Shown here in pieces: positions 1-64,000 of a stretch of 64,000 nucleotides of DNA; the stretch's first letter is position 1; every line of letters begins with the position of its first letter. Made by a program: the position numbers and the translations under genes. The notes under the pieces were generated by a model that did not search any database, had not been told where the DNA came from, and was given only the letters and a program-made list of their open reading frames with translations. The DNA is from Candidatus Zixiibacteriota bacterium (lineage in GTDB: Bacteria; Zixibacteria; MSB-5A5; GN15; FEB-12), in the NCBI GenBank assembly GCA_029860345.1, contig JAOUBJ010000004.1, positions 266,943 through 330,942 of the forward strand. Reading direction: 5' to 3'.

Positions 1-206
1 AAATTGTTGATAACATGTGGGCTGATTCGTTGTTGAATATCAGGTCTGTTATGCTATATGGATTTAGCGACAACCTGCAGGGCTGAAATTGTGGAACAAA
101 ATGTTGAAATCTAATCGCGGCAATACTGTGCTGTCCGTCAATTCGAACTGGGGCAACCGATTGATTAGCGGCCGTGATGTGGATAGATCAGGGAGGTAGC
201 CAGAAC

Positions 207-1571
207 ATGCAAACGGAAATAGCCAATTCAAAGCAGTGGCGAGACTGCCTCAGTTACATGTCACGACGCATGAAAGAGCAGTCTTTCAACACCTGGCTCA
301 AGCAGACGACCGGAGCACCGCTTGAGAATGGTGAATTCGTGCTAAGCGTACCCAATCAGTTTGTAGCTGACTGGATCAGCGGTCACTTTAGCGAGTTGAT
401 CACGGAAGCTTTCTATGAGGTCCTGGGGCAACCTTATGCCGTGCGATATGCCATAAATGAAAACGGTGGCTCGGAGCATCAGGTGGCTATTGAATTTGAA
501 AAAGCAAAAGCCACCGCAGAAACGACCCGCCCGGTCAAGAGTGGTGATACTCCGCACCTGTCACAAAGATATCGCTTCAATTCTTTCGTGGTGGGTGATT
601 TTAACCAGATGGCTCACGCGGCATCGATGGCTGTTGCCGATGCTCCCGGGATTACTCGCTACAATCCGCTATTCATTTATGGCGGTACCGGGTTGGGAAA
701 GACGCATCTGCTTCAGTCTATAGGTCATCGTATTGTGGAGTTGTTTCCCAACAAGAGAGTGGTGTACGCCACCTCGGAGAAATTCACATCCGATTTTATC
801 ACGTCTATCTCCGAGGGAGCTGTCTCTCAGTTTACTCGGATGTATCGCGAGGTGGACGCCCTACTGATTGACGATATTCAGTTCCTAACCGGTAAGGAAT
901 CGACCCAGGAGCAGTTCTTTCACACTTTCAATTCTCTTTACCATTACGGCAAGCAGATAGTCCTTACCTCCGATCGTCCCCCGCGCGAAATCAAGGACCT
1001 TGAAGAACGGCTACTCTCCCGCTTTTCGTGGGGTTTGGTGACCGATCTTCAGGCGCCCGATCTTGAAAACCGTATGGCTATTTTGTACAAGAAGCTGACT
1101 TCCGAGGGGATATCTCTACCCGATGATGTTATTCGACTGGTCGCCGATACCGTCACCACCAACATTCGAGAACTTGAAGGCACTTTGATCCGGCTGGTAG
1201 CTTATGCATCACTCAAAAAAACCTCTGTCGATTTGTCGATGGCTCGCAAGCTTCTTTCTGACACATTCACCAGGCAGAAGAAACAGCTTACTATAGGCGC
1301 CATCCAGAAGACGACGGCCGATCATTTTGATATCGACCCCACCATGATGAAGGCCAAGAAAAAGACATCACACATCGCCCTGGCCCGACAAGTAGCCATG
1401 TATCTGGCCAGGTCGCTGACTGACAGTTCGCTTAAGGTGATTGGTGGTGAATTCGGCGGGCGGGACCACTCAACGGTTATTCACGCTTGCGATTTAATCT
1501 CGAAAAAAATGGCTGTGGAGCCTACATTTCGTGAGCGTATCGACCAAATTTCAGCATCATTGCTCTATTGA
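207..1571 (+). CDS. dnaA: Chromosomal replication initiator protein DnaA
   Basis: DnaA is the AAA+ ATPase that binds DnaA boxes and melts the origin. The 454-residue protein has an N-terminal domain I (WRDCLSYMSRRMKEQSFNTW region), a short linker, and a P-loop GGTGLGKT at residues 159-166. Walker B LLIDDIQF lies at 219-226. The C-terminal DNA-binding domain carries the family signature GGRDHSTVIHA. The frame is open upstream to an ATG at 174. I chose the ATG at 207 because a strong GGGAGG ribosome site (191-196) lies ten bases before it and the protein then begins where domain I normally does. dnaN and recF follow in the standard order. Confidence 0.97.
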   Translation: MQTEIANSKQWRDCLSYMSRRMKEQSFNTWLKQTTGAPLENGEFVLSVPNQFVADWISGHFSELITEAFYEVLGQPYAVRYAINENGGSEHQVAIEFEKAKATAETTRPVKSGDTPHLSQRYRFNSFVVGDFNQMAHAASMAVADAPGITRYNPLFIYGGTGLGKTHLLQSIGHRIVELFPNKRVVYATSEKFTSDFITSISEGAVSQFTRMYREVDALLIDDIQFLTGKESTQEQFFHTFNSLYHYGKQIVLTSDRPPREIKDLEERLLSRFSWGLVTDLQAPDLENRMAILYKKLTSEGISLPDDVIRLVADTVTTNIRELEGTLIRLVAYASLKKTSVDLSMARKLLSDTFTRQKKQLTIGAIQKTTADHFDIDPTMMKAKKKTSHIALARQVAMYLARSLTDSSLKVIGGEFGGRDHSTVIHACDLISKKMAVEPTFRERIDQISASLLY

Positions 1572-1842
1572 TAAGGTGTGGACTGTACTGTGTGTAAGAT
1601 GTTAGGTTTTGTTTTTGGCTTGAGTTGTGTGGAAAAGGTGTTGTGTTGTGGATGGAATGGTGGTAGGTTTGAGGATAAGTGAGGGTCACCCTAAGTGTCT
1701 AAACGCCCAGCTTATACGAAGTAAAAAAAGACGCTAAATGACAGCTGTGAACATTTTAACAGACCTTATTAATACTATTAGTTTGAGATATACTGGATTG
1801 TTTTAAGGATAAGTTGAGGATAACCTGACGGAGAGACATGAA
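1572..1842. other. Putative origin of replication (oriC) between dnaA and dnaN
   Basis: This 271-base gap has DnaA-box-like sites (consensus TGTGNATAA on this strand). TGAGGATAA occurs at 1670-1678 and 1815-1823, each with one mismatch. TAAGGATAA at 1804-1812 and TGTGGATGG at 1647-1655 each have two. A one-mismatch site TGTTGATAA also lies upstream of dnaA at 5-13. An AT-rich stretch at about 1756-1806 could be the unwinding element. The dnaA-dnaN location is common for bacterial origins. No perfect box is present, so the call rests on clustering and position. Confidence 0.6.
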
Positions 1843-2955
1843 ATGAAGTTCTCGTTGCCCAAGTCTAAACTTACGAATTATCTGCAGCATATACTTCAGG
1901 TAGTACCAAGTAAATCTACTTTGCCGATTCTCACCAATGTGCTGATTGAGGCTTTGGAGAATAAACTGAAAATATCGGCGACCGATCTGGATGTTTCAAT
2001 TACCGCCTCACTGGAGTGTAAGGTGAGCCGAAAGGGGTCAGCCTCTATTCCAGCCAAGATACTTTTCGATATCGTTAAGGAAGTTCCTGAATCGGAGATA
2101 GTGTTTGAGACTACCGGGTCACGCATGGAAATCAAAATACCGAACGGGTCCTATAAGATAGCTACCGTGGCGGCTGAAGATTTTCCAAAATTACCTGCGG
2201 TCAATACCAAAAAAGAGATCAAAATCGAGGGGGCCGGCCTGGTGAAGATGATTCGTAAGGTATCATTTGCCTGTTCCGATGATGAGACCCGCCCGGCCCT
2301 GAACGGTGTACTCTGGCAGACCCAAAGCGAACGGATGCAGATGGTGGCTACCGACGGGCATCGCCTGGCACGTATGTCTATCGAAAATACAAAACTGCGC
2401 GGAATAAACGAAGATGTGATCATTCCGCCAAAAGTACTCAACCTAATTCCGAAGTTTCTTGAAAATGAAACGCGGGAGATCGGGATTATTTTTGGTGAGA
2501 ACAATATCATTTTCAACCTTGGTGATATCATCTTAACATCGCGGCTTATCGAGGGCCCCTACCCGAACTTCGAACAGGTTATTCCAACTGTTAACGATAA
2601 GAAACTGGTAGTATCCAAAGATGAACTGGCCGGCGCCGTGCGTCGGGTATCGATTCTATCAAACGTTCTGACGCACCAGGTTAGGTTTTCCGTCAAGTCC
2701 GGACGGCTGACTTTATCTACGACCAACGCTGATGTGGGTGGCGAGGGTATTGAAGAGTTGGATTGCGAGTACAACGGCGAGAACATTGAAATGGGATATA
2801 ACGCTACATACGTGACCGAAATACTCGGAAAAATGGAAGGTGAAGAGGTGATTTTCGAATTATCGACGCCGGTGGCGGCTGGGGTAATATATGCTCCATC
2901 AATACCACGCAACGATTATCTCTGTCTCGTAATGCCGTTACGTCTGGCCGAGTAA
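1843..2955 (+). CDS. dnaN: DNA polymerase III subunit beta (sliding clamp)
   Basis: The protein forms the ring that tethers DNA polymerase III to DNA. At 370 residues it has the normal clamp length. It starts MKFSLPKSKLTNYLQHILQVVPSK, includes the conserved TRPALNGVLW and TDGHRLA motifs of the middle domain, and ends in VMPLRLAE, the usual clamp C-terminus. The ATG at 1843 follows a GGAGAG ribosome site. An ATG five bases earlier (1838) is out of frame and stops after two codons. It lies between dnaA and recF and just after the proposed origin. Confidence 0.97.
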   Translation: MKFSLPKSKLTNYLQHILQVVPSKSTLPILTNVLIEALENKLKISATDLDVSITASLECKVSRKGSASIPAKILFDIVKEVPESEIVFETTGSRMEIKIPNGSYKIATVAAEDFPKLPAVNTKKEIKIEGAGLVKMIRKVSFACSDDETRPALNGVLWQTQSERMQMVATDGHRLARMSIENTKLRGINEDVIIPPKVLNLIPKFLENETREIGIIFGENNIIFNLGDIILTSRLIEGPYPNFEQVIPTVNDKKLVVSKDELAGAVRRVSILSNVLTHQVRFSVKSGRLTLSTTNADVGGEGIEELDCEYNGENIEMGYNATYVTEILGKMEGEEVIFELSTPVAAGVIYAPSIPRNDYLCLVMPLRLAE

Positions 2956-3012
2956 AGCGGTCGTACCGCCGCAACCACCCACACTCAAGTGAGTATATCG
3001 ACGGTGTAGACC

Positions 3013-4101
3013 ATGCAGATCAAGTCTCTTTCCGTCGTTGGCTTTCGCAATTTCTCCTCTGTTAAGGTAGAGTTCTCAGATGGGGTAAATATCCTCTCGG
3101 GTGATAATGGGTCCGGGAAGACCAACCTTTTGGAAGCAATCCACACCCTCTGTCTTGGTCGCTCCCAGCGAGGCGCCGGTGACCAGGTGCTGTTAGGTTC
3201 GCAGTCGGATGTGTATAGGTTGGAGGGCGAGTTGCAAAACGAAAACGAGATATGTGATGTGACCGCCGCTTACCAACGAGGAGGACGCAAGAAACTGACA
3301 ATTGACGGCCTGTCGGCCCGTCTATCTGAATTGTACGAACATTTCAGTGTTGTCTCGGCCGGGCCGGAGGACAATGGTGTGGTGGCCGACTCACCGTCGG
3401 TGAGACGTGCCTTTTTGGATATCCACCTAAGTCAACTCAGTTTTAGTTATCTTACCGACCTCAGTGACTATCAGCGAGCCTTAGCGCAGAAAAACGCCGC
3501 CTTAAAATCCGAAGGTGACAGTTCACCTTTTGATACTATCATGGTGGCTGTCGGCAGTCGTATCATGCATGCCCGAGCGAGGTTTATCGCCGACGTAAAT
3601 CAACTGGCCTCTGCTTTTTATCGTCGGCTTTCCTCCGGCGAGGAGTTGGCAATTGAGTATCGGCCCTCGGTGTCGTTCGATCAAATACAATCAGATTCCG
3701 AGGCTATTGCGGCGAGCATGAAAGCTCGGTTAGAACAGATGCATAATCGCGAGGCGATCTTACAGACGGCTCTGGTGGGTCCGCACCGGGATGACATGTA
3801 CTTTGGCCTGGCTGATCTTCCGGCCCGCAGTCATGGTTCCCAGGGGCAGTGGCGCTCGATTGCAATCGTGCTCAAACTGGCCGTATTTGATTTATTGAAG
3901 AAGCGACGTGGTCAGACACCTATTCTGCTTTTGGATGAAGTCTTCGCGGAGCTTGATGCCAAACGTTGCGACGCTCTAATCGGTGCATTTGGCGATATGG
4001 GGCAGCTTTTTCTAACCACGGCGGTGACGGCGCCGGATTCACTCAGGCAAAACAGTCGCAACTTTGAAATTGTGGACGGTAAAGTGGAAATGGTCGGTTA
4101 G
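3013..4101 (+). CDS. recF: DNA replication and repair protein RecF
   Basis: RecF is an SMC/ABC-type ATPase that helps load RecA at gapped DNA. The 362-residue protein starts MQIKSLSVVGFRNF, with P-loop GDNGSGKT at residues 30-37. Near the C-terminus it has a signature segment SHGSQGQWRS and Walker B PILLLDEVFAELD. Length and domain order are normal for RecF. The ribosome site is weak. The start is chosen because the family begins with this beta strand. The stop codon lies directly against the ATG of the next gene, which suggests co-transcription. Confidence 0.95.
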   Translation: MQIKSLSVVGFRNFSSVKVEFSDGVNILSGDNGSGKTNLLEAIHTLCLGRSQRGAGDQVLLGSQSDVYRLEGELQNENEICDVTAAYQRGGRKKLTIDGLSARLSELYEHFSVVSAGPEDNGVVADSPSVRRAFLDIHLSQLSFSYLTDLSDYQRALAQKNAALKSEGDSSPFDTIMVAVGSRIMHARARFIADVNQLASAFYRRLSSGEELAIEYRPSVSFDQIQSDSEAIAASMKARLEQMHNREAILQTALVGPHRDDMYFGLADLPARSHGSQGQWRSIAIVLKLAVFDLLKKRRGQTPILLLDEVFAELDAKRCDALIGAFGDMGQLFLTTAVTAPDSLRQNSRNFEIVDGKVEMVG

Positions 4102-4102
4102 G

Positions 4103-5158
4103 ATGCCTCGACTGACGTTAACAAAAATCAGCAAGAGTTTTGGTCGGGTGAAGGTACTGGAGGACATTTCGCTGTCTCTCAAGGACGGTGAACTATTGGT
4201 GTTGTTGGGTCCTTCCGGCTGCGGCAAAACGACCTTGCTTAGAATGATTGCAGGCTTGGAGACAACCGATCAAGGAGAGATCTATCTCGATGAAACACGA
4301 ATAGACGCCATGCGACCTCGAGACCGACAAGTGGCTATGGTGTTTCAGAATTATGCTCTTTATCCCCACATGACCATCGCGAAGAATCTGGCCTTTCCCC
4401 TCAAGATTGCGGGTGTGGACAAGGCCGAGATTGCAGATCGGGTGCTGCGAACGTCCAAGATGCTGGGGTTGTCAGAACGACTGACCGACAAACCTGGCAT
4501 GCTCTCAGGCGGCCAGCGGCAACGGGTGGCACTGGGGCGAGCTATTATTCGAAAGCCACAGTTGTTTCTGTTGGATGAACCGTTATCCAACCTCGATGCC
4601 GATCTAAGGGCACGCATGCGACGCGAGATCGTAGACCTTCAGAAAATGCTCGGTGTCACGACAGTCTATGTCACTCACGACCAAACGGAGGCGTTGACTA
4701 TGGCCGACCGCATTGCCGTGCTGCATGAAGGGAGTTTGCGGCAGGTCGGCACACCTGAGCAACTGTATCGCGATCCGGACTGTCTGGCTGTGGCTGAGTT
4801 TATCGGGCAACCAAAACTGAATGTGATACCCGTTCAAACTCCGGCAGAGTTGGCTCTGTTTGGTTTTTCAAATGAATCCATCGCACTGATGGCCGTTGAG
4901 TCCGGTGTACTACTGGGAATCAGACCGGAATCAATCCGCATTGTCGATGAGGGAAGCCATGAAGGAACCGTGACTGGGTGTGAATACCTGGGCAACCAGT
5001 ACGTGCTTGAAATAGACTACAAGCAATTCAAGTTGACCGCAGCCGGCTGCAAAAAGCCGCTCTCGGCAGGCAACCACGTCCGATTTGATATCGAAAACGC
5101 GCAGGTTCTTGTTTTTGATCAAGAGAACGGCAACCGTTTGAGAGACTCGGGCGGTTGA
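4103..5158 (+). CDS. ABC transporter ATP-binding protein, MalK/UgpC type
   Basis: This is the nucleotide-binding subunit of an import ABC transporter, of the kind that energises sugar or glycerol-phosphate uptake. The 351-residue protein has Walker A GPSGCGKTT (36-44), Q-loop FQNYALYP, signature LSGGQ (134-138), Walker B LFLLDEP (154-160) and a switch histidine in YVTHDQTEA. A C-terminal extension of about 110 residues fits the MalK-type regulatory (TOBE/OB) domain. The frame is open back into recF, but the ATG at 4103, one base after the recF stop, gives the family-standard N-terminus. No permease or binding protein is nearby, so it probably serves transporters encoded elsewhere and the substrate is unknown. 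Confidence 0.9.
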   Translation: MPRLTLTKISKSFGRVKVLEDISLSLKDGELLVLLGPSGCGKTTLLRMIAGLETTDQGEIYLDETRIDAMRPRDRQVAMVFQNYALYPHMTIAKNLAFPLKIAGVDKAEIADRVLRTSKMLGLSERLTDKPGMLSGGQRQRVALGRAIIRKPQLFLLDEPLSNLDADLRARMRREIVDLQKMLGVTTVYVTHDQTEALTMADRIAVLHEGSLRQVGTPEQLYRDPDCLAVAEFIGQPKLNVIPVQTPAELALFGFSNESIALMAVESGVLLGIRPESIRIVDEGSHEGTVTGCEYLGNQYVLEIDYKQFKLTAAGCKKPLSAGNHVRFDIENAQVLVFDQENGNRLRDSGG

Positions 5159-5770
5159 ACACCGCGTCTCCGGTGCCATCGTACTAACCTCTAGTTCAAT
5201 CGGTTATCGTCGAGCGATAGGTCGATCACTTTTAATCTCATTAACTCCGGGTGAGGTTGGCCGACGGTTCACTAGTCCATACGCGACGTGGGTGGATTCA
5301 CTCTTCGTTTGGAGAACGTCACTGTAGCCCCCCTCCTCCGTTTTTCCGACATCCACAAAACCCGCCCGCAAGGCCGTTTTGTTGGCCTTAATCCAAAAAA
5401 CCCCTTGACTATAGGGCAAACCGGCCTTAATTTAACAGAGAATATCAGGTTACGTGTCTATTATACAGTCCGGCGGTCCCTTACCATTCGACGCAGGATA
5501 TGTTCATACCCCTGGTCGGGTCCGACTGGCAAAATGACGGGATGAGGTAATTTATCGAGATATTCGCGTTTTGAATTCCAACATGTTCTATCTACGATGC
5601 AAAAGGAGGAGAGACGTATGAGGTAATCCCACTCCGACCAATGTTTGTCTGCTGACATTGAGCGGGAGTTGTTGAAGGAGAGTAACAAAATTCTTCACAC
5701 TTAGCAGAATTCTATCTAGAGTAGTTTACAGAACCCCTAACTTACTGCACACTTGCAGAGAGGTTACTAC
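5159..5770. other. 612-base leader/intergenic region before the large secreted protein
   Basis: No credible gene is seen here. The region holds a weak promoter-like pair, TTGACT (5405-5410) and TTAATT (5427-5432), spaced by 16 bases. It also holds a strong ribosome-site sequence AAAGGAGG at 5602-5609, followed eight bases later by ATG AGG TAA (5618-5626), a two-codon start-stop frame. The string ATGAGGTAA also occurs at 5542-5550. The true gene start at 5771 has its own site GAGAGG (5758-5763). Confidence 0.5.
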
Positions 5771-8700
5771 ATGCTTAAACTCTCAACTGTTTTCAAAGCC
5801 TTGGCAGCCTGCGCTCTGTTGATGGGTTTTGGACTGGTGGTTATCGGCTCAGATAGCCCGGTGCCAATCCAACCCCTGCCTCAGGGTGACGGCGCCGACT
5901 TTGAACTGAAAGAACAATTGGCCCCGGTGCACGAAGATCCTGAAGAGGATGTGACGCCGGACCAGTCAGTTATCGACCAAAAAGAACTCGAGCTGCTTGA
6001 AATGGCCACTCAGCACAGGTTCGAACTGGACCTGCGCTCGACGCCGATTCAGGTCGAGGCCAAGCAGTACATGCACCCGAGTGCGGAGCTGTTCTTTGAA
6101 GGCTTTAACGACGGCATTCCGCCAACTGGCTGGACCACGATTGTTAACAACGTCCAGACCTGGGCACAGGGCGACTATGCTCCCTATGAGGGACTGTATT
6201 ACGCCACGTGTGAATATGATGCTACCTACTCAGGCAACCAGGACGAGTGGCTGATCAGCCCGTCGCTCAATCTGTCGGGCGGTACCGCCTGGGTGCTTGA
6301 TTTCTGGTGGAATGGTAGTTACTACTGGTCGGTCGATCCTAACGACAACTGCGACCTGACGGTGAAAATCAGCACCGACGGCGGCTCCAACTGGGACGAT
6401 CTCTGGACCGAGCCGACCGACGTTTGGACCAACTGGGAATGGTACAATGCTCAGATTTCGCTGGCCGGTTATCTGGTAGACGGCGTTCAAATCGCCTTTG
6501 TCTACACCGGTTACGACGGCGCCCAGTTCTCGGTTGACGCAATGTCGATCAACGATGCCGCCCCGCCGGTGGGTCGTTGCTGCTACGGCGTCGACATGCT
6601 CGAATGCCTGGATAACACCGAAGGTGAATGTGCCGCTCTGAGTGGTAACTGGACCCTCGGCCTGGACTGCACCACGCCGTGTCCTTCGGTACCGCCGAAC
6701 GACAATCCGGAAAACGCTATCGTAATCGTCGACGGTGAAACCGTCACCGGTTCGACTCAGTCGGCCACTATCGATTGCCCCGGCGTGCTGGATTGGGAAG
6801 CTGTCTGGTATGTGTTTGAGGCTCCATACACTGAAAACGACGTGTATATCAACTACTGCGGCACTCCGCTGGACATTTACACGGTAGGAATTGTCGTCTA
6901 TCCGGAAGTTCTTCCGCTGGACTGCAACTCATATATCATTGCCAACGGCTATGCCTTTAACGACTGTGGTGACGGCACCACCAACCCGGATATGAACTGG
7001 GATCGTCTCCCCGGACCGGCTACTTATCTGTTCCCGGTCTATACCGACGATGGTCTCAAGGGTGGAATGGACTTCTCGTTCGATTTCAGTCTGTCTGAGT
7101 CCGCTCCGCTGCCTCCGGGTGGTTCCTGCGGTGATCCTTATCCGCTCTCACTCGGGTCCGGCGATCTGCCGCACACCGAGAGCGGTCTGCTCACCTGCGG
7201 CATGGGCGATGTCTACAATGCTACCTGTCTGGGTTACTATGATGGCGGTGAAGACTTCATCATGGAACTTACCCTGACCGAAGCAATGGATCTTAAGATC
7301 ACGCTCGATCCGATGGGTCTTACCTACTCAGGTGTGTCGATCTCCGATGCTTGTGGCACCTTCGATCCTTGTATCGACTACTCCACCAGCAGCAGCAGTG
7401 CCCCGCACAGCATTGACGGACTGTCATTGGCTGCTGGTACCTACTACATCATGGTCGACACCTGGCCGTCACCGGCCTGTCTACCGGCCTTCTCATTGAC
7501 CTTCGAAGCGCCGCCGCCGCCACAAGCTGGTGACGACTGCGGCGATCCTTTCGTGGTTAAGTTGCCGGATGATATGGTTGACGATGAGTTCGCCCACACC
7601 AGCTATACCTGTGGCCGCACCGATAACTACGATGCGACCTGTCTGGGTTCCTACGACGGTGGCGAAGACATGATTTACATGCTCGACGTCGGCGCCGAGG
7701 TTACCATTGACCTGACCCTGAGCTCCGGTTCCACCTGGAAGGGTTTCTCGGTCGATGATGAGTGCCCGGACTCTGATAACTCCTGTATCGCCAAGGCCAC
7801 CGCCTCCAGCGGCGACGTCACGATTCTGAATCTGACTCTGGCCGCCGGCTACTACTACATCCAGGTTGATACCTGGCCGTCACCGGATTGTATGCCGGAC
7901 TTCAACCTGTTGATCGCTTTGGCGGGAGAGCCGGAACCCGGCGATGCCTGGCAAGACTGTGAAGCATTGGGCGGCGAAGTTGTCGACCTGGCCTTCACCA
8001 CGGTCGGCTTCACGCCGGACGGTCCCCAGGGTTGCTTGTACTCGCCTAACCGCTGGTACTGTTACACCCCGGATTCCGACGGTCTCGGCTATGTCAAGCT
8101 GTGTGGTTCCAGCTACGATACCAAGCTGGCTGTCTACGACGGACTCGATCCGTACACCGCCGTGATGCTGGGCTGTAACGACGATGCCGACTGTTACAAG
8201 GACCGCTCCTTGCAGTCTGAGATATTGGATATCCCGTTTGTGAAAGACGTTCCGATCCTGATCGAAGTGGGTGGATATTCCAGTGCGACCGGTGCCGGTC
8301 TTCTCAACATAGGCGTTGACACCTGCACACCTCCGGACAATGACAACTGCGAAGGCGTCACCCCGGTCACGTTGCTCCACGGCGCAACAGAGACCTTTAC
8401 GGGTGACAACAGTTGTGCCACCAACCAGTGCGCTTCCTTCCCGGGTCCGCACACCTGGCTGGCATTCACTCTGCCGACGCAGATGGATGTAACTCTGGAT
8501 TACTGCACCAACTCACCGGCCTGGGGTAACGCCTGGTTGAACCTGGCCTATGGTTGCCCGTGCGACAGTTTCACTGCCGCAGGCGCTTATGAGTTCACCT
8601 CATGTGGTGACGGCAACGTCACTATCGTGTATGACGATCTGGCCGCCGGTACTTATTACTATCCGGTAATGAAGGATCCCGGTTATGGTTCAGTTGGTCC

Positions 8701-10531
8701 CTACACCATTCATGTGGTCGGCTTGGCTCCGTCTGAGTTGACGGCATCTCCGGCGTCGATCGACTTCGGAACCCAGCCGGCTGGTTCCCAGGGCAGCCAG
8801 ACGCTGACCCTCGGCGCCAACGGCCCCGGAGATATCAATTTCTCCATTGGCTATGACTACTCCAAGGGGGCTATTCAGAGCAACGCCGTTCCTTACTCTG
8901 ATCTTAGCCCTGTCGCCCCGGGTCCGAAACCGCCTTACGATGGCCCGCAGAATGTTCCTTCGGGTCAGAAACAGGGTGGCGACGATATCGGTTCGGCCAC
9001 AGTGATCGCCGGGCTGCCGCATAGCAGCACCGGTACCACAGTCGGCTACACCGACGACTACGATGAAGCCTGTCCGTACACCGGATCGACTTCACCGGAC
9101 GTTGTCTACTCGTTTGCGCCGGGTTCCAATATGATGATCGATATCGATCTCTGTAACTCCGGCTACGACACCAAGGTGTTTGTCTACGAAAACACGGTCG
9201 GCAACCTGGTCGATTGCAACGACGATGCCTGTCCGGGCTATCGCTCCGAGCTTCTCATGGTGCCGTTGACCGCAGGCAATACCTACTATATCTGCATTGA
9301 CGGTTATGGCGGCGATGCCGGTGACTACGAACTGAATGTCACCCAGTACGAAGAGCCCGATCCGTTTGAATGTCCGCCAGGCGCCAGCACCGAAGCGGAA
9401 GCTTGCGGTGGCGACTCCAACGGCGGCTGCAACATGGCCTCGCCTGCGTTTGAGCCTATCAACTGCGGCCAGACCATCTGTGGTACGATCTGGGCCGATG
9501 GCGGCACTCGTGACACCGACTGGTACACCGTTGATTTCTTCGTTGAGACCGAAGTGACCTTCTCGGGAAGCGCCAACTTCGCGTTTGTCATCGGTTTCGT
9601 CGATACCTCCGACTGCGCCATCGCGGGAGCCCTCGATCCTTACGGAACAGGTAACCCGGATGATGTCGTCAGTGTCACTCGCACTTGTGGTCCCGGTACC
9701 TACTGGGTCTTTGTGAGTCACCAGGACTACTACGACCACCCGTGCGGCACCAACAACGACTACTGGATCAACCTGGATTGTCCGGACGGTCCGGTGCTCT
9801 GGCTGAGTGCCGATCCTACTTCGGGCGTCGTTCCGGCCGGTGGTACGCTGCCGATTTCGGTTAACTACGATGCGACCGATCTCACCGACGGTGTGTACGA
9901 CGCCGCGTTGAAGATCACTCACGACGGACGTGGTGAGAAGATCGTGCCGTGCACGATTACCATCGGTGATGCTGTCCAGCCGGATACTCTCGTAATCGAT
10001 CCTGCGGTCATCAACGCCATGATGATCAACGAGTACGAGGACATGGACGGACACATCTACATGGGTGACGACCTCGGCGTCCTCAATATGGACATGGGTT
10101 CCATGACCATAGGAAACGGCCGAGCCACCATTCCATGTGCCGGGGAATACATCGCGTATTACCCGGGACTGACCGATCCGGTGATGATGCTGACTTTCGA
10201 CCTTGCTGACTTCACAATGATGTACAACGAGGGCCTGATGTGGGATTGCGACAGCCGCAGTTACACCGTATATGGTACCGACGACAACGGCGCCTTCGCC
10301 GCCAGTGACGACTTTACCTATTGCGGTCACATTTCAGGCGACTTGAACCTTGATCACATCGTTGATATCTCCGATCTGGTCTTCATGGTCGACTACATGT
10401 TCGGTGGCGGCGACGCTCCCGTACTTCTGGAAACTGCGGATGTGAACGCAGACGGCGAGGTTGATATCGCCGATCTGGTCCACTTCGTGGATTGGATGTT
10501 CCAGGGTGGAGCCGCTCCACAGCATCCGTAA
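5771..10531 (+). CDS. Large secreted multi-domain protein with C-terminal dockerin repeats
   Basis: This 1586-residue protein is exported: the signal peptide MLKLSTVFKALAACALLMGFG begins at the chosen ATG, preceded by GAGAGG. Residues of about 105-265 look like a choice-of-anchor/MAM-type beta sandwich (EGFNDGIPPTGWTT). Several Asp/Cys/Gly-rich modules of about 130 residues follow. Two are close copies sharing ATCLGxYDGGED and VDTWPSP; a third, GDDIGSATVIAGLP, resembles pre-peptidase C-terminal domains. The last 65 residues hold two dockerin-like calcium loops (GDLNLDHIVDISDLVFMVDY and ADVNADGEVDIADLVHFVDW). No catalytic motif was found, so it is probably structural or adhesive. A strong terminator follows. 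Confidence 0.85.
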   Translation: MLKLSTVFKALAACALLMGFGLVVIGSDSPVPIQPLPQGDGADFELKEQLAPVHEDPEEDVTPDQSVIDQKELELLEMATQHRFELDLRSTPIQVEAKQYMHPSAELFFEGFNDGIPPTGWTTIVNNVQTWAQGDYAPYEGLYYATCEYDATYSGNQDEWLISPSLNLSGGTAWVLDFWWNGSYYWSVDPNDNCDLTVKISTDGGSNWDDLWTEPTDVWTNWEWYNAQISLAGYLVDGVQIAFVYTGYDGAQFSVDAMSINDAAPPVGRCCYGVDMLECLDNTEGECAALSGNWTLGLDCTTPCPSVPPNDNPENAIVIVDGETVTGSTQSATIDCPGVLDWEAVWYVFEAPYTENDVYINYCGTPLDIYTVGIVVYPEVLPLDCNSYIIANGYAFNDCGDGTTNPDMNWDRLPGPATYLFPVYTDDGLKGGMDFSFDFSLSESAPLPPGGSCGDPYPLSLGSGDLPHTESGLLTCGMGDVYNATCLGYYDGGEDFIMELTLTEAMDLKITLDPMGLTYSGVSISDACGTFDPCIDYSTSSSSAPHSIDGLSLAAGTYYIMVDTWPSPACLPAFSLTFEAPPPPQAGDDCGDPFVVKLPDDMVDDEFAHTSYTCGRTDNYDATCLGSYDGGEDMIYMLDVGAEVTIDLTLSSGSTWKGFSVDDECPDSDNSCIAKATASSGDVTILNLTLAAGYYYIQVDTWPSPDCMPDFNLLIALAGEPEPGDAWQDCEALGGEVVDLAFTTVGFTPDGPQGCLYSPNRWYCYTPDSDGLGYVKLCGSSYDTKLAVYDGLDPYTAVMLGCNDDADCYKDRSLQSEILDIPFVKDVPILIEVGGYSSATGAGLLNIGVDTCTPPDNDNCEGVTPVTLLHGATETFTGDNSCATNQCASFPGPHTWLAFTLPTQMDVTLDYCTNSPAWGNAWLNLAYGCPCDSFTAAGAYEFTSCGDGNVTIVYDDLAAGTYYYPVMKDPGYGSVGPYTIHVVGLAPSELTASPASIDFGTQPAGSQGSQTLTLGANGPGDINFSIGYDYSKGAIQSNAVPYSDLSPVAPGPKPPYDGPQNVPSGQKQGGDDIGSATVIAGLPHSSTGTTVGYTDDYDEACPYTGSTSPDVVYSFAPGSNMMIDIDLCNSGYDTKVFVYENTVGNLVDCNDDACPGYRSELLMVPLTAGNTYYICIDGYGGDAGDYELNVTQYEEPDPFECPPGASTEAEACGGDSNGGCNMASPAFEPINCGQTICGTIWADGGTRDTDWYTVDFFVETEVTFSGSANFAFVIGFVDTSDCAIAGALDPYGTGNPDDVVSVTRTCGPGTYWVFVSHQDYYDHPCGTNNDYWINLDCPDGPVLWLSADPTSGVVPAGGTLPISVNYDATDLTDGVYDAALKITHDGRGEKIVPCTITIGDAVQPDTLVIDPAVINAMMINEYEDMDGHIYMGDDLGVLNMDMGSMTIGNGRATIPCAGEYIAYYPGLTDPVMMLTFDLADFTMMYNEGLMWDCDSRSYTVYGTDDNGAFAASDDFTYCGHISGDLNLDHIVDISDLVFMVDYMFGGGDAPVLLETADVNADGEVDIADLVHFVDWMFQGGAAPQHP

Positions 10532-10557
10532 GCACATTTCTTGATACGATGTCCATA

Positions 10558-10585
10558 CCCGCCGGCTTCGCGCCGGCGGGTTTTT
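10558..10585 (+). terminator. Rho-independent terminator after the large dockerin protein
   Basis: A perfect nine-base-pair stem CCCGCCGGC / GCCGGCGGG with loop TTCGC is followed by five T residues, 27 bases after the stop codon. Confidence 0.9.
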
Positions 10586-10662
10586 CTATGGCTGGCGCGC
10601 TGGTTGAAATAGGAGATACCTGACATCGCAATCATTGTCGATAGATAAACTCAAGACACCGA

Positions 10663-10702
10663 GTGTGCGTGCTGTACGTCCTCGTGCACCACGTTGTCCG
10701 GC
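10663..10702. repeat. Dispersed repeat, GTAC-centred type, copy 1
   Basis: The core CTGTACGTCCTCGTGCACCA matches the segment at 30157-30192 in the same orientation and the reverse complement of 37851-37883. All three copies lie between genes. It forms part of the 401-base gap 10532-10932, which otherwise holds the terminator and the next repeat. Confidence 0.7.
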
Positions 10703-10733
10703 GCAAGAGGCTTGTTGATGAACCCACGGAACC

Positions 10734-10867
10734 GTCATTGCGAAGTACGCCTTGCGTGCCGTGGCAATCTCAATTCGTAATTGGAGCTCCACCCTTCGAC
10801 TGCGCTCAGGGTGACAGAGGATGAGATTGCCGCGCTCCTCCGCCGACGGCGGATCGTTCGCAATGAC
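10734..10867. repeat. Inverted-repeat element (GTCATTGCGA type) with another repeat nested inside
   Basis: The outer arms are GTCATTGCGAA and TTCGCAATGAC. Inside them, GGCAATCTCA faces TGAGATTGCC. A related element lies at 58220-58317. In this copy a second palindromic repeat (ACCCTTCGACTGCGCTCAGG onward, 10791-10817) sits in the centre; it is absent from the other copy. Similar GTCATTGCGA elements are known from many bacterial genomes. Confidence 0.85.
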
Positions 10868-10932
10868 GCCAAGCGGGACCTGTTTAACAAGCGCCGGTGG
10901 CGGGCCAAAGGAGCCTGCACAATATAAATCTA

Positions 10933-13719
10933 TTACGATGGTTCGTCGGACTCGATCGGGAGCACCACTGTGAATGTTGTACCGCGCCCGACTTCGCTGT
11001 CGACCTCTATTCCACCGTGATGATCCCGGATGATCTGATAACAGATGGAAAGACCCAGCCCGGTACCAACACCTACCCCCTTGGTTGTGAATCCGGGATC
11101 AAATACCTTCGGCAACTGCTCGGCCGGAATGCCGTGGCCATTGTCACTGAAGGCAATCCTGATATGTCCATCACGCACCAAGGTCGTGATTTTGATTTCA
11201 CCCTGACCGCTGATCGACTGGCTGGAATTAATCAATAGGTTCAGGAAGACCTGGTTGAGCTGACCGGGATAGCAGTTGATGCGGGGAAGGTCACCATAAT
11301 CCCTGACTATCGTAATGCTGTGTTTGATCTCATGATGGATCAAGGTCAGGGTATCTTCGATTCCTTCATGAATGTCGGCGTTGAGAAGTTCCGCTTCATC
11401 CAGGCGGGCAAAACTGCGCAAGCGTCGAACGATGTTGGTGACCCGTTGGCTGCCGGTAGTGATCACCCGGTTGGCATCGTCGATTGTGGAAAGATAACTG
11501 AACAGACGGCGTGTCAGTTCATTGCTTTGGTCACCTGCTTGTTCGAGGGCAGTTTTGAGTTTATCCACAGACCGCACCAGAGTATCGTGCATGCTGTTGA
11601 TAGCGCCGAGAGGTGTATTGATTTCATGCGCAACACCGGCCACCAACATGCCGAGCGAAGCCATCTTTTCAGACTGAATCAGTTGAGTCTGGGCATCGCG
11701 CAATTCCTGATTTGCATTCTCCAATTCGTCCACGAGTTTCTTCATTTGGGAAACGTCGCGGCCGATACCGACGTAGTAGTTGTTTCGATTCGATTCATCT
11801 TTGATGGGGAAGATTGAAATGTCAACAGTTCGTTCCTGTCCGTCGGCGGCGGTGTGTGTGTTCTGAACGCGGTAGCTGCCGGATTGCTGGATTTGCCGGT
11901 GGCACTCCTGGGCGCAATCAATAGGTAGTACTTTGTCGAAACTGCACCCTTTGAGGTCTTCGGCCGTCTTGCCGGCAAGTTCCTTGTGGGTTGGATTGCT
12001 CTCGACGTATTTTCCGTTGTCGTCAATCACCACGATCCCATCGTTGGAACTCAGGTAGATTTCACGATACAGCTTTAGCTGTTCCTCCGCTTGTCTGCGT
12101 GCCGTAATGTCGTACAGGCCGCCCATGATGACTTGTTCACCCGAAATATTGGTAATGGCCAGAGAGAAGATTGTCCAGAGCGGTTGGCCACCTTTTTTCT
12201 TGAGGCGAACCTCGTAATTGTCTATGCGGCCGTCGCGCATGAGAATCTCCAACAGGCGCCGACGATCCTCCACATCGTAGTAGAAGTTGGGCGACAATTG
12301 CCCAAGGAGTTCATCCTTGGTATAGTCCATCAGTTTGGCCAGGTTGTTATTGACGTAGAGAATACGACCGTCGTCAAACCTGGTTACAATCAGCGGCACC
12401 GGCGACACGTCGACAATGGCGCGCAGTTGTTGATCCGCCTTTATCAAGGCCGCCTCTGCCGATTTCAACTCCGTGATGTCGGTGATGAACTCAAGCAACG
12501 CCGGCTCCCCTTCCCATTCGATCTCGACCGTGTTGAGTTGAAGCCACAAAAGCGAATCATCGGCGGTTCTTATCCGGAGACTGTAGCTGGTGGGCAGTGT
12601 TTCACCCCGCAGACGCATAGCTTTGAACTCCTGACCCTTGGCGCGATCGGCGGGATCGAGCAGATCGATCTTGTCACGATTTGTCAGTTCTTGCGCACTG
12701 TAGCCGGACATCCGCGACATGCTGGGATTGACAAAAATGTAGCGTCCCTCGCGGCTCACGCCGATGCCCTGCGGAACATTTTCGAACAGCAGTCGATACT
12801 TCTCCTGGGCGGCCGTAAGTTCAAGTTTGTGCCGTCGCAAACGGATACGCAGAGTAACAATATGGGTCAGGCTCATGGCTCCAATGATAGCAACCAGGCT
12901 TCCCAACAACCACTTGAGTAGCAGCCATCCGGTGACGGCTTTGGTTGGCGCCCAGCGGTCAAAAATGTCGGCCAACTCCTCATCTTGAATCTGCCCAATT
13001 CCAGCATCAACATGCGCCAGCAGATCAAGCCGGCCTTCGGCCACACCGGCGCACAAACGTCCCACATAGAGCGTTTTGAACGCTCGAAAGTCGTCATCAA
13101 TACTGTAGGTTTTCAGGAAATGTGCAGCGCTGGGGGAATCCATAGCCAGGGCGTCTACTTCGCCGGATGCTGCTGCTTGCACCGGTCCCTCGAAGCTATT
13201 GAATTCATGTACCGTTAGAAACGGATAATACTTTTTCAGGAAGTCGCCCGCTCGATCACCTCGTGTAACCGCGATCGTCCGTCCGGCCAGATCAGTGTAA
13301 TCAGCTACCGTTAGGGTCTTGCGAACCAGCAGGGCCGTTTTGATTTCAATCAACGTTTGCGAGAAGTCGAACTCACGGTCGCGTTCCGGCGAGTAGAACG
13401 CGCCGGCCAGAATGTCTACTTCGCCGGCGCGAACGCGCTTAAGACACTCATCCCATGGCGCCGGTTCGAACCTGATGGGGCTGCCTGTTTTTTGCGACCA
13501 CAGCCGCCAGTAGTCGATCAGGATTCCCATTGACCGGCCGGAACTGTCGACATAACAAATCGGTCGATAGTCAAGCGAGTGGGCGATGGTTATGGAATCT
13601 GTCGGTTCGTTCGGCAGGGCGGCGGCCGCGACATTGGGCGATCCCAGCGTTACAAACAGGCATACCGCCAAAGCCGAAAGCATGGCACATTGCTTTGCTG
13701 GTCTTGTGAAATGGGTCAC
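10933..13719 (-). CDS. Sensor histidine kinase with periplasmic solute-binding domain and three PAS domains
   Basis: This 928-residue inner-membrane sensor probably phosphorylates an unlinked response regulator. An N-terminal signal (AMLSALAVCLFVTLGSPNVAAA) leads into a family 3 solute-binding domain (about 40-260). A membrane segment follows (WLLLKWLLGSLVAIIGAMSL region), then three PAS domains (about 300-410, 425-545 and 550-670). A DHp helix carries the phospho-acceptor in VAHEINTPLGAI. The HATPase domain has DNGHGIP and TGLGLSI. There is no receiver domain. The start shown is a GTG with a poor ribosome site; an in-frame ATG at 13683 would still keep the signal peptide. The ligand is unknown. 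Confidence 0.88.
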   Translation of the reverse strand: MTHFTRPAKQCAMLSALAVCLFVTLGSPNVAAAALPNEPTDSITIAHSLDYRPICYVDSSGRSMGILIDYWRLWSQKTGSPIRFEPAPWDECLKRVRAGEVDILAGAFYSPERDREFDFSQTLIEIKTALLVRKTLTVADYTDLAGRTIAVTRGDRAGDFLKKYYPFLTVHEFNSFEGPVQAAASGEVDALAMDSPSAAHFLKTYSIDDDFRAFKTLYVGRLCAGVAEGRLDLLAHVDAGIGQIQDEELADIFDRWAPTKAVTGWLLLKWLLGSLVAIIGAMSLTHIVTLRIRLRRHKLELTAAQEKYRLLFENVPQGIGVSREGRYIFVNPSMSRMSGYSAQELTNRDKIDLLDPADRAKGQEFKAMRLRGETLPTSYSLRIRTADDSLLWLQLNTVEIEWEGEPALLEFITDITELKSAEAALIKADQQLRAIVDVSPVPLIVTRFDDGRILYVNNNLAKLMDYTKDELLGQLSPNFYYDVEDRRRLLEILMRDGRIDNYEVRLKKKGGQPLWTIFSLAITNISGEQVIMGGLYDITARRQAEEQLKLYREIYLSSNDGIVVIDDNGKYVESNPTHKELAGKTAEDLKGCSFDKVLPIDCAQECHRQIQQSGSYRVQNTHTAADGQERTVDISIFPIKDESNRNNYYVGIGRDVSQMKKLVDELENANQELRDAQTQLIQSEKMASLGMLVAGVAHEINTPLGAINSMHDTLVRSVDKLKTALEQAGDQSNELTRRLFSYLSTIDDANRVITTGSQRVTNIVRRLRSFARLDEAELLNADIHEGIEDTLTLIHHEIKHSITIVRDYGDLPRINCYPGQLNQVFLNLLINSSQSISGQGEIKITTLVRDGHIRIAFSDNGHGIPAEQLPKVFDPGFTTKGVGVGTGLGLSICYQIIRDHHGGIEVDSEVGRGTTFTVVLPIESDEPS

Positions 13720-13867
13720 CGGGTCACCGACTTACTTGTTATAACAGGGTTTGTCCGTCATGTCATATCATGATACTGATTGTAAACCGCTCATGCAAGC
13801 CACACCTGTCAGCCTTGTATTGCGATATCCGCGAGATCATTCTATTTCAAATGTTGCAGTTCACCCC

Positions 13868-16318
13868 TTACGGACAGACCGGCGGCAGCGGCCCGGCGTT
13901 GAACATGTAGTCAATGAGAAACACCAGATCGGCAATATCGGGGCCTGCCCCACTGGCGTCGATATCCGCCTCCATAGGACAGCCAAACCCGTCACCGTCG
14001 TTGAACATGAAGTCGACAATCCAAATAAGGTCGGCGATATCGATCATAGCGCCACCGGCATGATCGATGTTGCCGCGCAGCGTACAACAGCAGGCGTCAC
14101 CGACATCGTCTCCGTTAGTATCCGCCTGATCGGGGTTGGCTATCGTCGGGCAGTTGTCAATGTCGCCGCAGACAGTATCGGCATCGATGTCGTTATCGGG
14201 ATCGTTGGGACAATCATCGCATAGATCACCAAGGCCGTCCAGGTCCACATCGGACTGGGTGGGATTGTAATGCGACGGGCAATTGTCGTCCGGACACGAG
14301 TTTTCCGGATGACCCGGGTCGCCGAAACCGTCGGCGTCTGTATCGATACACACGTAGAACGAACCCACAAACGTTTCATCGATTTCGGAAAATGCAGACC
14401 ACTGATCCTCGGCATCCTGCGCGCGCACTTTGTAGTAGTAAACCCCGGTCGGTTTTTCGGCGAAACTATACGAAGTGTCGGGCAGATCGGAGGCGATTAT
14501 GGTCTTTGTGCCAAACCCTTCGACCGGATAGATATCGTCGACGTAGATACCCTCACCGGCTACCGATGCATCGGTGTGGTACGAGACTCGTATGTAAATC
14601 AACTGACCCAGATAGGCGGCCAGATTGAAGCTCGCTTCGATCCATCCTCCCGAGGAGCCGGTTATGCCATTGCCGCGATTGTTGCCGTAGGGATCATAGT
14701 TGGTGGTGATGCTGCCGGCAATGGGATTGAAAACGGCGCCGTCGGTGGACACTTCCACGTAGGCGTAATCCCAATCTTCTTCGATGTCGTACCATAGCCA
14801 GGCTATCACGCTGTCTTCTCCGTACACCTGGATTGGGTTGGCGGTCTCTACGTATCTCTGCCAGTTGTGGCCGGAGTCGGAGTAGAAACTGGATGGGAAC
14901 GAATGATCGCGCGCCGTAGATATGGAGAATTGATTGTTGGTCCAATTGTCAAAATCGTCAGCCGGGTCGAATATTCGCTGGAGGTTCTGCATTTCCATCA
15001 ACTCGTACCGCACCGCCGGGTTCAAGGTGTCATCATGACTCCAGGCAACCTCGTAGCCGATGCTGTCCACACTGTCGGCAACGAATAACAGGGGCGCCTC
15101 CGGCGGAGCGATCTGGTGGATGCTGCCTGCAACTTCAATCAAGTACAGCGCCGCACCCAGGTTTTCCTGGACCAGTGGTTCCACCCGATTCAAGGGCGGC
15201 CAGAAATTGTCACTGTAGGAACCTACTTCGATTGACAGCGCGAAGTTTTTGTTTTTGATCGTCTGCTCTCCATACCCCCAGTCGACCGTGCCGCCGTTTA
15301 CGAGATAGAGGCCGGTAATCGGATAAGGTGCGTATCCACCGGTGAGAACCTGCATCGAGTCGCCTAAAACGGCAAACAAGTCATTGTCGGGGCAAAGAAT
15401 GTAATCGTACCCCCATGGCCAGAGAATCTCGTTACCGTGAGCATGGTAGTCCATGGTGATAACGAAATTGCGCGAGGCAATAAAGTCACGCATGTTTTGC
15501 GACTCAGGCTCCGAGAACGGCCCCGTGCCGCGATAGGTCGGATCATCGGGCCAGGGTGAGGAGCCTTCGTCGTCGTAGCCCCACTGGTATCCATAGTTTC
15601 GGTTGAGATCGACGCCGAAAGAACCATCACCGTTGTCGCGACGGTTCTTGCGCCACATACCGCCGCCGTTTGGTTCGATCACCTGATTGTGGTAATAGCC
15701 ATCGGGATTAGCCGGCACGATAAACCAGATTTCGCGGGTATTCACGAGTTCTGTAATATGCGGATCGATTCCATAGTAGTCGGTGAGTGTATCCATAATA
15801 GCCAGGCAGACCTCGGGTGTAATAACCTCGCGGGCGTGGATGGCGGCGTGAAACAGGATTTCCGGTTCATCTTCGTCGGTCGTGGGATTGTCGGACAGCT
15901 TGACCGCCCAAATGGGACGTCCCTGGATAGTGTAGCCGATATTGAGCTTGGGGGCGACAGTGTTGCGGTGTTCATTGATGATGCCGTCGATATAGATATT
16001 GATCTCATCGAGCGTTTTGTAACCACCCATGTCTTTGGACAGATCAAGCCGTGACTGGTTGTACGCTACTACATCTTCGATGACGATCTCGGTTCTGAAT
16101 CCGGCGCTTTCAATTGTCTCGAACTCAGCCTGATCGGCAACCACCTCTATATAATTGTCCTTCTGATATACCTGATCGAGGTGCAGGGTGCGGAGTTTCG
16201 AGTACTCGGTTTTGGCGTCAAGGTAAACCCGCACTTGCATCAGTTTGGAATCGGCGGCTGATGCTGCGGGAGTGGTCATCAACAGAAGCAGAATAACAAA
16301 GAGCAATCTGATCTTCAA
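13868..16318 (-). CDS. Secreted M14 zinc carboxypeptidase with TSP3 repeats and C-terminal dockerin
   Basis: This exopeptidase probably removes C-terminal residues from extracellular peptides. The 816-residue protein begins with signal peptide MKIRLLFVILLLLMTTPAASA after a GGAGGA ribosome site. The M14 catalytic domain shows zinc ligands in HAREVITPE (His and Glu) and MDYHAHGNEI (His), the arginine/asparagine motif DLNRNYGYQWG, and the catalytic Glu in SIEVGSYSDNF. A beta-sandwich region follows, then thrombospondin-3 calcium repeats (DTDADGFGD to GDDVGDAC). Two dockerin-like loops end the protein (DIADLIWIVDFMF and DIADLVFLIDYMF). The dockerin suggests retention on a surface complex. Confidence 0.92.
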   Translation of the reverse strand: MKIRLLFVILLLLMTTPAASAADSKLMQVRVYLDAKTEYSKLRTLHLDQVYQKDNYIEVVADQAEFETIESAGFRTEIVIEDVVAYNQSRLDLSKDMGGYKTLDEINIYIDGIINEHRNTVAPKLNIGYTIQGRPIWAVKLSDNPTTDEDEPEILFHAAIHAREVITPEVCLAIMDTLTDYYGIDPHITELVNTREIWFIVPANPDGYYHNQVIEPNGGGMWRKNRRDNGDGSFGVDLNRNYGYQWGYDDEGSSPWPDDPTYRGTGPFSEPESQNMRDFIASRNFVITMDYHAHGNEILWPWGYDYILCPDNDLFAVLGDSMQVLTGGYAPYPITGLYLVNGGTVDWGYGEQTIKNKNFALSIEVGSYSDNFWPPLNRVEPLVQENLGAALYLIEVAGSIHQIAPPEAPLLFVADSVDSIGYEVAWSHDDTLNPAVRYELMEMQNLQRIFDPADDFDNWTNNQFSISTARDHSFPSSFYSDSGHNWQRYVETANPIQVYGEDSVIAWLWYDIEEDWDYAYVEVSTDGAVFNPIAGSITTNYDPYGNNRGNGITGSSGGWIEASFNLAAYLGQLIYIRVSYHTDASVAGEGIYVDDIYPVEGFGTKTIIASDLPDTSYSFAEKPTGVYYYKVRAQDAEDQWSAFSEIDETFVGSFYVCIDTDADGFGDPGHPENSCPDDNCPSHYNPTQSDVDLDGLGDLCDDCPNDPDNDIDADTVCGDIDNCPTIANPDQADTNGDDVGDACCCTLRGNIDHAGGAMIDIADLIWIVDFMFNDGDGFGCPMEADIDASGAGPDIADLVFLIDYMFNAGPLPPVCP

Positions 16319-16357
16319 GTTGTCCTCCGAATGCGGTGAATCAAGTCTGTCAGCAAC

Positions 16358-16385
16358 AATATAGCGACAAATCGACTCAATCCAA
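16358..16385 (-). promoter_or_regulatory. Sigma70-like promoter for the M14 carboxypeptidase gene
   Basis: Read on the minus strand, TTGGAT (16385-16380) is followed after 16 bases by TATATT (16363-16358), 40 bases before the start codon. It is divergent from the promoter at 16416. Confidence 0.5.
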
Positions 16386-16415
16386 GGCGAAACCGAAAAC
16401 TCTTCTCTCCTGGCG

Positions 16416-16443
16416 TTGACAAAAATGGATTTCCTGATATCTT
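16416..16443 (+). promoter_or_regulatory. Sigma70-like promoter for the sorting-domain protein gene
   Basis: TTGACA (16416-16421), a 16-base spacer and TATCTT (16438-16443) lie 39 bases before the ATG at 16483. Confidence 0.5.
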
Positions 16444-16482
16444 ATAGTCAGACATCACGTACTCATCGGGAAGAGACCAACT

Positions 16483-19242
16483 ATGAGAACGACTTCCATA
16501 TTATTGAGTTATCTATTGCCGTTGCTTATTGTCGCTGCCGGTTCGGTTGGGACAGCCAATGCAGGCGATCAAAGCTACCCCCAATTCGTAGATTGCTCAC
16601 CCAGAATGTCCGGCGACCATTGTGATTCGTTTTACTTTCAGGTGCGAGCGGAACTACCTGAGAGGGATCATCCTAACAATGCCAACATCCGCTACCATCT
16701 TATGTCCGGACCGGGGGAGATCGACGAGCATACCGGCTGGTGGCATTGGTATACTGACACCGCAACCTTCTCCTGGTGGCATTCGGTTGAGATTGCTGCT
16801 TCGGTCGGCCATAGCCCGATGCATACGACGCCACCGGAGGAGTACTGCCGGTTCATGGTGGAACCGCAGGATGTATTCAGCCGTATCCTTCTGGATGGAC
16901 AGCCGCACCGGTCGATCTTTTTCGTCACAGCCCCGGGGGTACATGAATTCGACATTGAAATAGTTGACCCGGATGAGTGTGACGCACCGACAGTGGAGAT
17001 ATTTCGCGTATGGTATCCACCCGCGGGTTCGCTTTATATCGAGAATGACAAGCTGATCTTTGAGGCGGCTGAGGCTGACCAGGGCAAGAAGTTCCAGGTT
17101 ACTCTCCATACGCCGGGCGGTCCTCCCACCCCGGTGCATGAGTTCTACTTCGATACACGAGAAAACATACCCACCCCGGTGTTCTATCGCTGCTCAGACG
17201 ACATAACTATGACGGCGTGTGACGAGGTTCATTATGCACCGTTGGCGCGCTTTCCGGATTCTGTGAGTAGTAGTGGGATACTCTACGATCTGGTCAGCGG
17301 CCCGGGCCATATGGTGGGAAACTGGCATTGGACTTTCGAACCGACAGTAGCGGATATCGGTCAGACTTATGAGGTCGAAATCGCGGCTCGTTATGGACCG
17401 GTCGTTACCAGCGGCGATGAGAACTGCCGCTTCAATGTGACAGTAATCGAGCAACCTGTCGGCATTCATCCCATGGATTTCACCTGCGGTGAGCCTATAA
17501 CGATCCCATCGGAGATTTCATCTTCGTTCAATATGCGGGTCTTTGCCGGCGACTGTTCTAAGACACGGGTTAGAGTGGCAGAGGTGACACCCTCGTTCGT
17601 CGGCACGATAGATGTGGTTGAGAATCGCGGATCGAACAGTCCCAACAGAGAGACTCATCGTTTGACGGTTTTGCCGGACAGTCTGGATGGAGATCAGACG
17701 TTCCATCTGGTGATCGAGTGCATTAGTATTTCAGGGGAGTATTACAGCTGTGAAATAGATCTGGTGGTCGAGGAGTTACAACCGTACCGGATAGTTATCC
17801 AGACATTGGAGGAGGTGCAGCAGGGTGAACACGCCTATGTCGACGTGGTGCTGGAGGAGGGCAACATACCGATGGGCGGATTCAGTTTCTCTTTGACCCA
17901 TAACGTATCGGCCCTGATGCCGGTAGGCGCAAGTCCGGGACCGTTCTTCCAGCAGTGTAATTGGGCGGACCTCGAATTCCATCGCGGTCCCATCGGACCG
18001 CCGCAGGACGATCTGCCGCCGGGACTATTTCGCGTATCAGGGCAAGCCGGCCATAAAGGAGACACTCTTCGGCCGACTTGCTTTTTTCCCGATAGTTTAC
18101 CTGCGACACTGTTTACGATTGATTTTCTGGTCACCAATGACCGGACGTTTGAATGCGATTCACCTCCGGTCGACTTCTTCTGGCAGCACTGTTTCGACAA
18201 CAGGATTTCATCGAAAACCGGTCGAGATATCTTCATGTCGCGTGAGGTCTTCGATAGCGAGGGCAGTCTGCTGACGCCGGAGACGATCCCGTCGTATTCC
18301 GGGGCGCCGGATAGCTGTCTGGATGGTTCGCGAGGTGACCAAACTCATCGCCTGATCGATTTTTACGGCGGAGCCTTACATATAGCCTGTGACACCACCG
18401 GCTGGTGTCAACCGGGTGACTTGAACTCCGACGGGGTACCTTTCCAGGTGTCCGATGCTGTTCTCTACACCAATTACTTTGTCAGAGGTTTGTCGGTGTT
18501 TAGCGACACGACCTGTATAGCCGAACGCAGCGATGCCAATCAGGACGGAATCCCGCTGTCGATTGCGGACCTGCAGTACATTATCCAAATAATCGTCGGT
18601 GATGGCGACCCCTATTTTCAGTGGGACAGCACATCCTCAAACCCGGCTATCTTCAGACAGGCGTCTGATGGTGTGGCGAGTGTGTCCACCCCGGACACTC
18701 TGGGTCCGGTTTGGTTTCATTTCGGCGGCGTCGTTACACCGCAGAATCTGACCGATGTTGTCGGCATGGATTACCATCACCGCTCCGATTCGACAACAAG
18801 TGTCTGGTTGGGATCATTAAGCGGCGGCCGCATCCCGGCCGGGCCGCTGCTTGGCAATGTCCATGCGCCGCTGCTGGAAGTACAGACCTGCACCTATACC
18901 GGCGCCAAAGTCGAGGCGATTATCGATCAAGTATTGGGTATCGACGTAGACGATGGAATCGTGCCGACGGAATATGCGTTGGAACAGAACTATCCCAACC
19001 CGTTCAATAATTCTACGGTCATACAGTTCGATCTGCCACAAGCAGGCGACGTGAGAATCAAGATATATAATGTACTCGGCCGCGTTGTCTATCAGAAGAC
19101 ACAGTACTTCGGGCACGGTCGAAAGGAGTTTGTCTGGGACGGGCGTTCGATGGCCGGAGGAGAGGTTGCCGCCGGTGTCTATTTCTACCGTCTGGAGTCG
19201 GGGTCGTTCACCCAGACCAAGAAGATGCTGCTGCTAAAGTAA
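16483..19242 (+). CDS. Secreted protein with cohesin-like module, dockerin-like loops and type IX-style sorting domain
   Basis: The 919-residue protein has signal peptide MRTTSILLSYLLPLLIVAAGSV and several beta-sandwich-like repeats (RYHLMSGPGEIDEHTGWWHW and YDLVSGPGHMVGNWHW). From about 430 to 630 comes a cohesin-like module (MGGFSFSLTHN to RLIDFYGGALHI). This is also present in the secreted protein at 51341-53779. Two calcium loops follow (GDLNSDGVPFQVSD and SDANQDGIPLSIAD). The last 85 residues, from NYPNPFNNSTVIQFDLP to KKMLLLK, match a Por/type A sorting domain, implying export by a type IX-like system. No enzyme motif is visible. A GGGAAGAG ribosome site precedes the ATG. Confidence 0.87.
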   Translation: MRTTSILLSYLLPLLIVAAGSVGTANAGDQSYPQFVDCSPRMSGDHCDSFYFQVRAELPERDHPNNANIRYHLMSGPGEIDEHTGWWHWYTDTATFSWWHSVEIAASVGHSPMHTTPPEEYCRFMVEPQDVFSRILLDGQPHRSIFFVTAPGVHEFDIEIVDPDECDAPTVEIFRVWYPPAGSLYIENDKLIFEAAEADQGKKFQVTLHTPGGPPTPVHEFYFDTRENIPTPVFYRCSDDITMTACDEVHYAPLARFPDSVSSSGILYDLVSGPGHMVGNWHWTFEPTVADIGQTYEVEIAARYGPVVTSGDENCRFNVTVIEQPVGIHPMDFTCGEPITIPSEISSSFNMRVFAGDCSKTRVRVAEVTPSFVGTIDVVENRGSNSPNRETHRLTVLPDSLDGDQTFHLVIECISISGEYYSCEIDLVVEELQPYRIVIQTLEEVQQGEHAYVDVVLEEGNIPMGGFSFSLTHNVSALMPVGASPGPFFQQCNWADLEFHRGPIGPPQDDLPPGLFRVSGQAGHKGDTLRPTCFFPDSLPATLFTIDFLVTNDRTFECDSPPVDFFWQHCFDNRISSKTGRDIFMSREVFDSEGSLLTPETIPSYSGAPDSCLDGSRGDQTHRLIDFYGGALHIACDTTGWCQPGDLNSDGVPFQVSDAVLYTNYFVRGLSVFSDTTCIAERSDANQDGIPLSIADLQYIIQIIVGDGDPYFQWDSTSSNPAIFRQASDGVASVSTPDTLGPVWFHFGGVVTPQNLTDVVGMDYHHRSDSTTSVWLGSLSGGRIPAGPLLGNVHAPLLEVQTCTYTGAKVEAIIDQVLGIDVDDGIVPTEYALEQNYPNPFNNSTVIQFDLPQAGDVRIKIYNVLGRVVYQKTQYFGHGRKEFVWDGRSMAGGEVAAGVYFYRLESGSFTQTKKMLLLK

Positions 19243-19421
19243 TTGACAGATGAGCCATAAACGGCTCTCTTGCGCTTCGCTCGTATACAACTTTACCCTC
19301 AGCGGGAAAGGGCCCAGCGCAACTTGAATTACATGCGCCCGACCTTTTGGGACGTACCTCGGTCAAAGACTCTCCAATTTTATGGTTGATATAGACAGCC
19401 GGTGCACCTAACCTCTGGAGT

Positions 19422-21359
19422 ATGATACACCGAGTTGCTCTATGTTTACTGCTCTGTCTGTTCGCTTCGAAAACGGTGGCGCAGGATAGCACCGGTCTGA
19501 GCCCGGAACAGTTCGGACTGATGCATCTTTCCGAGTATCTGGGGCTGAAGCCGTCCGATATCAGCTTCCGCCCCGACTATACCGAGCCGGACTCGTTTCG
19601 ACTCCAGATCATATCCGATCTGATGGTGCGACCTCTTCAGATGATCGACTACACGCAGATGCTCAAAGATGCCCACGTGCCGACCCAGCCTGAGGTGTTG
19701 GCCGGGATTCTGTTCTCCGACCTGGCCGGCGAGGGCCAGACCGTTCGAGCCCGGCCATATCGAGGCGATCCGTCGGAAGTTGCCCGGCAGTACAACCTGC
19801 ACTATAGGAACGAAGACCTGAATCGTTTGTTGACCAGGGCGGCGATCTATCTTAATGTCATCTTTCCCGGCTCAACCGAAATGATGCTCTCGAAACTCAC
19901 CCCGGCCCAACGGAAGTTCTTGACCGTAGAACTCAAGGAACTGATTGTCGAACACGTTGAGCATGAGTTCTTCACGGTCGAGCAGTCCGACTCGGTGGAG
20001 AAAGTCGAAGAAGGATATGCCGAGGAGTTTGCCCAATTCGGACACCTGATCGACCCCGATCCGGTCATAGCGGCCGGGATTGATTGTCTGCGTGAAGTAC
20101 TGCTTGAGTCTCAGAACCTTAGACGGAAACTACAATCCGGCGACGTCCATCAGATGCTTACCACCACCGGATATCTGCCGGACGATGCCGACCGGGAGGC
20201 CTATCTCGGTTTTCAGTCCGGATGGAAGGTCGGCGGTCCCGGTAATGACTACTATGAAGGCGACTTCAGCTTTATCGTCGATTTGGGCGGCAACGATGTT
20301 TACAATCTCGAATATGATCCCGATAATCCTCACGGCGTAATCATAATCGATTTGAGCGGTAATGATATATATCGCACCGAAGATGATTTTGGACTGGCTT
20401 CCGGCTGTCTATCGGTGGGCCTGCTGGTGGATTTCGGCGGTGATGATCGTTACGACGCCAAATCGTTCGCGCTCGGCTCAGGCTTTTTCGGATTCGGGTT
20501 GCTCTATGACGCCGAGGGGATCGACCGCTACGAAGGCGACACTCATGTCGAAGCCGCCGCCGTGTTCGGTTTGGGATTGCTTATCGATGAAGGTGGCCGC
20601 GACATCTACAACGCTGCTTTGTACGCTCAGGGATTCGGCGGGGTCGGTGGCATCGGACTGATCTATGACAGCGACGGTTCCGACAGCTACTACGCCGGCG
20701 GAAAGTACAAAGACATACTGCGGTATGAGGATCACTACTTGTCATTGTCGCAAGGATTCGGTTACGGCGTGCGTCCGTGGATGTCAGGCGGCATCGGCGC
20801 CATTATCGATCTGAAGGGCAACGACTCTTACTACTCCGATATTTTCGCGCAGGCGGCCAGCTACTGGTGGTCGCTGGGGTTCATATACGATTCATCCGGT
20901 AATGACAACTACCAGTCATTCCAGTATGCCCAGGGAGCGGCCACACACATGACGCTGGGAATCTTGATCGACGATTACGGCTCCGATGCCTATTTCGGCA
21001 AGGGTTTGATGCATGGTTGTGGTCACGACTATGCCGCCGGTATCCTTCTGGACCGACACGGCAACGATACCTACACCGCCTACGACCTCTCGCAGGGGGC
21101 AGGCTCGGCCAACGGTGTCGGCTTGCTGATCGACAGCGAGGGGGAGGATCGCTATTTTGTCAAGAATCCGCTTAATACACAAGGGTATGGCAACCCGCGC
21201 AGGGACTTTGGCTCGATAGGCTTGTTCATCGATCTTGGCGGCGCCGATCAGTACCTGGGTAACGGGCGCAACGATTTCTACTGGCGAACCGATTCCAAGT
21301 GGGGCGGCGGCATGGATATCGAGTTGAACCCGGTCGACAGCAGCGAGGGGGATCAATGA
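19422..21359 (+). CDS. Secreted solenoid protein with about twelve DxxGxDxY repeats
   Basis: I do not recognise the function. The 645-residue protein has a good signal peptide (MIHRVALCLLLCLFASKTVA). A mainly helical N-terminal part (to about 265) precedes about twelve tandem units of 26-27 residues. Each begins with D-x-x-G-x-D-x-Y and ends in a G-h-L-h-h strand; examples are DLSGNDIYRTEDDFG, DSSGNDNYQSFQYAQG and DRHGNDTYTAYDLSQG. The periodicity suggests a beta-solenoid, and the Asp/Gly turns may bind calcium. The ribosome site GGAG is only one base from the ATG, so the start is chosen from the signal peptide. The stop overlaps the start of the next gene (ATGA). Confidence 0.8.
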   Translation: MIHRVALCLLLCLFASKTVAQDSTGLSPEQFGLMHLSEYLGLKPSDISFRPDYTEPDSFRLQIISDLMVRPLQMIDYTQMLKDAHVPTQPEVLAGILFSDLAGEGQTVRARPYRGDPSEVARQYNLHYRNEDLNRLLTRAAIYLNVIFPGSTEMMLSKLTPAQRKFLTVELKELIVEHVEHEFFTVEQSDSVEKVEEGYAEEFAQFGHLIDPDPVIAAGIDCLREVLLESQNLRRKLQSGDVHQMLTTTGYLPDDADREAYLGFQSGWKVGGPGNDYYEGDFSFIVDLGGNDVYNLEYDPDNPHGVIIIDLSGNDIYRTEDDFGLASGCLSVGLLVDFGGDDRYDAKSFALGSGFFGFGLLYDAEGIDRYEGDTHVEAAAVFGLGLLIDEGGRDIYNAALYAQGFGGVGGIGLIYDSDGSDSYYAGGKYKDILRYEDHYLSLSQGFGYGVRPWMSGGIGAIIDLKGNDSYYSDIFAQAASYWWSLGFIYDSSGNDNYQSFQYAQGAATHMTLGILIDDYGSDAYFGKGLMHGCGHDYAAGILLDRHGNDTYTAYDLSQGAGSANGVGLLIDSEGEDRYFVKNPLNTQGYGNPRRDFGSIGLFIDLGGADQYLGNGRNDFYWRTDSKWGGGMDIELNPVDSSEGDQ

Positions 21360-22471
21360 GACGGCAATATGTGAGAAGTGCGGTGCCCCCGAACCGTTGT
21401 GTCGGGTCTTGGACACGCCGGAGGCGTGGTTGTGACCCGACAACGAGCAACGTGACCCAAAGTGGCTGCGGGTCACACGAATTCGCTTACGCGACTGCGC
21501 AGGACCCGCCGCAACATGCGGCAAGGGCTTTCTCAACAAGCTCAAATGTGATAGTCATGGCGACCATCTGCCTGTTACTATTGGGTATGGTGACTCAGTC
21601 GCAAGCATCCGGTAGTGTCCAGCAGAAGTTTGACTCTCTGTTCATGATAGCATCATCAGGCGAAGTCCAGTTCAGAGATATGGTCGAGCCGGCCAAGGAT
21701 TCAATCGCCGCCATGGGTGTCGAGGTGGTGCCCCACCTTATCGACAAATTCACCACCAAATCGGCCCGCGAACGGTGGACGGTGATTCATGTCCTCAAAC
21801 GAATCGGCAGCCCGGCCGTGCCGCTGTTGGTGGAGGCACTGAACCTGTCGGATGGACTGGTGGTGCAGCGAGTCTGTTGGGCGTTAGGGGACATTGCCGA
21901 TTCGGCCGCGGTGCAGCCTCTGATTGAAGTCCGACATCATCCGCGCTGGCAGGTGCGAGATCAGGCCATTGGAGCTTTGGGCAAAATCGGTGACCGGGCC
22001 GCCGCCTCGGTGGTGGTGGAAGCGCTGCTCGACAGTATCGGACAAGTGCGCAAAGCAGCGGCTGTCTCGGCAGGCAAGCTGGCCGCCAATTCAGGTATCG
22101 CCAGACTGGTGCATCTGCTTTCAGACGGTTTCTATGGCGCCCGGCTATCCGCCGAACATTCACTTTTGAGTCTGGACACGGCGGCAGTAGTCGAAGCGTT
22201 GACCGATTCCATCGATGCATCCGATCCATTGTTGGGCTCCTTGAGCTGTCGCATACTCGGGCGGTTAGGCACACCAAGGTGTGTTGCTGTTTTGCTGGCC
22301 CAGGCTCACTCGGCGGTCCCCGACCGACGCGCCCACGCCGTCCTGGCTCTGACTCATGCCGCCGGTGACAACGGCTCCAAAGTGAGCGAGTTCTTTGCCG
22401 AACGCGAACCGGATCGTTTGGCTCGCCTAAAGATGATCTCCGCTACCGGTTCTCTCGCTCATGAACGATAA
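21356..22471 (+). CDS. HEAT-repeat protein with a repeat-derived N-terminal extension
   Basis: The body of this protein (from about residue 85) is built of HEAT repeats such as RWTVIHVLKRIGSPAVPLLVEAL and RDQAIGALGKIGDRAAASVVVEAL, which form protein-binding scaffolds. The ATG at 21356 overlaps the upstream TGA and follows a GAGGGGGAT ribosome site. The first 67 codons, however, cross a chain of DNA palindromes (21400-21476 and a third hairpin near 21510) and read as Arg/Cys-rich nonsense. A signal-like segment VIVMATICLLLLGMVTQSQA starts at GTG 21548 or ATG 21557, which may be the original start. The gene overlaps the next by 11 bases. Partner unknown. Confidence 0.7.
   Translation: MRRQYVRSAVPPNRCVGSWTRRRRGCDPTTSNVTQSGCGSHEFAYATAQDPPQHAARAFSTSSNVIVMATICLLLLGMVTQSQASGSVQQKFDSLFMIASSGEVQFRDMVEPAKDSIAAMGVEVVPHLIDKFTTKSARERWTVIHVLKRIGSPAVPLLVEALNLSDGLVVQRVCWALGDIADSAAVQPLIEVRHHPRWQVRDQAIGALGKIGDRAAASVVVEALLDSIGQVRKAAAVSAGKLAANSGIARLVHLLSDGFYGARLSAEHSLLSLDTAAVVEALTDSIDASDPLLGSLSCRILGRLGTPRCVAVLLAQAHSAVPDRRAHAVLALTHAAGDNGSKVSEFFAEREPDRLARLKMISATGSLAHER
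21400..21476. repeat. Palindromic element cluster at the 5' end of the HEAT gene
   Basis: TGTCGGGTC (21400-21408) pairs with GACCCGACA (21434-21442), with an inner stem CACGCC / GGCGTG. A second stem, GTGACCC (21452-21458) / GGGTCAC (21470-21476), follows directly, and GCCGCA / TGCGGC near 21510 makes a third. The open frame crosses them without a stop. Confidence 0.8.
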
Positions 22472-23684
22472 CAAGCTGCACAAGAAACTGCGCCGTCTTG
22501 ACAAACTGATCACAACCGACGAGAGTAAGAACCGGCCAACCACCAACGTCCCCGAGCACTACAAAACACTGGCGCAAGCCCTGGCCGGTGAACTGATAAC
22601 CAATCATGCCGGTGCTTACTGTCTGGTTCGTACATTCTACTCCGGCGCCTATCGTCATGGGCGGCTTCAGTTGCCGACCGAACAACTCGGCCGCTCGCTG
22701 GCCCGCTCTGCTTTTGCCATGAAAGAACTACCGGGCAGCGCGGAGGTATCTTCGCTATTATTCGTCGACACCGAGACCACCGGGTTGGGCGGTAGTGGAG
22801 CGGTTGCCTTCCTGGTTGGATGTGGCTCGGTGACCGAAAACGGCTTCGAGGTGCGTCAATACTTGATGCCTGACTACTCCGATGAGGCTGCTATGCTCGA
22901 AGCGCTGCAGGAAGAGTTTTCGTCCGACAAAACTCTGGTTACGTACAACGGCGCCGCATTCGATCTGCCGCTTCTGCGGGGCCGCATGATTGTCAATCGA
23001 GTGGCTCGTGAACTGGCCATGGCCGACCATCTCGATCTTTTGCACGCAGCACGACGATTGTTCCGCAGGCGGCTGGGAGATTGCTCGCTGACCAACGTCG
23101 AGCGTGAACTGTTTGAGTTTTATCGCCAAGATGATGTCCCCGGCTACTTGATACCGTCGATCTATTTCGACTGGCTTGGCACGCGCCGGCTTGACGGTTT
23201 GCTCGGTGTGCTGGAGCACAATCGGCTTGATATCGTCAGCCTGTGGTTTCTTGCTGTTATGGTCGCAGAGGCTTTTGCCAGCGATGGTTCCACACTTGAC
23301 TCAGCCGATGATTTGCATTCTCTGGCGCGAGTTTACTCAAGGCGTAAATATCACCACAAGGTGGTCGATTTGTGTCGTCGCCGCGAGGAGATCCAGCCGG
23401 GTGTTGCGCAGCCGGACGTGGCTTTGTTCCAGGCTCAGGCTTTCAAGCGGGCCGGTGAAAAAGAGCAGGCAGCTTCGCTTTGGCGCTCACTCTCAGGCGG
23501 TGACAGTCGCGAGGCATATTGGGCCAATCTGGAACTGGCCAAACACTTCGAGCATTCCACCCGGGATTACCACCAAGCTCTACGCTTTGCCAAGATGGCG
23601 CAGCGCATCTGCCCCTACGGCAAGAGTCATCGGGATAGCTTGAAGCATCGAATCAAGCGGCTCACGACCAGGATAAAGGGCTGA
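22461..23684 (+). CDS. YprB-like RNase H-fold exonuclease with C-terminal TPR region
   Basis: The protein resembles the YprB/DnaQ-like 3'-5' exonuclease family, which uses two metal ions. In 407 residues the acidic motifs are visible: FVDTETTGLGG (Exo I), TYNGAAFDLPLL (Exo II) and LEHNRLDIVSL (Exo III). LGDCSLTNVERELF between them is typical of the YprB group. The C-terminal 120 residues (SLARVYSRRKYHHKVVDLCR onward) look like tetratricopeptide helices. It starts inside the end of the HEAT gene, so the two are probably translationally coupled. No secretion signal is seen. The nucleic-acid substrate is unknown. Confidence 0.85.
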   Translation: MNDNKLHKKLRRLDKLITTDESKNRPTTNVPEHYKTLAQALAGELITNHAGAYCLVRTFYSGAYRHGRLQLPTEQLGRSLARSAFAMKELPGSAEVSSLLFVDTETTGLGGSGAVAFLVGCGSVTENGFEVRQYLMPDYSDEAAMLEALQEEFSSDKTLVTYNGAAFDLPLLRGRMIVNRVARELAMADHLDLLHAARRLFRRRLGDCSLTNVERELFEFYRQDDVPGYLIPSIYFDWLGTRRLDGLLGVLEHNRLDIVSLWFLAVMVAEAFASDGSTLDSADDLHSLARVYSRRKYHHKVVDLCRRREEIQPGVAQPDVALFQAQAFKRAGEKEQAASLWRSLSGGDSREAYWANLELAKHFEHSTRDYHQALRFAKMAQRICPYGKSHRDSLKHRIKRLTTRIKG

Positions 23685-23768
23685 TCGACGCTCTTTTCTG
23701 CCAAAAGCTCTCAATAGGTTCCGTTACCTACCGATAGAACTATTAGGAACGATTACTGGCGGATTACT

Positions 23769-25103
23769 ATGACCAATGATATCTTTGAACAGATTCTGAA
23801 AGACCACAAAGAACTCTCGTCGCTGCCACAGACACTGGCCGAAGTGCTGAAGATTGTCAAAGACGAGAACGCTTCCACTCGTGATCTGGCCGACGTGCTG
23901 GTGAAGGACCCGGCCCTGACAGCCAAGTTGCTGCGTATTGTCAACAGTCCCTATTACGGCGCCGGTCGCGAGATTACCACCGTCACTCAGGCAGCCATGA
24001 CTCTGGGCACGCGGGCTATCTCCGCTCTGGCTTTGTCCAGTTCGATTTATGATCTGTCGGGGCAGTGGCAGGTTTCGGTGGATCGGCAGCGTTTCTGGCG
24101 ACACTCACTGGAAGTGGCTATGGCGGCTCGGATGATTGCCCGTGAGAGCGGTTATGCCTACCCGGAGGAGGCCTTCATCTGCGGTTTGCTGCACGATATC
24201 GGCATACTGATCCTGGAAAAATCGTTCCCGGACAAGTTTCAGCGTATCTGGAAACAGGCCGAAGCCGGTGAATCAATCAGTGAATTGGAAGAGCATATCT
24301 GGGGCACCAACCATGCTCGGATCGGTCAATTCTTGTTGGAACAATGGGGCCTGCCGGCGGTGATATGTGAGGCGGTGGGACATCATCATAGCCAGATATT
24401 AACCGAGAGCACCGATCCGGAGTTGCGTCCGGCACAGATCGTTTCGCTGGCCAATCTGGTTTCCAGGTTTACGATCGCCAAAGTACGGCCGGAACTGGCT
24501 GAGAATGCCGAGAGTATGTCGACCCTATCCGCCGCTCTGGAACTGGCGCCGCCCAGGTTGGTGCAATTACAGGAAGACCTGCTGTCGGCTTTCATAGAGG
24601 AAGCAAAGTTCCTTGAAATCGAAATCGGATCGCCCGAAGAGTTGCTGATAGAGGCAAATCGGATTATCTACTCACACTATCTCTCGGTAGAAAATCTGCT
24701 CAGCGAGAACCGGCGGATGCAACAGGAAGTAGCTCGTGCCCAGATGGAGAAAGCCACCCTGGAAGCGCTCAAGACGATCACGGCCACCTTCAATCATTAT
24801 ATCAACAACGCTTCGGCCACCATTCTCGGGCGGGCGCAACTAATTGAGTTGAAGATTAAAAGCGATGAAATCGGTGATCCCAACGGTGAGGCGGCCGGTG
24901 CCATGAGCACGATCGTTGAGGGTGTCAACACTATCACATCGGTTATCGCCGAGCTTCAGGAGTTGACCAAATTCAAAACCACCGTATACCACGACGACAC
25001 CTATATCATTGATTTGGAGGGTCGTCTCAAGAAACAGCTGGACCATTTGCAACGGGGCCACTCGGCCGCAGCAGTTGCAAAACCTCCCCCACAATCTACT
25101 TAG
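23769..25103 (+). CDS. HDOD-domain signalling protein with kinase-like dimerisation helix
   Basis: HDOD proteins act in bacterial signal transduction, usually with response regulators or cyclic nucleotides. The N-terminal 220 residues have the family motifs LPQTLAEVLKIVKDE, DPALTAKLLRIVNSPYYG and the helical core EEAFICGLLHDIGILIL. Residues of about 310-380 form a coiled helix with TITATFNHYINNASATILGR. This parallels the H-box of histidine kinases (HEINNPL), but no ATPase domain follows. The 444-residue protein ends 65 residues later. It is convergent with the Crp/Fnr gene across a repeat-filled gap. Confidence 0.85.
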   Translation: MTNDIFEQILKDHKELSSLPQTLAEVLKIVKDENASTRDLADVLVKDPALTAKLLRIVNSPYYGAGREITTVTQAAMTLGTRAISALALSSSIYDLSGQWQVSVDRQRFWRHSLEVAMAARMIARESGYAYPEEAFICGLLHDIGILILEKSFPDKFQRIWKQAEAGESISELEEHIWGTNHARIGQFLLEQWGLPAVICEAVGHHHSQILTESTDPELRPAQIVSLANLVSRFTIAKVRPELAENAESMSTLSAALELAPPRLVQLQEDLLSAFIEEAKFLEIEIGSPEELLIEANRIIYSHYLSVENLLSENRRMQQEVARAQMEKATLEALKTITATFNHYINNASATILGRAQLIELKIKSDEIGDPNGEAAGAMSTIVEGVNTITSVIAELQELTKFKTTVYHDDTYIIDLEGRLKKQLDHLQRGHSAAAVAKPPPQST

Positions 25104-25404
25104 CGGTGATAAATCGCCCATAAATGGGTTTCAAGCGCTACGCCTTTGCCCACGTCATGCTGGCGTAGGCCAGCATCCAGTCTTGGAATACAGACCTGGA
25201 TTCCGGCCTTCGCCGGAATGACATGCACCGAGGTTTTGGTGGGGTCTTCGGTAAAAAACTCACCTGCCGCAAGGCTCTAGGTGGGGTACCTGTGTCGGGC
25301 GAGGTCGCCGCGACACCACCCATGCCGCGACACCACCCATGCCTCGACTCCGCTCGGCATGACATGAACAGGTGCGAAGCGAATAAAGCCCTTTTATGGG
25401 CCAT
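25104..25404. repeat. Intergenic mosaic of palindromic repeats between convergent genes
   Basis: This 301-base gap holds no gene. Elements in order are a CCCATAAATGGG palindrome inside GGTGATAAATCGCCC (a reversed copy lies at 33696-33735), a GTCATGCTGG...CCAGCATCCAG element, GGATTCCGGCCTT/CGCCGGAATGAC at 25198-25221, a GTGTCGGGCGAGGTCGCC element (25280-25320) and a CCTCGACTCCGCTCGGCATG element. All belong to widely dispersed intergenic repeat types; several recur in this window. Confidence 0.8.
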
Positions 25405-26094
25405 TTATGGGTGGACGCCGGTTGAGTTGCCTTCGACCAGCTGCTGCAAACGCTGGCGGTCGAGAATGCGAATAGTAGCGCCTTCGACTGCAATTATCTT
25501 CTCGCGGGAAAGCCGCGCCAAAGAACGCGACAGCGTTTCGGGGATAGTACCCAGCTTGGAAGCCAGTATCGTTTTCTTTTCGTTCAAAGTCACCGTCGCT
25601 TCATTACTGTCCGTGTCGGGAATCAGGTCCAGGAGATGTTTGGCCAGTCGGGTGGTAACATCGGTCAAAGAAAGACCCTCGACCAGCTTGGTCAGGCTTC
25701 TGAGCAGCTCAGACAGTCGTGCGATCATGTTGAGTGCCAGGCCGGGCTCTCGCTGAAGAATGCCGACAAACCGTTCGCGGTTCACCACCAGTACCTCAGA
25801 TCGTTCCAGGGCCGTGGCCGAAGCTGGATACCGCCCCCCGGCAAACATCGCAGCTTCGGCAAAGCTGTCCCCCGGTTCGGCCACCATCAGGATTTGTTCT
25901 TTGCCGTCCGGTGAAAGCTTGAACACTTTTACCCGACCGGAACCAACAATGAAAAACGAATGAACCGGATCACCCTCGAAAAAAAACGTGTCTCCGGGGT
26001 CGCAGGATTTCAGGCTTGAGGCGGAGGCGATTTCATTCAACGAACGATCCTCCAATTCGCTGAACAGATGCGACATCTTCAATATTTGCTGCAT
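25405..26094 (-). CDS. Crp/Fnr-family transcriptional regulator
   Basis: The 229-residue protein has an N-terminal cyclic-nucleotide-binding-like beta barrel (GDTFFFEGDPVHSFFIVGSGRVKVF; PGDSFAEAAMFAGGRYPASATA), a long dimerisation helix, and a C-terminal winged helix-turn-helix. The recognition region is SKLGTIPETLSRSLARLSRE. No Fnr-type cysteine cluster is seen at the N-terminus, so an oxygen-sensing iron-sulfur cluster is unlikely. It is the last gene of a minus-strand run with hflX and a receiver gene. The target genes cannot be told. Confidence 0.9.
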   Translation of the reverse strand: MQQILKMSHLFSELEDRSLNEIASASSLKSCDPGDTFFFEGDPVHSFFIVGSGRVKVFKLSPDGKEQILMVAEPGDSFAEAAMFAGGRYPASATALERSEVLVVNRERFVGILQREPGLALNMIARLSELLRSLTKLVEGLSLTDVTTRLAKHLLDLIPDTDSNEATVTLNEKKTILASKLGTIPETLSRSLARLSREKIIAVEGATIRILDRQRLQQLVEGNSTGVHP

Positions 26095-26195
26095 AACTAA
26101 AATCCTTGTGCAATTAACTGAAGTCTCAAAGAGACAAACGCACAGATCAGAGTTCTTGATAAGGAAAATGTGAAAAGGCGGAAAGAGTTTTTTGC

Positions 26196-26552
26196 TTACA
26201 GAAGACTATTCAGCAATTTTTCAATGTCGGACATCATGAACGGTTTGGCCAGAAAGCCGTCCGGTTTGGCGGTGGACTCTTCGGTCTCCATGTCTCCGAC
26301 TGAGTAGCCGGAAATGAGCACCACGGGGATTTTGGGGAACCTCTCTTTGACCTCACGCAAGAGTTCCATACCGGTCATTTTCGGCATGCGCATGTCGGTG
26401 ATTACCAACGAAAACTCACCATCGGCCAGTTGTTCCAGAGCGTCGCTGCCGTTGGCTGCTCTGACCGACTCATAATCGAAAACTTCGAGCATTTCCGATA
26501 GGAGCGAGGACATGTTGGGGTTGTCGTCAACGATCAAAATAGACTTGGTCAT
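26196..26552 (-). CDS. Single-domain response regulator (CheY-like receiver)
   Basis: The 118-residue protein is a receiver domain alone. It has the acidic pocket VDDNPN, the phospho-acceptor Asp in LVITDMRMPKM, the conserved Ser in VVLISGYS and the Lys in FLAKPF. With no output domain, it must act by protein contact or as a phosphate relay. It lies between hflX and the Crp/Fnr gene on the same strand, so co-expression is likely. The window's histidine kinase (10933-13719) also lacks a partner, but it is about 12 kb away and a link is only a guess. Confidence 0.9.
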   Translation of the reverse strand: MTKSILIVDDNPNMSSLLSEMLEVFDYESVRAANGSDALEQLADGEFSLVITDMRMPKMTGMELLREVKERFPKIPVVLISGYSVGDMETEESTAKPDGFLAKPFMMSDIEKLLNSLL

Positions 26553-26604
26553 ACTTCTTCCCAGTTGCTCTTTTGAATATAATCGGCAGAAAAGGCGCGA
26601 AAAC

Positions 26605-27720
26605 TTAGCTCTGGCGGTCGTTTTTCCTGGGGCCGTGCTGGGAGCGGGCGATCAATTCCGTTTGTAGAGCGGCAATCCCCACTTTCTTGGAAGCTGAAAC
26701 CAGAAAGCTGGTGGTAGCATCGGCAGTTGGCGGTACAAACTCCGAATTAAGGTCGATCTTGTTGTACACCAACAGGTAAGGGACCCTTTCAGCCTGAATG
26801 TCAGCCAGCACCTGGCGTGTCTGTTGGAAGCGTTGCTCAAAGTCTACGGCGGAGCAATCGACTACATGTATCAAAAGGTCGGCCAGACTGACCTCTTCAA
26901 GGGTCGATTTGAACGATTCTACCAATTGATGCGGGAGTTTTTTGATAAAACCGACCGTGTCTGAGATAACTACGTTGATTGGATGTCGGCTGACCATCTG
27001 CCGAGTTGTTGAATCCAGGGTGGTGAAGAGCCGGTCGGCCGTGGTCACACCGCCCCGGGTCAGCAGGTTGAACAGGGTCGATTTACCGGCGTTGGTATAA
27101 CCGACCATAGCGATTTTGAACATCTTCTGGCGTTGTTTGCGCTGGGTCGAACGTTGTTTGTCGAGTTTCTTAAGCAGTCCTTTTAGGTGGGCGATTTTTG
27201 TGCGAACCTGCCGACGGTCGATTTCCAGCTGCGTTTCACCCGGTCCCTTGGAGCCGATCTGGCCGTACTGGCGCGAGAAATGAACCCATGCGCCGGTCAA
27301 CCGTGGCAGCGTGTACTCAAGCTGGGCCAACTCCACTTGCAAACGAGCGGCCCGGGTGCGGGCCTGATTGGCGAAAATATCCAGAATCAAAATCGGACGG
27401 TCGATCACCTTTGCATCCAGCGCTTTTTCGAGGTTGCGCTGCTGAGCCGGGCTGAGGGTGTCATCGAAAATGACACAGTTGGCACCATCGGACTCAAGTT
27501 GTTCTTTCAACTGTTGCACCAGACCCTTGCCGATGAACATGGCCGGGTCCGGGCGTGGCCGGGTTTGGATACGTTTGGCTACGATCTTGGCCCCGGCGGT
27601 ATAAGTGAGCCGGGCCAGCTCCTCAAGCGAAGCTTCGACTTCAGCCCGTTGCCGGGAATCCGGGGCGCGACCGACCAGTATGGCTTTTTCGGTTTCGTTT
27701 TTGGTGTTATCGATGACCAC
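26605..27720 (-). CDS. hflX: GTPase HflX
   Basis: HflX is a ribosome-associated GTPase that splits stalled or stress-damaged ribosomes. The 371-residue protein has the N-terminal HflX domain with the SKGPGETQLEIDRR linker, and the G domain with G1 GYTNAGKST, G3 DTVGFIKKLP and G4 NKIDL. The frame is open to 27867, but those extra codons translate two DNA palindromes (AGATGTGGACATCT and CCCACAGCTTGCTGTGGG) and match no HflX sequence. I therefore placed the start at GTG 27720, before VVIDNTKNETEKAILVG. No ribosome site is well placed, so the exact start is uncertain. Confidence 0.9.
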   Translation of the reverse strand: MVIDNTKNETEKAILVGRAPDSRQRAEVEASLEELARLTYTAGAKIVAKRIQTRPRPDPAMFIGKGLVQQLKEQLESDGANCVIFDDTLSPAQQRNLEKALDAKVIDRPILILDIFANQARTRAARLQVELAQLEYTLPRLTGAWVHFSRQYGQIGSKGPGETQLEIDRRQVRTKIAHLKGLLKKLDKQRSTQRKQRQKMFKIAMVGYTNAGKSTLFNLLTRGGVTTADRLFTTLDSTTRQMVSRHPINVVISDTVGFIKKLPHQLVESFKSTLEEVSLADLLIHVVDCSAVDFEQRFQQTRQVLADIQAERVPYLLVYNKIDLNSEFVPPTADATTSFLVSASKKVGIAALQTELIARSQHGPRKNDRQS

Positions 27721-28093
27721 TGCTTTAATATACGCAGGGAAAACTAATTCTCCAATGCGAATTGAAGGTCCAGGATGTGGTGTGGCTGCCAACAGTTCCC
27801 ACAGCAAGCTGTGGGCCACCCGGCCAAGTGCGCGGCAGATGTCCACATCTGCCGCGAAAGAACACACCCCGCCCCCGCCGAAGCGGGGCCACCCCTCTCA
27901 AGAGGGGACGAAGAGAAGTCTGCGCTCGGCATTCGGCAGGTGTCGGGCGGGGTCGCCCAACACCACTGAGAGTCCGGGCGGATTTGCGTCTACCACTAGT
28001 TCATGCCTCGACACCGCTCGGCATGAGGTGGTGGCTTTCTGCGGTCATCCCACAGCAAGCTGTCGGCCACCCACCGACTTCTGACCTATGAGT
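27721..28093. repeat. Repeat-filled gap upstream of hflX
   Basis: No gene is seen. Elements are CCCACAGCAAGCTGTGGG (27798-27815, partly repeated at 28049-28072), the palindrome GGCAGATGTCCACATCTGCC near 27833 (also at 63236 and 63474), a GGTGTCGGGC...GCCCAACACC element (27939-27966, also at 61845) and a CCTCGACACCGCTCGGCATGAGG element near 28005. Confidence 0.8.
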
Positions 28094-28675
28094 CTATTTC
28101 TTCTTCTTTGCAGGAGGCAGTACGCCGGCGTCGCGCATGAGGTGCTTGAGCATCAGTACCTGGCCAAAGTGGGCAGCGAAATGTTCGAGCACGTGGTACA
28201 GCGTCCACATCCGGGAGATTCGCCTGCTGCCCAAGGCATACAACTTGTCAAGATCACGGTCACGCCAAACCTTCATTTCACGGTGAATAGATCGCCGCAC
28301 TTTGGCCAGGATTTTCAGGTATCTTTCGAGGGAGTATCCCTTCAAGTACTTCGAGTGTCGACCACTGGGCGGCATTGGCAATCCGTCGTCTTCGAAACCA
28401 CAGGCTTTCTGAATCAACTTCTTGCCGTCGGGCTGCCAGGGAATGCCTTTGGGAGCTATCCTGATCCACCATACTTCCACCAGGGCCAGGTGCGCCAGTA
28501 ACATGCCTATGGTATTCATTCCCGGCTTCTGCTGCCATTCCAGTTGTTTGATGGTGAGTCCCTTTACGTTGTTCTTCAGTCGCTTCAGTTGATCGTCCAA
28601 TTGGGCGGCGAATAGGCCAACTTTTGTCTGCGTTTTCGGGTCGTAGCCACGGGGAAGTTTGATTTCGTGCTTCAT
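28094..28675 (-). CDS. DinB/DUF664-family protein
   Basis: The 193-residue protein resembles the DinB-like four-helix bundle, whose members bind a divalent metal through three histidines. Candidate ligands are in MLLAHLALVEVWW and YHVLEHFAAHFGQVLMLKHL, the positions usual for the family. Some relatives are thiol-dependent S-transferases, but no specific activity can be assigned here. The C-terminus ends in a lysine run (PPAKKKK). It stands alone on the minus strand, separated from its neighbours by repeats. Confidence 0.75.
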   Translation of the reverse strand: MKHEIKLPRGYDPKTQTKVGLFAAQLDDQLKRLKNNVKGLTIKQLEWQQKPGMNTIGMLLAHLALVEVWWIRIAPKGIPWQPDGKKLIQKACGFEDDGLPMPPSGRHSKYLKGYSLERYLKILAKVRRSIHREMKVWRDRDLDKLYALGSRRISRMWTLYHVLEHFAAHFGQVLMLKHLMRDAGVLPPAKKKK

Positions 28676-28905
28676 TTCAGTAACCTCTGATTGGTTTTGC
28701 TTTCTCTGACTCCATCATCCCCTGAGTTCAAGAGGAACTCCTCGCCTGATCAGGAACATAATCAATACGCAACAACGCAACTATGAATTTGGTTGGGTAC
28801 TAAAGCGTTGGCGCTGAGTTTTCTTCAAAACCAGGGCTGTACATAGTGCATATCGGTTGGGCTGGGGGCAGTAAAAACCAACCGACATTGTCCGATAACA
28901 ACTGT

Positions 28906-30120
28906 ATGCCGAAAAGGATAGAGAAAATCGTCACCACCGAAGGTCATTTGATCGATTCCGGATTGATGCGTCGAATATTCGATACGATCATTTCCGACAA
29001 CGGTCAGTTCGAGATGCTCAAGTTCGAGATCGGACGCAACAACGACGAGTTCTCACAGGCCTGTCTTAAAGTCGCCGCCCCGGACGCGGTGGCCATGAAT
29101 AAAATCCTGCTCAAACTGTCGGCGCTCGGCTGTGTGGTCGATGAAGAAAAAGAAATCCGACTCAGCCCGGCGCCCGCCGATGGTGTCGTGCCGCCGGAGT
29201 TTTACAGCACCACCAATCAGGAAACAGAAATCCACCTGGGCGGCAAATGGCTGTCCGTACAAGAGCTACGCATGGACGGCGTCATCGTAGTAGACAACGA
29301 CTACGCGACGGTGAAGAAGTTTCGCGATGTCAAAAAGGGTGAGAAGATCGTTCTTGGCTTGTCGGGTATCAAAGTCAAGCCTGAGTTCGCGCGCCGCGAC
29401 CGCGACGATTTTGGATTCATGTCCGGCGAAGTCTCGTCTGAGCGCAAGGTGCGTTTGGCGGTCGACCGGGTGGCCCAGACAATCGGTGAGGACAGCAAGC
29501 GAGTGGCCGTGGTGGCCGGACCGGTGGTCGTGCACACCGGCGGTGCGCCCGATCTGGCCCGCTTGATCAAACATGGTCATGTACATACCATTCTGGCCGG
29601 TAATGCGCTGGCCGTGCACGATATCGAAGCTGCGCTGCTGGGGACGTCGTTGGGTATTGATCTCACAAGCGGCCGTCCGGTCGAGATGGGCCACCGCAAC
29701 CATCTGCGCGCGATCAACGAAGTCCGGCGGGCCGGATCGATTGCCGGGCTGGTGGCTGAAGGTTCACTCACATCAGGTATCATGTACGAAACGGTGAAAG
29801 CCAACCTGCCATTCTCGCTGGCCGGGTCGCTACGAGATGACGGCCCGTTGCCGGACACTATCACCGACATGAATCAGGCTCAGGAACACCATTCAAAACT
29901 GCTCGAAGGAGTCGACGTGGTCCTGATGTTGTCCTCGATGCTGCACTCGATAGCGGTGGGCAACATGCTTCCGGCGCGGGTGCTCACAGTCTGTGTCGAT
30001 ATTAATCCTTCGGTCGTGACCAAGCTCAAGGATCGTGGTTCTCTTCAGACCATCGGTATTGTAACCGATGTCGGTCTATTCCTGCACCTACTTGCCGAAC
30101 GACTGTTGAACGGCCAATAG
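28906..30120 (+). CDS. LOR/SDH-domain protein, probable archaeal-type ornithine cyclodeaminase
   Basis: This 404-residue protein matches the TIGR00300 family, named for similarity to the joint region of lysine-oxoglutarate reductase/saccharopine dehydrogenase. Members include an archaeal ornithine cyclodeaminase and the C-terminal half of cyanobacterial AgrE/ArgZ. Recognisable features are the start KRIEKIVTTEGHLIDSGLMRRIFD, the NAD-fold region VAVVAGPVVVHTGGAPDLARLI, and VDINPSVVTKLKDRGS near the end. The AgrE arginine-dihydrolase domain is absent. A GTG at 28846 could add 20 residues, but the ATG at 28906 matches the family start. The substrate is inferred, not shown. Confidence 0.8.
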   Translation: MPKRIEKIVTTEGHLIDSGLMRRIFDTIISDNGQFEMLKFEIGRNNDEFSQACLKVAAPDAVAMNKILLKLSALGCVVDEEKEIRLSPAPADGVVPPEFYSTTNQETEIHLGGKWLSVQELRMDGVIVVDNDYATVKKFRDVKKGEKIVLGLSGIKVKPEFARRDRDDFGFMSGEVSSERKVRLAVDRVAQTIGEDSKRVAVVAGPVVVHTGGAPDLARLIKHGHVHTILAGNALAVHDIEAALLGTSLGIDLTSGRPVEMGHRNHLRAINEVRRAGSIAGLVAEGSLTSGIMYETVKANLPFSLAGSLRDDGPLPDTITDMNQAQEHHSKLLEGVDVVLMLSSMLHSIAVGNMLPARVLTVCVDINPSVVTKLKDRGSLQTIGIVTDVGLFLHLLAERLLNGQ

Positions 30121-30156
30121 AACGGCTCGCAAGACAGGAAATTACTGCTCATATTC

Positions 30157-30192
30157 AGTGCGTGGTGTACGTCCTCGTGCGCCGTGGAGACG
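30157..30192. repeat. Dispersed repeat, GTAC-centred type, copy 2
   Basis: CGTGGTGTACGTCCTCGTGC here matches 10663-10702 in the same orientation and 37851-37883 in reverse. It lies between genes. Confidence 0.7.
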
Positions 30193-30316
30193 TCATGCAG
30201 AAAGCAGTAGGAGCATGGGCAGTCGAGGACGGCCACGAGTGGATTCCACTTGTCGCCCACATGTATTTCAGATTAAACATTGACGGCCTTGTCGGCAGTG
30301 GGTAGATTTTTCGCCG

Positions 30317-32308
30317 ATGAAGAACTTGCTGAAAAAACTGGCGATTCTAATCGTTGTTGCCCTGTTTGCCGCGGCCGCCTACTATCTGTACGACCAATTC
30401 CGCGAGCGCAGTGTCAACGAACGAATGGCCGAGATAGTTCACGATGAAGACCGTCGGGTGGTATCGGACAAGCTTAAGGGCTATCTTGATGATCCGTCGC
30501 CGGAAGTCCGCGCGCGCGCAGCCATGGCTTTGGGGCGGATCGGTGGTCAGAAAGCAGCCGATCTGCTTTTCGGCATGATCTCCGATGAGTCCATCGATCT
30601 GGCCGGAACGGCCGGGCTGGCCATGGGACTTACCCACCAGTCGCAGTACGCCGGTCGACTTCTGGATGTTGCCCTTGATCTGCCGTCATCGGCCGCGGCC
30701 AAAGTGATTGCATCAGTTGGTCGGTTGGTCGACAGCAGCACAACTGGCGTCACCGAACGGTTGGCGGAATTCCTGGACCATCCCTCGCCGGATGTGCGCG
30801 AAGCCATCTGCTATGCACTCTTGAACGCCAAGGCCAAAGCACAGGCGCCGCTGTTGATAAAACATCTTAAGAGTGAAAGCGACGATTTGGTGCGCGCTGC
30901 TGGACTCTATGCGTTGGCCCGGATGGAGATTGCCCAGGCAAATGATTTGTTTGTCGACAATCTGGCCGACACCGATCCGTTCGTGCGGCAAACCTGCGTG
31001 CGAGGTCTGGGCCGCTCGGGGTCGTCCAAGGTGCTCCATCTGTTGCAAATGTCGCTCAATGACTCTGATCCCAACGTGGTGGCCGAGGCAGTCAATGAAC
31101 TTAGCCGCAGCAAAGACAAAAAAGCAAAAGATCAACTGGCCAAACGGGTCGAGTCCGGCTGGGATGAAAAGCTGATGGGCTCTCTCATGGACGGTCTCAG
31201 GTTGCAGGAAAACAACGAAGCCGTGCAGACAACCTGGGAATTGTTGGAAACCGTCCAGCCGGCCAATGTGACGGCGGCGGCCGCAGTCTACCTGGCCTCG
31301 CGGGTTAAAGACAAAGCGGTCAACCTGCTCGATTCGCTGGCCGCCGAACCGGACCCGTTTTTGCGAAAATCCGCAGCCGAAGGATATGCCTTGATAGCCA
31401 GGAAAAATGTCATCCCGAGACTGGCCGGGCTGTTTAACGACGATGATCCCTGGGTGCGGGCGGCGGCTTTTGCAGGCCTGCTCAAGATCGATAAGAACAA
31501 CCAGGACTATTATATTAAGAAAGCGCTGGCCGATCCGGACTGGGTGCTGCAAACTTTGGCCGTTGATCATATACAGTCCGCGCGGCTTTCATCCTATCTG
31601 CCTCAGTTGAGTGGTATGATGGCGACTGCCTCGGTGTTGGAGATTGATCTGCGCCGGTCGCTGGTGCAGGTGGCTCGCGCCTTTCTCGATCAAGAGACAG
31701 AGAACGCCGACGCCACATTGATACTGATGAACTCCCTGATGGACTCGGAGTACATCGTCAGGCGGGAGGCGGCCATTGTCTACAAGGATGTGCTGGGGGA
31801 GGATCGATTTGGTATAGTCCCTCCGGCCCCGGCCCGCATAGAGATCGACGCTATTCACGAAGGTTTCAAAAAGTACCAGCCTAATCCGTATGCCGTTATC
31901 GGCACCAGCAAAGGTGATGTTGAACTGGAACTGTTCTACGACGTAGCGCCGCTCACCGTCTTGAACTTCATCGAACTGGCCAAGAGCGGGCTTTACGACG
32001 GCCTGGTCTTTCATCGTGTGGTGCCCGGCTTTGTCGTGCAGGGCGGCGACCCGCGCGGGGACGGCTGGGGTGGTCCGCCATGGCAGATACGATGCGAATA
32101 CTCCGGCGAGCCGTACCAGCGCGGCACCGTGGGTATTGCCACCTCCGGCCAGGATACCGGCGGCTCACAGTTTTTCATAACGCTGTCACCCCAACCGCGC
32201 CTGGAAGCGCGCTACACCGTTTTTGGCCAGGTGACCGCTGGTATGGAAGTGGTCGACCAAATCGTGCGCGGTGACCTTATTCAAAAGATAGTCATTCAGG
32301 AAGGTTGA
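30317..32308 (+). CDS. Membrane-anchored HEAT-repeat protein fused to a cyclophilin peptidyl-prolyl isomerase
   Basis: The 663-residue protein has an N-terminal hydrophobic anchor (LLKKLAILIVVALFAAAAYYLY). About 470 residues of HEAT repeats follow (PSPEVRARAAMALGRIGGQKAADLL and similar). A complete cyclophilin domain covers the last 150 residues. Isomerase hallmarks are GLVFHRVVPGFVVQGGD (active-site Arg in FHR), GTVGIATSGQDTGGSQFFIT, and YTVFGQVTAGMEVVDQI. The anchor suggests that the scaffold and isomerase face the periplasm, where it could aid envelope protein folding. The next gene starts three bases after its stop. Confidence 0.9.
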   Translation: MKNLLKKLAILIVVALFAAAAYYLYDQFRERSVNERMAEIVHDEDRRVVSDKLKGYLDDPSPEVRARAAMALGRIGGQKAADLLFGMISDESIDLAGTAGLAMGLTHQSQYAGRLLDVALDLPSSAAAKVIASVGRLVDSSTTGVTERLAEFLDHPSPDVREAICYALLNAKAKAQAPLLIKHLKSESDDLVRAAGLYALARMEIAQANDLFVDNLADTDPFVRQTCVRGLGRSGSSKVLHLLQMSLNDSDPNVVAEAVNELSRSKDKKAKDQLAKRVESGWDEKLMGSLMDGLRLQENNEAVQTTWELLETVQPANVTAAAAVYLASRVKDKAVNLLDSLAAEPDPFLRKSAAEGYALIARKNVIPRLAGLFNDDDPWVRAAAFAGLLKIDKNNQDYYIKKALADPDWVLQTLAVDHIQSARLSSYLPQLSGMMATASVLEIDLRRSLVQVARAFLDQETENADATLILMNSLMDSEYIVRREAAIVYKDVLGEDRFGIVPPAPARIEIDAIHEGFKKYQPNPYAVIGTSKGDVELELFYDVAPLTVLNFIELAKSGLYDGLVFHRVVPGFVVQGGDPRGDGWGGPPWQIRCEYSGEPYQRGTVGIATSGQDTGGSQFFITLSPQPRLEARYTVFGQVTAGMEVVDQIVRGDLIQKIVIQEG

Positions 32309-32310
32309 GT

Positions 32311-33126
32311 ATGAAAATCACGTCGCTAATGTCCTCATGTCTCCTTTTGGCCGGCCTCGCTCAGGCGTCGATCACGTCTCAGACAGAGGCGATAGACCCC
32401 CACGCCTTGATCGAGACTATTCTGATGATCGATGCTCAACAGGCCGAGCAGATCAACGACCTGATCCTTGACGGAGAGTATGTCGAAGGGGAAACCAACG
32501 ACGAAGGGGAGTTTGAACAGAAGGTCCGAATTGTCAAAAAGATTTACATCAAGTACCTGCCGGATACTACGCTGATGCACGACCAGTATCTGCAGTTTTA
32601 CAAAGAGGGGGAACTGCAAGACGATGAAGAGACCAGGAAAGAGGCTGCTGAACGGTTGTCGAAAAAGATCAAACGCAAATCCAAAGATGTCTCCTGGCAG
32701 CTTTTGACACCATTTCATGAGGGCGAACGGGATTTCTACGACATCGTGTACGTGGGTGTGCCGGGCGATCTGGTCGAGGGCAGGTCGTGTCATCACTTTC
32801 AAATCAGTTGCAAAGAAAAAGATGCCACGCGAATAAACGGTGACTACTATTTTGACTCCGAATCTTTTCATCTGGTGCGGGTAGACTTCACACCGGCCAA
32901 ACTGACCAGCAACCTGATGTTCAAAATGAAGCAGTTGGATATGTCGATCAAGTTCGGACCCACCCCGGAGGGGCACTGGCTCCCGCGACAGTTCGACATC
33001 AATGGACGAGGCAAAGCCATGTTCCTAATCGGAGTGAAATTCTCCGGCACCGAGTACTACACCAATGGGCAGATAAATTCAGGATTCGACAGCGCTATTT
33101 TCGAGGATAATGATGGCCAGGATTGA
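32311..33126 (+). CDS. Secreted LolA/outer-membrane lipoprotein-sorting-like protein
   Basis: The 271-residue protein begins with a signal peptide ([20 protein letters not shown]) at an ATG with an upstream GGAAGG ribosome site (32299-32304). A TTG at 32305 is a poorer choice. The body alternates charged beta strands ([43 protein letters not shown]), like the half-barrel of LolA/LolB-type lipoprotein carriers. The similarity is by pattern only. It sits between the HEAT-cyclophilin gene and an adenosine-specific-kinase gene, overlapping the latter, so the three form an operon. Confidence 0.65.
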
Positions 33127-33616
33127 AACTGATTACAAGACCAAAATCGTGCAGGTGGAAATCCCTGCCGATGCAAACGTGATCTTCGGCATGTCGCATT
33201 TTATTAAGACGGTCGAGGATCTATATGAGGCGCTGGTGTCGTCGTCGATGTCGCTCAAATTCGGGATTGCTTTTTGTGAAGCTTCGATGAAACGCTTGAT
33301 CCGCACCGACGGTAACAATCCCGAATTGATCGAAATGGCATCATCGGCTGCTTTCGATGTTGCCTGCGGGCATACTTTTTTCATCTATCTGCGCGATGGT
33401 TTCCCGATCAACGTGCTCAACCGGGTCAAAGCGGTGCCCGAGGTCTGTCGCATCTTTTGTGCGACGGCCAATCCGCTTCAGGTGCTGATTGCCGAAACCA
33501 ATCAGGGTCGTGGTGTGCTTGGTGTCATCGACGGCGAGACTCCGTTGGGTATCGAGACCGATGATGACAAAGCCGAGCGCGTCGAATTCCTCAAGAAGAT
33601 TGGGTACAAGCGGTAG
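33113..33616 (+). CDS. Adenosine-specific kinase family protein
   Basis: The 167-residue protein matches the small PF04008 family, structurally described as adenosine-specific kinases and common in archaea and thermophiles. Recognisable segments are [72 protein letters not shown] and the C-terminal [15 protein letters not shown]. An ATG at 33110 is also possible. It overlaps the end of the upstream secreted-protein gene by 14 bases. Its biological role is poorly known. Confidence 0.85.
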
Positions 33617-33735
33617 GGGGATACACCCGTCTGTCACTTCCGCCTGCGCGGGAATGACAGGCCCTTCGACTCCGCTCAGGCTGAGGTTGGGAAGGCGCGA
33701 AGCGCTAGGAACCCATTTATGGGTGATTTATCACC
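33617..33735. repeat. Repeat mosaic ending in a hairpin that abuts a start codon
   Basis: Elements include CGCCTGCGCGGGAATGACAG near 33642, CCCTTCGACTCCGCTCAGGC near 33662, GCGAAGCGC, CCCATTTATGGG, and the hairpin GGTGATTTATCACC (33722-33735), which ends one base before the ATG at 33736. Positions 33696-33735 are a reversed copy of the start of the 25104 mosaic. Confidence 0.8.
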
Positions 33736-34521
33736 ATGATCTCCACAAGTACCGACAAAGCCGCCTTGGAGCAACACTTCCGCAAGGACCCGGTGCTGTA
33801 TGCCTATCATATAGGTGACCTGGACGATTTCTTCTTCCCAAAATGTCAATGGTTGGTATATCAAACCGACGACGGCGTAATCGACGAAGCGCTACTGATC
33901 TACAAAGGTCCATCGACACCAACCGTGCTCGCTTTCGGTGTGTCAAACGAATTTAATTCTCTTGTCGAGGCTTCAATCGCAGACCTTCCGGGTAGGTTCT
34001 TCTGTCATTTTCAAAAGGCACAACGCAAACTGTTGGCCCAAGCGTTTGAGATTCAAGCGTTCGGACCGCATCTCAAGATGCAATTGAAAGACTACACACC
34101 ACCGCCCAATGATCCACGCTCCGATGCTGTTGACCGCTTCGACCGGTCGCATCTGTCGATGCTACAATCGTTCTACGCTGAGGCATACCCGGACAGCTAT
34201 TTCGATCAACGCATGCTTGACACCGGAAAGTGTTTCGGCTACTTCGAAAACAACCAGTTGTTGGCCGCCGCCGGCTTGCATGTCTATTCGGTCGAGTACG
34301 ACATAGCGGTATTGGGCAACATTGCAACGATGCCGGCTGATCGTGGCCGCGGCCTGGGGACCTTGATGACAGCGCACCTGGTGTCTGAACTGGTAGCGGA
34401 AAGGCGTGGATGCGTTTGCCTAAACGTTAAGGCCGACAACATGGCCGCCATAAAATGCTATGAGAAGTTGGGTTTCGCGATTGTCCACCAATACGAAGAG
34501 GGGCTGTTTGTCAGGCAGTAA
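33736..34521 (+). CDS. GNAT-family N-acetyltransferase
   Basis: The 261-residue protein has a divergent N-terminal half (FRKDPVLYAYHIGDLDDFFFP) and a C-terminal GNAT fold. The acetyl-CoA-binding motif is ATMPADRGRGLGTLMTAHLVSEL, followed by VCLNVKADNMAAIKCYEKLGF. The substrate is unknown. The ATG follows a repeat-derived hairpin directly and has no Shine-Dalgarno sequence, so translation may be leaderless, weak, or affected by the hairpin. No alternative start keeps the N-terminal domain. Confidence 0.85.
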   Translation: MISTSTDKAALEQHFRKDPVLYAYHIGDLDDFFFPKCQWLVYQTDDGVIDEALLIYKGPSTPTVLAFGVSNEFNSLVEASIADLPGRFFCHFQKAQRKLLAQAFEIQAFGPHLKMQLKDYTPPPNDPRSDAVDRFDRSHLSMLQSFYAEAYPDSYFDQRMLDTGKCFGYFENNQLLAAAGLHVYSVEYDIAVLGNIATMPADRGRGLGTLMTAHLVSELVAERRGCVCLNVKADNMAAIKCYEKLGFAIVHQYEEGLFVRQ

Positions 34522-34983
34522 GGACCGTGGTAGGTCAGGACCCTCGTAGTCCTGACACAACCTCATGCTGAGCGGAGTCGAAGCATGAACTTAGTCTCGT
34601 CGGGTGGCCGTCTCAAACCCTGTTTGGGACGGGTTTACTACGGAGCCTTACCTACAAGAGCTGTCACGCGGGTTCGCATGACAGCACAGGGAAATATGGA
34701 TGCCGGATCAAGTCCGGCATGACAGACTTGAAGGCTGCACGGTCAGAATTAACCCACCCGCCGCAAGGCCTATGGGTGGGCTACCGAAGTTTGGCAGGTA
34801 CATCTTCGAACCCGCCACTATCGGCAGGTCTGAGGACAGACCTGCCCTACAAAAGAGTTCTGTGTTATGTCATTCCCGCGAAAGCGGGAATCCATCCGCT
34901 CTACTGAGGGAAATCAGAACTCTTGTGGTCCTGACAATTGTGTCAGGCCTCCAAGAAAAGAGAGACTTGACCTACAAGATTGC
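34522..34983. repeat. 462-base intergenic repeat mosaic
   Basis: No gene is seen. Elements include CATGCTGAGCGGAGTCGAAG near 34564, CCCTGTTTGGGACGGG, GCCGGATCAAGTCCGGC near 34702, GGCAGGTCTGAGGACAGACC near 34831, and GTCATTCCCGCGAAAGCGGG (34869 onward). The last is flanked by AGAGTTCTG and CAGAACTCT, an inverted pair at about 34855 and 34916. CCTGACAATTGTGTCAGG follows near 34932. Confidence 0.75.
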
Positions 34984-35367
34984 TTATGTCGGTGAATTGC
35001 CCGCAGCTTTCTTACGATAGTCTTCCACGGCAGCACGGATAGCATCCGGCGCGATCACCGAGCAGGCAACTTTCTCATCCGGCAGACCGTCCAATAAATC
35101 GACTATGTCCTCGGCTTTGACCGACAAAGCTTGCTCCAGGCTCTTTCCTTTGACCAGTTCACTGGCCACCGAACTGCTGGCAATAGCGGCAGCGCACCCG
35201 AAGGTCTTGTACTTCACCTCTACGAGACGTCCGTCGACAACTCTTATGTAGAGCTTCATCATGTCGCCGCAGTTGGGATTACCGACCGTGCCGACGCCGT
35301 CAGCTTCGTCGATCTCGCCGGTGTTGCGAGGATTTGCAAAGTGTTTCATCACCGTTTCGTTGTACAT
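34984..35367 (-). CDS. iscU: Iron-sulfur cluster assembly scaffold IscU/NifU-like
   Basis: The protein is a scaffold on which [2Fe-2S] clusters are built from cysteine sulfur. The 127 residues begin MYNETVMKHFANPRNTGEI and keep the three ligand cysteines C33 (NPNCGD), C58 (KTFGCAAA) and C101 (KVACSVIA). The frame is open to 35403, but the ATG at 35367 gives the family start and has a GGGAG sequence just before it. No cysteine desulfurase or other isc/suf gene is adjacent. It lacks the NifU C-terminal domain, so it is IscU-like in length. Confidence 0.93.
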   Translation of the reverse strand: MYNETVMKHFANPRNTGEIDEADGVGTVGNPNCGDMMKLYIRVVDGRLVEVKYKTFGCAAAIASSSVASELVKGKSLEQALSVKAEDIVDLLDGLPDEKVACSVIAPDAIRAAVEDYRKKAAGNSPT

Positions 35368-35428
35368 AGGCTCCCATGGTAACGATTTTTGGCTAAAAGG
35401 CAATCCTTATCCCGGTTTTCTGTGCCGC

Positions 35429-35456
35429 TTGACATACTCGGGTTCTAAGCTATATT
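35429..35456 (+). promoter_or_regulatory. Sigma70-like promoter for the 695-residue dockerin protein
   Basis: TTGACA (35429-35434), a 16-base spacer and TATATT (35451-35456) lie 100 bases before the ATG at 35557. The hexamers and spacing are identical to those at 51277. Confidence 0.6.
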
Positions 35457-35556
35457 GTAGGTGAAGATACTACTTTGGGCGTTCACATTTACTACGACCA
35501 GTACGCTCGATGAAAACAGAAAGAGTCACACGAGAAGATCCCAGGAGGGACCTAAA

Positions 35557-37644
35557 ATGAAGACAAGGGCACTTTTGCTGGCCGCCTTGATGACATTACT
35601 GTCGGGTGGCATGGCTTGGGGACAGTCACTATCACTTGACCATGTCGATGGACTCAATGCCGGCGGCGGACTCGAAATGGGTGTCCCGGTGACATTCTAT
35701 ATCCGTGTAACCAGCGATAACGACAGCCACGGCGGCGCCACCAACGGCTTCGTGGTATCATCATCGACCGGCGCCCAATGGGGTGGTACGGTTGGAGATA
35801 CCACCGGAACGCTGGGCAAAGCGCAGTTTGACGGCGGCTTCTTTATCAGCTACTTCAGCGCCGACGGCATGGGTGAGGATACGGTTGGATTTGGTGGTTT
35901 CAAGTTCTTTTCCACCGGGTTGCCGGCCGGGTTCGACGACGTAGCTTACACAATTCAAATCGGACCCATCGACGCTGCCTACAACGGAGGTGAAATCTGT
36001 CTGGACTCGGCTTACTATCCGCCATCCGGTGTTTGGAAATGGGCGGGGCCGGATGTCTTCCCGGGATGGGACGGACCGCACTGTTACACGGTCGGTGAAG
36101 CGGCCAGTAACCCCGAGATAACCTGCCCGGGCGACACGAGTGTCTTCCTGTGCGATCCGGGTACTGTCTGTTTTCCGTTTGAAGTTGCCAACGCCGATTG
36201 GGTAACCGCCAGTGAGCCGGCCTATATCGAAAACGGCCAGGTCTGTCTGGACTTGGGCATTGAAGACTCGCAGGCGACTATGGAAATCACGTTGGTTGCT
36301 GGCTCAGGGGAAGCAGTTGACTCCTGTACTTTCTCGGTCACCCCGCACGTGAATTTCCATCCGTTGGTCGGAATGTCCGGAGCCCAATACTCGGTTGTGG
36401 TCTGTGATCTGGGGGCGCCACTCTGTACTGTGTTCCATGTCGAAAGTAGCGAGGCCGAGGTGATAGATACCATCTTCAGCATTCCCGGTTATGTTGACGG
36501 AATCAATTACTGTTTCGTGCCGGATACGGCCGGATTGTTCGACCTGACGATAATCGCCATCGATGCCTGCGGCGATGCCGACACCAACAATTCGCTGATA
36601 ATGGTGATTGAGGGTGAACCGGCTGTAGTAGAATGCCCGGAGTCTGTCATCGATACTATCTGCGGTACTCAGGTATACTGTTTCCCGGTCGAGATCAGTC
36701 CGGATACAGCCAACGTCACAGTGTTACCGATAGGTTCATGGGTGCCGGAGTTGGGTCAGGTCTGTGTCCCGATAGAAGGTTCCGGACCGCTTGACATCGC
36801 GATTATCGCCCAAACCGAATGCGGAGTTGACTCCTGCCATGTACTGCTGGACATGACAATTATCGAGCCGCCGGCTATCGACTGCCCGGGCGGCGACCTG
36901 GCCGTGTTTATTGAGGATGCCGGTCTGGTGTGTGTCGATCTGCCGATCAGCAATGCTACCGGAATCGGTGTTGTGGGTGGTGGTTTTTGGGAGGAGGGGC
37001 AGCTTTGCTTCCATGCGGATACCACGGGTCGTTACCGATTCACGGTGACAGCCAGTAACAGTTGCGGCGGCGACACTTGCGACGTGGCCGTCCAATTGCA
37101 GGTCGGCGTGGCTGACTACACGACGATTGCGCGCCCCGATCCCATGCGCATGGTGGACGCCTACCGGGTCGATCCGATATCGGCGCTGTTCTACCTGGGA
37201 AATTTCACCGATGGCCACAGCGCTTTCGATGTGGACCCTGCTTCGGTCGTGATAAACGGAACACTGATCCCCACCGGCACAGAAGTTATCCCGACCTTCC
37301 CTGGATTCGTCGGCGAAGTGTTGCAGATTACCGAACCGATCGGGGATTTTATCGAGAACAACATGCCGTTGTATGACACCACTCTGACGCCTTACACGGT
37401 TTCCGGTCAGTTCACAGACGGTGGTGACTTCACCGAGACCGGGTTGGTCCGTCTGATTGGACTTTTGGTGGGGGATGTCAACCTGGATGGTCAGATCGAT
37501 ATTGCCGACTTGATCTACCTGATCGACTACCAGTTCCAATCCGGACCGGCACCGATGATCCTGGCCGGTGCGGATATGGATAAAAGCGGGTTCCTGGACA
37601 TTTCTGACTTATTGATACTAATCGATTACATGTTCGATCGATAG
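35557..37644 (+). CDS. Secreted beta-sandwich protein with C-terminal dockerin
   Basis: The 695-residue protein starts with signal peptide MKTRALLLAALMTLLSGGMAWG at an ATG with a GGAGGG ribosome site. The N-terminal domain (to about 200) resembles a secreted beta module (VDGLNAGGGLEMGVPVTFYIRV). Four or five Ig-like units of about 85 residues follow, each with paired cysteines and a motif like C(P)x3-5DTxxxxxC...VCFPFEV (CPGDTSVFLCDPGTVCFPFE; CPESVIDTICGTQVYCFPVE). Two dockerin-like loops end it (GDVNLDGQIDIADLIYLIDY and ADMDKSGFLDISDLLILIDY). No catalytic motif is seen. A terminator follows. Confidence 0.85.
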   Translation: MKTRALLLAALMTLLSGGMAWGQSLSLDHVDGLNAGGGLEMGVPVTFYIRVTSDNDSHGGATNGFVVSSSTGAQWGGTVGDTTGTLGKAQFDGGFFISYFSADGMGEDTVGFGGFKFFSTGLPAGFDDVAYTIQIGPIDAAYNGGEICLDSAYYPPSGVWKWAGPDVFPGWDGPHCYTVGEAASNPEITCPGDTSVFLCDPGTVCFPFEVANADWVTASEPAYIENGQVCLDLGIEDSQATMEITLVAGSGEAVDSCTFSVTPHVNFHPLVGMSGAQYSVVVCDLGAPLCTVFHVESSEAEVIDTIFSIPGYVDGINYCFVPDTAGLFDLTIIAIDACGDADTNNSLIMVIEGEPAVVECPESVIDTICGTQVYCFPVEISPDTANVTVLPIGSWVPELGQVCVPIEGSGPLDIAIIAQTECGVDSCHVLLDMTIIEPPAIDCPGGDLAVFIEDAGLVCVDLPISNATGIGVVGGGFWEEGQLCFHADTTGRYRFTVTASNSCGGDTCDVAVQLQVGVADYTTIARPDPMRMVDAYRVDPISALFYLGNFTDGHSAFDVDPASVVINGTLIPTGTEVIPTFPGFVGEVLQITEPIGDFIENNMPLYDTTLTPYTVSGQFTDGGDFTETGLVRLIGLLVGDVNLDGQIDIADLIYLIDYQFQSGPAPMILAGADMDKSGFLDISDLLILIDYMFDR

Positions 37645-37680
37645 TTAGTCGGCTCGGCTGGTTTCAGACAGTTTTCTTCG

Positions 37681-37710
37681 GCCACTCCCTGAATTGGGAG
37701 TGGCTTTTTT
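37681..37710 (+). terminator. Rho-independent terminator
   Basis: A perfect nine-base-pair stem GCCACTCCC / GGGAGTGGC with loop TGAATT is followed by six T residues, 36 bases after the dockerin gene stop. Confidence 0.9.
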
Positions 37711-37850
37711 ACTGGAATTCCGCCAACACAAAACAGCAGAATCCGTTTGATTTCCAGCCCCTCGGCTGATATTATTAGCATCCCCTGCGCGACTCCGTTT
37801 TCAGGACGACCGGTCGTGTGAAGGTGGTTTTCTCGGGTTGCCCCGGGATT

Positions 37851-37883
37851 GACGTGGTGCACGAGAACGTACACCACGCACGA
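37851..37883. repeat. Dispersed repeat, GTAC-centred type, copy 3 (reversed)
   Basis: The reverse complement reads GTGTACGTTCTCGTGCACCA, matching the copies at 10663 and 30157. It lies just upstream of the HD-domain gene. Confidence 0.7.
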
Positions 37884-37914
37884 GAGAAAAGAACTGTTAG
37901 CGAGTGAGGTTGTT

Positions 37915-38448
37915 ATGAGTGATCTGGTGCTAAGACTGCTACCGGAAGTCGATGAGATCAAAGATGGAAAACTGAAAGAACAAGTGATTACCTGCTGGAA
38001 TGACGCTATCCAGTTTCGGGGCTGGAGTGAAGAGTTGTTGCGAAACATCCCCTTCACCCTTTTGGCCGAAAACGTGAAAATCACTTTTATCGATCACGTC
38101 AGAGCCGTATGCCAAATGTGCATCGCATGCAATGATGTGCTCACCAAGGTACATGGTTCCAACGCAACCATGGTGAACCGTGACTACCTGATCGCCGGCG
38201 CCTTGTTGGCCGACGTGGGTAAACTGTTGGAATTTGAAATCGTCGATGATCAACCCAGGAAATCAGAGTATGGTCGACATATTCGTCATCCCTTCTCCGG
38301 GGTCGGTCTGGCTTTCAAACATGGTCTGCCGTCGGAAGTGATGCATGTGATCGCGACGCACTCCAAAGAAGGGGTCGGCGAAAAACGATCACCCGAGAGC
38401 ATTATCTTCCATCACGCCGACTTCATAGATTTCGAACTGGTGAAATAG
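37915..38448 (+). CDS. HD-superfamily protein with a degenerate HD motif
   Basis: The 177-residue protein looks like a small HD-fold phosphohydrolase. A helix with FIDHVRAVCQMC is followed by LIAGALLADVGKLLEF, where the usual HDxGK motif reads ADVGK. Then come GRHIRHPFSGVGLA and IIFHHADFIDFE. The loss of the first metal-binding His makes activity uncertain. The ATG at 37915 follows GTGAGG; upstream in-frame codons include a repeat. The homoaconitase gene begins nine bases after its stop, so the two are probably co-transcribed. Confidence 0.7.
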   Translation: MSDLVLRLLPEVDEIKDGKLKEQVITCWNDAIQFRGWSEELLRNIPFTLLAENVKITFIDHVRAVCQMCIACNDVLTKVHGSNATMVNRDYLIAGALLADVGKLLEFEIVDDQPRKSEYGRHIRHPFSGVGLAFKHGLPSEVMHVIATHSKEGVGEKRSPESIIFHHADFIDFELVK

Positions 38449-38456
38449 GGTCCATC

Positions 38457-40427
38457 ATGCTTGCGCAAAACCTGGTCGAAAAGATCGCTCAACGATTTGC
38501 CGTGGATCTATCGGATGGACACGTCGTTCACAGCGGTGACTACCTGTCGATTCGTCCTGAGCACATCCTGACCCACGATAACACGGGCGCTGTGATTCCG
38601 AAATTCAAAAGTATCGGTGCCACGAAAATCGCCAACCCGCGCCAGCCGGTCTATGCCCTTGACCACAACGTGCAGGACACAAGCGAAGCCAACATAGCCA
38701 AGTATAAAAAGATCGAATCGTTCGCGCATGAGATGGGTGTGGACTTTTATCCGGCCGGTCGTGGTATCGGACATCAGATCATGTGCGAGGAAGGTTATGC
38801 CTGGCCTCAGACGATGGTGGTGGCTTCGGACAGTCATTCGAATATGTACGGAGGACTTGGGTGTCTCGGCACGCCGATAGTGCGTACCGACGCCGCCGCT
38901 ATTTGGGCCACCGGTCGCACCTGGTGGCAAGTGCCCCCGGTAGCCAAATGCGAACTGCACGGCAGGCTCAAACAGGGTGTTACCGGGAAGGACGTTATCA
39001 TTACGCTGTGCGGTTTCTTCAACTCAGACGAAGTTCTCAACCACGCCATAGAATTCTCCGGCGGCGGCATCGCCTCTCTGTCTCTCGATGAGCGCTTGAC
39101 CATCGCCAACATGACCACCGAGTGGGGCGCTTTGGTGGGACTCTTTCCGGTCGACGAAGTTACTCTCGACTGGCTTGCCCAACGGACATCGCATCTCGCC
39201 CGACGCGGACCGGCCGGGGTGCCGTCGGATGCCGACGGCGATGAAGAAAACGCACGTTTGAACAGTCGGCGACTGGATCAATTGAAGCGGAATGTTTTGG
39301 CTCCCGATAATGATGCGACATACGCCAAACATCTTTCGTTCGATCTTGAGTCTGTGGTACCACACGTTTCGGGGCCGCACAATGTGAAGACGATGACACC
39401 GATCAACGAGATGCGCGCGCGCCGCGTTGCAATTCAGAAGGCCTACCTTGTCTCGTGTGTCAACAGTCGGGTAGACGATCTCGCTCAGGCGGCCGAGGCG
39501 GTGCGCGGAAAACATGTGGCCGAGGGTGTGAAGTTTTACATAGCGGCGGCATCAAGCGAGGTGCAGGCCGAAAGCGAAGGACGTGGTGACTGGCAGGCCC
39601 TTGTGGAAGCCGGCGCTATAGCGCTGTCGCCGGGATGCGGCCCCTGTATTGGTCTTGGTGTAGGCTTGCTCGAAGATGGTGAGACAGGTATCTCGGCCAC
39701 TAATCGCAATTTCAGGGGACGCATGGGTTCCAAGCATGCCGAAGCCTATCTGGCGTCACCTTCGGTTGTGGCTGCCTCGGCTATCGCAGGATACATTGAC
39801 GCGCCTGCTGAGTTTGAAAACACCGGTCCAATAGCTGACATACGCACCAATGAAAAACCGGCTACCGGTTCGGCAGCGGTTTCGATTGTCGACGGTTTCC
39901 CGGTCACAATTGACGGCGACATGATCGCCTGTTTTCAGGATAACCTTAACACCGACGGCATCTATCCCGGCAAGTATACCTACATCGACGATTTCACACC
40001 TCAGCAGCAGGCAGAAGTCGCGATGGAAAACTATGATCCGGAATTCGGCAAACTGGCCAAAGAGGGTGACATTCTGGTGGGTGGGTTTAATTTCGGCACC
40101 GGCAGTTCGCGCGAGCAGGCTGCGACAGCTCTGAAATACCGAGGTATCCGACTGGTGTTGGCCGGTTCGTTCAGCGAAACATACAAACGCAACGCCATCA
40201 ACAACGGCTTCCTGGCTATCGAAGCGCCGGAGCTGGTGCGCGATTTGAGAAACAAGTGCGGCACCGACAAGCTTACGGTCGCTACCGGTATCAAAGCCGC
40301 AATCGACTTCGCTTCAGCCAAGCTTACCGCCGATGGGAAGCAGTACAAACTGGCACCGCTCGGCGCGGCCGCCCAGGAGTTGATCGTCGCCGGTGGGCTG
40401 GAAGCGTGGGTGAAGGAGAGATTGTAG
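38457..40427 (+). CDS. Fused aconitase-superfamily hydratase, Lys4-type homoaconitase-like
   Basis: The 656-residue enzyme of the [4Fe-4S] hydro-lyase family has both the catalytic and swivel domains in one chain. The cluster cysteines appear in VSCVNSRVDDL and GCGPCIG. SDSHSNMYGGLGCLGTPIVR, TGRTWWQVPPVAK, ANMTTEWGALVGLFP and SATNRNFRGRMGS are the pattern I associate with fungal homoaconitase (Lys4) rather than LeuC or standard aconitase. The swivel domain has GGFNFGTGSSREQAATALK. It may act on homocitrate/homoaconitate or a related tricarboxylate. The PrpD-like gene downstream raises methylcitrate as another substrate. Substrate unproven. Confidence 0.85.
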   Translation: MLAQNLVEKIAQRFAVDLSDGHVVHSGDYLSIRPEHILTHDNTGAVIPKFKSIGATKIANPRQPVYALDHNVQDTSEANIAKYKKIESFAHEMGVDFYPAGRGIGHQIMCEEGYAWPQTMVVASDSHSNMYGGLGCLGTPIVRTDAAAIWATGRTWWQVPPVAKCELHGRLKQGVTGKDVIITLCGFFNSDEVLNHAIEFSGGGIASLSLDERLTIANMTTEWGALVGLFPVDEVTLDWLAQRTSHLARRGPAGVPSDADGDEENARLNSRRLDQLKRNVLAPDNDATYAKHLSFDLESVVPHVSGPHNVKTMTPINEMRARRVAIQKAYLVSCVNSRVDDLAQAAEAVRGKHVAEGVKFYIAAASSEVQAESEGRGDWQALVEAGAIALSPGCGPCIGLGVGLLEDGETGISATNRNFRGRMGSKHAEAYLASPSVVAASAIAGYIDAPAEFENTGPIADIRTNEKPATGSAAVSIVDGFPVTIDGDMIACFQDNLNTDGIYPGKYTYIDDFTPQQQAEVAMENYDPEFGKLAKEGDILVGGFNFGTGSSREQAATALKYRGIRLVLAGSFSETYKRNAINNGFLAIEAPELVRDLRNKCGTDKLTVATGIKAAIDFASAKLTADGKQYKLAPLGAAAQELIVAGGLEAWVKERL

Positions 40428-40612
40428 GTAATAAATCACTTTTTTGCGCAACGCGCCGGCCTGTCACCCTGAGCGGAATCGAAGCGTGAAGCAAAAGATG
40501 GACCCCCGCCTGCGAGGGGGTGACAGATGAATGGACTACCATTGTGCCGCGACTCCGACTGGCATGACGGGATAGAGAAGATCAGCAACAAGTAGATAAG
40601 GACAGAAACAGA
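40428..40612. repeat. Repeat mosaic between homoaconitase-like and MmgE/PrpD genes
   Basis: It contains a TAATAAATCACTTTTT motif, GTCACCCTGAGCGGAATCGA near 40461, and CCCCCGCCTGCGAGGGGGTG near 40504, all types that recur in other gaps of the window. The PrpD-like gene's ribosome site AAGGA lies at its end. Confidence 0.7.
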
Positions 40613-41980
40613 ATGGACAAATCAATCTCAAGACAGATAGCAGAGTTTGCACTCGGCCTCAAATACGAAGACCTGCCTGCGGAAGTCATCAACGAAGTAA
40701 AAAGATACCTGTACGATTCGGTCGGCTGCGCCTACGGCGGCTACCACACCAAAGACGTCAACATCCTCCGCGACATTTACAGCGGCATGGGTGGAAAGAA
40801 AGAGGCTTGCCTCCTGGCCTTTGGTGACAAGATGCCGGCGGTGAATGCCACATTGGTGAATTCCCTGATGGTGCGCGCGCTCGATTTCAACGACATTTAT
40901 TGGAAAGAAGACCCTTCGCATCCGTCGGACTTGATACCGGCCGCACTGGCGGTCGGCGAGATGGTCGATGCTTCCATGCACGAAGTTATCGTTGCTATCG
41001 TGCTCGCCTACGAGTTCGAACAACGTATGTGCTTGTTTGCAGTGCCGGGCGTGCGTGAACGTAAATGGCACCACGCCACGCTCACCCAGTTTGTGTCACC
41101 CGTTGTCGCGGGGAGATTGTTGGGTCTCACTGAAGATCAGATGGTGATGGCCATCGGCATCAACGGCTCCCACAATCATACCATCGGTTGTCCGACTGCG
41201 GGCAAGTTGACCATGATGAAGAACACAGTCGACCCGATGGCCGTGCAGTCCGGTGTATTCGCTGCCCTGATGGCACAAAGAGGATACTCAGGCACCGAAG
41301 CTGTCTTCGAAGGCAAGGAAGGTTTCATGGATGTTTTCGGACCCGACTGGGATAACGACCAACTGCTGGCTGGGCTGGGCGAGTCTTACAAGATTCTCGA
41401 ATGTTCCATGAAGGCATTCCCGACCGAGGCGCTGACTCACACCCATCTTTCCGCGACCTTGAATGTTGTGCGCGGCAATAATATTTCGTATGACCAGATT
41501 GAAGAAGTGACCATTACATCTATTGCTCGCGCCTGCGATATCCTCTTCGATCCGCATAAGTATCGCCCGGAGTCGCGCGAGACCGCCGACCATTCGCTAC
41601 CATACTGTATCGCTGCGGCGCTGGTCGACCATCAGATCACCACCAATTCGTTCTCCGACGAGAAACTCAAAGACGAACGCATCTGGTCGGTGATCGACAA
41701 GATCAAAGGGGTGGCGTCAGAAGAGTTCGAAAAGATGTTCCCGGCCAAGCAACCTTCGAAAGTGGTGGTGAAAACGACCGACGGCAAAGAATTCTCGGAG
41801 TATCTGGAATATCCCAAGGGAGACCCGCGCGAGCCGATGACCATGGACGATCTGACGGCCAAGTTCAACGCCTTGTCCGACTCGTTGCTGTCTGCCGACC
41901 GTCAGCGTGAGATCAAGGATACTATTTTCGCCTGCGAGAACATGAACGTCCGGGACCTCATGCAGAAGTTTGTGGTGTAG
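40613..41980 (+). CDS. MmgE/PrpD-family dehydratase
   Basis: The 455-residue protein matches the MmgE/PrpD family, which includes 2-methylcitrate dehydratase and cis-aconitate decarboxylase. Recognisable segments are KRYLYDSVGCAYGGY, NSLMVRALDFNDIYWKEDPSHPSDLIPAALAVGE and KAFPTEALTHTHLSATLNVV. Next to an aconitase-type hydratase it could supply the dehydration half of a methylcitrate- or homocitrate-like isomerisation. That link is inferred from neighbourhood only, and 185 bases of repeats separate the two genes. Confidence 0.88.
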   Translation: MDKSISRQIAEFALGLKYEDLPAEVINEVKRYLYDSVGCAYGGYHTKDVNILRDIYSGMGGKKEACLLAFGDKMPAVNATLVNSLMVRALDFNDIYWKEDPSHPSDLIPAALAVGEMVDASMHEVIVAIVLAYEFEQRMCLFAVPGVRERKWHHATLTQFVSPVVAGRLLGLTEDQMVMAIGINGSHNHTIGCPTAGKLTMMKNTVDPMAVQSGVFAALMAQRGYSGTEAVFEGKEGFMDVFGPDWDNDQLLAGLGESYKILECSMKAFPTEALTHTHLSATLNVVRGNNISYDQIEEVTITSIARACDILFDPHKYRPESRETADHSLPYCIAAALVDHQITTNSFSDEKLKDERIWSVIDKIKGVASEEFEKMFPAKQPSKVVVKTTDGKEFSEYLEYPKGDPREPMTMDDLTAKFNALSDSLLSADRQREIKDTIFACENMNVRDLMQKFVV

Positions 41981-42073
41981 AGAGCAATGCATCGCGGGAA
42001 CATTGCTGTAGAATAGTCAACATTGTCATGCCGAGCGCTGTCGAAGCATGCGCGCTGTCGGCGCATGAACAAG
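41981..42073. repeat. Palindromic repeat between convergent genes
   Basis: GTCATGCCGAGCGCTGTCGA near 42027 and GCGCGCTGTCGGCGC follow the PrpD-like gene. The first is a variant of the CTGAGCGGAGTCGAAGCATG repeats elsewhere. Confidence 0.6.
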
Positions 42074-43060
42074 CTAAGCGTTATCCACCCACTTGTTAAC
42101 CAGCACAACGTGGATGGAATGAGCGTCGGAGTCCGCGCGCAACTCAAACGCTTCCTGGGCACGATCCATGGGGAACACATGAGTGCGCAAACGTTCCAGC
42201 GGTAACCTGCCATCAATGGTCAACTGCAACGCTTGTTGCCACAGACGACGTGTCTCTCTAACCCCGGTGACAAACATCCCCTCTTTGATCAGCGAAATGT
42301 TCTTACGGTGCATCGCATAGAGGTCCAGCTGTGCTTCCGATTGAAGTCCGCCATAGAAAACAATCCGCCCTCGTTCGCGCATGAGCGGCACTATGTGATT
42401 GATTGCATCCGAGCCGGGCGTGGCAATGATGGCGACATGAAAACCGTCCGGGTAGAGTTTCCGAAGTTCATCGGCACCAACGTCCGACTTCAGCGCCACT
42501 GTAGCCTGGGCGCCAAACTGCTCAGCCAGATCGAGTTTCACCGGGTCCGGATCGACCACCACCAACCGGCGGCAGCCATGAAGAGACACGACTCGTGTCA
42601 GCAACAGGCCGCTCAGACCCTGGCCGACGATGAGCACCTCACTGTTTGCATTGATACCGGTGCGCTCGGCGGCCATCATAACGCCCGGCATGGCCTCCAT
42701 CAGACATCCTTCCCGAAGGTCCATGGTTGGCGGTAGTTTCAGCATGTGAGCGGGCCGTGCCAACACGAAATCGGTCAGACAACCCCAGGTCTGGACCGCG
42801 CTCACTTGGTCGCCAGCGACGAATCCCGAAACATGGTCGCCCACCCGGTCGACAACACCCGATACTTCGTGACCGATCACCGGATGACTGAGCCTCTTCG
42901 GTGCTTCTCTTTGGCCGGTGAAAACCTCGAGATCGGAGCCACAGATACCGACACATCCAACCCGAATCCGTACTTGGCCCGCAGCAGGCAGCGGCACCGG
43001 AACACTTATTGTCTGCAAACGGTGCGGACGTTCAAGAATGTGGAGGAGCATGGATGTCAT
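42074..43060 (-). CDS. Zinc-dependent medium-chain dehydrogenase (MDR family)
   Basis: The 328-residue oxidoreductase is the last gene of a six-gene minus-strand operon. The catalytic zinc motif GCVGICGSDLEVF (Cys) and SHPVIGHEVSGVVDRVG (His-Glu) are present. The four-cysteine structural-zinc loop is missing and replaced by QVSAVQTWGCLTDFVLA. The NAD(P) fold shows VLIVGQGLSGLLLTRVVS and a following VVVDPDPVKLDLAEQFGA, whose acidic residue favours NAD. The start at ATG 43060 gives MTSMLLHILERP and lies 19 bases after the upstream gene. The alcohol or polyol substrate is unknown. Confidence 0.88.
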   Translation of the reverse strand: MTSMLLHILERPHRLQTISVPVPLPAAGQVRIRVGCVGICGSDLEVFTGQREAPKRLSHPVIGHEVSGVVDRVGDHVSGFVAGDQVSAVQTWGCLTDFVLARPAHMLKLPPTMDLREGCLMEAMPGVMMAAERTGINANSEVLIVGQGLSGLLLTRVVSLHGCRRLVVVDPDPVKLDLAEQFGAQATVALKSDVGADELRKLYPDGFHVAIIATPGSDAINHIVPLMRERGRIVFYGGLQSEAQLDLYAMHRKNISLIKEGMFVTGVRETRRLWQQALQLTIDGRLPLERLRTHVFPMDRAQEAFELRADSDAHSIHVVLVNKWVDNA

Positions 43061-43079
43061 CGTACACTGATTATTCGAG

Positions 43080-45119
43080 TCACTGGTGATCGGTCCAGAG
43101 AGAAACAAGGGCCTCCAACAAAACGTCGATGCCCGCTTCGACCGCTTCAATGCATCCGAACGACAGCCGAAGAAATCGGCGAGGTATCCGAGCTTGCAGA
43201 GACACCGGGAAAAACGATTCGTCGGCCATGACCCGTATCGAATGCTCCCTGGCCAGGTGCTCCGCTATGTGGCGGGGTGTCAGCCCGGACCGTTGGCACA
43301 GTTTGTCAATATAGATCATCACGTAGAAACCGTGTTCGTGCGTTGCAACCAGTTCCATTCCATGTTCGGCCAGATCTGCTTGTCTAAGAGTATTCCAGGC
43401 GAGCTGTTTTCGGTTGCAGATGGTCTCAGCGATTTGGCTGGGTCCATCGGCGTGGTGCATCAGCAGGTAATGCAGAAACGTTTGCTTGATACTGGATGGC
43501 AGCAGCGACTGCCCGCTTTTCACCGCTCGCAATGCTGCCGAGAGTTCACGGTTGTAGGTAAAGGCAAATCCCAGTCGCAACCCGGGCATGCCCCAGGTTT
43601 TGGAAACACTGTCGCAATAAACTGTACGCTGTGGGTCCAAAGCCGCCAGCCCCGCTTGTTGATCCGAGGTATCCTCAAAACTGTGGTAGGCGATATCGGC
43701 GATGATGCCGCACTGCCGACGTTGTGCCAGGCGGTTGATAGCCACGGCCTCCGAGGCAGTCAGTACCCAACCCATAGGATTGTGTGGACTGTTAACAATG
43801 ATAGCACCAACGTGTGCCTCTGTACGCTCCAATGCGCTTATAAAGTCGGTCATGTTGTAGGCCGTTATAGGCAGACTATCCTGCCGAGCGGCCGCCGTGA
43901 TGGACCAATAAGGATAGGCGGGGACGGCATAGGCAATGGCGTGGCGACCGCTGTGCAGCGAAGGTCCTGCGAGAACCGAAACGGCGGTATAGATAGCATT
44001 GTGACAACCATCGAAGGCGGTGATGGCAACGTCTTTAAGCTCAGTGGAGCCGAGGAATCGATTGTAGCCGGCGGCCAGTTGTTCGAACAATGTATTCAAT
44101 CCAGCCGTCCCGCCGTACTTAAGCATGCGCTCACCGGGGCCACCGGAGTCAATGAACTCTTTATACCACCTGACGAGGTTGACACCCTCGACACCTTTGA
44201 TCTCGCCCAAACCGAAGTCATGTCGGATCACATTTGCCCTTTGGTTGGTGCCGAGATACTGTCCGTAGAAATGCGCAACGTTCAAGTCGTCCAATCGCCG
44301 GGCGACATCGGGGCTGATAGGCGCTTTGGTTCCGACGGACTCTCCGAAAGCACGACCCTTTGTTGCCGGTCGTTCAGCCGACGGATAATAATAGTCAACC
44401 AATGGTTCGGCCAGGTGATGGATGCTGTCGACACCGTAGACGTCGATCACCCGTTGGACGAGATCGAGATCGTTGTGTCGTCGATAGGGCCGCCGTGAAC
44501 CCTGGTACCAGTTGATGTTCTCTCTGCTTGGATGTTCGGTACGCCAGAGACAGCCGAGTCCGGCAAAGATACTCGACCGATGCATGATTTCATTGGTATC
44601 GATGTAAATCTCATAGCCCAGCTTCGACGGTTCAAGCTTCTCGTACGAAAACAGCGTGGTAGTTTCATCGTGGCTGACCAACCGACGCTTGTCGATACTG
44701 ATCACATGCCGGCATTCCTCAGCCGAATGATGATTGGTCGAATCACAGTGAACGAGCATGATACTGTCATCATCAATCAGGATGGCCCCTAATTTCTCCA
44801 GAAAGCATGCCGACCAGCTGTTATCGGCATCGAGGTAGGCGATGAAAGTTCCGCGCGCAATCCTCAGGCCGTCGTTGCGCGGTTCCCACCTAATCAGCGC
44901 TTGGCGGCTGTTCTCGGGGTTCTGTATGACCTTGATCCGCTTATCGACCGACGCATAACTCATCATGATTGACAAAGTGGCGTCGGTAGAGGCGTCATCA
45001 ACCAGAATGAGCTCGAATAGATCGTGCGTCTGCGCCAGCACGCTTTCAATCGCATCGGCCAGAACAGCTTCTTCATTGTAAGCCGGCATAATGACGCTAA
45101 TCAACGGCTGTGTTATCAT
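43080..45119 (-). CDS. Fusion of a family 2 glycosyltransferase and a class I/II PLP aminotransferase
   Basis: The 679-residue chain joins two enzymes. Residues 1 to about 270 are a GT-A fold glycosyltransferase: PLISVIMPAYNEEAVLADAI, LILVDDASTDATL, and the metal-site-like AYLDADNSW. From about 325 to the end is an aspartate-aminotransferase-fold enzyme with NSPHNPMGW (substrate/PLP Asn), ADIAYHSF (Tyr), CDSVSKTWGMPGLRLGF (PLP Lys in SVSK) and the carboxylate-binding Arg in FLRLSFG. Both halves look intact. I know no named protein with this architecture. The frame is continuous, so it is not two genes. It lies 16 bases after the decarboxylase gene. Confidence 0.9.
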   Translation of the reverse strand: MITQPLISVIMPAYNEEAVLADAIESVLAQTHDLFELILVDDASTDATLSIMMSYASVDKRIKVIQNPENSRQALIRWEPRNDGLRIARGTFIAYLDADNSWSACFLEKLGAILIDDDSIMLVHCDSTNHHSAEECRHVISIDKRRLVSHDETTTLFSYEKLEPSKLGYEIYIDTNEIMHRSSIFAGLGCLWRTEHPSRENINWYQGSRRPYRRHNDLDLVQRVIDVYGVDSIHHLAEPLVDYYYPSAERPATKGRAFGESVGTKAPISPDVARRLDDLNVAHFYGQYLGTNQRANVIRHDFGLGEIKGVEGVNLVRWYKEFIDSGGPGERMLKYGGTAGLNTLFEQLAAGYNRFLGSTELKDVAITAFDGCHNAIYTAVSVLAGPSLHSGRHAIAYAVPAYPYWSITAAARQDSLPITAYNMTDFISALERTEAHVGAIIVNSPHNPMGWVLTASEAVAINRLAQRRQCGIIADIAYHSFEDTSDQQAGLAALDPQRTVYCDSVSKTWGMPGLRLGFAFTYNRELSAALRAVKSGQSLLPSSIKQTFLHYLLMHHADGPSQIAETICNRKQLAWNTLRQADLAEHGMELVATHEHGFYVMIYIDKLCQRSGLTPRHIAEHLAREHSIRVMADESFFPVSLQARIPRRFLRLSFGCIEAVEAGIDVLLEALVSLWTDHQ

Positions 45120-45135
45120 GATATCATTCTTGAGG

Positions 45136-46689
45136 TCACGAATGCCGACTTGCTGTGTCGTTTCCGATGGCGATGACCGCGTCCAGACAGTCGCGCACGA
45201 TGTCGAAAGTGTTATCAGGATTGCCGAACATCATACGCAAAGGATGGATCGTTGCGCGAGAGTCACTCACCGCGTTTTCATCGTCCTGCGCCGGAAATGT
45301 ATGCAAAAAGTATTCGGTTTCGTGGTTGAGTTTTCGATGGATCTCCTGGTTCAGTTCGTTCAGTGCGGAAGTGTCTCGCCAACGGTCACCGGGAGGACGA
45401 TACATGAAAGCCACGGCGTTGTGCTGCACCTCGGAATTGATGAGAACCAAGTCGGGATGATCGCGGACGATTGTGGAGGCTTGCAAAGCCAGTTCATGAC
45501 GGTGATCGATCTCCGAAGCAAGGCGCGCCCAACCGAAGTGCTTGAGCATGAACCAGAGCTTCAGCGCCATGAAACTCTTGCTGCCGATTACCGGCGTAAA
45601 CGAACCAAACGACTCCTCGCCCATTTTTATGACTGTCGCGCCCGAGGTGACGTAGGACAAGTGGGACGGATCATGAAGAAAGAACAGGCTGAGATTGTAG
45701 GGCACCATCAGAACCTTGTGCGGATCGAGAGAAACACTTTGAGCGGCTTCGAGCCCATCGTGCAGATGGGAGCGGTTGGGACTGAACAAACATTGACAAC
45801 CCTGGCAGGTATCGACATGAACCCACAACCCGTACCGAGCCGCGATATCTGTAATTGTTCTCAAATCGTCAAAGGCCATCATGCGGCTGTCGCCGGCAAC
45901 GGCAAAGATGCACATGATTTCCTCACCGCGTGAGAGCACCCGTTCGATTTGTCTGGGAAGATCGCCAGTGTCCATGCGGAAGTTCTTCGTCTCGACATCG
46001 CAAAGAGCCTCTTCTTCGAGACCAAGATCGGTACGCTGTGCGGCGGTCAAATCACGATTGCCAAGTCCGAGCATGTAAAGCGAACGTCTTAGCGAGTAGT
46101 GGGTAAAGGGGCGGTTGCCCAGCACGCGCACGCGTCTGGGCTCATAGATGCGGTTTTCCTTGGCCAGCCTCGCCCTTAGATTCTCTCTCGCCGCCAGTAG
46201 ACAGCTGTAATTGGCATTCGATCCGCCGAAAACAAAGGCGCCACCGGCATCCGAGGCATAGCGCCCGTTCTCACGACAGGGAAACCCGGTGAGCTTTCGC
46301 AACTGTTGCAACAACTGCAATTCCAGGTCCGTGGCCATCGGCGAGAACTCTTTACTGGCCAGATTCTGCTGAAGAAAGGCCGAGGCCAGATCACCGGCAA
46401 CGGCAGCCACAGAGTTGCCACAATCGGGATGGGCGAGAAACGTTCGTGAACCGAAGTTAAGAGAAAACTGCATGACGTGCTGCTCAAACTGGTCAATGAT
46501 GTCACCCAGCGGCTCTCCATCTTTCGTTACCTCAGCGGCGCGGCGCATAGCATCAACATCAGTCGGAGTCGCCTTGGCGGGCAATGAAGGCCCCTGCTTG
46601 AAAGAGCAACAGACCTCGATTAACTTGCGAAACTGGTCGGTGACAAACGATTTTTCCGCGGAGCTCAACACCACCGGTTCTCTTGCCAT
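45136..46689 (-). CDS. Group II PLP-dependent amino acid decarboxylase
   Basis: The 517-residue protein has the fold of glutamate/aromatic amino acid decarboxylases, which release CO2 from an L-amino acid to give an amine. The PLP lysine is in SLDPHKVLM, the PLP-ring Asp in LWVHVDTCQG, and the cofactor-binding region in AFVFGGSNANYSCLLAARE. The middle is unusual, with cysteines in HVDTCQGCQCLF. I placed the start at ATG 46689, with an AAAGGA ribosome site four bases before it. The frame extends to 46764 into the upstream gene. The substrate cannot be inferred; its operon partners suggest the amine is further modified. Confidence 0.88.
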   Translation of the reverse strand: MAREPVVLSSAEKSFVTDQFRKLIEVCCSFKQGPSLPAKATPTDVDAMRRAAEVTKDGEPLGDIIDQFEQHVMQFSLNFGSRTFLAHPDCGNSVAAVAGDLASAFLQQNLASKEFSPMATDLELQLLQQLRKLTGFPCRENGRYASDAGGAFVFGGSNANYSCLLAARENLRARLAKENRIYEPRRVRVLGNRPFTHYSLRRSLYMLGLGNRDLTAAQRTDLGLEEEALCDVETKNFRMDTGDLPRQIERVLSRGEEIMCIFAVAGDSRMMAFDDLRTITDIAARYGLWVHVDTCQGCQCLFSPNRSHLHDGLEAAQSVSLDPHKVLMVPYNLSLFFLHDPSHLSYVTSGATVIKMGEESFGSFTPVIGSKSFMALKLWFMLKHFGWARLASEIDHRHELALQASTIVRDHPDLVLINSEVQHNAVAFMYRPPGDRWRDTSALNELNQEIHRKLNHETEYFLHTFPAQDDENAVSDSRATIHPLRMMFGNPDNTFDIVRDCLDAVIAIGNDTASRHS

Positions 46690-46717
46690 ACTGTCCTTTC
46701 GCATCGATCCAAAACCA

Positions 46718-47737
46718 TCATACGATCGCTCTGCCGCGATGAATATCCGGATTCCTGCAAACATCTTTGATCAACTGTTCCGCCGCCAGAAGCTCAGGCA
46801 CAGTGGTGAACTTATGGGCAAAGGCTTCCTCGGCGCCGGTATCCAACAGCGTAATCGCACCCAAACGCGGCAGCAGCAACATGTACTCCACCGCTTCTGC
46901 GTTCTTGTCGTCAATATCATGCTCGTATACATCACGCACGATTCGACGAGCGCGATTCATAGTTTCCTCAGTTACACCCCCGGTAGCGAGAATCATGAAC
47001 ATACAGACAATTCGGCCGGCCAACGGATGCCACATTAGTTTCTCAAAGTCAATCAGATACAATCTGCCGTTTTCGACAATGCTGTTTTTGACTTCCGCGT
47101 CGAGATTACCGTACATCCATGTGTCCCTGGAAAACGAACGGTTGGCCCCGGTAATCAGATCATCAAAGATGCGTGACTCATGATCGCTGAATTCGGCGTG
47201 TGGCTTTCGGAGGATGTCCTGAGTTAAAAAACGCAGAATATAATCTCGGTAGAACTGTTCGAACGGGCGTGGGTCCGGCTGTGGCGGGTCTCTGAGTTCT
47301 CGCAGGTGGTGATTGGCTTGTTTGTGGCTGGTGCACAGTCGTTGTAGATACTGTTCCTGTTGGGCGGCGTCCAGGTCTTCCATGACTTCCAACAGAGACC
47401 TGCCGGACAGACGCTCCATAACAAAGAACCTGTGTCGATCACAACAAGCCACAATCTCAGGAACGTCCAGGCCATGCCGGTGCAAGAGCGTCAACGCGGC
47501 TTTGTCGTTCTGATACGACCGTTCATGGTCAAGTTGGTCATTGGGGCGGAACCACTTGAGGATGAATCGATCATCGATTTGAAAGAGCTGGTTGCGCGAG
47601 TCACCATCGACAAAGCGAATAGGCACAACCGTTGTTCCCCATGGCATGCAGCCGTGATGCTCTGTGGTGACGCCGAGACTGTCGGCATCGGTGAGATTCT
47701 CGGGGCAGAGTTCAGTGTGGAGGCAGTTGAACTTCAT
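46718..47737 (-). CDS. APH/choline-kinase-fold phosphotransferase-like protein with altered catalytic motif
   Basis: The 339-residue protein has the aminoglycoside-phosphotransferase fold. An N-lobe with FILKWFRP (ATP-binding Lys) is followed by the hinge FFVMERLSGRSLLEVM, and the C-lobe has LYLIDFEKL (metal-binding Asp at about 230). The usual catalytic loop HGDLHxxN reads YGNLDAEVKN (209-218). The catalytic Asp is therefore Asn211, which predicts loss or change of kinase activity. It sits between the decarboxylase and the membrane protein gene, suggesting that it handles the same amine product or a sugar. The DFE motif argues that nucleotide binding is retained. Confidence 0.8.
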   Translation of the reverse strand: MKFNCLHTELCPENLTDADSLGVTTEHHGCMPWGTTVVPIRFVDGDSRNQLFQIDDRFILKWFRPNDQLDHERSYQNDKAALTLLHRHGLDVPEIVACCDRHRFFVMERLSGRSLLEVMEDLDAAQQEQYLQRLCTSHKQANHHLRELRDPPQPDPRPFEQFYRDYILRFLTQDILRKPHAEFSDHESRIFDDLITGANRSFSRDTWMYGNLDAEVKNSIVENGRLYLIDFEKLMWHPLAGRIVCMFMILATGGVTEETMNRARRIVRDVYEHDIDDKNAEAVEYMLLLPRLGAITLLDTGAEEAFAHKFTTVPELLAAEQLIKDVCRNPDIHRGRAIV

Positions 47738-47785
47738 TTGGTGCGTCTTATCATTGTCTTGTCAATGGTCGACCGCGGTAATCCA

Positions 47786-49528
47786 TCACTGGCCGCTACC
47801 TTTGTTTTGAAGTGAGGCGGCGGCCTCAGCGTGATGTTGCGCCTTGACGACATCACCGGTCTGTTCATACAGACGGCTCAGCATCAGGTGCGCCTGAACC
47901 AGAGTGAAATCCAAATCCACGGCTTTGGCCAACACCACAGCGGCGGTATCAAATTGCTGCTTTCGAAGCAAGCATGTCCCCAGATTCAGGTAGCCGAGCG
48001 CAAATTCCGGATTGAGCATGATCGCCTGCGTAAACTCACTCTCAGCTTTATCATGCTCACCGACTCTTTGATAAACGCTGCCCAGATCGCTATGGATCTC
48101 CGGTGAAGTGGGGTTCAAAGCCAGTGCGGCTGCGAATTCTTCGATTGCTTCCCGCCACATGCCGCGGCCGACATAGGTGGTACCCATTGTGCGATGAGCC
48201 AGGAACGTTTGGGTGGCATCAGGATGTTGCTGTACGACCGACTGCAACAACGCCACCTGTGAATCCCAGTCACGATTTCTGTCCACCGTTAGCACCGAGT
48301 AGGTACCCACGATGGCTACCATCGCGGTAGTTGCAGCAAGCCGCCACCTGAGTCCGCTGAGCGCAAGGGCGCCCTCGACAAACGGACTGGTGAGCACCAA
48401 AGCGAGCACCAAACAGAAGCCAAGTGAAGGAAGATACAAGTAACGTTCGGCCAGTAGTGGACCTTCTTCGAGCGCCACCAGATTGGAAATGGGCAATAGT
48501 GACAGAATGACCCAGGCAATGCCGAACGAAAGCAGGCGACTGCGACGCCACAACCAGACGACGGCAGCCAACAACAATACAACAAGCAGCATTGGGCCGG
48601 CTGTGGGTGGATCGTTGAGCGAACGCGACCAGTTGAAGTCGAAGATCAATGCATAATTGAGATCATAAGGCAGAAGTAGCTTCCAGATGTGCTCGGAGTA
48701 TGTGCGCGTCATGGTGAGAGCCTGCACACCCCAGCCCACCTGTTTACTCATCAGCGACGAAGCCGCGCCGGCCATGCCCTGCGCCCCAAGGTAGATGACA
48801 CCGATGACCACAGCGGGCGCCAGCGGATAGATAAACTTCGAAATCCAGCCTTCACCCTGGGGTCGGGGTCGGAAATATATTTCATAGGTCAGCCAGATCA
48901 ACGGCGCTGAGATGGCAGCCTCTTTGGACATCAGAGCCAGAAGGAAACATACGATCGCCGCCCAGTAGTGACGATACGACCCGACGCCGTCGGGCTTTCG
49001 AAACTTCATATAGAACACAAGTGATGCCAGGAAGAAGACGGCCATGATTACATCGGTTCGTCCGGCGATGTAGGCCACAGCTTCGGTATGTACCGGATGG
49101 GTGGCGAACAGTATGGCCGCCACCAAGGCTGTCAGTCGGTTCGTCAACAGCCGGAAGACGACGAAAAACACGAGCAATACCGCCGTGCAATTGAGAGCAA
49201 CGTTGGTGACATGAAAGCCGGTCGAGTTGGCGCCCCACAGATAGTAGTCGATCACGTTGAGCGTATAAGGGATCGGTCGGTATTGACCACCACTGGGGAC
49301 AAAAAGACGGCTGATCAGAGTGGCGAAATCGGTATCATCCACCCACGATGTATCTTGCCACCTGAGTAGGTCGGCCGACAAAAAAGCTCCGGTCAAACTG
49401 TTGGCATAAACACCGAACGACACCAAGAGCAATAACAGTATACATGCCCACAAGGGGGCAGTGTCAGCTAACTTCTCAAGGTCCATGCCGATACCGACTT
49501 GTGGGTGTGCCCTACTGTTGGGATCCAT
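47786..49528 (-). CDS. TMTC-like polytopic membrane protein with C-terminal TPR repeats
   Basis: The 580-residue protein has about ten membrane helices. LLLLLVSFGVYANSLTGAFL is followed by a first-loop DDTDF and the typical YRPIPYTLNVIDYYLWG and HPVHTEAVAYIAGRTDVIMA motifs of TMTC/GT-C-like proteins. From about 430 it has TPR units (EAIEEFAAALALNPTSPEIHSDLGSVY; YLNLGTCLLRKQQFDTAAVV). Relatives are O-mannosyltransferases or membrane glycosyltransferases of unknown donor. The gene overlaps the end of the upstream nucleotidyltransferase-like gene by 17 bases. It suggests a membrane glycosylation step for this operon. Confidence 0.82.
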   Translation of the reverse strand: MDPNSRAHPQVGIGMDLEKLADTAPLWACILLLLLVSFGVYANSLTGAFLSADLLRWQDTSWVDDTDFATLISRLFVPSGGQYRPIPYTLNVIDYYLWGANSTGFHVTNVALNCTAVLLVFFVVFRLLTNRLTALVAAILFATHPVHTEAVAYIAGRTDVIMAVFFLASLVFYMKFRKPDGVGSYRHYWAAIVCFLLALMSKEAAISAPLIWLTYEIYFRPRPQGEGWISKFIYPLAPAVVIGVIYLGAQGMAGAASSLMSKQVGWGVQALTMTRTYSEHIWKLLLPYDLNYALIFDFNWSRSLNDPPTAGPMLLVVLLLAAVVWLWRRSRLLSFGIAWVILSLLPISNLVALEEGPLLAERYLYLPSLGFCLVLALVLTSPFVEGALALSGLRWRLAATTAMVAIVGTYSVLTVDRNRDWDSQVALLQSVVQQHPDATQTFLAHRTMGTTYVGRGMWREAIEEFAAALALNPTSPEIHSDLGSVYQRVGEHDKAESEFTQAIMLNPEFALGYLNLGTCLLRKQQFDTAAVVLAKAVDLDFTLVQAHLMLSRLYEQTGDVVKAQHHAEAAASLQNKGSGQ

Positions 49529-50891
49529 CCTGCACTGCCTGCATCAGTGAACCGCACTGCTTAAGCTGTTGACGGCGGTTGGTAGCTTTGTGTACGATCG
49601 CCCGCAAGCCGTAGAACACCAACATGGTAAAGACTATGGTGCACAAAGTGGTGGCCTTTGCCACGCGACGAATGTAATCAAAACAGAGAAGCCATCCCGT
49701 CCTGCCATAGCGTCGGGCGACCGATTCCCGCGATGGTAAAATATACGCGCCGATATCCAAAAACTTTACCGCCCGAAAGTGTGTCATGGGATGTTCTCTG
49801 GTCAAGATAGATCGAAGTCGTTTGGCCACCGTCCCGGTTGATCGACCCGTTGATCCGGGGCGACCGAGCAACAGTGGGTAGAGTACGCTGGTGAGGCGAC
49901 CGGGCGGTGACGGCTTCAACATGGCTACCGGCTTTTGGACCAGTGAGGCGCCGAACAGTTTTCCCAAACTTTCGAGCGTGCAACGCACCTCTGCCTGGAC
50001 ACCCCATTGGTAACATCGATCAAAAATCACATTCCAGTTCATGGACTTCTGCGTTTGTTTAAGCAACAGCAGGATTTCCAGGTACCACAACAGTTTCACC
50101 TGGCTTTCGGTGCTCAGGATTTCCTCAGCCCGGATCGACGAGAAGTCCCGCACGTATCGGCTGAAACAACTATGCTTATCGACATGGTAGCACAGATAAA
50201 TCAACAGGTCTTCGTGGTTCATGATCCGAACAGGGCGGTCATCGAAAGACCATTCTTCAGAACGTTGCCAGACTCCCTCGGTATCGATATGCAAAACCCG
50301 GTATCGATCCTGTAGCGCCCAGTGCAACTCGACCACTATCGGCACCTTGCTACGGGGTTGGTGAACGAAACTCAGGTGGAAGTGTACGAAATGATAGAAC
50401 CGCCTGGGGGCCGACTCGGCTTCGCAAGCAAATCCATGTTTTGTCAGCAGGGCGTCGGCTCGCGACATGTCCTCTTTTCGGACAAGCAAATCGATATCGG
50501 CCATTGGTCGCCAAGCCATATCCTGGAACACCGTGCGGGCCATGTACAGCCCTTTGAGTATCATGCAATCAATTGAAAGTTCTTTGAAAGATTTGGCCAG
50601 GCTCGACAGATGGTTGGCCAGGTCCAGATTGCGCGCACGGTTTTCTTCATAGATCGAGTCCAACACAGACCGAACCGTCTCGGGAATCCGCTCATCGTTG
50701 AGGCGGCTGAAGAGCGAATGCATCATCGGCGTCATCCGGTGGTGATTACCCAACGCCATCAGTCGACCCCAGTCCACCCCCGCGGACAAACATCGGCCAA
50801 CTCGATCCTCTCTGGGCGGATCATTCAACAGGTCGGCCAAACTGATCAAGAGTTGTTCTTCTGTCGACAGCATAGTCTCAAATACCACCAT
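49512..50891 (-). CDS. Uncharacterised nucleotidyltransferase-like protein (PF14907 type)
   Basis: The first gene of the six-gene operon encodes 459 residues. The nucleotidyltransferase core shows MILKGLYMARTVFQ and the metal-site-like MADIDLLVRKEDMSRADALL, then HFHLSFVH and VELHWALQDRY; this pattern fits the PF14907 family. Relatives are often found beside peptide natural-product or polysaccharide loci. A hydrophobic C-terminal helix (TTLCTIVFTMLVFYGLRAIV) suggests membrane anchoring. Donor and acceptor are unknown. An ATG at 50873 is an alternative start. Confidence 0.8.
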   Translation of the reverse strand: MVVFETMLSTEEQLLISLADLLNDPPREDRVGRCLSAGVDWGRLMALGNHHRMTPMMHSLFSRLNDERIPETVRSVLDSIYEENRARNLDLANHLSSLAKSFKELSIDCMILKGLYMARTVFQDMAWRPMADIDLLVRKEDMSRADALLTKHGFACEAESAPRRFYHFVHFHLSFVHQPRSKVPIVVELHWALQDRYRVLHIDTEGVWQRSEEWSFDDRPVRIMNHEDLLIYLCYHVDKHSCFSRYVRDFSSIRAEEILSTESQVKLLWYLEILLLLKQTQKSMNWNVIFDRCYQWGVQAEVRCTLESLGKLFGASLVQKPVAMLKPSPPGRLTSVLYPLLLGRPGSTGRSTGTVAKRLRSILTREHPMTHFRAVKFLDIGAYILPSRESVARRYGRTGWLLCFDYIRRVAKATTLCTIVFTMLVFYGLRAIVHKATNRRQQLKQCGSLMQAVQDGSQQ

Positions 50892-51340
50892 GACCTGGTC
50901 ATGTCGGCAGGTTTTAAGTCGATTCGGTTTATCCGAAACGGAAATGACGGCCCTCAGAAATCCCCGCCCTATGGAATTAGACAGGATGGGACAAAGAATC
51001 CGGCGAGCTACTTCCGGCCGCTGTGGTTTGAATATAATACCGAGCGCGAGATTTCCAAAGGTCCATTTGTGGACTTCAGTTCGTCCAGGCAGTCGAGGGA
51101 TTCATGAGCACGGCCACCAATGGCTTCCACTTGCCATCCACGAGCATAAGGCCATCCAACCCGGCAACACGGAGTCCTTTCTTTTGAAACTAAGTAGAGG
51201 CTGTAAACATTCCGATAACAGTCATAACGTTGACGAAAGCCGCCGCCGGTTCTGTCGGTGAATTGTGGCTGCTGTCTTGACACCTTCGCAAACGCCTGTA
51301 TATTGCGGGCAAACAGGAACCAGCCGGTTCCGGAGGACAC
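50892..51340. other. Divergent intergenic region, no gene recognised
   Basis: This 449-base gap lies between the start of the minus-strand operon and the plus-strand HYR protein gene. Small open frames occur but none has a ribosome site or recognisable product. The plus-strand promoter at 51277 lies in it. I saw no precursor-peptide gene and no member of the window's palindromic repeats. Confidence 0.5.
51277..51304 (+). promoter_or_regulatory. Sigma70-like promoter for the HYR/dockerin protein
   Basis: TTGACA (51277-51282), a 16-base spacer and TATATT (51299-51304) lie 36 bases before the GTG start. Confidence 0.65.
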
Positions 51341-53779
51341 GTGAGACCGCATCTTGCCCTGCTTTTATTGATTCTGATCGTCGAACCAGTCGGCGCTCAG
51401 GTTAGTATCAGGATCGCCCGACCGACACCGGTACCCCTGGCCACACAAGTGACCATTCCTGTTTCGCTCGACAACCCTTTGGGCGATTTTGAGATGGGTG
51501 GATTTGACCTGCTGTTGACATACGACGCAGGCTTCACGTTTCAAACCGTGAACAGCGGTCAGCTTCTGGATAGTTGCGGATGGGAGTACTTCACACACCA
51601 ACATGGCGCTATTAACGATGTCCGCCTGGTGGCCATCGCCGACATCAACAACGGCCCCAACCATCCCACATGTTATGGCGACAGTGTGGGTACGCTGGCC
51701 GAATTGGTTCTGATAACGCCGTTCGATTCCTCCTATACCGGGACCTTTCTGCCCATTAGATGGATCTGGTACGATTGTGGCGACAACAGCGTGTCATCTC
51801 GCGGTGGCGACAGTTTGTGGATTTCAAAGGAAGTCTACGAATTCGACGGCACCGATGAATTCCCGATCTCGCAAGATACTTCGTTTCCCAGTCTGTTTGG
51901 AGCGCCCGAAATATGCCTCTATGAGGAGCAGGGCAATATCATTCGCCTCGTAGATTTTCACAACGGCGGCGTGATCGTTTCAGCCATAGATACCATACCA
52001 CCGGTGATCCAATGCTTCGAAAACATAATCGTCGACAACGAAACCGGACAGTGTGGAGCTGAGGTTACTTTTGATATCACCGCCGTCGATAATCTGCCGG
52101 GCGTGAGCATCCAGTGTCTTCCGCCGTCCGGTGCCTGGTTTGACATCGGTGTCACCGTTGTCACCTGCATAGCTACTGACATCGGCGGCAATGTCGACAG
52201 TTGCAATTTCCTGGTCACGGTGCGTGATGTTGAACCGCCTACATCGGTTTGTCCTCCGGATATGACGGTACCGACCGATCCCGGCATGTGCGGAGCCGTT
52301 GTGTATTTTACTCCGGCCGCTTTGGACAATTGTCCCGGGGCGATTGTATCGGCCACCCCGGCTTCCGGTTCGTACTTTGCCGAAGGCACCACCACGGTCG
52401 GATGTCTGGCCCGCGACAGTTCCGGAAATGTGAACGTCTGCTTCTTTGACATTACCGTCGTGGATACCGAGCCGCCGGGTAGCAACTGCCCGTCGGAAAT
52501 CACGGTTTTCAATGAACCGGGCGAGTGCTCGGCCGTTGTTGAGTTCGATGCGTCGGTCAGTGACAACTGTGAGGCATCGATACTATGTGCTCCCCCGTCG
52601 GGAGGCAGTTTCCCGGTCGGCAGTACCACCGTGACCTGTATTGCCGTCGATCGTACACAGAACGGTGACACCTGTTACTTTGACATCGTCGTGGTCGACA
52701 CGCAGCCCCCGATCCTTGAGATTACGAGTGACACCGTGGTGGCCAATAATCCAGGTGAATGTCACGCCGTTGTCTCGTTCGCCGCAAGCGCATCGGACAA
52801 CTGTCCCGGGGTTGAGATACTATTCGATCCCCCGCCGGGATCATTGTTTGGGATGGGCACGACAGCCGTCCAGGCCGTGGCAACCGACGCCTCCGGACTG
52901 GTCGACAGTGGACAGTTCAACGTGATCGTGGTTGACTTGGAACCGCCGGTCATACTCTGTCCGAGCGATGTTTCTGTGGTCAACGACTCCGGTTACTATG
53001 GTGCTGTTGTCCACGCTCACCTCTTTGCCAGTGACAACTGTAGCCAGGTGACGACTTCAACCGATCCGCCGTTCGGCACCCTCTTTGAGATCGGTACGAC
53101 CACCGTTACCGCGACGGCGATTGATTCTGCAGGCAACACCGACACCTGCTACTTCAACGTCACGGTTCTTCTCAACGATCCGGACAACGACAGCCTGCCC
53201 GACTGGGACGACAACTGTCCCTCCGTGTCAAATCCCGATCAGGACGATACCGACAGCGACAACATCGGCGATGCTTGCGACAACTGTCCCGACGCGGCCA
53301 ACGCTTCGCAGAGTGATAGTGACATTGATGACGTGGGAGACGCTTGCGACAATTGCCCGGAAGCAGCCAATGCCGACCAGGCCGATCTCGACAACGACAC
53401 AGTCGGTGATGCCTGTGACCCGTGCCCCAACGATCCGGCTAACGACGTCGATAGCGACACGGTGTGCGGCGATGTCGACAATTGTCCCCAGACACCGAAT
53501 GCGAATCAATCCGACACCGACAATGACGGCGTCGGCGACGCTTGTTGCTGCCTGCACCGAGGCGACATCGACCACCAGGGTGGCGCCTCACCTATCGACA
53601 TATCTGATTTGGTTTGGATGGTAGACTACATGTTTTCAGGCGGCCCGGCACCGGGCTGTCCGATAGAGTCCGATGTTGACGCCGGCGGCGGTTCATCGGT
53701 TGACATATCCGATTTGGTCTATCTCGTCGACTTCATGTTTTCAGGCGGCCCGCCGCCGCCGGTTTGCCCCACAATTTGA
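51341..53779 (+). CDS. Secreted protein with cohesin-like module, HYR repeats, TSP3 repeats and dockerin
   Basis: The 812-residue protein starts at GTG 51341, five bases after a GGAGG ribosome site, with signal peptide MRPHLALLLLILIVEPVGA. Residues of about 20-210 form a cohesin-like module (MGGFDLLLTYDAGF; SLWISKEVYEFDG; RLVDFHNGGVIV) homologous to one in the protein at 16483-19242. Five HYR (hyalin) repeats of about 80 residues follow, each with DTEPP or DNCP and TTTVTCIAxD-like strands. Thrombospondin-3 calcium repeats (DDTDSDNIGDACDNCPDA) and two dockerin-like loops (DISDLVWMVDYMFSGGPAP; DISDLVYLVDFMFSGGPPP) end it. It is probably structural or adhesive. Confidence 0.9.
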   Translation: MRPHLALLLLILIVEPVGAQVSIRIARPTPVPLATQVTIPVSLDNPLGDFEMGGFDLLLTYDAGFTFQTVNSGQLLDSCGWEYFTHQHGAINDVRLVAIADINNGPNHPTCYGDSVGTLAELVLITPFDSSYTGTFLPIRWIWYDCGDNSVSSRGGDSLWISKEVYEFDGTDEFPISQDTSFPSLFGAPEICLYEEQGNIIRLVDFHNGGVIVSAIDTIPPVIQCFENIIVDNETGQCGAEVTFDITAVDNLPGVSIQCLPPSGAWFDIGVTVVTCIATDIGGNVDSCNFLVTVRDVEPPTSVCPPDMTVPTDPGMCGAVVYFTPAALDNCPGAIVSATPASGSYFAEGTTTVGCLARDSSGNVNVCFFDITVVDTEPPGSNCPSEITVFNEPGECSAVVEFDASVSDNCEASILCAPPSGGSFPVGSTTVTCIAVDRTQNGDTCYFDIVVVDTQPPILEITSDTVVANNPGECHAVVSFAASASDNCPGVEILFDPPPGSLFGMGTTAVQAVATDASGLVDSGQFNVIVVDLEPPVILCPSDVSVVNDSGYYGAVVHAHLFASDNCSQVTTSTDPPFGTLFEIGTTTVTATAIDSAGNTDTCYFNVTVLLNDPDNDSLPDWDDNCPSVSNPDQDDTDSDNIGDACDNCPDAANASQSDSDIDDVGDACDNCPEAANADQADLDNDTVGDACDPCPNDPANDVDSDTVCGDVDNCPQTPNANQSDTDNDGVGDACCCLHRGDIDHQGGASPIDISDLVWMVDYMFSGGPAPGCPIESDVDAGGGSSVDISDLVYLVDFMFSGGPPPPVCPTI

Positions 53780-53868
53780 TCATTGACAGCGGGGTTGGTT
53801 TGTGCCAACCTGTCTTGTTCAGAGCAGCAACTGCTTGAGGATAGTATCCTTTTGTAAAGGAGTCAGCT

Positions 53869-54858
53869 ATGTTTCGTTTGCTATGTATCGTTGCAATGAT
53901 GTTCGCTTTGTTTGTCCCGTCAGTGGTCGCTACCGACGGTCCAGCAATCCCCCGCCGTCCCGTGCACACATATTCAATCGTGGCTTTCGACTCAGTCACC
54001 GGCCAGTTCGGCGCGGCTGTGCAGTCGCACTGGTTCAAAGTCGCGGATGTCATCTGGGCCAGATCGGGCGTTGGGGCGGTGGCCACGCAGTCGCTGGCTG
54101 ATTTCAACTACGGTCCCCTCGGTCTGGCCATGATGCAGGCGGGCAAGAGCGCTACACAAGCCATGGAGGGTGTACTGGCCAGCGATCCACAAAGTCGCGT
54201 GCGACAGGTGGCCATGATCGACAAAAACGGCCAAGCCTTAGCTCACACCGGGAGCCATTGCATCGACGAAGCGGGGCACCATGTCGGTCATCACTACTCG
54301 GTCCAGGCTAACCTGATGGAAAAAGCGACCGTCTGGCCGGCCATGGCCGAAGCATTCGAAAACAGCAATGGTGACTTAGCCGAACGGATGCTGGTCGCGC
54401 TTGAAGCGGCTCAGGCCGAGGGTGGCGATATTCGCGGTAAGCAGTCGGCGGCCTTGTTGGTGGTTAGCGGTGAACCGACCGGACGAGATTGGAGTGACCG
54501 GTTGTTCGATTTGCGCGTGGATGACTCACCTGAGCCGCTGGTTGAACTGCGCCGCCTGGTCAAAGTTGCGCGCGCCTATGAACACATGAACCAGGGAGAC
54601 TTGGCTATTGAAACCGGGGATTTCACGCGCGCCGAACGAGAGTACGGTATGGCCGCAACATTGGCCCCGGGAAACCTCGAGGTACGCTACTGGCAGGCCG
54701 TGACTTTGGTCGGTGTTGGTCAGACCGATATGGCCCTGCCGATTTTCAGAGATATCTTTGCCCAGGACAGTAAGTGGCGCGACCTGATCCCGCGGCTGGT
54801 AAAAGCAGAGTTGCTCCAAGCCGACAGTGCGGTGATTGAGAAGATCATGAAACAGTAA
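53869..54858 (+). CDS. Secreted DUF1028 (Ntn-hydrolase-like) protein with TPR-like C-terminus
   Basis: The 329-residue protein has signal peptide MFRLLCIVAMMFALFVPSVVA and an AAAGGAG ribosome site. The DUF1028 domain follows (HTYSIVAFDSVTGQFGAAVQS; GVGAVATQSLADFNYGPLGLAMMQAG; RGKQSAALLVVSG). This family is thought to have the Ntn-hydrolase fold, but its substrate is unknown. The C-terminal 100 residues (GDFTRAEREYGMAATLAPGNLEVRYW) look like a TPR pair, an addition beyond the core family. Its gene follows the HYR/dockerin gene by 90 bases and may be read from the same transcript. Confidence 0.85.
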   Translation: MFRLLCIVAMMFALFVPSVVATDGPAIPRRPVHTYSIVAFDSVTGQFGAAVQSHWFKVADVIWARSGVGAVATQSLADFNYGPLGLAMMQAGKSATQAMEGVLASDPQSRVRQVAMIDKNGQALAHTGSHCIDEAGHHVGHHYSVQANLMEKATVWPAMAEAFENSNGDLAERMLVALEAAQAEGGDIRGKQSAALLVVSGEPTGRDWSDRLFDLRVDDSPEPLVELRRLVKVARAYEHMNQGDLAIETGDFTRAEREYGMAATLAPGNLEVRYWQAVTLVGVGQTDMALPIFRDIFAQDSKWRDLIPRLVKAELLQADSAVIEKIMKQ

Positions 54859-54986
54859 ACACACAATTGTGAAACAGCCTTGCCCGGTGTTCGTACCGAT
54901 CAATGTTGACCAGATAGCGTAAGATAAAGACAAGCGGTGCAGCCAGACCACCGCCGCCCTGCCTCGTAATCGGAGACAATCGAGAG

Positions 54987-56246
54987 ATGAATGACATACG
55001 AATTATCCCCGAAGAGGACTTCGACAGGTTCTTCGATATCTTTCTCGACGCCTATCCCGGTATCCACTCCGGCTCGGCCGATGATAGAGAGAGACTCAAA
55101 CCAAGGTTCTTCCGCCGCCATGACGACCCCCGCGTTTCGCTGTGGGGTGTTTATCGCGATGGTGAGCTGGTGGGCGGTGCCCGGTTTTTCGACTTTGACA
55201 TGAACCTCCACGGAACCCGTGTTCTCACCGGCGGAATCGGCTGCGTGGCGGTCGATCTTTTGCACAAGCGTGAGCATGTTGCGCGCGATTTGATGCAGTT
55301 CTTTGGACAACACTACCGCGACCGCGGCGCACCGTTGACCTTGCTATGGTCGTTCCGACCCGACTTTTACAAACAGATGGGTTACGGGCTGGGCACACGA
55401 ATCAATCTCTACGAAATCAAGCCCGAGAACTTTCCCAAAGGTGACAGTAAAGAACACATCCGTTTCCTGACCAAAGAAGACATTCCGGCCATCAACGATT
55501 GCTACAATCGGTTCGTTGACCTTAGTCACGGGATGATCGAGGAAACCGTTCAGGCTCGCGAGATAGGTTGGGAACTTGGCGGCGGCGTCACAAGGTGGCT
55601 TGGATATGAGAAAGATGGACGTATTCTGGGCTATCTTACTTTCCGCTTTGTGAAAGGCGGTCATGACTCGTTCATCGATAACCAGATGCACGCGATATTG
55701 GCCGTATACGAAAGTCCCCGGGTACTGTCTCAGTTGCTGACGTTTTTGCATTCACAATTCGACCAGATCGGTCTGATCAAGCTGCGGACATTCGATGACA
55801 ACTTCCACCACCTTTTGAAGGACCCTCGCAACTCAAGTCGTAATCTGATTCCCTCGGTCTATCATGAAACGCACAAAAGCGGTACCGGGATCATGTATAG
55901 AATTGTTGATACCCAAAAGCTGTTTGAGCTTCTGGCCGACCACAATTTCGGATGGCAGAGTTGTAAACTCAAACTGACCACCGAAGACAGTTTCATGCCC
56001 GCCAACAACGGCAGTCTGGTGTTGCATTTTGATGGCGGCAAACCGCAACTTATGGCTTCCGATGCCGAGCACGATGTCGAACTGACTTTGAACGCGGCCG
56101 ATATGTCGTCGCTGATAATGGGTGCGATCGACCTTAAGAGTCTGTACGATTATAACCTGGCTGTGCTGTCGGACGACTCTTACCTTGACACCCTCCACAA
56201 ACTGTTTGCCGCCGACAGTCGCCCCATCTGCACCACGGACTTTTGA
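54987..56246 (+). CDS. Eis-like GNAT acetyltransferase with SCP2-type C-terminal domain
   Basis: The 419-residue protein has the layout of the Eis family: a GNAT domain (VYRDGELVGGARFFDF; GGIGCVAVDLLHKREHVARDLMQFF; FRPDFYKQMGYGLG), a second degenerate GNAT domain (SRKxLY-like EETVQAREIGWE to SQFDQIG), and a C-terminal sterol-carrier-like fold (LVLHFDGGKPQLMASDAEHDVELTLNAADMSSLIMG). Mycobacterial Eis acetylates aminoglycosides and proteins at lysines, but the substrate here is unknown. The C-terminal Phe matches the family habit of using the terminal carboxylate in catalysis. A GGAG site lies 11 bases before the ATG. Confidence 0.85.
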   Translation: MNDIRIIPEEDFDRFFDIFLDAYPGIHSGSADDRERLKPRFFRRHDDPRVSLWGVYRDGELVGGARFFDFDMNLHGTRVLTGGIGCVAVDLLHKREHVARDLMQFFGQHYRDRGAPLTLLWSFRPDFYKQMGYGLGTRINLYEIKPENFPKGDSKEHIRFLTKEDIPAINDCYNRFVDLSHGMIEETVQAREIGWELGGGVTRWLGYEKDGRILGYLTFRFVKGGHDSFIDNQMHAILAVYESPRVLSQLLTFLHSQFDQIGLIKLRTFDDNFHHLLKDPRNSSRNLIPSVYHETHKSGTGIMYRIVDTQKLFELLADHNFGWQSCKLKLTTEDSFMPANNGSLVLHFDGGKPQLMASDAEHDVELTLNAADMSSLIMGAIDLKSLYDYNLAVLSDDSYLDTLHKLFAADSRPICTTDF

Positions 56247-56339
56247 GGGGGGGTCCGACAAGGACTCCCCACTTGCGTTTCCGGGCGTTTCCCCCGTTAT
56301 TGTCTATACTGAAATAACAACCATCAGGAAAGGCGATTG

Positions 56340-58157
56340 ATGACTACCGATACCAAAACCAAGCCCAAGAAACTGCTCCAGCGCGAAGATGTAAACGACG
56401 GCCTCAAATGGAACCTGGCTGACATCTACGCCACCGAAGAGGCGTGGGAAGCAGATTTTTCAAAGGCGCAAGAGATACAGAAAAAAGCCCAGGCTTTCGC
56501 CGGGAAACTGGCCGAGTCACCGGCCACACTGTACGCCTGCCTGAAAACGCGCAGCGACCTGGGGCTGATCTGTTCAAGCCTCTATCAGTATGCGCATCTC
56601 AATCGCGATCTGGACAACCGCCAATCCAAATATCAGGCCATGAGCGACCGGGCGGCTATTCTGAACTCTGAAGCCTCGGCTGCTTTTTCGTTTATCGAAC
56701 CGGAACTGCTTCAGATCGACGAAACCAAACTGCTTGAAATGATCGAGCAACTAGATAAACCCGATGAGTACGACTTCTACATCAAAGAGCTGATCCGTAG
56801 CCGCAAGCATGTGCGCTCCGAAGAGGTCGAAGAGCTTCTGGCCCAGTCAACGGTTATGGCCCGCAGTTCCGAGTCGATCTTCACCATGCTCAACGACGCC
56901 GATCTCAAGTATCCGACCGTCAATGACGAAGACGGCAACGAAGTCATGCTTACCAAGCAGCGTTTCGCCAAGCTCATGGAGTCATCCAACCGTCGCGTTC
57001 GTCAAGAGGCGCATGCTGCCTTCTACTCGGTTTACAGCGATCACTTGAACACAACCGGCGCCGCCTTGGCCGGTGCTGTTAATCGTGATGTCTTTTACAG
57101 CCGCGCCCGCCGGTACGACAACTGTCTTGAGGCGGCCCTTGATGGTGACAATATTCCCGCCCGTGTGTATGAATCCCTGATTGAAACGACCGAGGCACAT
57201 CTGGATGGGTTGCATCACTATGTATCCCTGCGCAAACGACTGTTGAAACTGGATGAAATCAGGACCTTCGACCTGGTCTGCCCGCTCTTCCCCGAACGTG
57301 ATTACGAAGTACCATACGAGCAGGCCGTAGAGCAAACGATCCAGGCGTTGGAGCCGCTGGGACCTGCGTATGCGGAGATGCTGCAACACGGTTTTGGCTC
57401 ACGCTGGGTCGATGTGCGCGAGACCGAAGGAAAAGGGAGCGGCGCCTACAGTTGGGGTAACTACAGTTGCCATCCCTTTGTCTTGATGAACTACAACGAC
57501 ACTGTCGACAACATGTTCACCCTGGCGCACGAGATGGGCCACGCCCTGCACAGCTACTACTCCAATCAAAAACAGCCGTATCCAAAGTCGCAATACTCGA
57601 TTTTCGTGGCCGAGGTAGCATCTACTCTGAACGAAGGTCTCCTGGTGCAGCATCTTTTGTCCAAAGCGACCGATAAGCTCGATAAGTTGTACATTCTCAA
57701 CCGCCACGTCGACAACACGCTGGGGACATTTTTCAACCAGGTGATGTATGCGCACTTCGAACTGGAGATCCATCGGCGGGTAGAAAAGGGTGAGGCCTTG
57801 TCACCTGACTCAGTGAACGACTTATGGACCGAGTTGACGAAAAAGTACTTTGGACCCAATCTGTCGTTTGACGAACTGAGCGGTCTCAAGTGGAGCCGTG
57901 TGCCGCACTTCTATTTGAATTTCTACGTCTTTCAATATGCGACCTCGTATGCAGCCTCGCAGGCTATCCTGGATAAGTTCCTCGCCGGCGAAGAAGGATT
58001 GATCGAGAGATACCTCAAGTTGATCTCTTCCGGTGGTAACGATCATCCGATCGAACAACTCAAACTATGTGGTGTCGATATGACGACACCGGCCCCGGTC
58101 GAGGCGACACTTAAACTGTTCGCCGACCAGATTGACGAGATGGACCGCTTGACGTAA
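56340..58157 (+). CDS. pepF: Oligoendopeptidase F (M3B metallopeptidase)
   Basis: PepF is a cytoplasmic zinc peptidase that cuts oligopeptides of roughly 7-17 residues. The 605-residue protein has the N-terminal helical domain (WNLADIYATEEAWEADF) and the active site HEMGH (His397, His401), with the third ligand region in FVAEVASTLNEGLL. The C-terminal FYVFQYATSYAASQAI is also typical. The start is ATG 56340 with AAAGG upstream; a TTG three bases earlier is in frame. Length is normal for the family. It has no signal peptide. Confidence 0.95.
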   Translation: MTTDTKTKPKKLLQREDVNDGLKWNLADIYATEEAWEADFSKAQEIQKKAQAFAGKLAESPATLYACLKTRSDLGLICSSLYQYAHLNRDLDNRQSKYQAMSDRAAILNSEASAAFSFIEPELLQIDETKLLEMIEQLDKPDEYDFYIKELIRSRKHVRSEEVEELLAQSTVMARSSESIFTMLNDADLKYPTVNDEDGNEVMLTKQRFAKLMESSNRRVRQEAHAAFYSVYSDHLNTTGAALAGAVNRDVFYSRARRYDNCLEAALDGDNIPARVYESLIETTEAHLDGLHHYVSLRKRLLKLDEIRTFDLVCPLFPERDYEVPYEQAVEQTIQALEPLGPAYAEMLQHGFGSRWVDVRETEGKGSGAYSWGNYSCHPFVLMNYNDTVDNMFTLAHEMGHALHSYYSNQKQPYPKSQYSIFVAEVASTLNEGLLVQHLLSKATDKLDKLYILNRHVDNTLGTFFNQVMYAHFELEIHRRVEKGEALSPDSVNDLWTELTKKYFGPNLSFDELSGLKWSRVPHFYLNFYVFQYATSYAASQAILDKFLAGEEGLIERYLKLISSGGNDHPIEQLKLCGVDMTTPAPVEATLKLFADQIDEMDRLT

Positions 58158-58428
58158 TAAGCCCACACACAAACTGCGTCAGCCCGGCGAAAGAGCCTGT
58201 TGACAAACCCACACTTGTCGTCATTGCGAGGCACGTCTTGCGTGCCGCGGCAATCTCACTTCGCTATGTTACAAGTAGTATGAGATTGCCGCGCTCCCTT
58301 CGGTCGTTCGCAATGACTGGGATTTGGACTGATTCAACACCCCGGCGAAGGCCGGGGTCCAACCCCCATCCCAATCCACTGGAGGAATCGGCGGTGAATC
58401 CGCATTTGCTCAGAACTGAGGCAAAGGG
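58158..58428. repeat. Intergenic region with GTCATTGCGA inverted-repeat element
   Basis: The element at 58220-58317 has arms GTCATTGCGAG / TTCGCAATGAC and inner GGCAATCTCA / TGAGATTGCC, as at 10734-10867 but without the nested insert. The preceding TGTTGACAAACCCAC also resembles the sequence before the other copy. CCCCGGCGAAGGCCGGGGTC near 58340 is a separate palindrome. Confidence 0.85.
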
Positions 58429-59676
58429 ATGGTCGATACGCCTGCGGCTCCGATTCGGAGGTCAAGACCAACCAAACTCTTGTTCAACCCGGGGGAAGGT
58501 TTTGCCGATATATTCGGTATGAGCATCGAAACAAAGAAGCTATTAAAGAACATCCTCGCGACCCTGTACGGAATAGTGGCTCTACTGCTCCTTATCGCGA
58601 CGGCCTGGGTGCTGTTTACAGGCGGCGAAATCAAGGTGGTCCCGGCGGTTCCCGTGTTCTTCTCTGGTTTGTTGGCATACCTTGGGCTTTTCACAGCAAG
58701 CCTTGCCTACGGTCTCTGGAAATCGAAGAAGTGGGGCTACCGGCTGCACACCAACACGATGATTTTCCTGATTCCTCTCCTTTGTCTTTCCAGTATCAAA
58801 TTCGGTTTGATGCTTTGGCGACTAAAAGACCTCTTGCTCCTTTCGCTGCTTCTACTTGTCACCGCTTTGGCCATCGCTGCCCAGTGGTTTCTGCGTCGCA
58901 ATCGCGACGGTGTCTTGTTCCCGACCGGTTCAGTATCAAAAAGGGCGGCGGGAGCGGTTCGAGGGGCTCTGATAGTCCCGGTAGTACTCCTACTTCCAAT
59001 TCTGACCTTATCTTTGTTTAACACCGTCGAAATCCTCATTGGCCGCGATAGAGAGATGTTCGATAGCATTGAGAATGATCGGTTCCTGGTTGCTTCTTAC
59101 CGGTACAGTCCAAGCTCATTCCCGGAGGAACCGCATACAGTGGTAGTGGTTGACAAGCGGACCATTCTCAGGGCGGAGAAACCTCTGTACCGACCAATCT
59201 TGGTGGCTGATTACCGGCTGAGCTGGTACGACTCAACGACCTTCATATTCGGTCCACCTGGAAAGCACCGCGCGCGAGTTATCAATCTGCTGAACCCCCC
59301 CGCCCCGTCCAGCTTTGCGTATTGGTCCAGCAAGTGTAAACACGATCACCAACCAGACGATCCGACTGTAGACACCACTCTGGCCGAGAACGAGCGATAC
59401 GTCGTGACCACTCGTTCATCCCTTCCCGACTGTGCTGCAGGATGTGGCCCCAAGCGCTTGCTCTGCCGGGACAAGTTAGGTTCACCAGCGCAAGAGACGG
59501 TCCTTATTGAGGTCGCGGCGCTCGACTCTATTTCGGTGACATTTGCAGATTCCGCTGAATTGTCGGTGTTCGTTCGATTCAAAGATGGCCGCCGCCATTT
59601 GACCGAAGAGATAGGCTCGATCATCCACCACGACATCGATCTAAGCAGCCCACCCGCTGTGGCCGTTCAATACTAG
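58429..59676 (+). CDS. Hypothetical polytopic membrane protein
   Basis: I do not recognise this gene. The frame encodes up to 415 residues. Membrane helices are visible at GIVALLLLIATAWVLF, FFSGLLAYLGLFTASLAYGL, TMIFLIPLLCLSSIKFGLML, LLLLSLLLLVTALAIAAQWF and GALIVPVVLLLPILTLSLF. A soluble, probably periplasmic C-terminal domain of about 200 residues follows, with cysteines in LPDCAAGCGPKRLLC. The first ATG (58429) has AAAGGG directly against it, and its first 30 codons overlap repeat-rich sequence. ATG 58519 (MSIETKK) may be the real start. It stands alone. Confidence 0.6.
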   Translation: MVDTPAAPIRRSRPTKLLFNPGEGFADIFGMSIETKKLLKNILATLYGIVALLLLIATAWVLFTGGEIKVVPAVPVFFSGLLAYLGLFTASLAYGLWKSKKWGYRLHTNTMIFLIPLLCLSSIKFGLMLWRLKDLLLLSLLLLVTALAIAAQWFLRRNRDGVLFPTGSVSKRAAGAVRGALIVPVVLLLPILTLSLFNTVEILIGRDREMFDSIENDRFLVASYRYSPSSFPEEPHTVVVVDKRTILRAEKPLYRPILVADYRLSWYDSTTFIFGPPGKHRARVINLLNPPAPSSFAYWSSKCKHDHQPDDPTVDTTLAENERYVVTTRSSLPDCAAGCGPKRLLCRDKLGSPAQETVLIEVAALDSISVTFADSAELSVFVRFKDGRRHLTEEIGSIIHHDIDLSSPPAVAVQY

Positions 59677-59774
59677 CCCGTCAGTCTTTGACCCTCCAGT
59701 GTCGGTGGTCCACATCCCCCCGGGCTCCAGATACTGTCTCCCCGCCAGGTGTGCAGGAAAACCTGCGCTCCGCC

Positions 59775-59803
59775 TTGGCAAAAGGGCCTAAATTGCCTAT
59801 ATT
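59775..59803 (+). promoter_or_regulatory. Sigma70-like promoter for the YadA-head-like surface protein
   Basis: TTGGCA (59775-59780), a 17-base spacer and TATATT (59798-59803) lie 80 bases before the ATG at 59884. A GGAGG ribosome site follows at about 59872. Confidence 0.5.
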
Positions 59804-59883
59804 AACTTAGACTCGACGACAAGACGGACTTCACTAAGCAAAACACAAGCACCTACAAACCGGAATACTCCCGGAGGTTTATT

Positions 59884-61725
59884 ATGAATCCAGGTCGCAT
59901 CCTTATCTTGGCACTCGGATTGGTATGCCTGCTGTCTCTGACAGCCGTCGCCGACGTGCCCACAGTTATCAGCTACCAGGGTCGCCTGACCGACTCAACC
60001 GGGGCGCCGGTGGATACGGTCGCGCCCATGATGTTCTGGATTTATGACGACACGCTGGGGACAAGCATGCTCTGGAACGAATCGCATGCGAGTGTGGTCG
60101 TTACGGACGGTTTGTTTACAGTGTTGTTGGGGTCGACCACGCCGCTGGATGCTTCGTTTTTCAACGGCGACATTCTGGGACTCGGGATCCGGGTAGGCGG
60201 TGCGCAGATTGACGAGTTGATCCCGTTGGTGACAACACCCTACGCCTTCCGCGCCGTACACGCCGACACCGCGAACTATGCTCTAGCTGGTGCCGGTGGG
60301 GGTGGTGTCTGGACTCTAAGTGGCGACGACATCTACTACAATGACGGCAACGTCGGTATTGGCACGGCGACACCGAACCACAAGCTCGACGTCAACGGCA
60401 ACATCAATACCGACTCTGCTTATCTTGCCGCGGGCGATACCGTGCTGCACGCCACGGGCAACAACAGTATAGCCGTCGGAAAGGGAGCCGGTGTGAACAG
60501 CAGCGCTTCCTATTGCACCTTTGTGGGGGCCACCACCGGGCCCAACAACGAAGGGGGCGCCAACACGATGATCGGTCGGTCGGCCGGGTACTTCCATACC
60601 ACCGGCGACCACAACACCTTTGTAGGTGCGGAGGCCGGGTACAACAATATCCTCGGCGACCGAAACACCATGATCGGCTATAGCGCCGGTCGCAACGCCG
60701 CCGGATCGGACAATGTCTTTCTGGGTCGCGGCGCCGGTTATGGTATCGCGGGTTCCGGCAGGCTGGTTATCGACAACAGTTCCACCGGGACTCCGCTGAT
60801 TTCAGGTGATTTTACCACCAACAGTCTGGGCATCGGCGTCGCTGATCCGGAATCAAATCTGGAGGTAGCCGGTCGCGTCACTTCTTCGGGCGATTTGGCC
60901 GGATTCAAGTTCTATGACCGGAGCCCGAGTGCGGTGGGCGCCTGGACATGGTGGGCCGATAACGGTGCGGCTCGCCTGCAACTCGGCGGAGTCGCTGAAC
61001 CGGAAGCGCTACGCATTACGTCCGCCGGCAATATGGGAGTCGGCACCACCGCACCGGGAGATCACCGGCTGCTCGTGGAGAACAGCAGTTTCCGGGTGCA
61101 CGGGTCGACTGCATTCTTCAAAAGCAACCACGCCAACGGAATCGCCCTGATGGCCGAGACCACATCCGACGACGCTACCGCTGTCTTTCTACAGAAGGGC
61201 AGCGGCGATGCGTTGCGTTGCTTCTATATCGACGTTGATGAAGTCTGGAACTTCCTTTTCCGCGTTACCAATACGGGACGTGCTGTCTGCAATGAACTGG
61301 AACTTCTCGGCGGCGCTGATCTGGCCGAACCGTTCGCCATGTCCGGCGGCGAGGTCCCCGCGGGAGCGCTGGTTGTGATCGACGACCAGAATCCCGGCCG
61401 GCTAAAACTGAGCGACCGCGCCTATGACACGCGTGTGGCTGGGATAACCAGCGGCGCAGGCGGCGTCAAACCGGGCTTGACCCTCTCGCAGAAAGATGTG
61501 TTTGAGGACGGTCAAAACGTGGCTATCAACGGTCGCGTCTACTGTCTGGCTGATGCATCGTACGGGGTAATCAAACCGGGCGACCTCCTAACAACCTCAG
61601 ATACACCGGGTCACGCCATGAGTGCCACCGACCGTGATCGCGCCTATGGAAGCGTCATCGGTAAGGCTATGTCGCCTCTCGATGACGGTCAGGGACTGGT
61701 ACTCGTGCTGGTGAACTTGCAGTAG
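59884..61725 (+). CDS. Secreted surface protein with YadA-head-like repeats
   Basis: The 613-residue protein has signal peptide MNPGRILILALGLVCLLSLTAVA. A beta domain common in bacterial tail-fibre-like surface proteins follows (VISYQGRLTDSTGAPVDT). Then come glycine-rich 14-20 residue repeats such as NTMIGRSAGYFHTTGDHNTF, NTFVGAEAGYNNILGDRNTM and NTMIGYSAGRNAAGSDNVF, which resemble the left-handed roll of trimeric adhesin heads. The C-terminal part (GADLAEPFAMSGGEVPAGAL to VLVLVNLQ) resembles the ends of similar fibre proteins. No membrane anchor or dockerin is seen. The metalloprotease gene starts 15 bases after the stop, so they are likely co-transcribed. Confidence 0.82.
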   Translation: MNPGRILILALGLVCLLSLTAVADVPTVISYQGRLTDSTGAPVDTVAPMMFWIYDDTLGTSMLWNESHASVVVTDGLFTVLLGSTTPLDASFFNGDILGLGIRVGGAQIDELIPLVTTPYAFRAVHADTANYALAGAGGGGVWTLSGDDIYYNDGNVGIGTATPNHKLDVNGNINTDSAYLAAGDTVLHATGNNSIAVGKGAGVNSSASYCTFVGATTGPNNEGGANTMIGRSAGYFHTTGDHNTFVGAEAGYNNILGDRNTMIGYSAGRNAAGSDNVFLGRGAGYGIAGSGRLVIDNSSTGTPLISGDFTTNSLGIGVADPESNLEVAGRVTSSGDLAGFKFYDRSPSAVGAWTWWADNGAARLQLGGVAEPEALRITSAGNMGVGTTAPGDHRLLVENSSFRVHGSTAFFKSNHANGIALMAETTSDDATAVFLQKGSGDALRCFYIDVDEVWNFLFRVTNTGRAVCNELELLGGADLAEPFAMSGGEVPAGALVVIDDQNPGRLKLSDRAYDTRVAGITSGAGGVKPGLTLSQKDVFEDGQNVAINGRVYCLADASYGVIKPGDLLTTSDTPGHAMSATDRDRAYGSVIGKAMSPLDDGQGLVLVLVNLQ

Positions 61726-61740
61726 GGTGGGAGGTTAGTC

Positions 61741-63171
61741 ATGAAGATACCTATCTTTACACGAACCGCCCACCAAGGGATGAAGCCTGTTCTGGCACAA
61801 GTGCTGTCAGGTGACTCGCCTGACAGTCTTCATGGAACAAAGCAGGTGTCGGGCGAGGTCGCCCAACACCACCTGCAAAGCCTCGCGTGGTCCCGTGCGT
61901 TCACCAAGACTACTCTCGTCGCGCTGGCAACTCTGGTGTTGATGTTTTCGGATGCCATGGCAACTCCTCCGACTGTAATCAACATCGAGATCGATTACAT
62001 GGTACAAAGAAACGATGCCGGTATAGTCTTCACTCACGAACCGCAACAAATCGAAATCGATGCGGTGGTGCAGATGTTCGCTTGTCGTGGCATCACATGC
62101 AATATCATTGTCGATGACGAACTGCCATACATCGAAGTACTGCAGCGGGACCCCAACAATTCGGCCAATTTCTTCGGGTATACCGGCACCAACAGTTTCG
62201 GCCAGCTCAAACATCTGTTTCGGGATAACGGAGCTTGCTGGCATTACTGTATTTTCGGGCATCGTTATCAAGCCAACAACTATGATACCTCCAGTAGTTC
62301 CGGATTGGGCGAGCTGGGTGGTGATGACTTCATAGTCACGCTTGGAGCTTTCACCGATTCCATAGGCACACCATTCGATCGCGCCGCTACATTGGCCCAC
62401 GAACTGGGGCACAACCTGGGCTTGAACCATTGCGGGAACATGAACTGCGGCCTCACCGGAAACACTACACCAAACTACCCCAGCACCATGAGTTACTTCT
62501 GTCAACTGGAAGGTGTTCGGACCAGGTATGTCGACATGGGGTTGGCCCCAAGGGACGCCAATTATCTGAAGGAGATCGACTTTTCATACGGCAGTATGTG
62601 CAACATCTACGAGGCGGACCTGGACGAGTTCTTCGGCATCGGTATGAAAAAGCTGGATTGGGATTGTAACGGTGCGATAGAGTTCGATAGTGTGGTCCAG
62701 GACCTTGATGGTGATACGCTCGGGGGTTGGTGCATATCCATGGGTCGTTTGTCGTACCTGAACGATTACAACGATTGGGCTGGTATCCAGGACAACACTT
62801 GCCCTAAGGACCCTCAGGAGCTTGACAACTTGCCAGAGATCTCGTGCATAACTTACGAGGAGCATCAGCAGTATTTGGCCGAACAACGTGGTGTCAGGGT
62901 GCAACCTGAACTCGCAGTCGAGCCTTGCAATGCCAACCGTATGCTCTGGGCTGTTCCGACTCCCGGTACATGGGGTGGTGGTTGGTGCAACAATCCATAT
63001 AACGGATTCACGCAAGCCTACAACGCGGCCTGGGCCGGTGACATCATCTACCTGAAGTACGGCGTGTACAATGTTGCCTCGCCGACGATCCTGCTCGATA
63101 AACGGATGATCATTACGGCAACTCACAGCGCCCTGATCCGCCCGGTCGGGAAGGGGGGAGAGGGAAAGTAG
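61741..63171 (+). CDS. Secreted metzincin-like zinc metalloprotease with palindrome-derived N-terminal insert
   Basis: The 476-residue protein has the metzincin zinc site HELGHNLGLNH (residues 220-230), preceded by DRAATLA. It is probably a secreted endopeptidase. The ATG at 61741 has a strong GGGAGG ribosome site at 61729-61734, yet the hydrophobic export segment (TTLVALATLVLMFSDAMA) begins only near residue 54. The intervening codons cover two DNA palindromes (61804-61826 and 61843-61875). The last 60 residues (NGFTQAYNAAWAGDIIYLKYGVYNV) look like the first turns of a parallel beta-helix that stops early, suggesting C-terminal truncation. Repeats begin soon after the stop codon. Confidence 0.8.
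   Translation: MKIPIFTRTAHQGMKPVLAQVLSGDSPDSLHGTKQVSGEVAQHHLQSLAWSRAFTKTTLVALATLVLMFSDAMATPPTVINIEIDYMVQRNDAGIVFTHEPQQIEIDAVVQMFACRGITCNIIVDDELPYIEVLQRDPNNSANFFGYTGTNSFGQLKHLFRDNGACWHYCIFGHRYQANNYDTSSSSGLGELGGDDFIVTLGAFTDSIGTPFDRAATLAHELGHNLGLNHCGNMNCGLTGNTTPNYPSTMSYFCQLEGVRTRYVDMGLAPRDANYLKEIDFSYGSMCNIYEADLDEFFGIGMKKLDWDCNGAIEFDSVVQDLDGDTLGGWCISMGRLSYLNDYNDWAGIQDNTCPKDPQELDNLPEISCITYEEHQQYLAEQRGVRVQPELAVEPCNANRMLWAVPTPGTWGGGWCNNPYNGFTQAYNAAWAGDIIYLKYGVYNVASPTILLDKRMIITATHSALIRPVGKGGEGK
61804..61875. repeat. Two palindromes inside the metalloprotease coding sequence
   Basis: CTGTCAGG (61804-61811) pairs with CCTGACAG (61819-61826). The second, 61843-61875, begins CAGGTGTCGGGCGA and ends CACCTG with TCGCCC and ACAC inside, so it is nearly fully palindromic. 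Related copies lie in gaps at 25280-25320 and 27939-27966. Confidence 0.85.
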
Positions 63172-63234
63172 AGCAAACACAGCGGTAGGGCGTAACCCTC
63201 ATGCCGGTTCTGGCACCAAAGGTCATGTAGTGTC

Positions 63235-63366
63235 CGGCAGATGTCCACATCTGCCGCTCACCGCACGCACGGGCGTGGGCAGCGTGCCGTGTGCATGCTT
63301 CGACTCCGCTCAGCATGAGGTTACAAACGTGCGAAGCGCGAAGAAGTGATTTATCACCGCGTAGCG
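63235..63366. repeat. Direct repeat, copy 1 (composite of several short repeats)
   Basis: It starts CGGCAGATGTCCACATCTGC and ends TTATCACCGCGTAGCG. It matches 63473-63604 at a constant offset of 238 bases, with only about four mismatches seen by eye. It includes a CTTCGACTCCGCTCAGCATG element and a GTGATTTATCAC palindrome. Confidence 0.9.
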
Positions 63367-63472
63367 GCGGGCCTTGTGTCCGCCGACCTCTGTCACCCCG
63401 AGCGCAGTCGAGGGGGGCATCCCTCGGTGGGAGACAAGCCCCCACCCTATGCGACGTAGATAGGCTCGTGCT

Positions 63473-63604
63473 CGGCAGATGTCCACATCTGCTGCTTACC
63501 GCACGCAAGGGCGTGGGCAGCGTGCCGTGTGCATGCTTCGGCTCCGCTCAGCATGAGGTTACAAACGTGCGAAGCGCGAAGAAGTGATTTATCACCGCGT
63601 AGCG
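63473..63604. repeat. Direct repeat, copy 2
   Basis: It is the same order of elements as 63235-63366. Differences include CTGCTGCTTACC for CTGCCGCTCACC and CTTCGGCTCC for CTTCGACTCC. Confidence 0.9.
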
Positions 63605-63626
63605 CGAGAGACAGGCTTGCCTGTTA

Positions 63627-64000
63627 TCACCGCGTAATCACCGCGAACTCGTCGACCGACCAGTCCTTGTCGGTGACGTAAAGGCCGACGATATCGGCAT
63701 CCAACTCCCAGCCGCGCAGACACTCCATACCGCGCCGCAAATGCCCCAGATGCTCTTCTTCCGAGACCGGATTGCCTGCGCAGTCGCCGTGCCCAACCAG
63801 GATGATCAACTCTGACTTATGCTTTTCCACCGATAGCTTAACTCGCTCTTTGATGGAGGGTAACTTGTCCGGGTTTCGCGTAGCCATCATCAGGTCGGCG
63901 CCCGGCTCGGTGATCAGGTCGACATAGTCGATTTGGTACGTTTCTTTGACAAAGTTGATAACCGGCAGTTGTGTCCGGCCATCGATACAGTTGATACATG
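63627..64000 (-). CDS. Carbonic-anhydrase-like protein, 5' end outside the window
   Basis: The frame runs off the window edge, leaving 124 codons. Near the edge it reads CINCIDGRTQLPVINFVKE, and later LVGHGDCAGNP. These match the zinc-site pattern of beta-carbonic-anhydrase-like proteins (Cys-x-Asp-x-Arg, then His-x-x-Cys), though the chain is shorter than classical enzymes. An internal ATG pair near 63890 is not the start, because the conserved CIDGR motif lies upstream of it. The true start is probably one or two codons beyond position 64000. Confidence 0.75.
   Translation of the reverse strand, partial: CINCIDGRTQLPVINFVKETYQIDYVDLITEPGADLMMATRNPDKLPSIKERVKLSVEKHKSELIILVGHGDCAGNPVSEEEHLGHLRRGMECLRGWELDADIVGLYVTDKDWSVDEFAVITR

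Follow-up and report, generated by a model that had tools for sequence, protein, structure and literature searches.

Six minus-strand genes in the genome of a Candidatus Zixiibacteriota bacterium (4.76 Mb, 35 contigs) form a lineage-specific biosynthetic island between prpD and the gene for a secreted HYR protein, within the 64,000-nucleotide stretch of DNA analyzed here (the window). The block brings together enzymes of ordinary kinds, each part varying on a known one, in a set that is undescribed, and its most surprising parts are a GT2 glycosyltransferase-aminotransferase fusion and a PLP enzyme from a decarboxylase clade that lacks a tyrosine. With a probability of roughly 0.3, we favor a pathway that would run from an amino acid to an aldehyde (or other non-amine product), then to an alcohol, and on to a glycoconjugate, over one that yields an amine headgroup; we infer its reactions, substrates, and order of steps.

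Layout and setting of the island

The layout of the six-gene minus-strand operon was as originally predicted: all six frames across 42074–50891 are open, intact, and co-directional, with gaps of no more than 48 bases. Taking the best-supported starts, the spacings are −17 for g6/g5 (or +25 with an alternative start), +48 for g5/g4 (the largest), +13 to +28 for g4/g3, +16 for g3/g2, and +19 for g2/g1. An overlap of −47 between g4 and g3 arises only with an over-long g3 start, and one of −71 between g2 and g1 needs a TTG start at 43150, whereas the ATG at 43060 fits the fold. As these long co-directional frames match the remainder of the window in GC3 and codon usage, we take them to be genes rather than chance frames. 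Pfam confirmed five of the six domain classes that had been predicted; the exception was g4, for which the claimed APH fold drew no profile match and the usual catalytic Asp reads Asn.

Table 1. Positions of the six genes and of the island in the window
Feature	Position	Strand	Basis
g6: PF14907 (NTP_transf_5) nucleotidyltransferase-fold protein, 459 aa	49512–50891	−	Pfam, motifs, hydropathy
g5: ~10-TM membrane protein with C-terminal TPRs, TMTC/PMT-like glycosyltransferase (GT-C) by resemblance	47786–49528	−	Pfam, TM windows
g4: orphan protein of 339 aa, motifs ordered as in kinases/APH	46718–47737	−	Motif order
g3: PLP group II "decarboxylase" family protein without catalytic-loop Tyr	45136–46764	−	Pfam, tree, alignment
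g2: GT2 glycosyltransferase fused to class I/II aminotransferase	43080–45119	−	Pfam, one frame
g1: zinc MDR dehydrogenase, sorbitol/threonine dehydrogenase-like	42074–43060	−	Pfam, PDB
Island, approximate extent	41985–51289		Comparison with same-genus genome G043

The limits of the island were set by an empty site in a same-genus genome, G043, where prpD is followed by the HYR-protein gene and then DUF1028, and the six genes are absent between the first two, which lie ~195–246 bp apart. The prpD product is 89% and the HYR protein 57% identical to its counterpart in the window. The G043 locus aligns to window positions 40594–41979 and then 51290–53416, with ~195 bp between, and the ~9.3 kb separating prpD from the HYR gene in the window is taken up by the six genes, with nothing further of note. 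In three other genus members with contigs continuing past prpD, neither the HYR gene nor any operon gene follows. Given this empty site and the near absence of homologues in the phylum, the six genes arrived together (or were lost in other lineages) and were not pieced together from homologues dispersed nearby. The codon usage, being native, speaks against their having come very recently from a donor of different composition, and recent foreign DNA was not supported by composition, as GC3 is native too. No tRNA or strong repeats were found flanking the island. A defense island was also considered and rejected, the PADLOC models giving only a weak, generic TPR match.

The surrounding genes were annotated as well. 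The MmgE/PrpD protein (40613–41980, plus strand) adjoins a single-chain homoaconitase-like protein (38457–40427, plus strand; TIGR00139, 855 bits against a cut-off of 530), the gene for which lies downstream of an HD-domain protein gene; in four more genomes of the genus, an aconitase-like and an MmgE/PrpD gene lie side by side or close together. On the far side, the HYR gene (51341–53779, plus strand) encodes a secreted protein with HYR domains and a TSP_3 repeat, and has a promoter-like site, TTGACA/TATATT, at 51277–51304 with a close counterpart at the G043 empty site. Elsewhere in the window, we noted a plus-strand frame for a 1592-aa protein with no Pfam match at E 1e-6 (5753–10531) and a HEAT-repeat protein fused to a cyclophilin-type prolyl isomerase (30317–32308, plus strand).

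We then searched for a second copy of the set. Across 132 genomes of the phylum, the g2 fusion and g4 are present in this genome only, g6 has one distant match elsewhere, and relatives of g3 are 24–33% identical and, within short flanks, unlinked to the other five genes. The fusion was searched for in these genomes, in 247 Bacteroidota genomes, and by a pattern scan of 84,980 species genomes, and the g3 profile in 346 Actinomycetota and 396 Acidobacteriota genomes. No second fusion was found in the pattern scan, which returned matches to the GT2 half only, nor in the viral scan or the Bacteroidota; in plasmids, matches to the GT2 and aminotransferase halves were separate. The Actinomycetota genomes held no member of the g3 clade at E 1e-60, the 20 g3-profile matches inspected in Acidobacteriota were ordinary Tyr-bearing decarboxylases, and the viral scan had no match to the g3 profile. 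The six genes were thus not seen traveling together a second time in the phylum, Bacteroidota, Actinomycetota, Acidobacteriota, or the 84,980-genome scan, and neither were homologues scattered singly among relatives, where they are mostly absent. The prediction that no described cluster has this set stands, with a whole-set match in none of the collections searched and no description of the gene combination or the fusion found in the literature searched.

A PLP enzyme clade without the loop tyrosine

The g3 protein, with a probable start at 46704 or 46689, matches Pyridoxal_deC (PF00282) in Pfam at E 5e-46 and contains the motifs AGDSR and HVDTCQG. The PLP Lys (Lys350), the Asp of HVD, and the ring-stacking His of HYS all align with the family, and with the Lys, Asp, and His192-equivalent kept, g3 should still bind PLP. 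The mobile loop differs: at PLP-Lys+29, where Tyr is expected, g3 has Ile379. A MAFFT alignment had placed Tyr371 in the catalytic column, but only by way of an 8-residue gap; we rejected this assignment, since gap-free comparison with clade mates and the constant Lys+29 spacing both give Ile. A single-sequence AlphaFold model of g3 had a pLDDT of 40, too low to be of use.

Better relatives of g3 than any in the phylum (~110 bits) are encoded on plasmids of Streptomyces and Nocardia, at 30–33% identity and ~185–210 bits by tblastn. In a tree of 43 proteins, g3 falls in a single clade with three proteins from actinobacterial plasmids, on a long branch and with 100/100 support. All four clade members have Ile at PLP-Lys+29, while Tyr stands at +29 or +30 in each of the 39 other relatives sampled. 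The clade also shares AGDSR where the others differ and H-x-D-x-C-x-G where most of them have HVDAAYG or similar, and the GTT and DAA/AAYG motifs have changed together with the loop Tyr. In the group II decarboxylases that have been characterized, the quinonoid receives its proton from this Tyr; with Phe in its place, plant AAADs, mammalian DDC, and human HDC act as decarboxylation-dependent oxidative deaminases and give off aldehydes (PMC11308512; PMC7497351). The residue in g3 is Ile rather than that Phe. Ile is likewise no proton donor, and an amine is not the product expected of g3. This challenges the amine product originally predicted, because the g3 clade lacks the loop Tyr needed for simple decarboxylation to an amine. 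We know of no characterized example of Ile at this loop position.

One alternative is that g3 is an ordinary amino-acid decarboxylase after all, and that the amine it makes receives a sugar and a phosphate and is attached at the membrane. Among solved structures, its closest relatives are decarboxylases of acidic and diamino acids, the PLP-binding residues are in place, and the part of the loop Tyr might be played by another residue; we nevertheless regard this as unlikely, given that an otherwise universal Tyr is replaced throughout the clade and in none of the other relatives, and that two further motifs are altered with it.

Neighbors of the plasmid relatives echo the enzyme kinds of the window, though they are not orthologues. 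On one Streptomyces plasmid, the g3 relative is directly followed by a HisC-like class I/II aminotransferase, with an MFS exporter also adjoining; this aminotransferase resembles g2 only at the superfamily level and is missing beside the other Streptomyces copies. On the plasmids of Streptomyces NBC_00963 and NBC_00455, the gene for the Tyr-less PLP enzyme overlaps an NTP_transf_2 nucleotidyltransferase gene, and an APH-family phosphotransferase lies beside it on the opposite strand. No similarity was found between g4 and the phosphotransferase beside a Streptomyces g3 relative.

The fusion protein and the remaining genes

The 679-aa product of g2 carries both Glycos_transf_2 (residues 8–135, E 2.6e-28) and Aminotran_1_2 (residues 314–654, E 5e-24) in a single frame. 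Its GT2 half has DDAS at 41 and DADN at 97; its aminotransferase half has NSPHNP at 443, DIAYHS at 475, SVSKTWG with the PLP Lys at 504, and RFLRLSFG at 648. The best NCBIfam model for the latter half is GntC, which with VioD and others belongs to the class I/II cyclizing aminotransferases, at 95.7 bits against a cut-off of 415. We discarded the idea that GntC points to guanidino-amino acid chemistry: the same model scores 244 bits on an unrelated aminotransferase from a phosphonate cluster, so the g2 match carries little meaning. As a separate observation, Agrobacterium plasmid pAt2 (NZ_CP048517.1) has a phosphonate cluster of PEP mutase, a class I/II aminotransferase, a phosphocholine cytidylyltransferase-like protein, and a CDP-alcohol phosphatidyltransferase, which suggests that it makes a phosphonolipid.

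The g1 protein appears from its sequence to be a dehydrogenase of the polyol/threonine type, with ADH_N and ADH_zinc_N matches in Pfam, the motifs GICGSD (Cys), GHEVSG (His-Glu), and LMEAM (Glu), a probable ATG start at 43060, and PDB matches to 1pl6 and 2dq4 (E 1e-21 to 2e-22). For g4, there was no meaningful Pfam match even at E up to 10, no kinase-like family, no match in phages or plasmids, and no relevant PDB match. Its assignment as a putative APH fold comes only from the order of four motifs, ILKWF, VMERLSG, YGNLDAEVKN, and LIDFEK: YGN at 209–211 replaces HGD, placing Asn at the usual catalytic Asp, and LIDFEK at 228 may bind metal. The single-sequence AlphaFold model of g4, with a pLDDT of 36, was likewise too poor to use. 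Both g5 and g6 look membrane-bound. In g5 (probable start 49528 or 49486), Pfam found a weak PMT match at residues 85–205 (E 8e-7) and TPR_2 (E 7.5e-20), alongside 10 TM-like windows. Finally, g6 matches NTP_transf_5 over profile positions 3–249 of 249 (E 6e-50), has DID at 132–134, VVELHW at 186, and one C-terminal TM-like segment near residue 414, and gave no PDB match.

The best matches of the GT2 half of g2 are the capsule and exopolysaccharide glycosyltransferases TuaG, EpsE, and GalT1. Together with the membrane-bound appearance of g5 and g6, and with the co-ordinated loss of the Tyr, GTT, and AAYG motifs in the g3 clade, these matches speak for a reading in which g3, with its group II decarboxylase fold, acts as a lyase or by transamination or substitution, or does some such other chemistry, and an amino acid-like group is added to a surface glycan by the operon. 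That we consider doubtful, since the sequence profile of g3 still prefers GAD/CSAD decarboxylases over lyases, and the block comes without genes for sugar-nucleotide synthesis or for a flippase or polymerase. A split into two unrelated, abutting transcription units (the membrane pair g6-g5 and the metabolic set g4-g1), or a set in decay, is improbable: although the largest gap falls between g5 and g4, the g4 kinase motif looks degenerate, and conserved co-occurrence was not found elsewhere in the 132 phylum genomes, every frame is intact, all six run in one direction at close spacing and show native codon usage, and the empty site lacks the block as a whole.

Proposed working and relation to known systems

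We prefer the aldehyde route over an amine headgroup on the strength of the Tyr-to-Ile exchange in the g3 clade and the known switch to aldehyde synthase caused by Tyr-to-Phe. In this pathway, g3 would decarboxylate an amino acid and, lacking the Tyr that reprotonates the quinonoid, release an aldehyde in an oxygen-dependent, aldehyde synthase-like reaction, or another non-amine product. Use of oxygen is plausible, as the genome carries a heme-copper oxidase. The g1 enzyme would reduce the aldehyde to an alcohol, or oxidize a sugar or polyol precursor; the aminotransferase half of g2 may make or consume the amino-acid substrate, or aminate a keto precursor, and the GT2 half would glycosylate the product. 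The remaining proteins, g4, g6, and the TPR membrane protein g5, could then activate the conjugate and attach or export it at the membrane; attachment at the membrane is a guess from g5 and the C-terminal helix of g6.

A point for the aldehyde route is that the relative of g3 on a Streptomyces plasmid also directly precedes a class I/II aminotransferase. Against it, the known switch is to Phe and not to Ile; Tyr371, 8 residues before the loop position, or some other residue could supply the proton; the genomes searched have no second operon that would bear out a joint role for the six genes; and g4 is an orphan that may be inactive. Tentatively, then, a Tyr-less prokaryotic group II PLP clade may oxidize an amino acid decarboxylatively, or act on it by other non-amine chemistry, with the GT2-aminotransferase fusion linking this step to the making of a glycosylated metabolite or surface headgroup of a new class. 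Joined in the island are a single-chain glycosyltransferase-aminotransferase, itself rare, and a PLP enzyme from a clade that lacks the proton-donor Tyr and is common to this lineage and actinobacterial plasmids.

Several parts of the island resemble known systems. With its ~10 TM segments, C-terminal TPRs, and weak PMT match, g5 is like the TMTC/PMT-type GT-C proteins with TPRs; its first-loop acidic motif is SAD, and FDD is usual in that type. In its full-length match and DxD motif, g6 is like the PF14907 nucleotidyltransferases, a family so far uncharacterized, so that membership tells little about function. The best NCBIfam matches of g3 are the L-2,4-diaminobutyrate decarboxylase RhbB (NF052646; 121.6 bits, cut-off 900) and PanP (TIGR03799; 113.3 bits, cut-off 606.1), from which it differs in scoring far below both cut-offs and in missing the loop Tyr. 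The aldehyde synthases PAAS, 4HPAAS, and DHPAAS of plants and insects belong to the same group II PLP family as g3, and those of plants resemble it in having lost the quinonoid-protonating Tyr of the mobile loop. They differ in the substitution, which is Tyr to Phe in plants or His192 to Asn in insects, compared with Tyr to Ile and changed GTT and AAYG motifs in g3. Should the clade prove to make aldehydes, prokaryotes would have their own equivalent of these plant and insect enzymes, arrived at through a different substitution.
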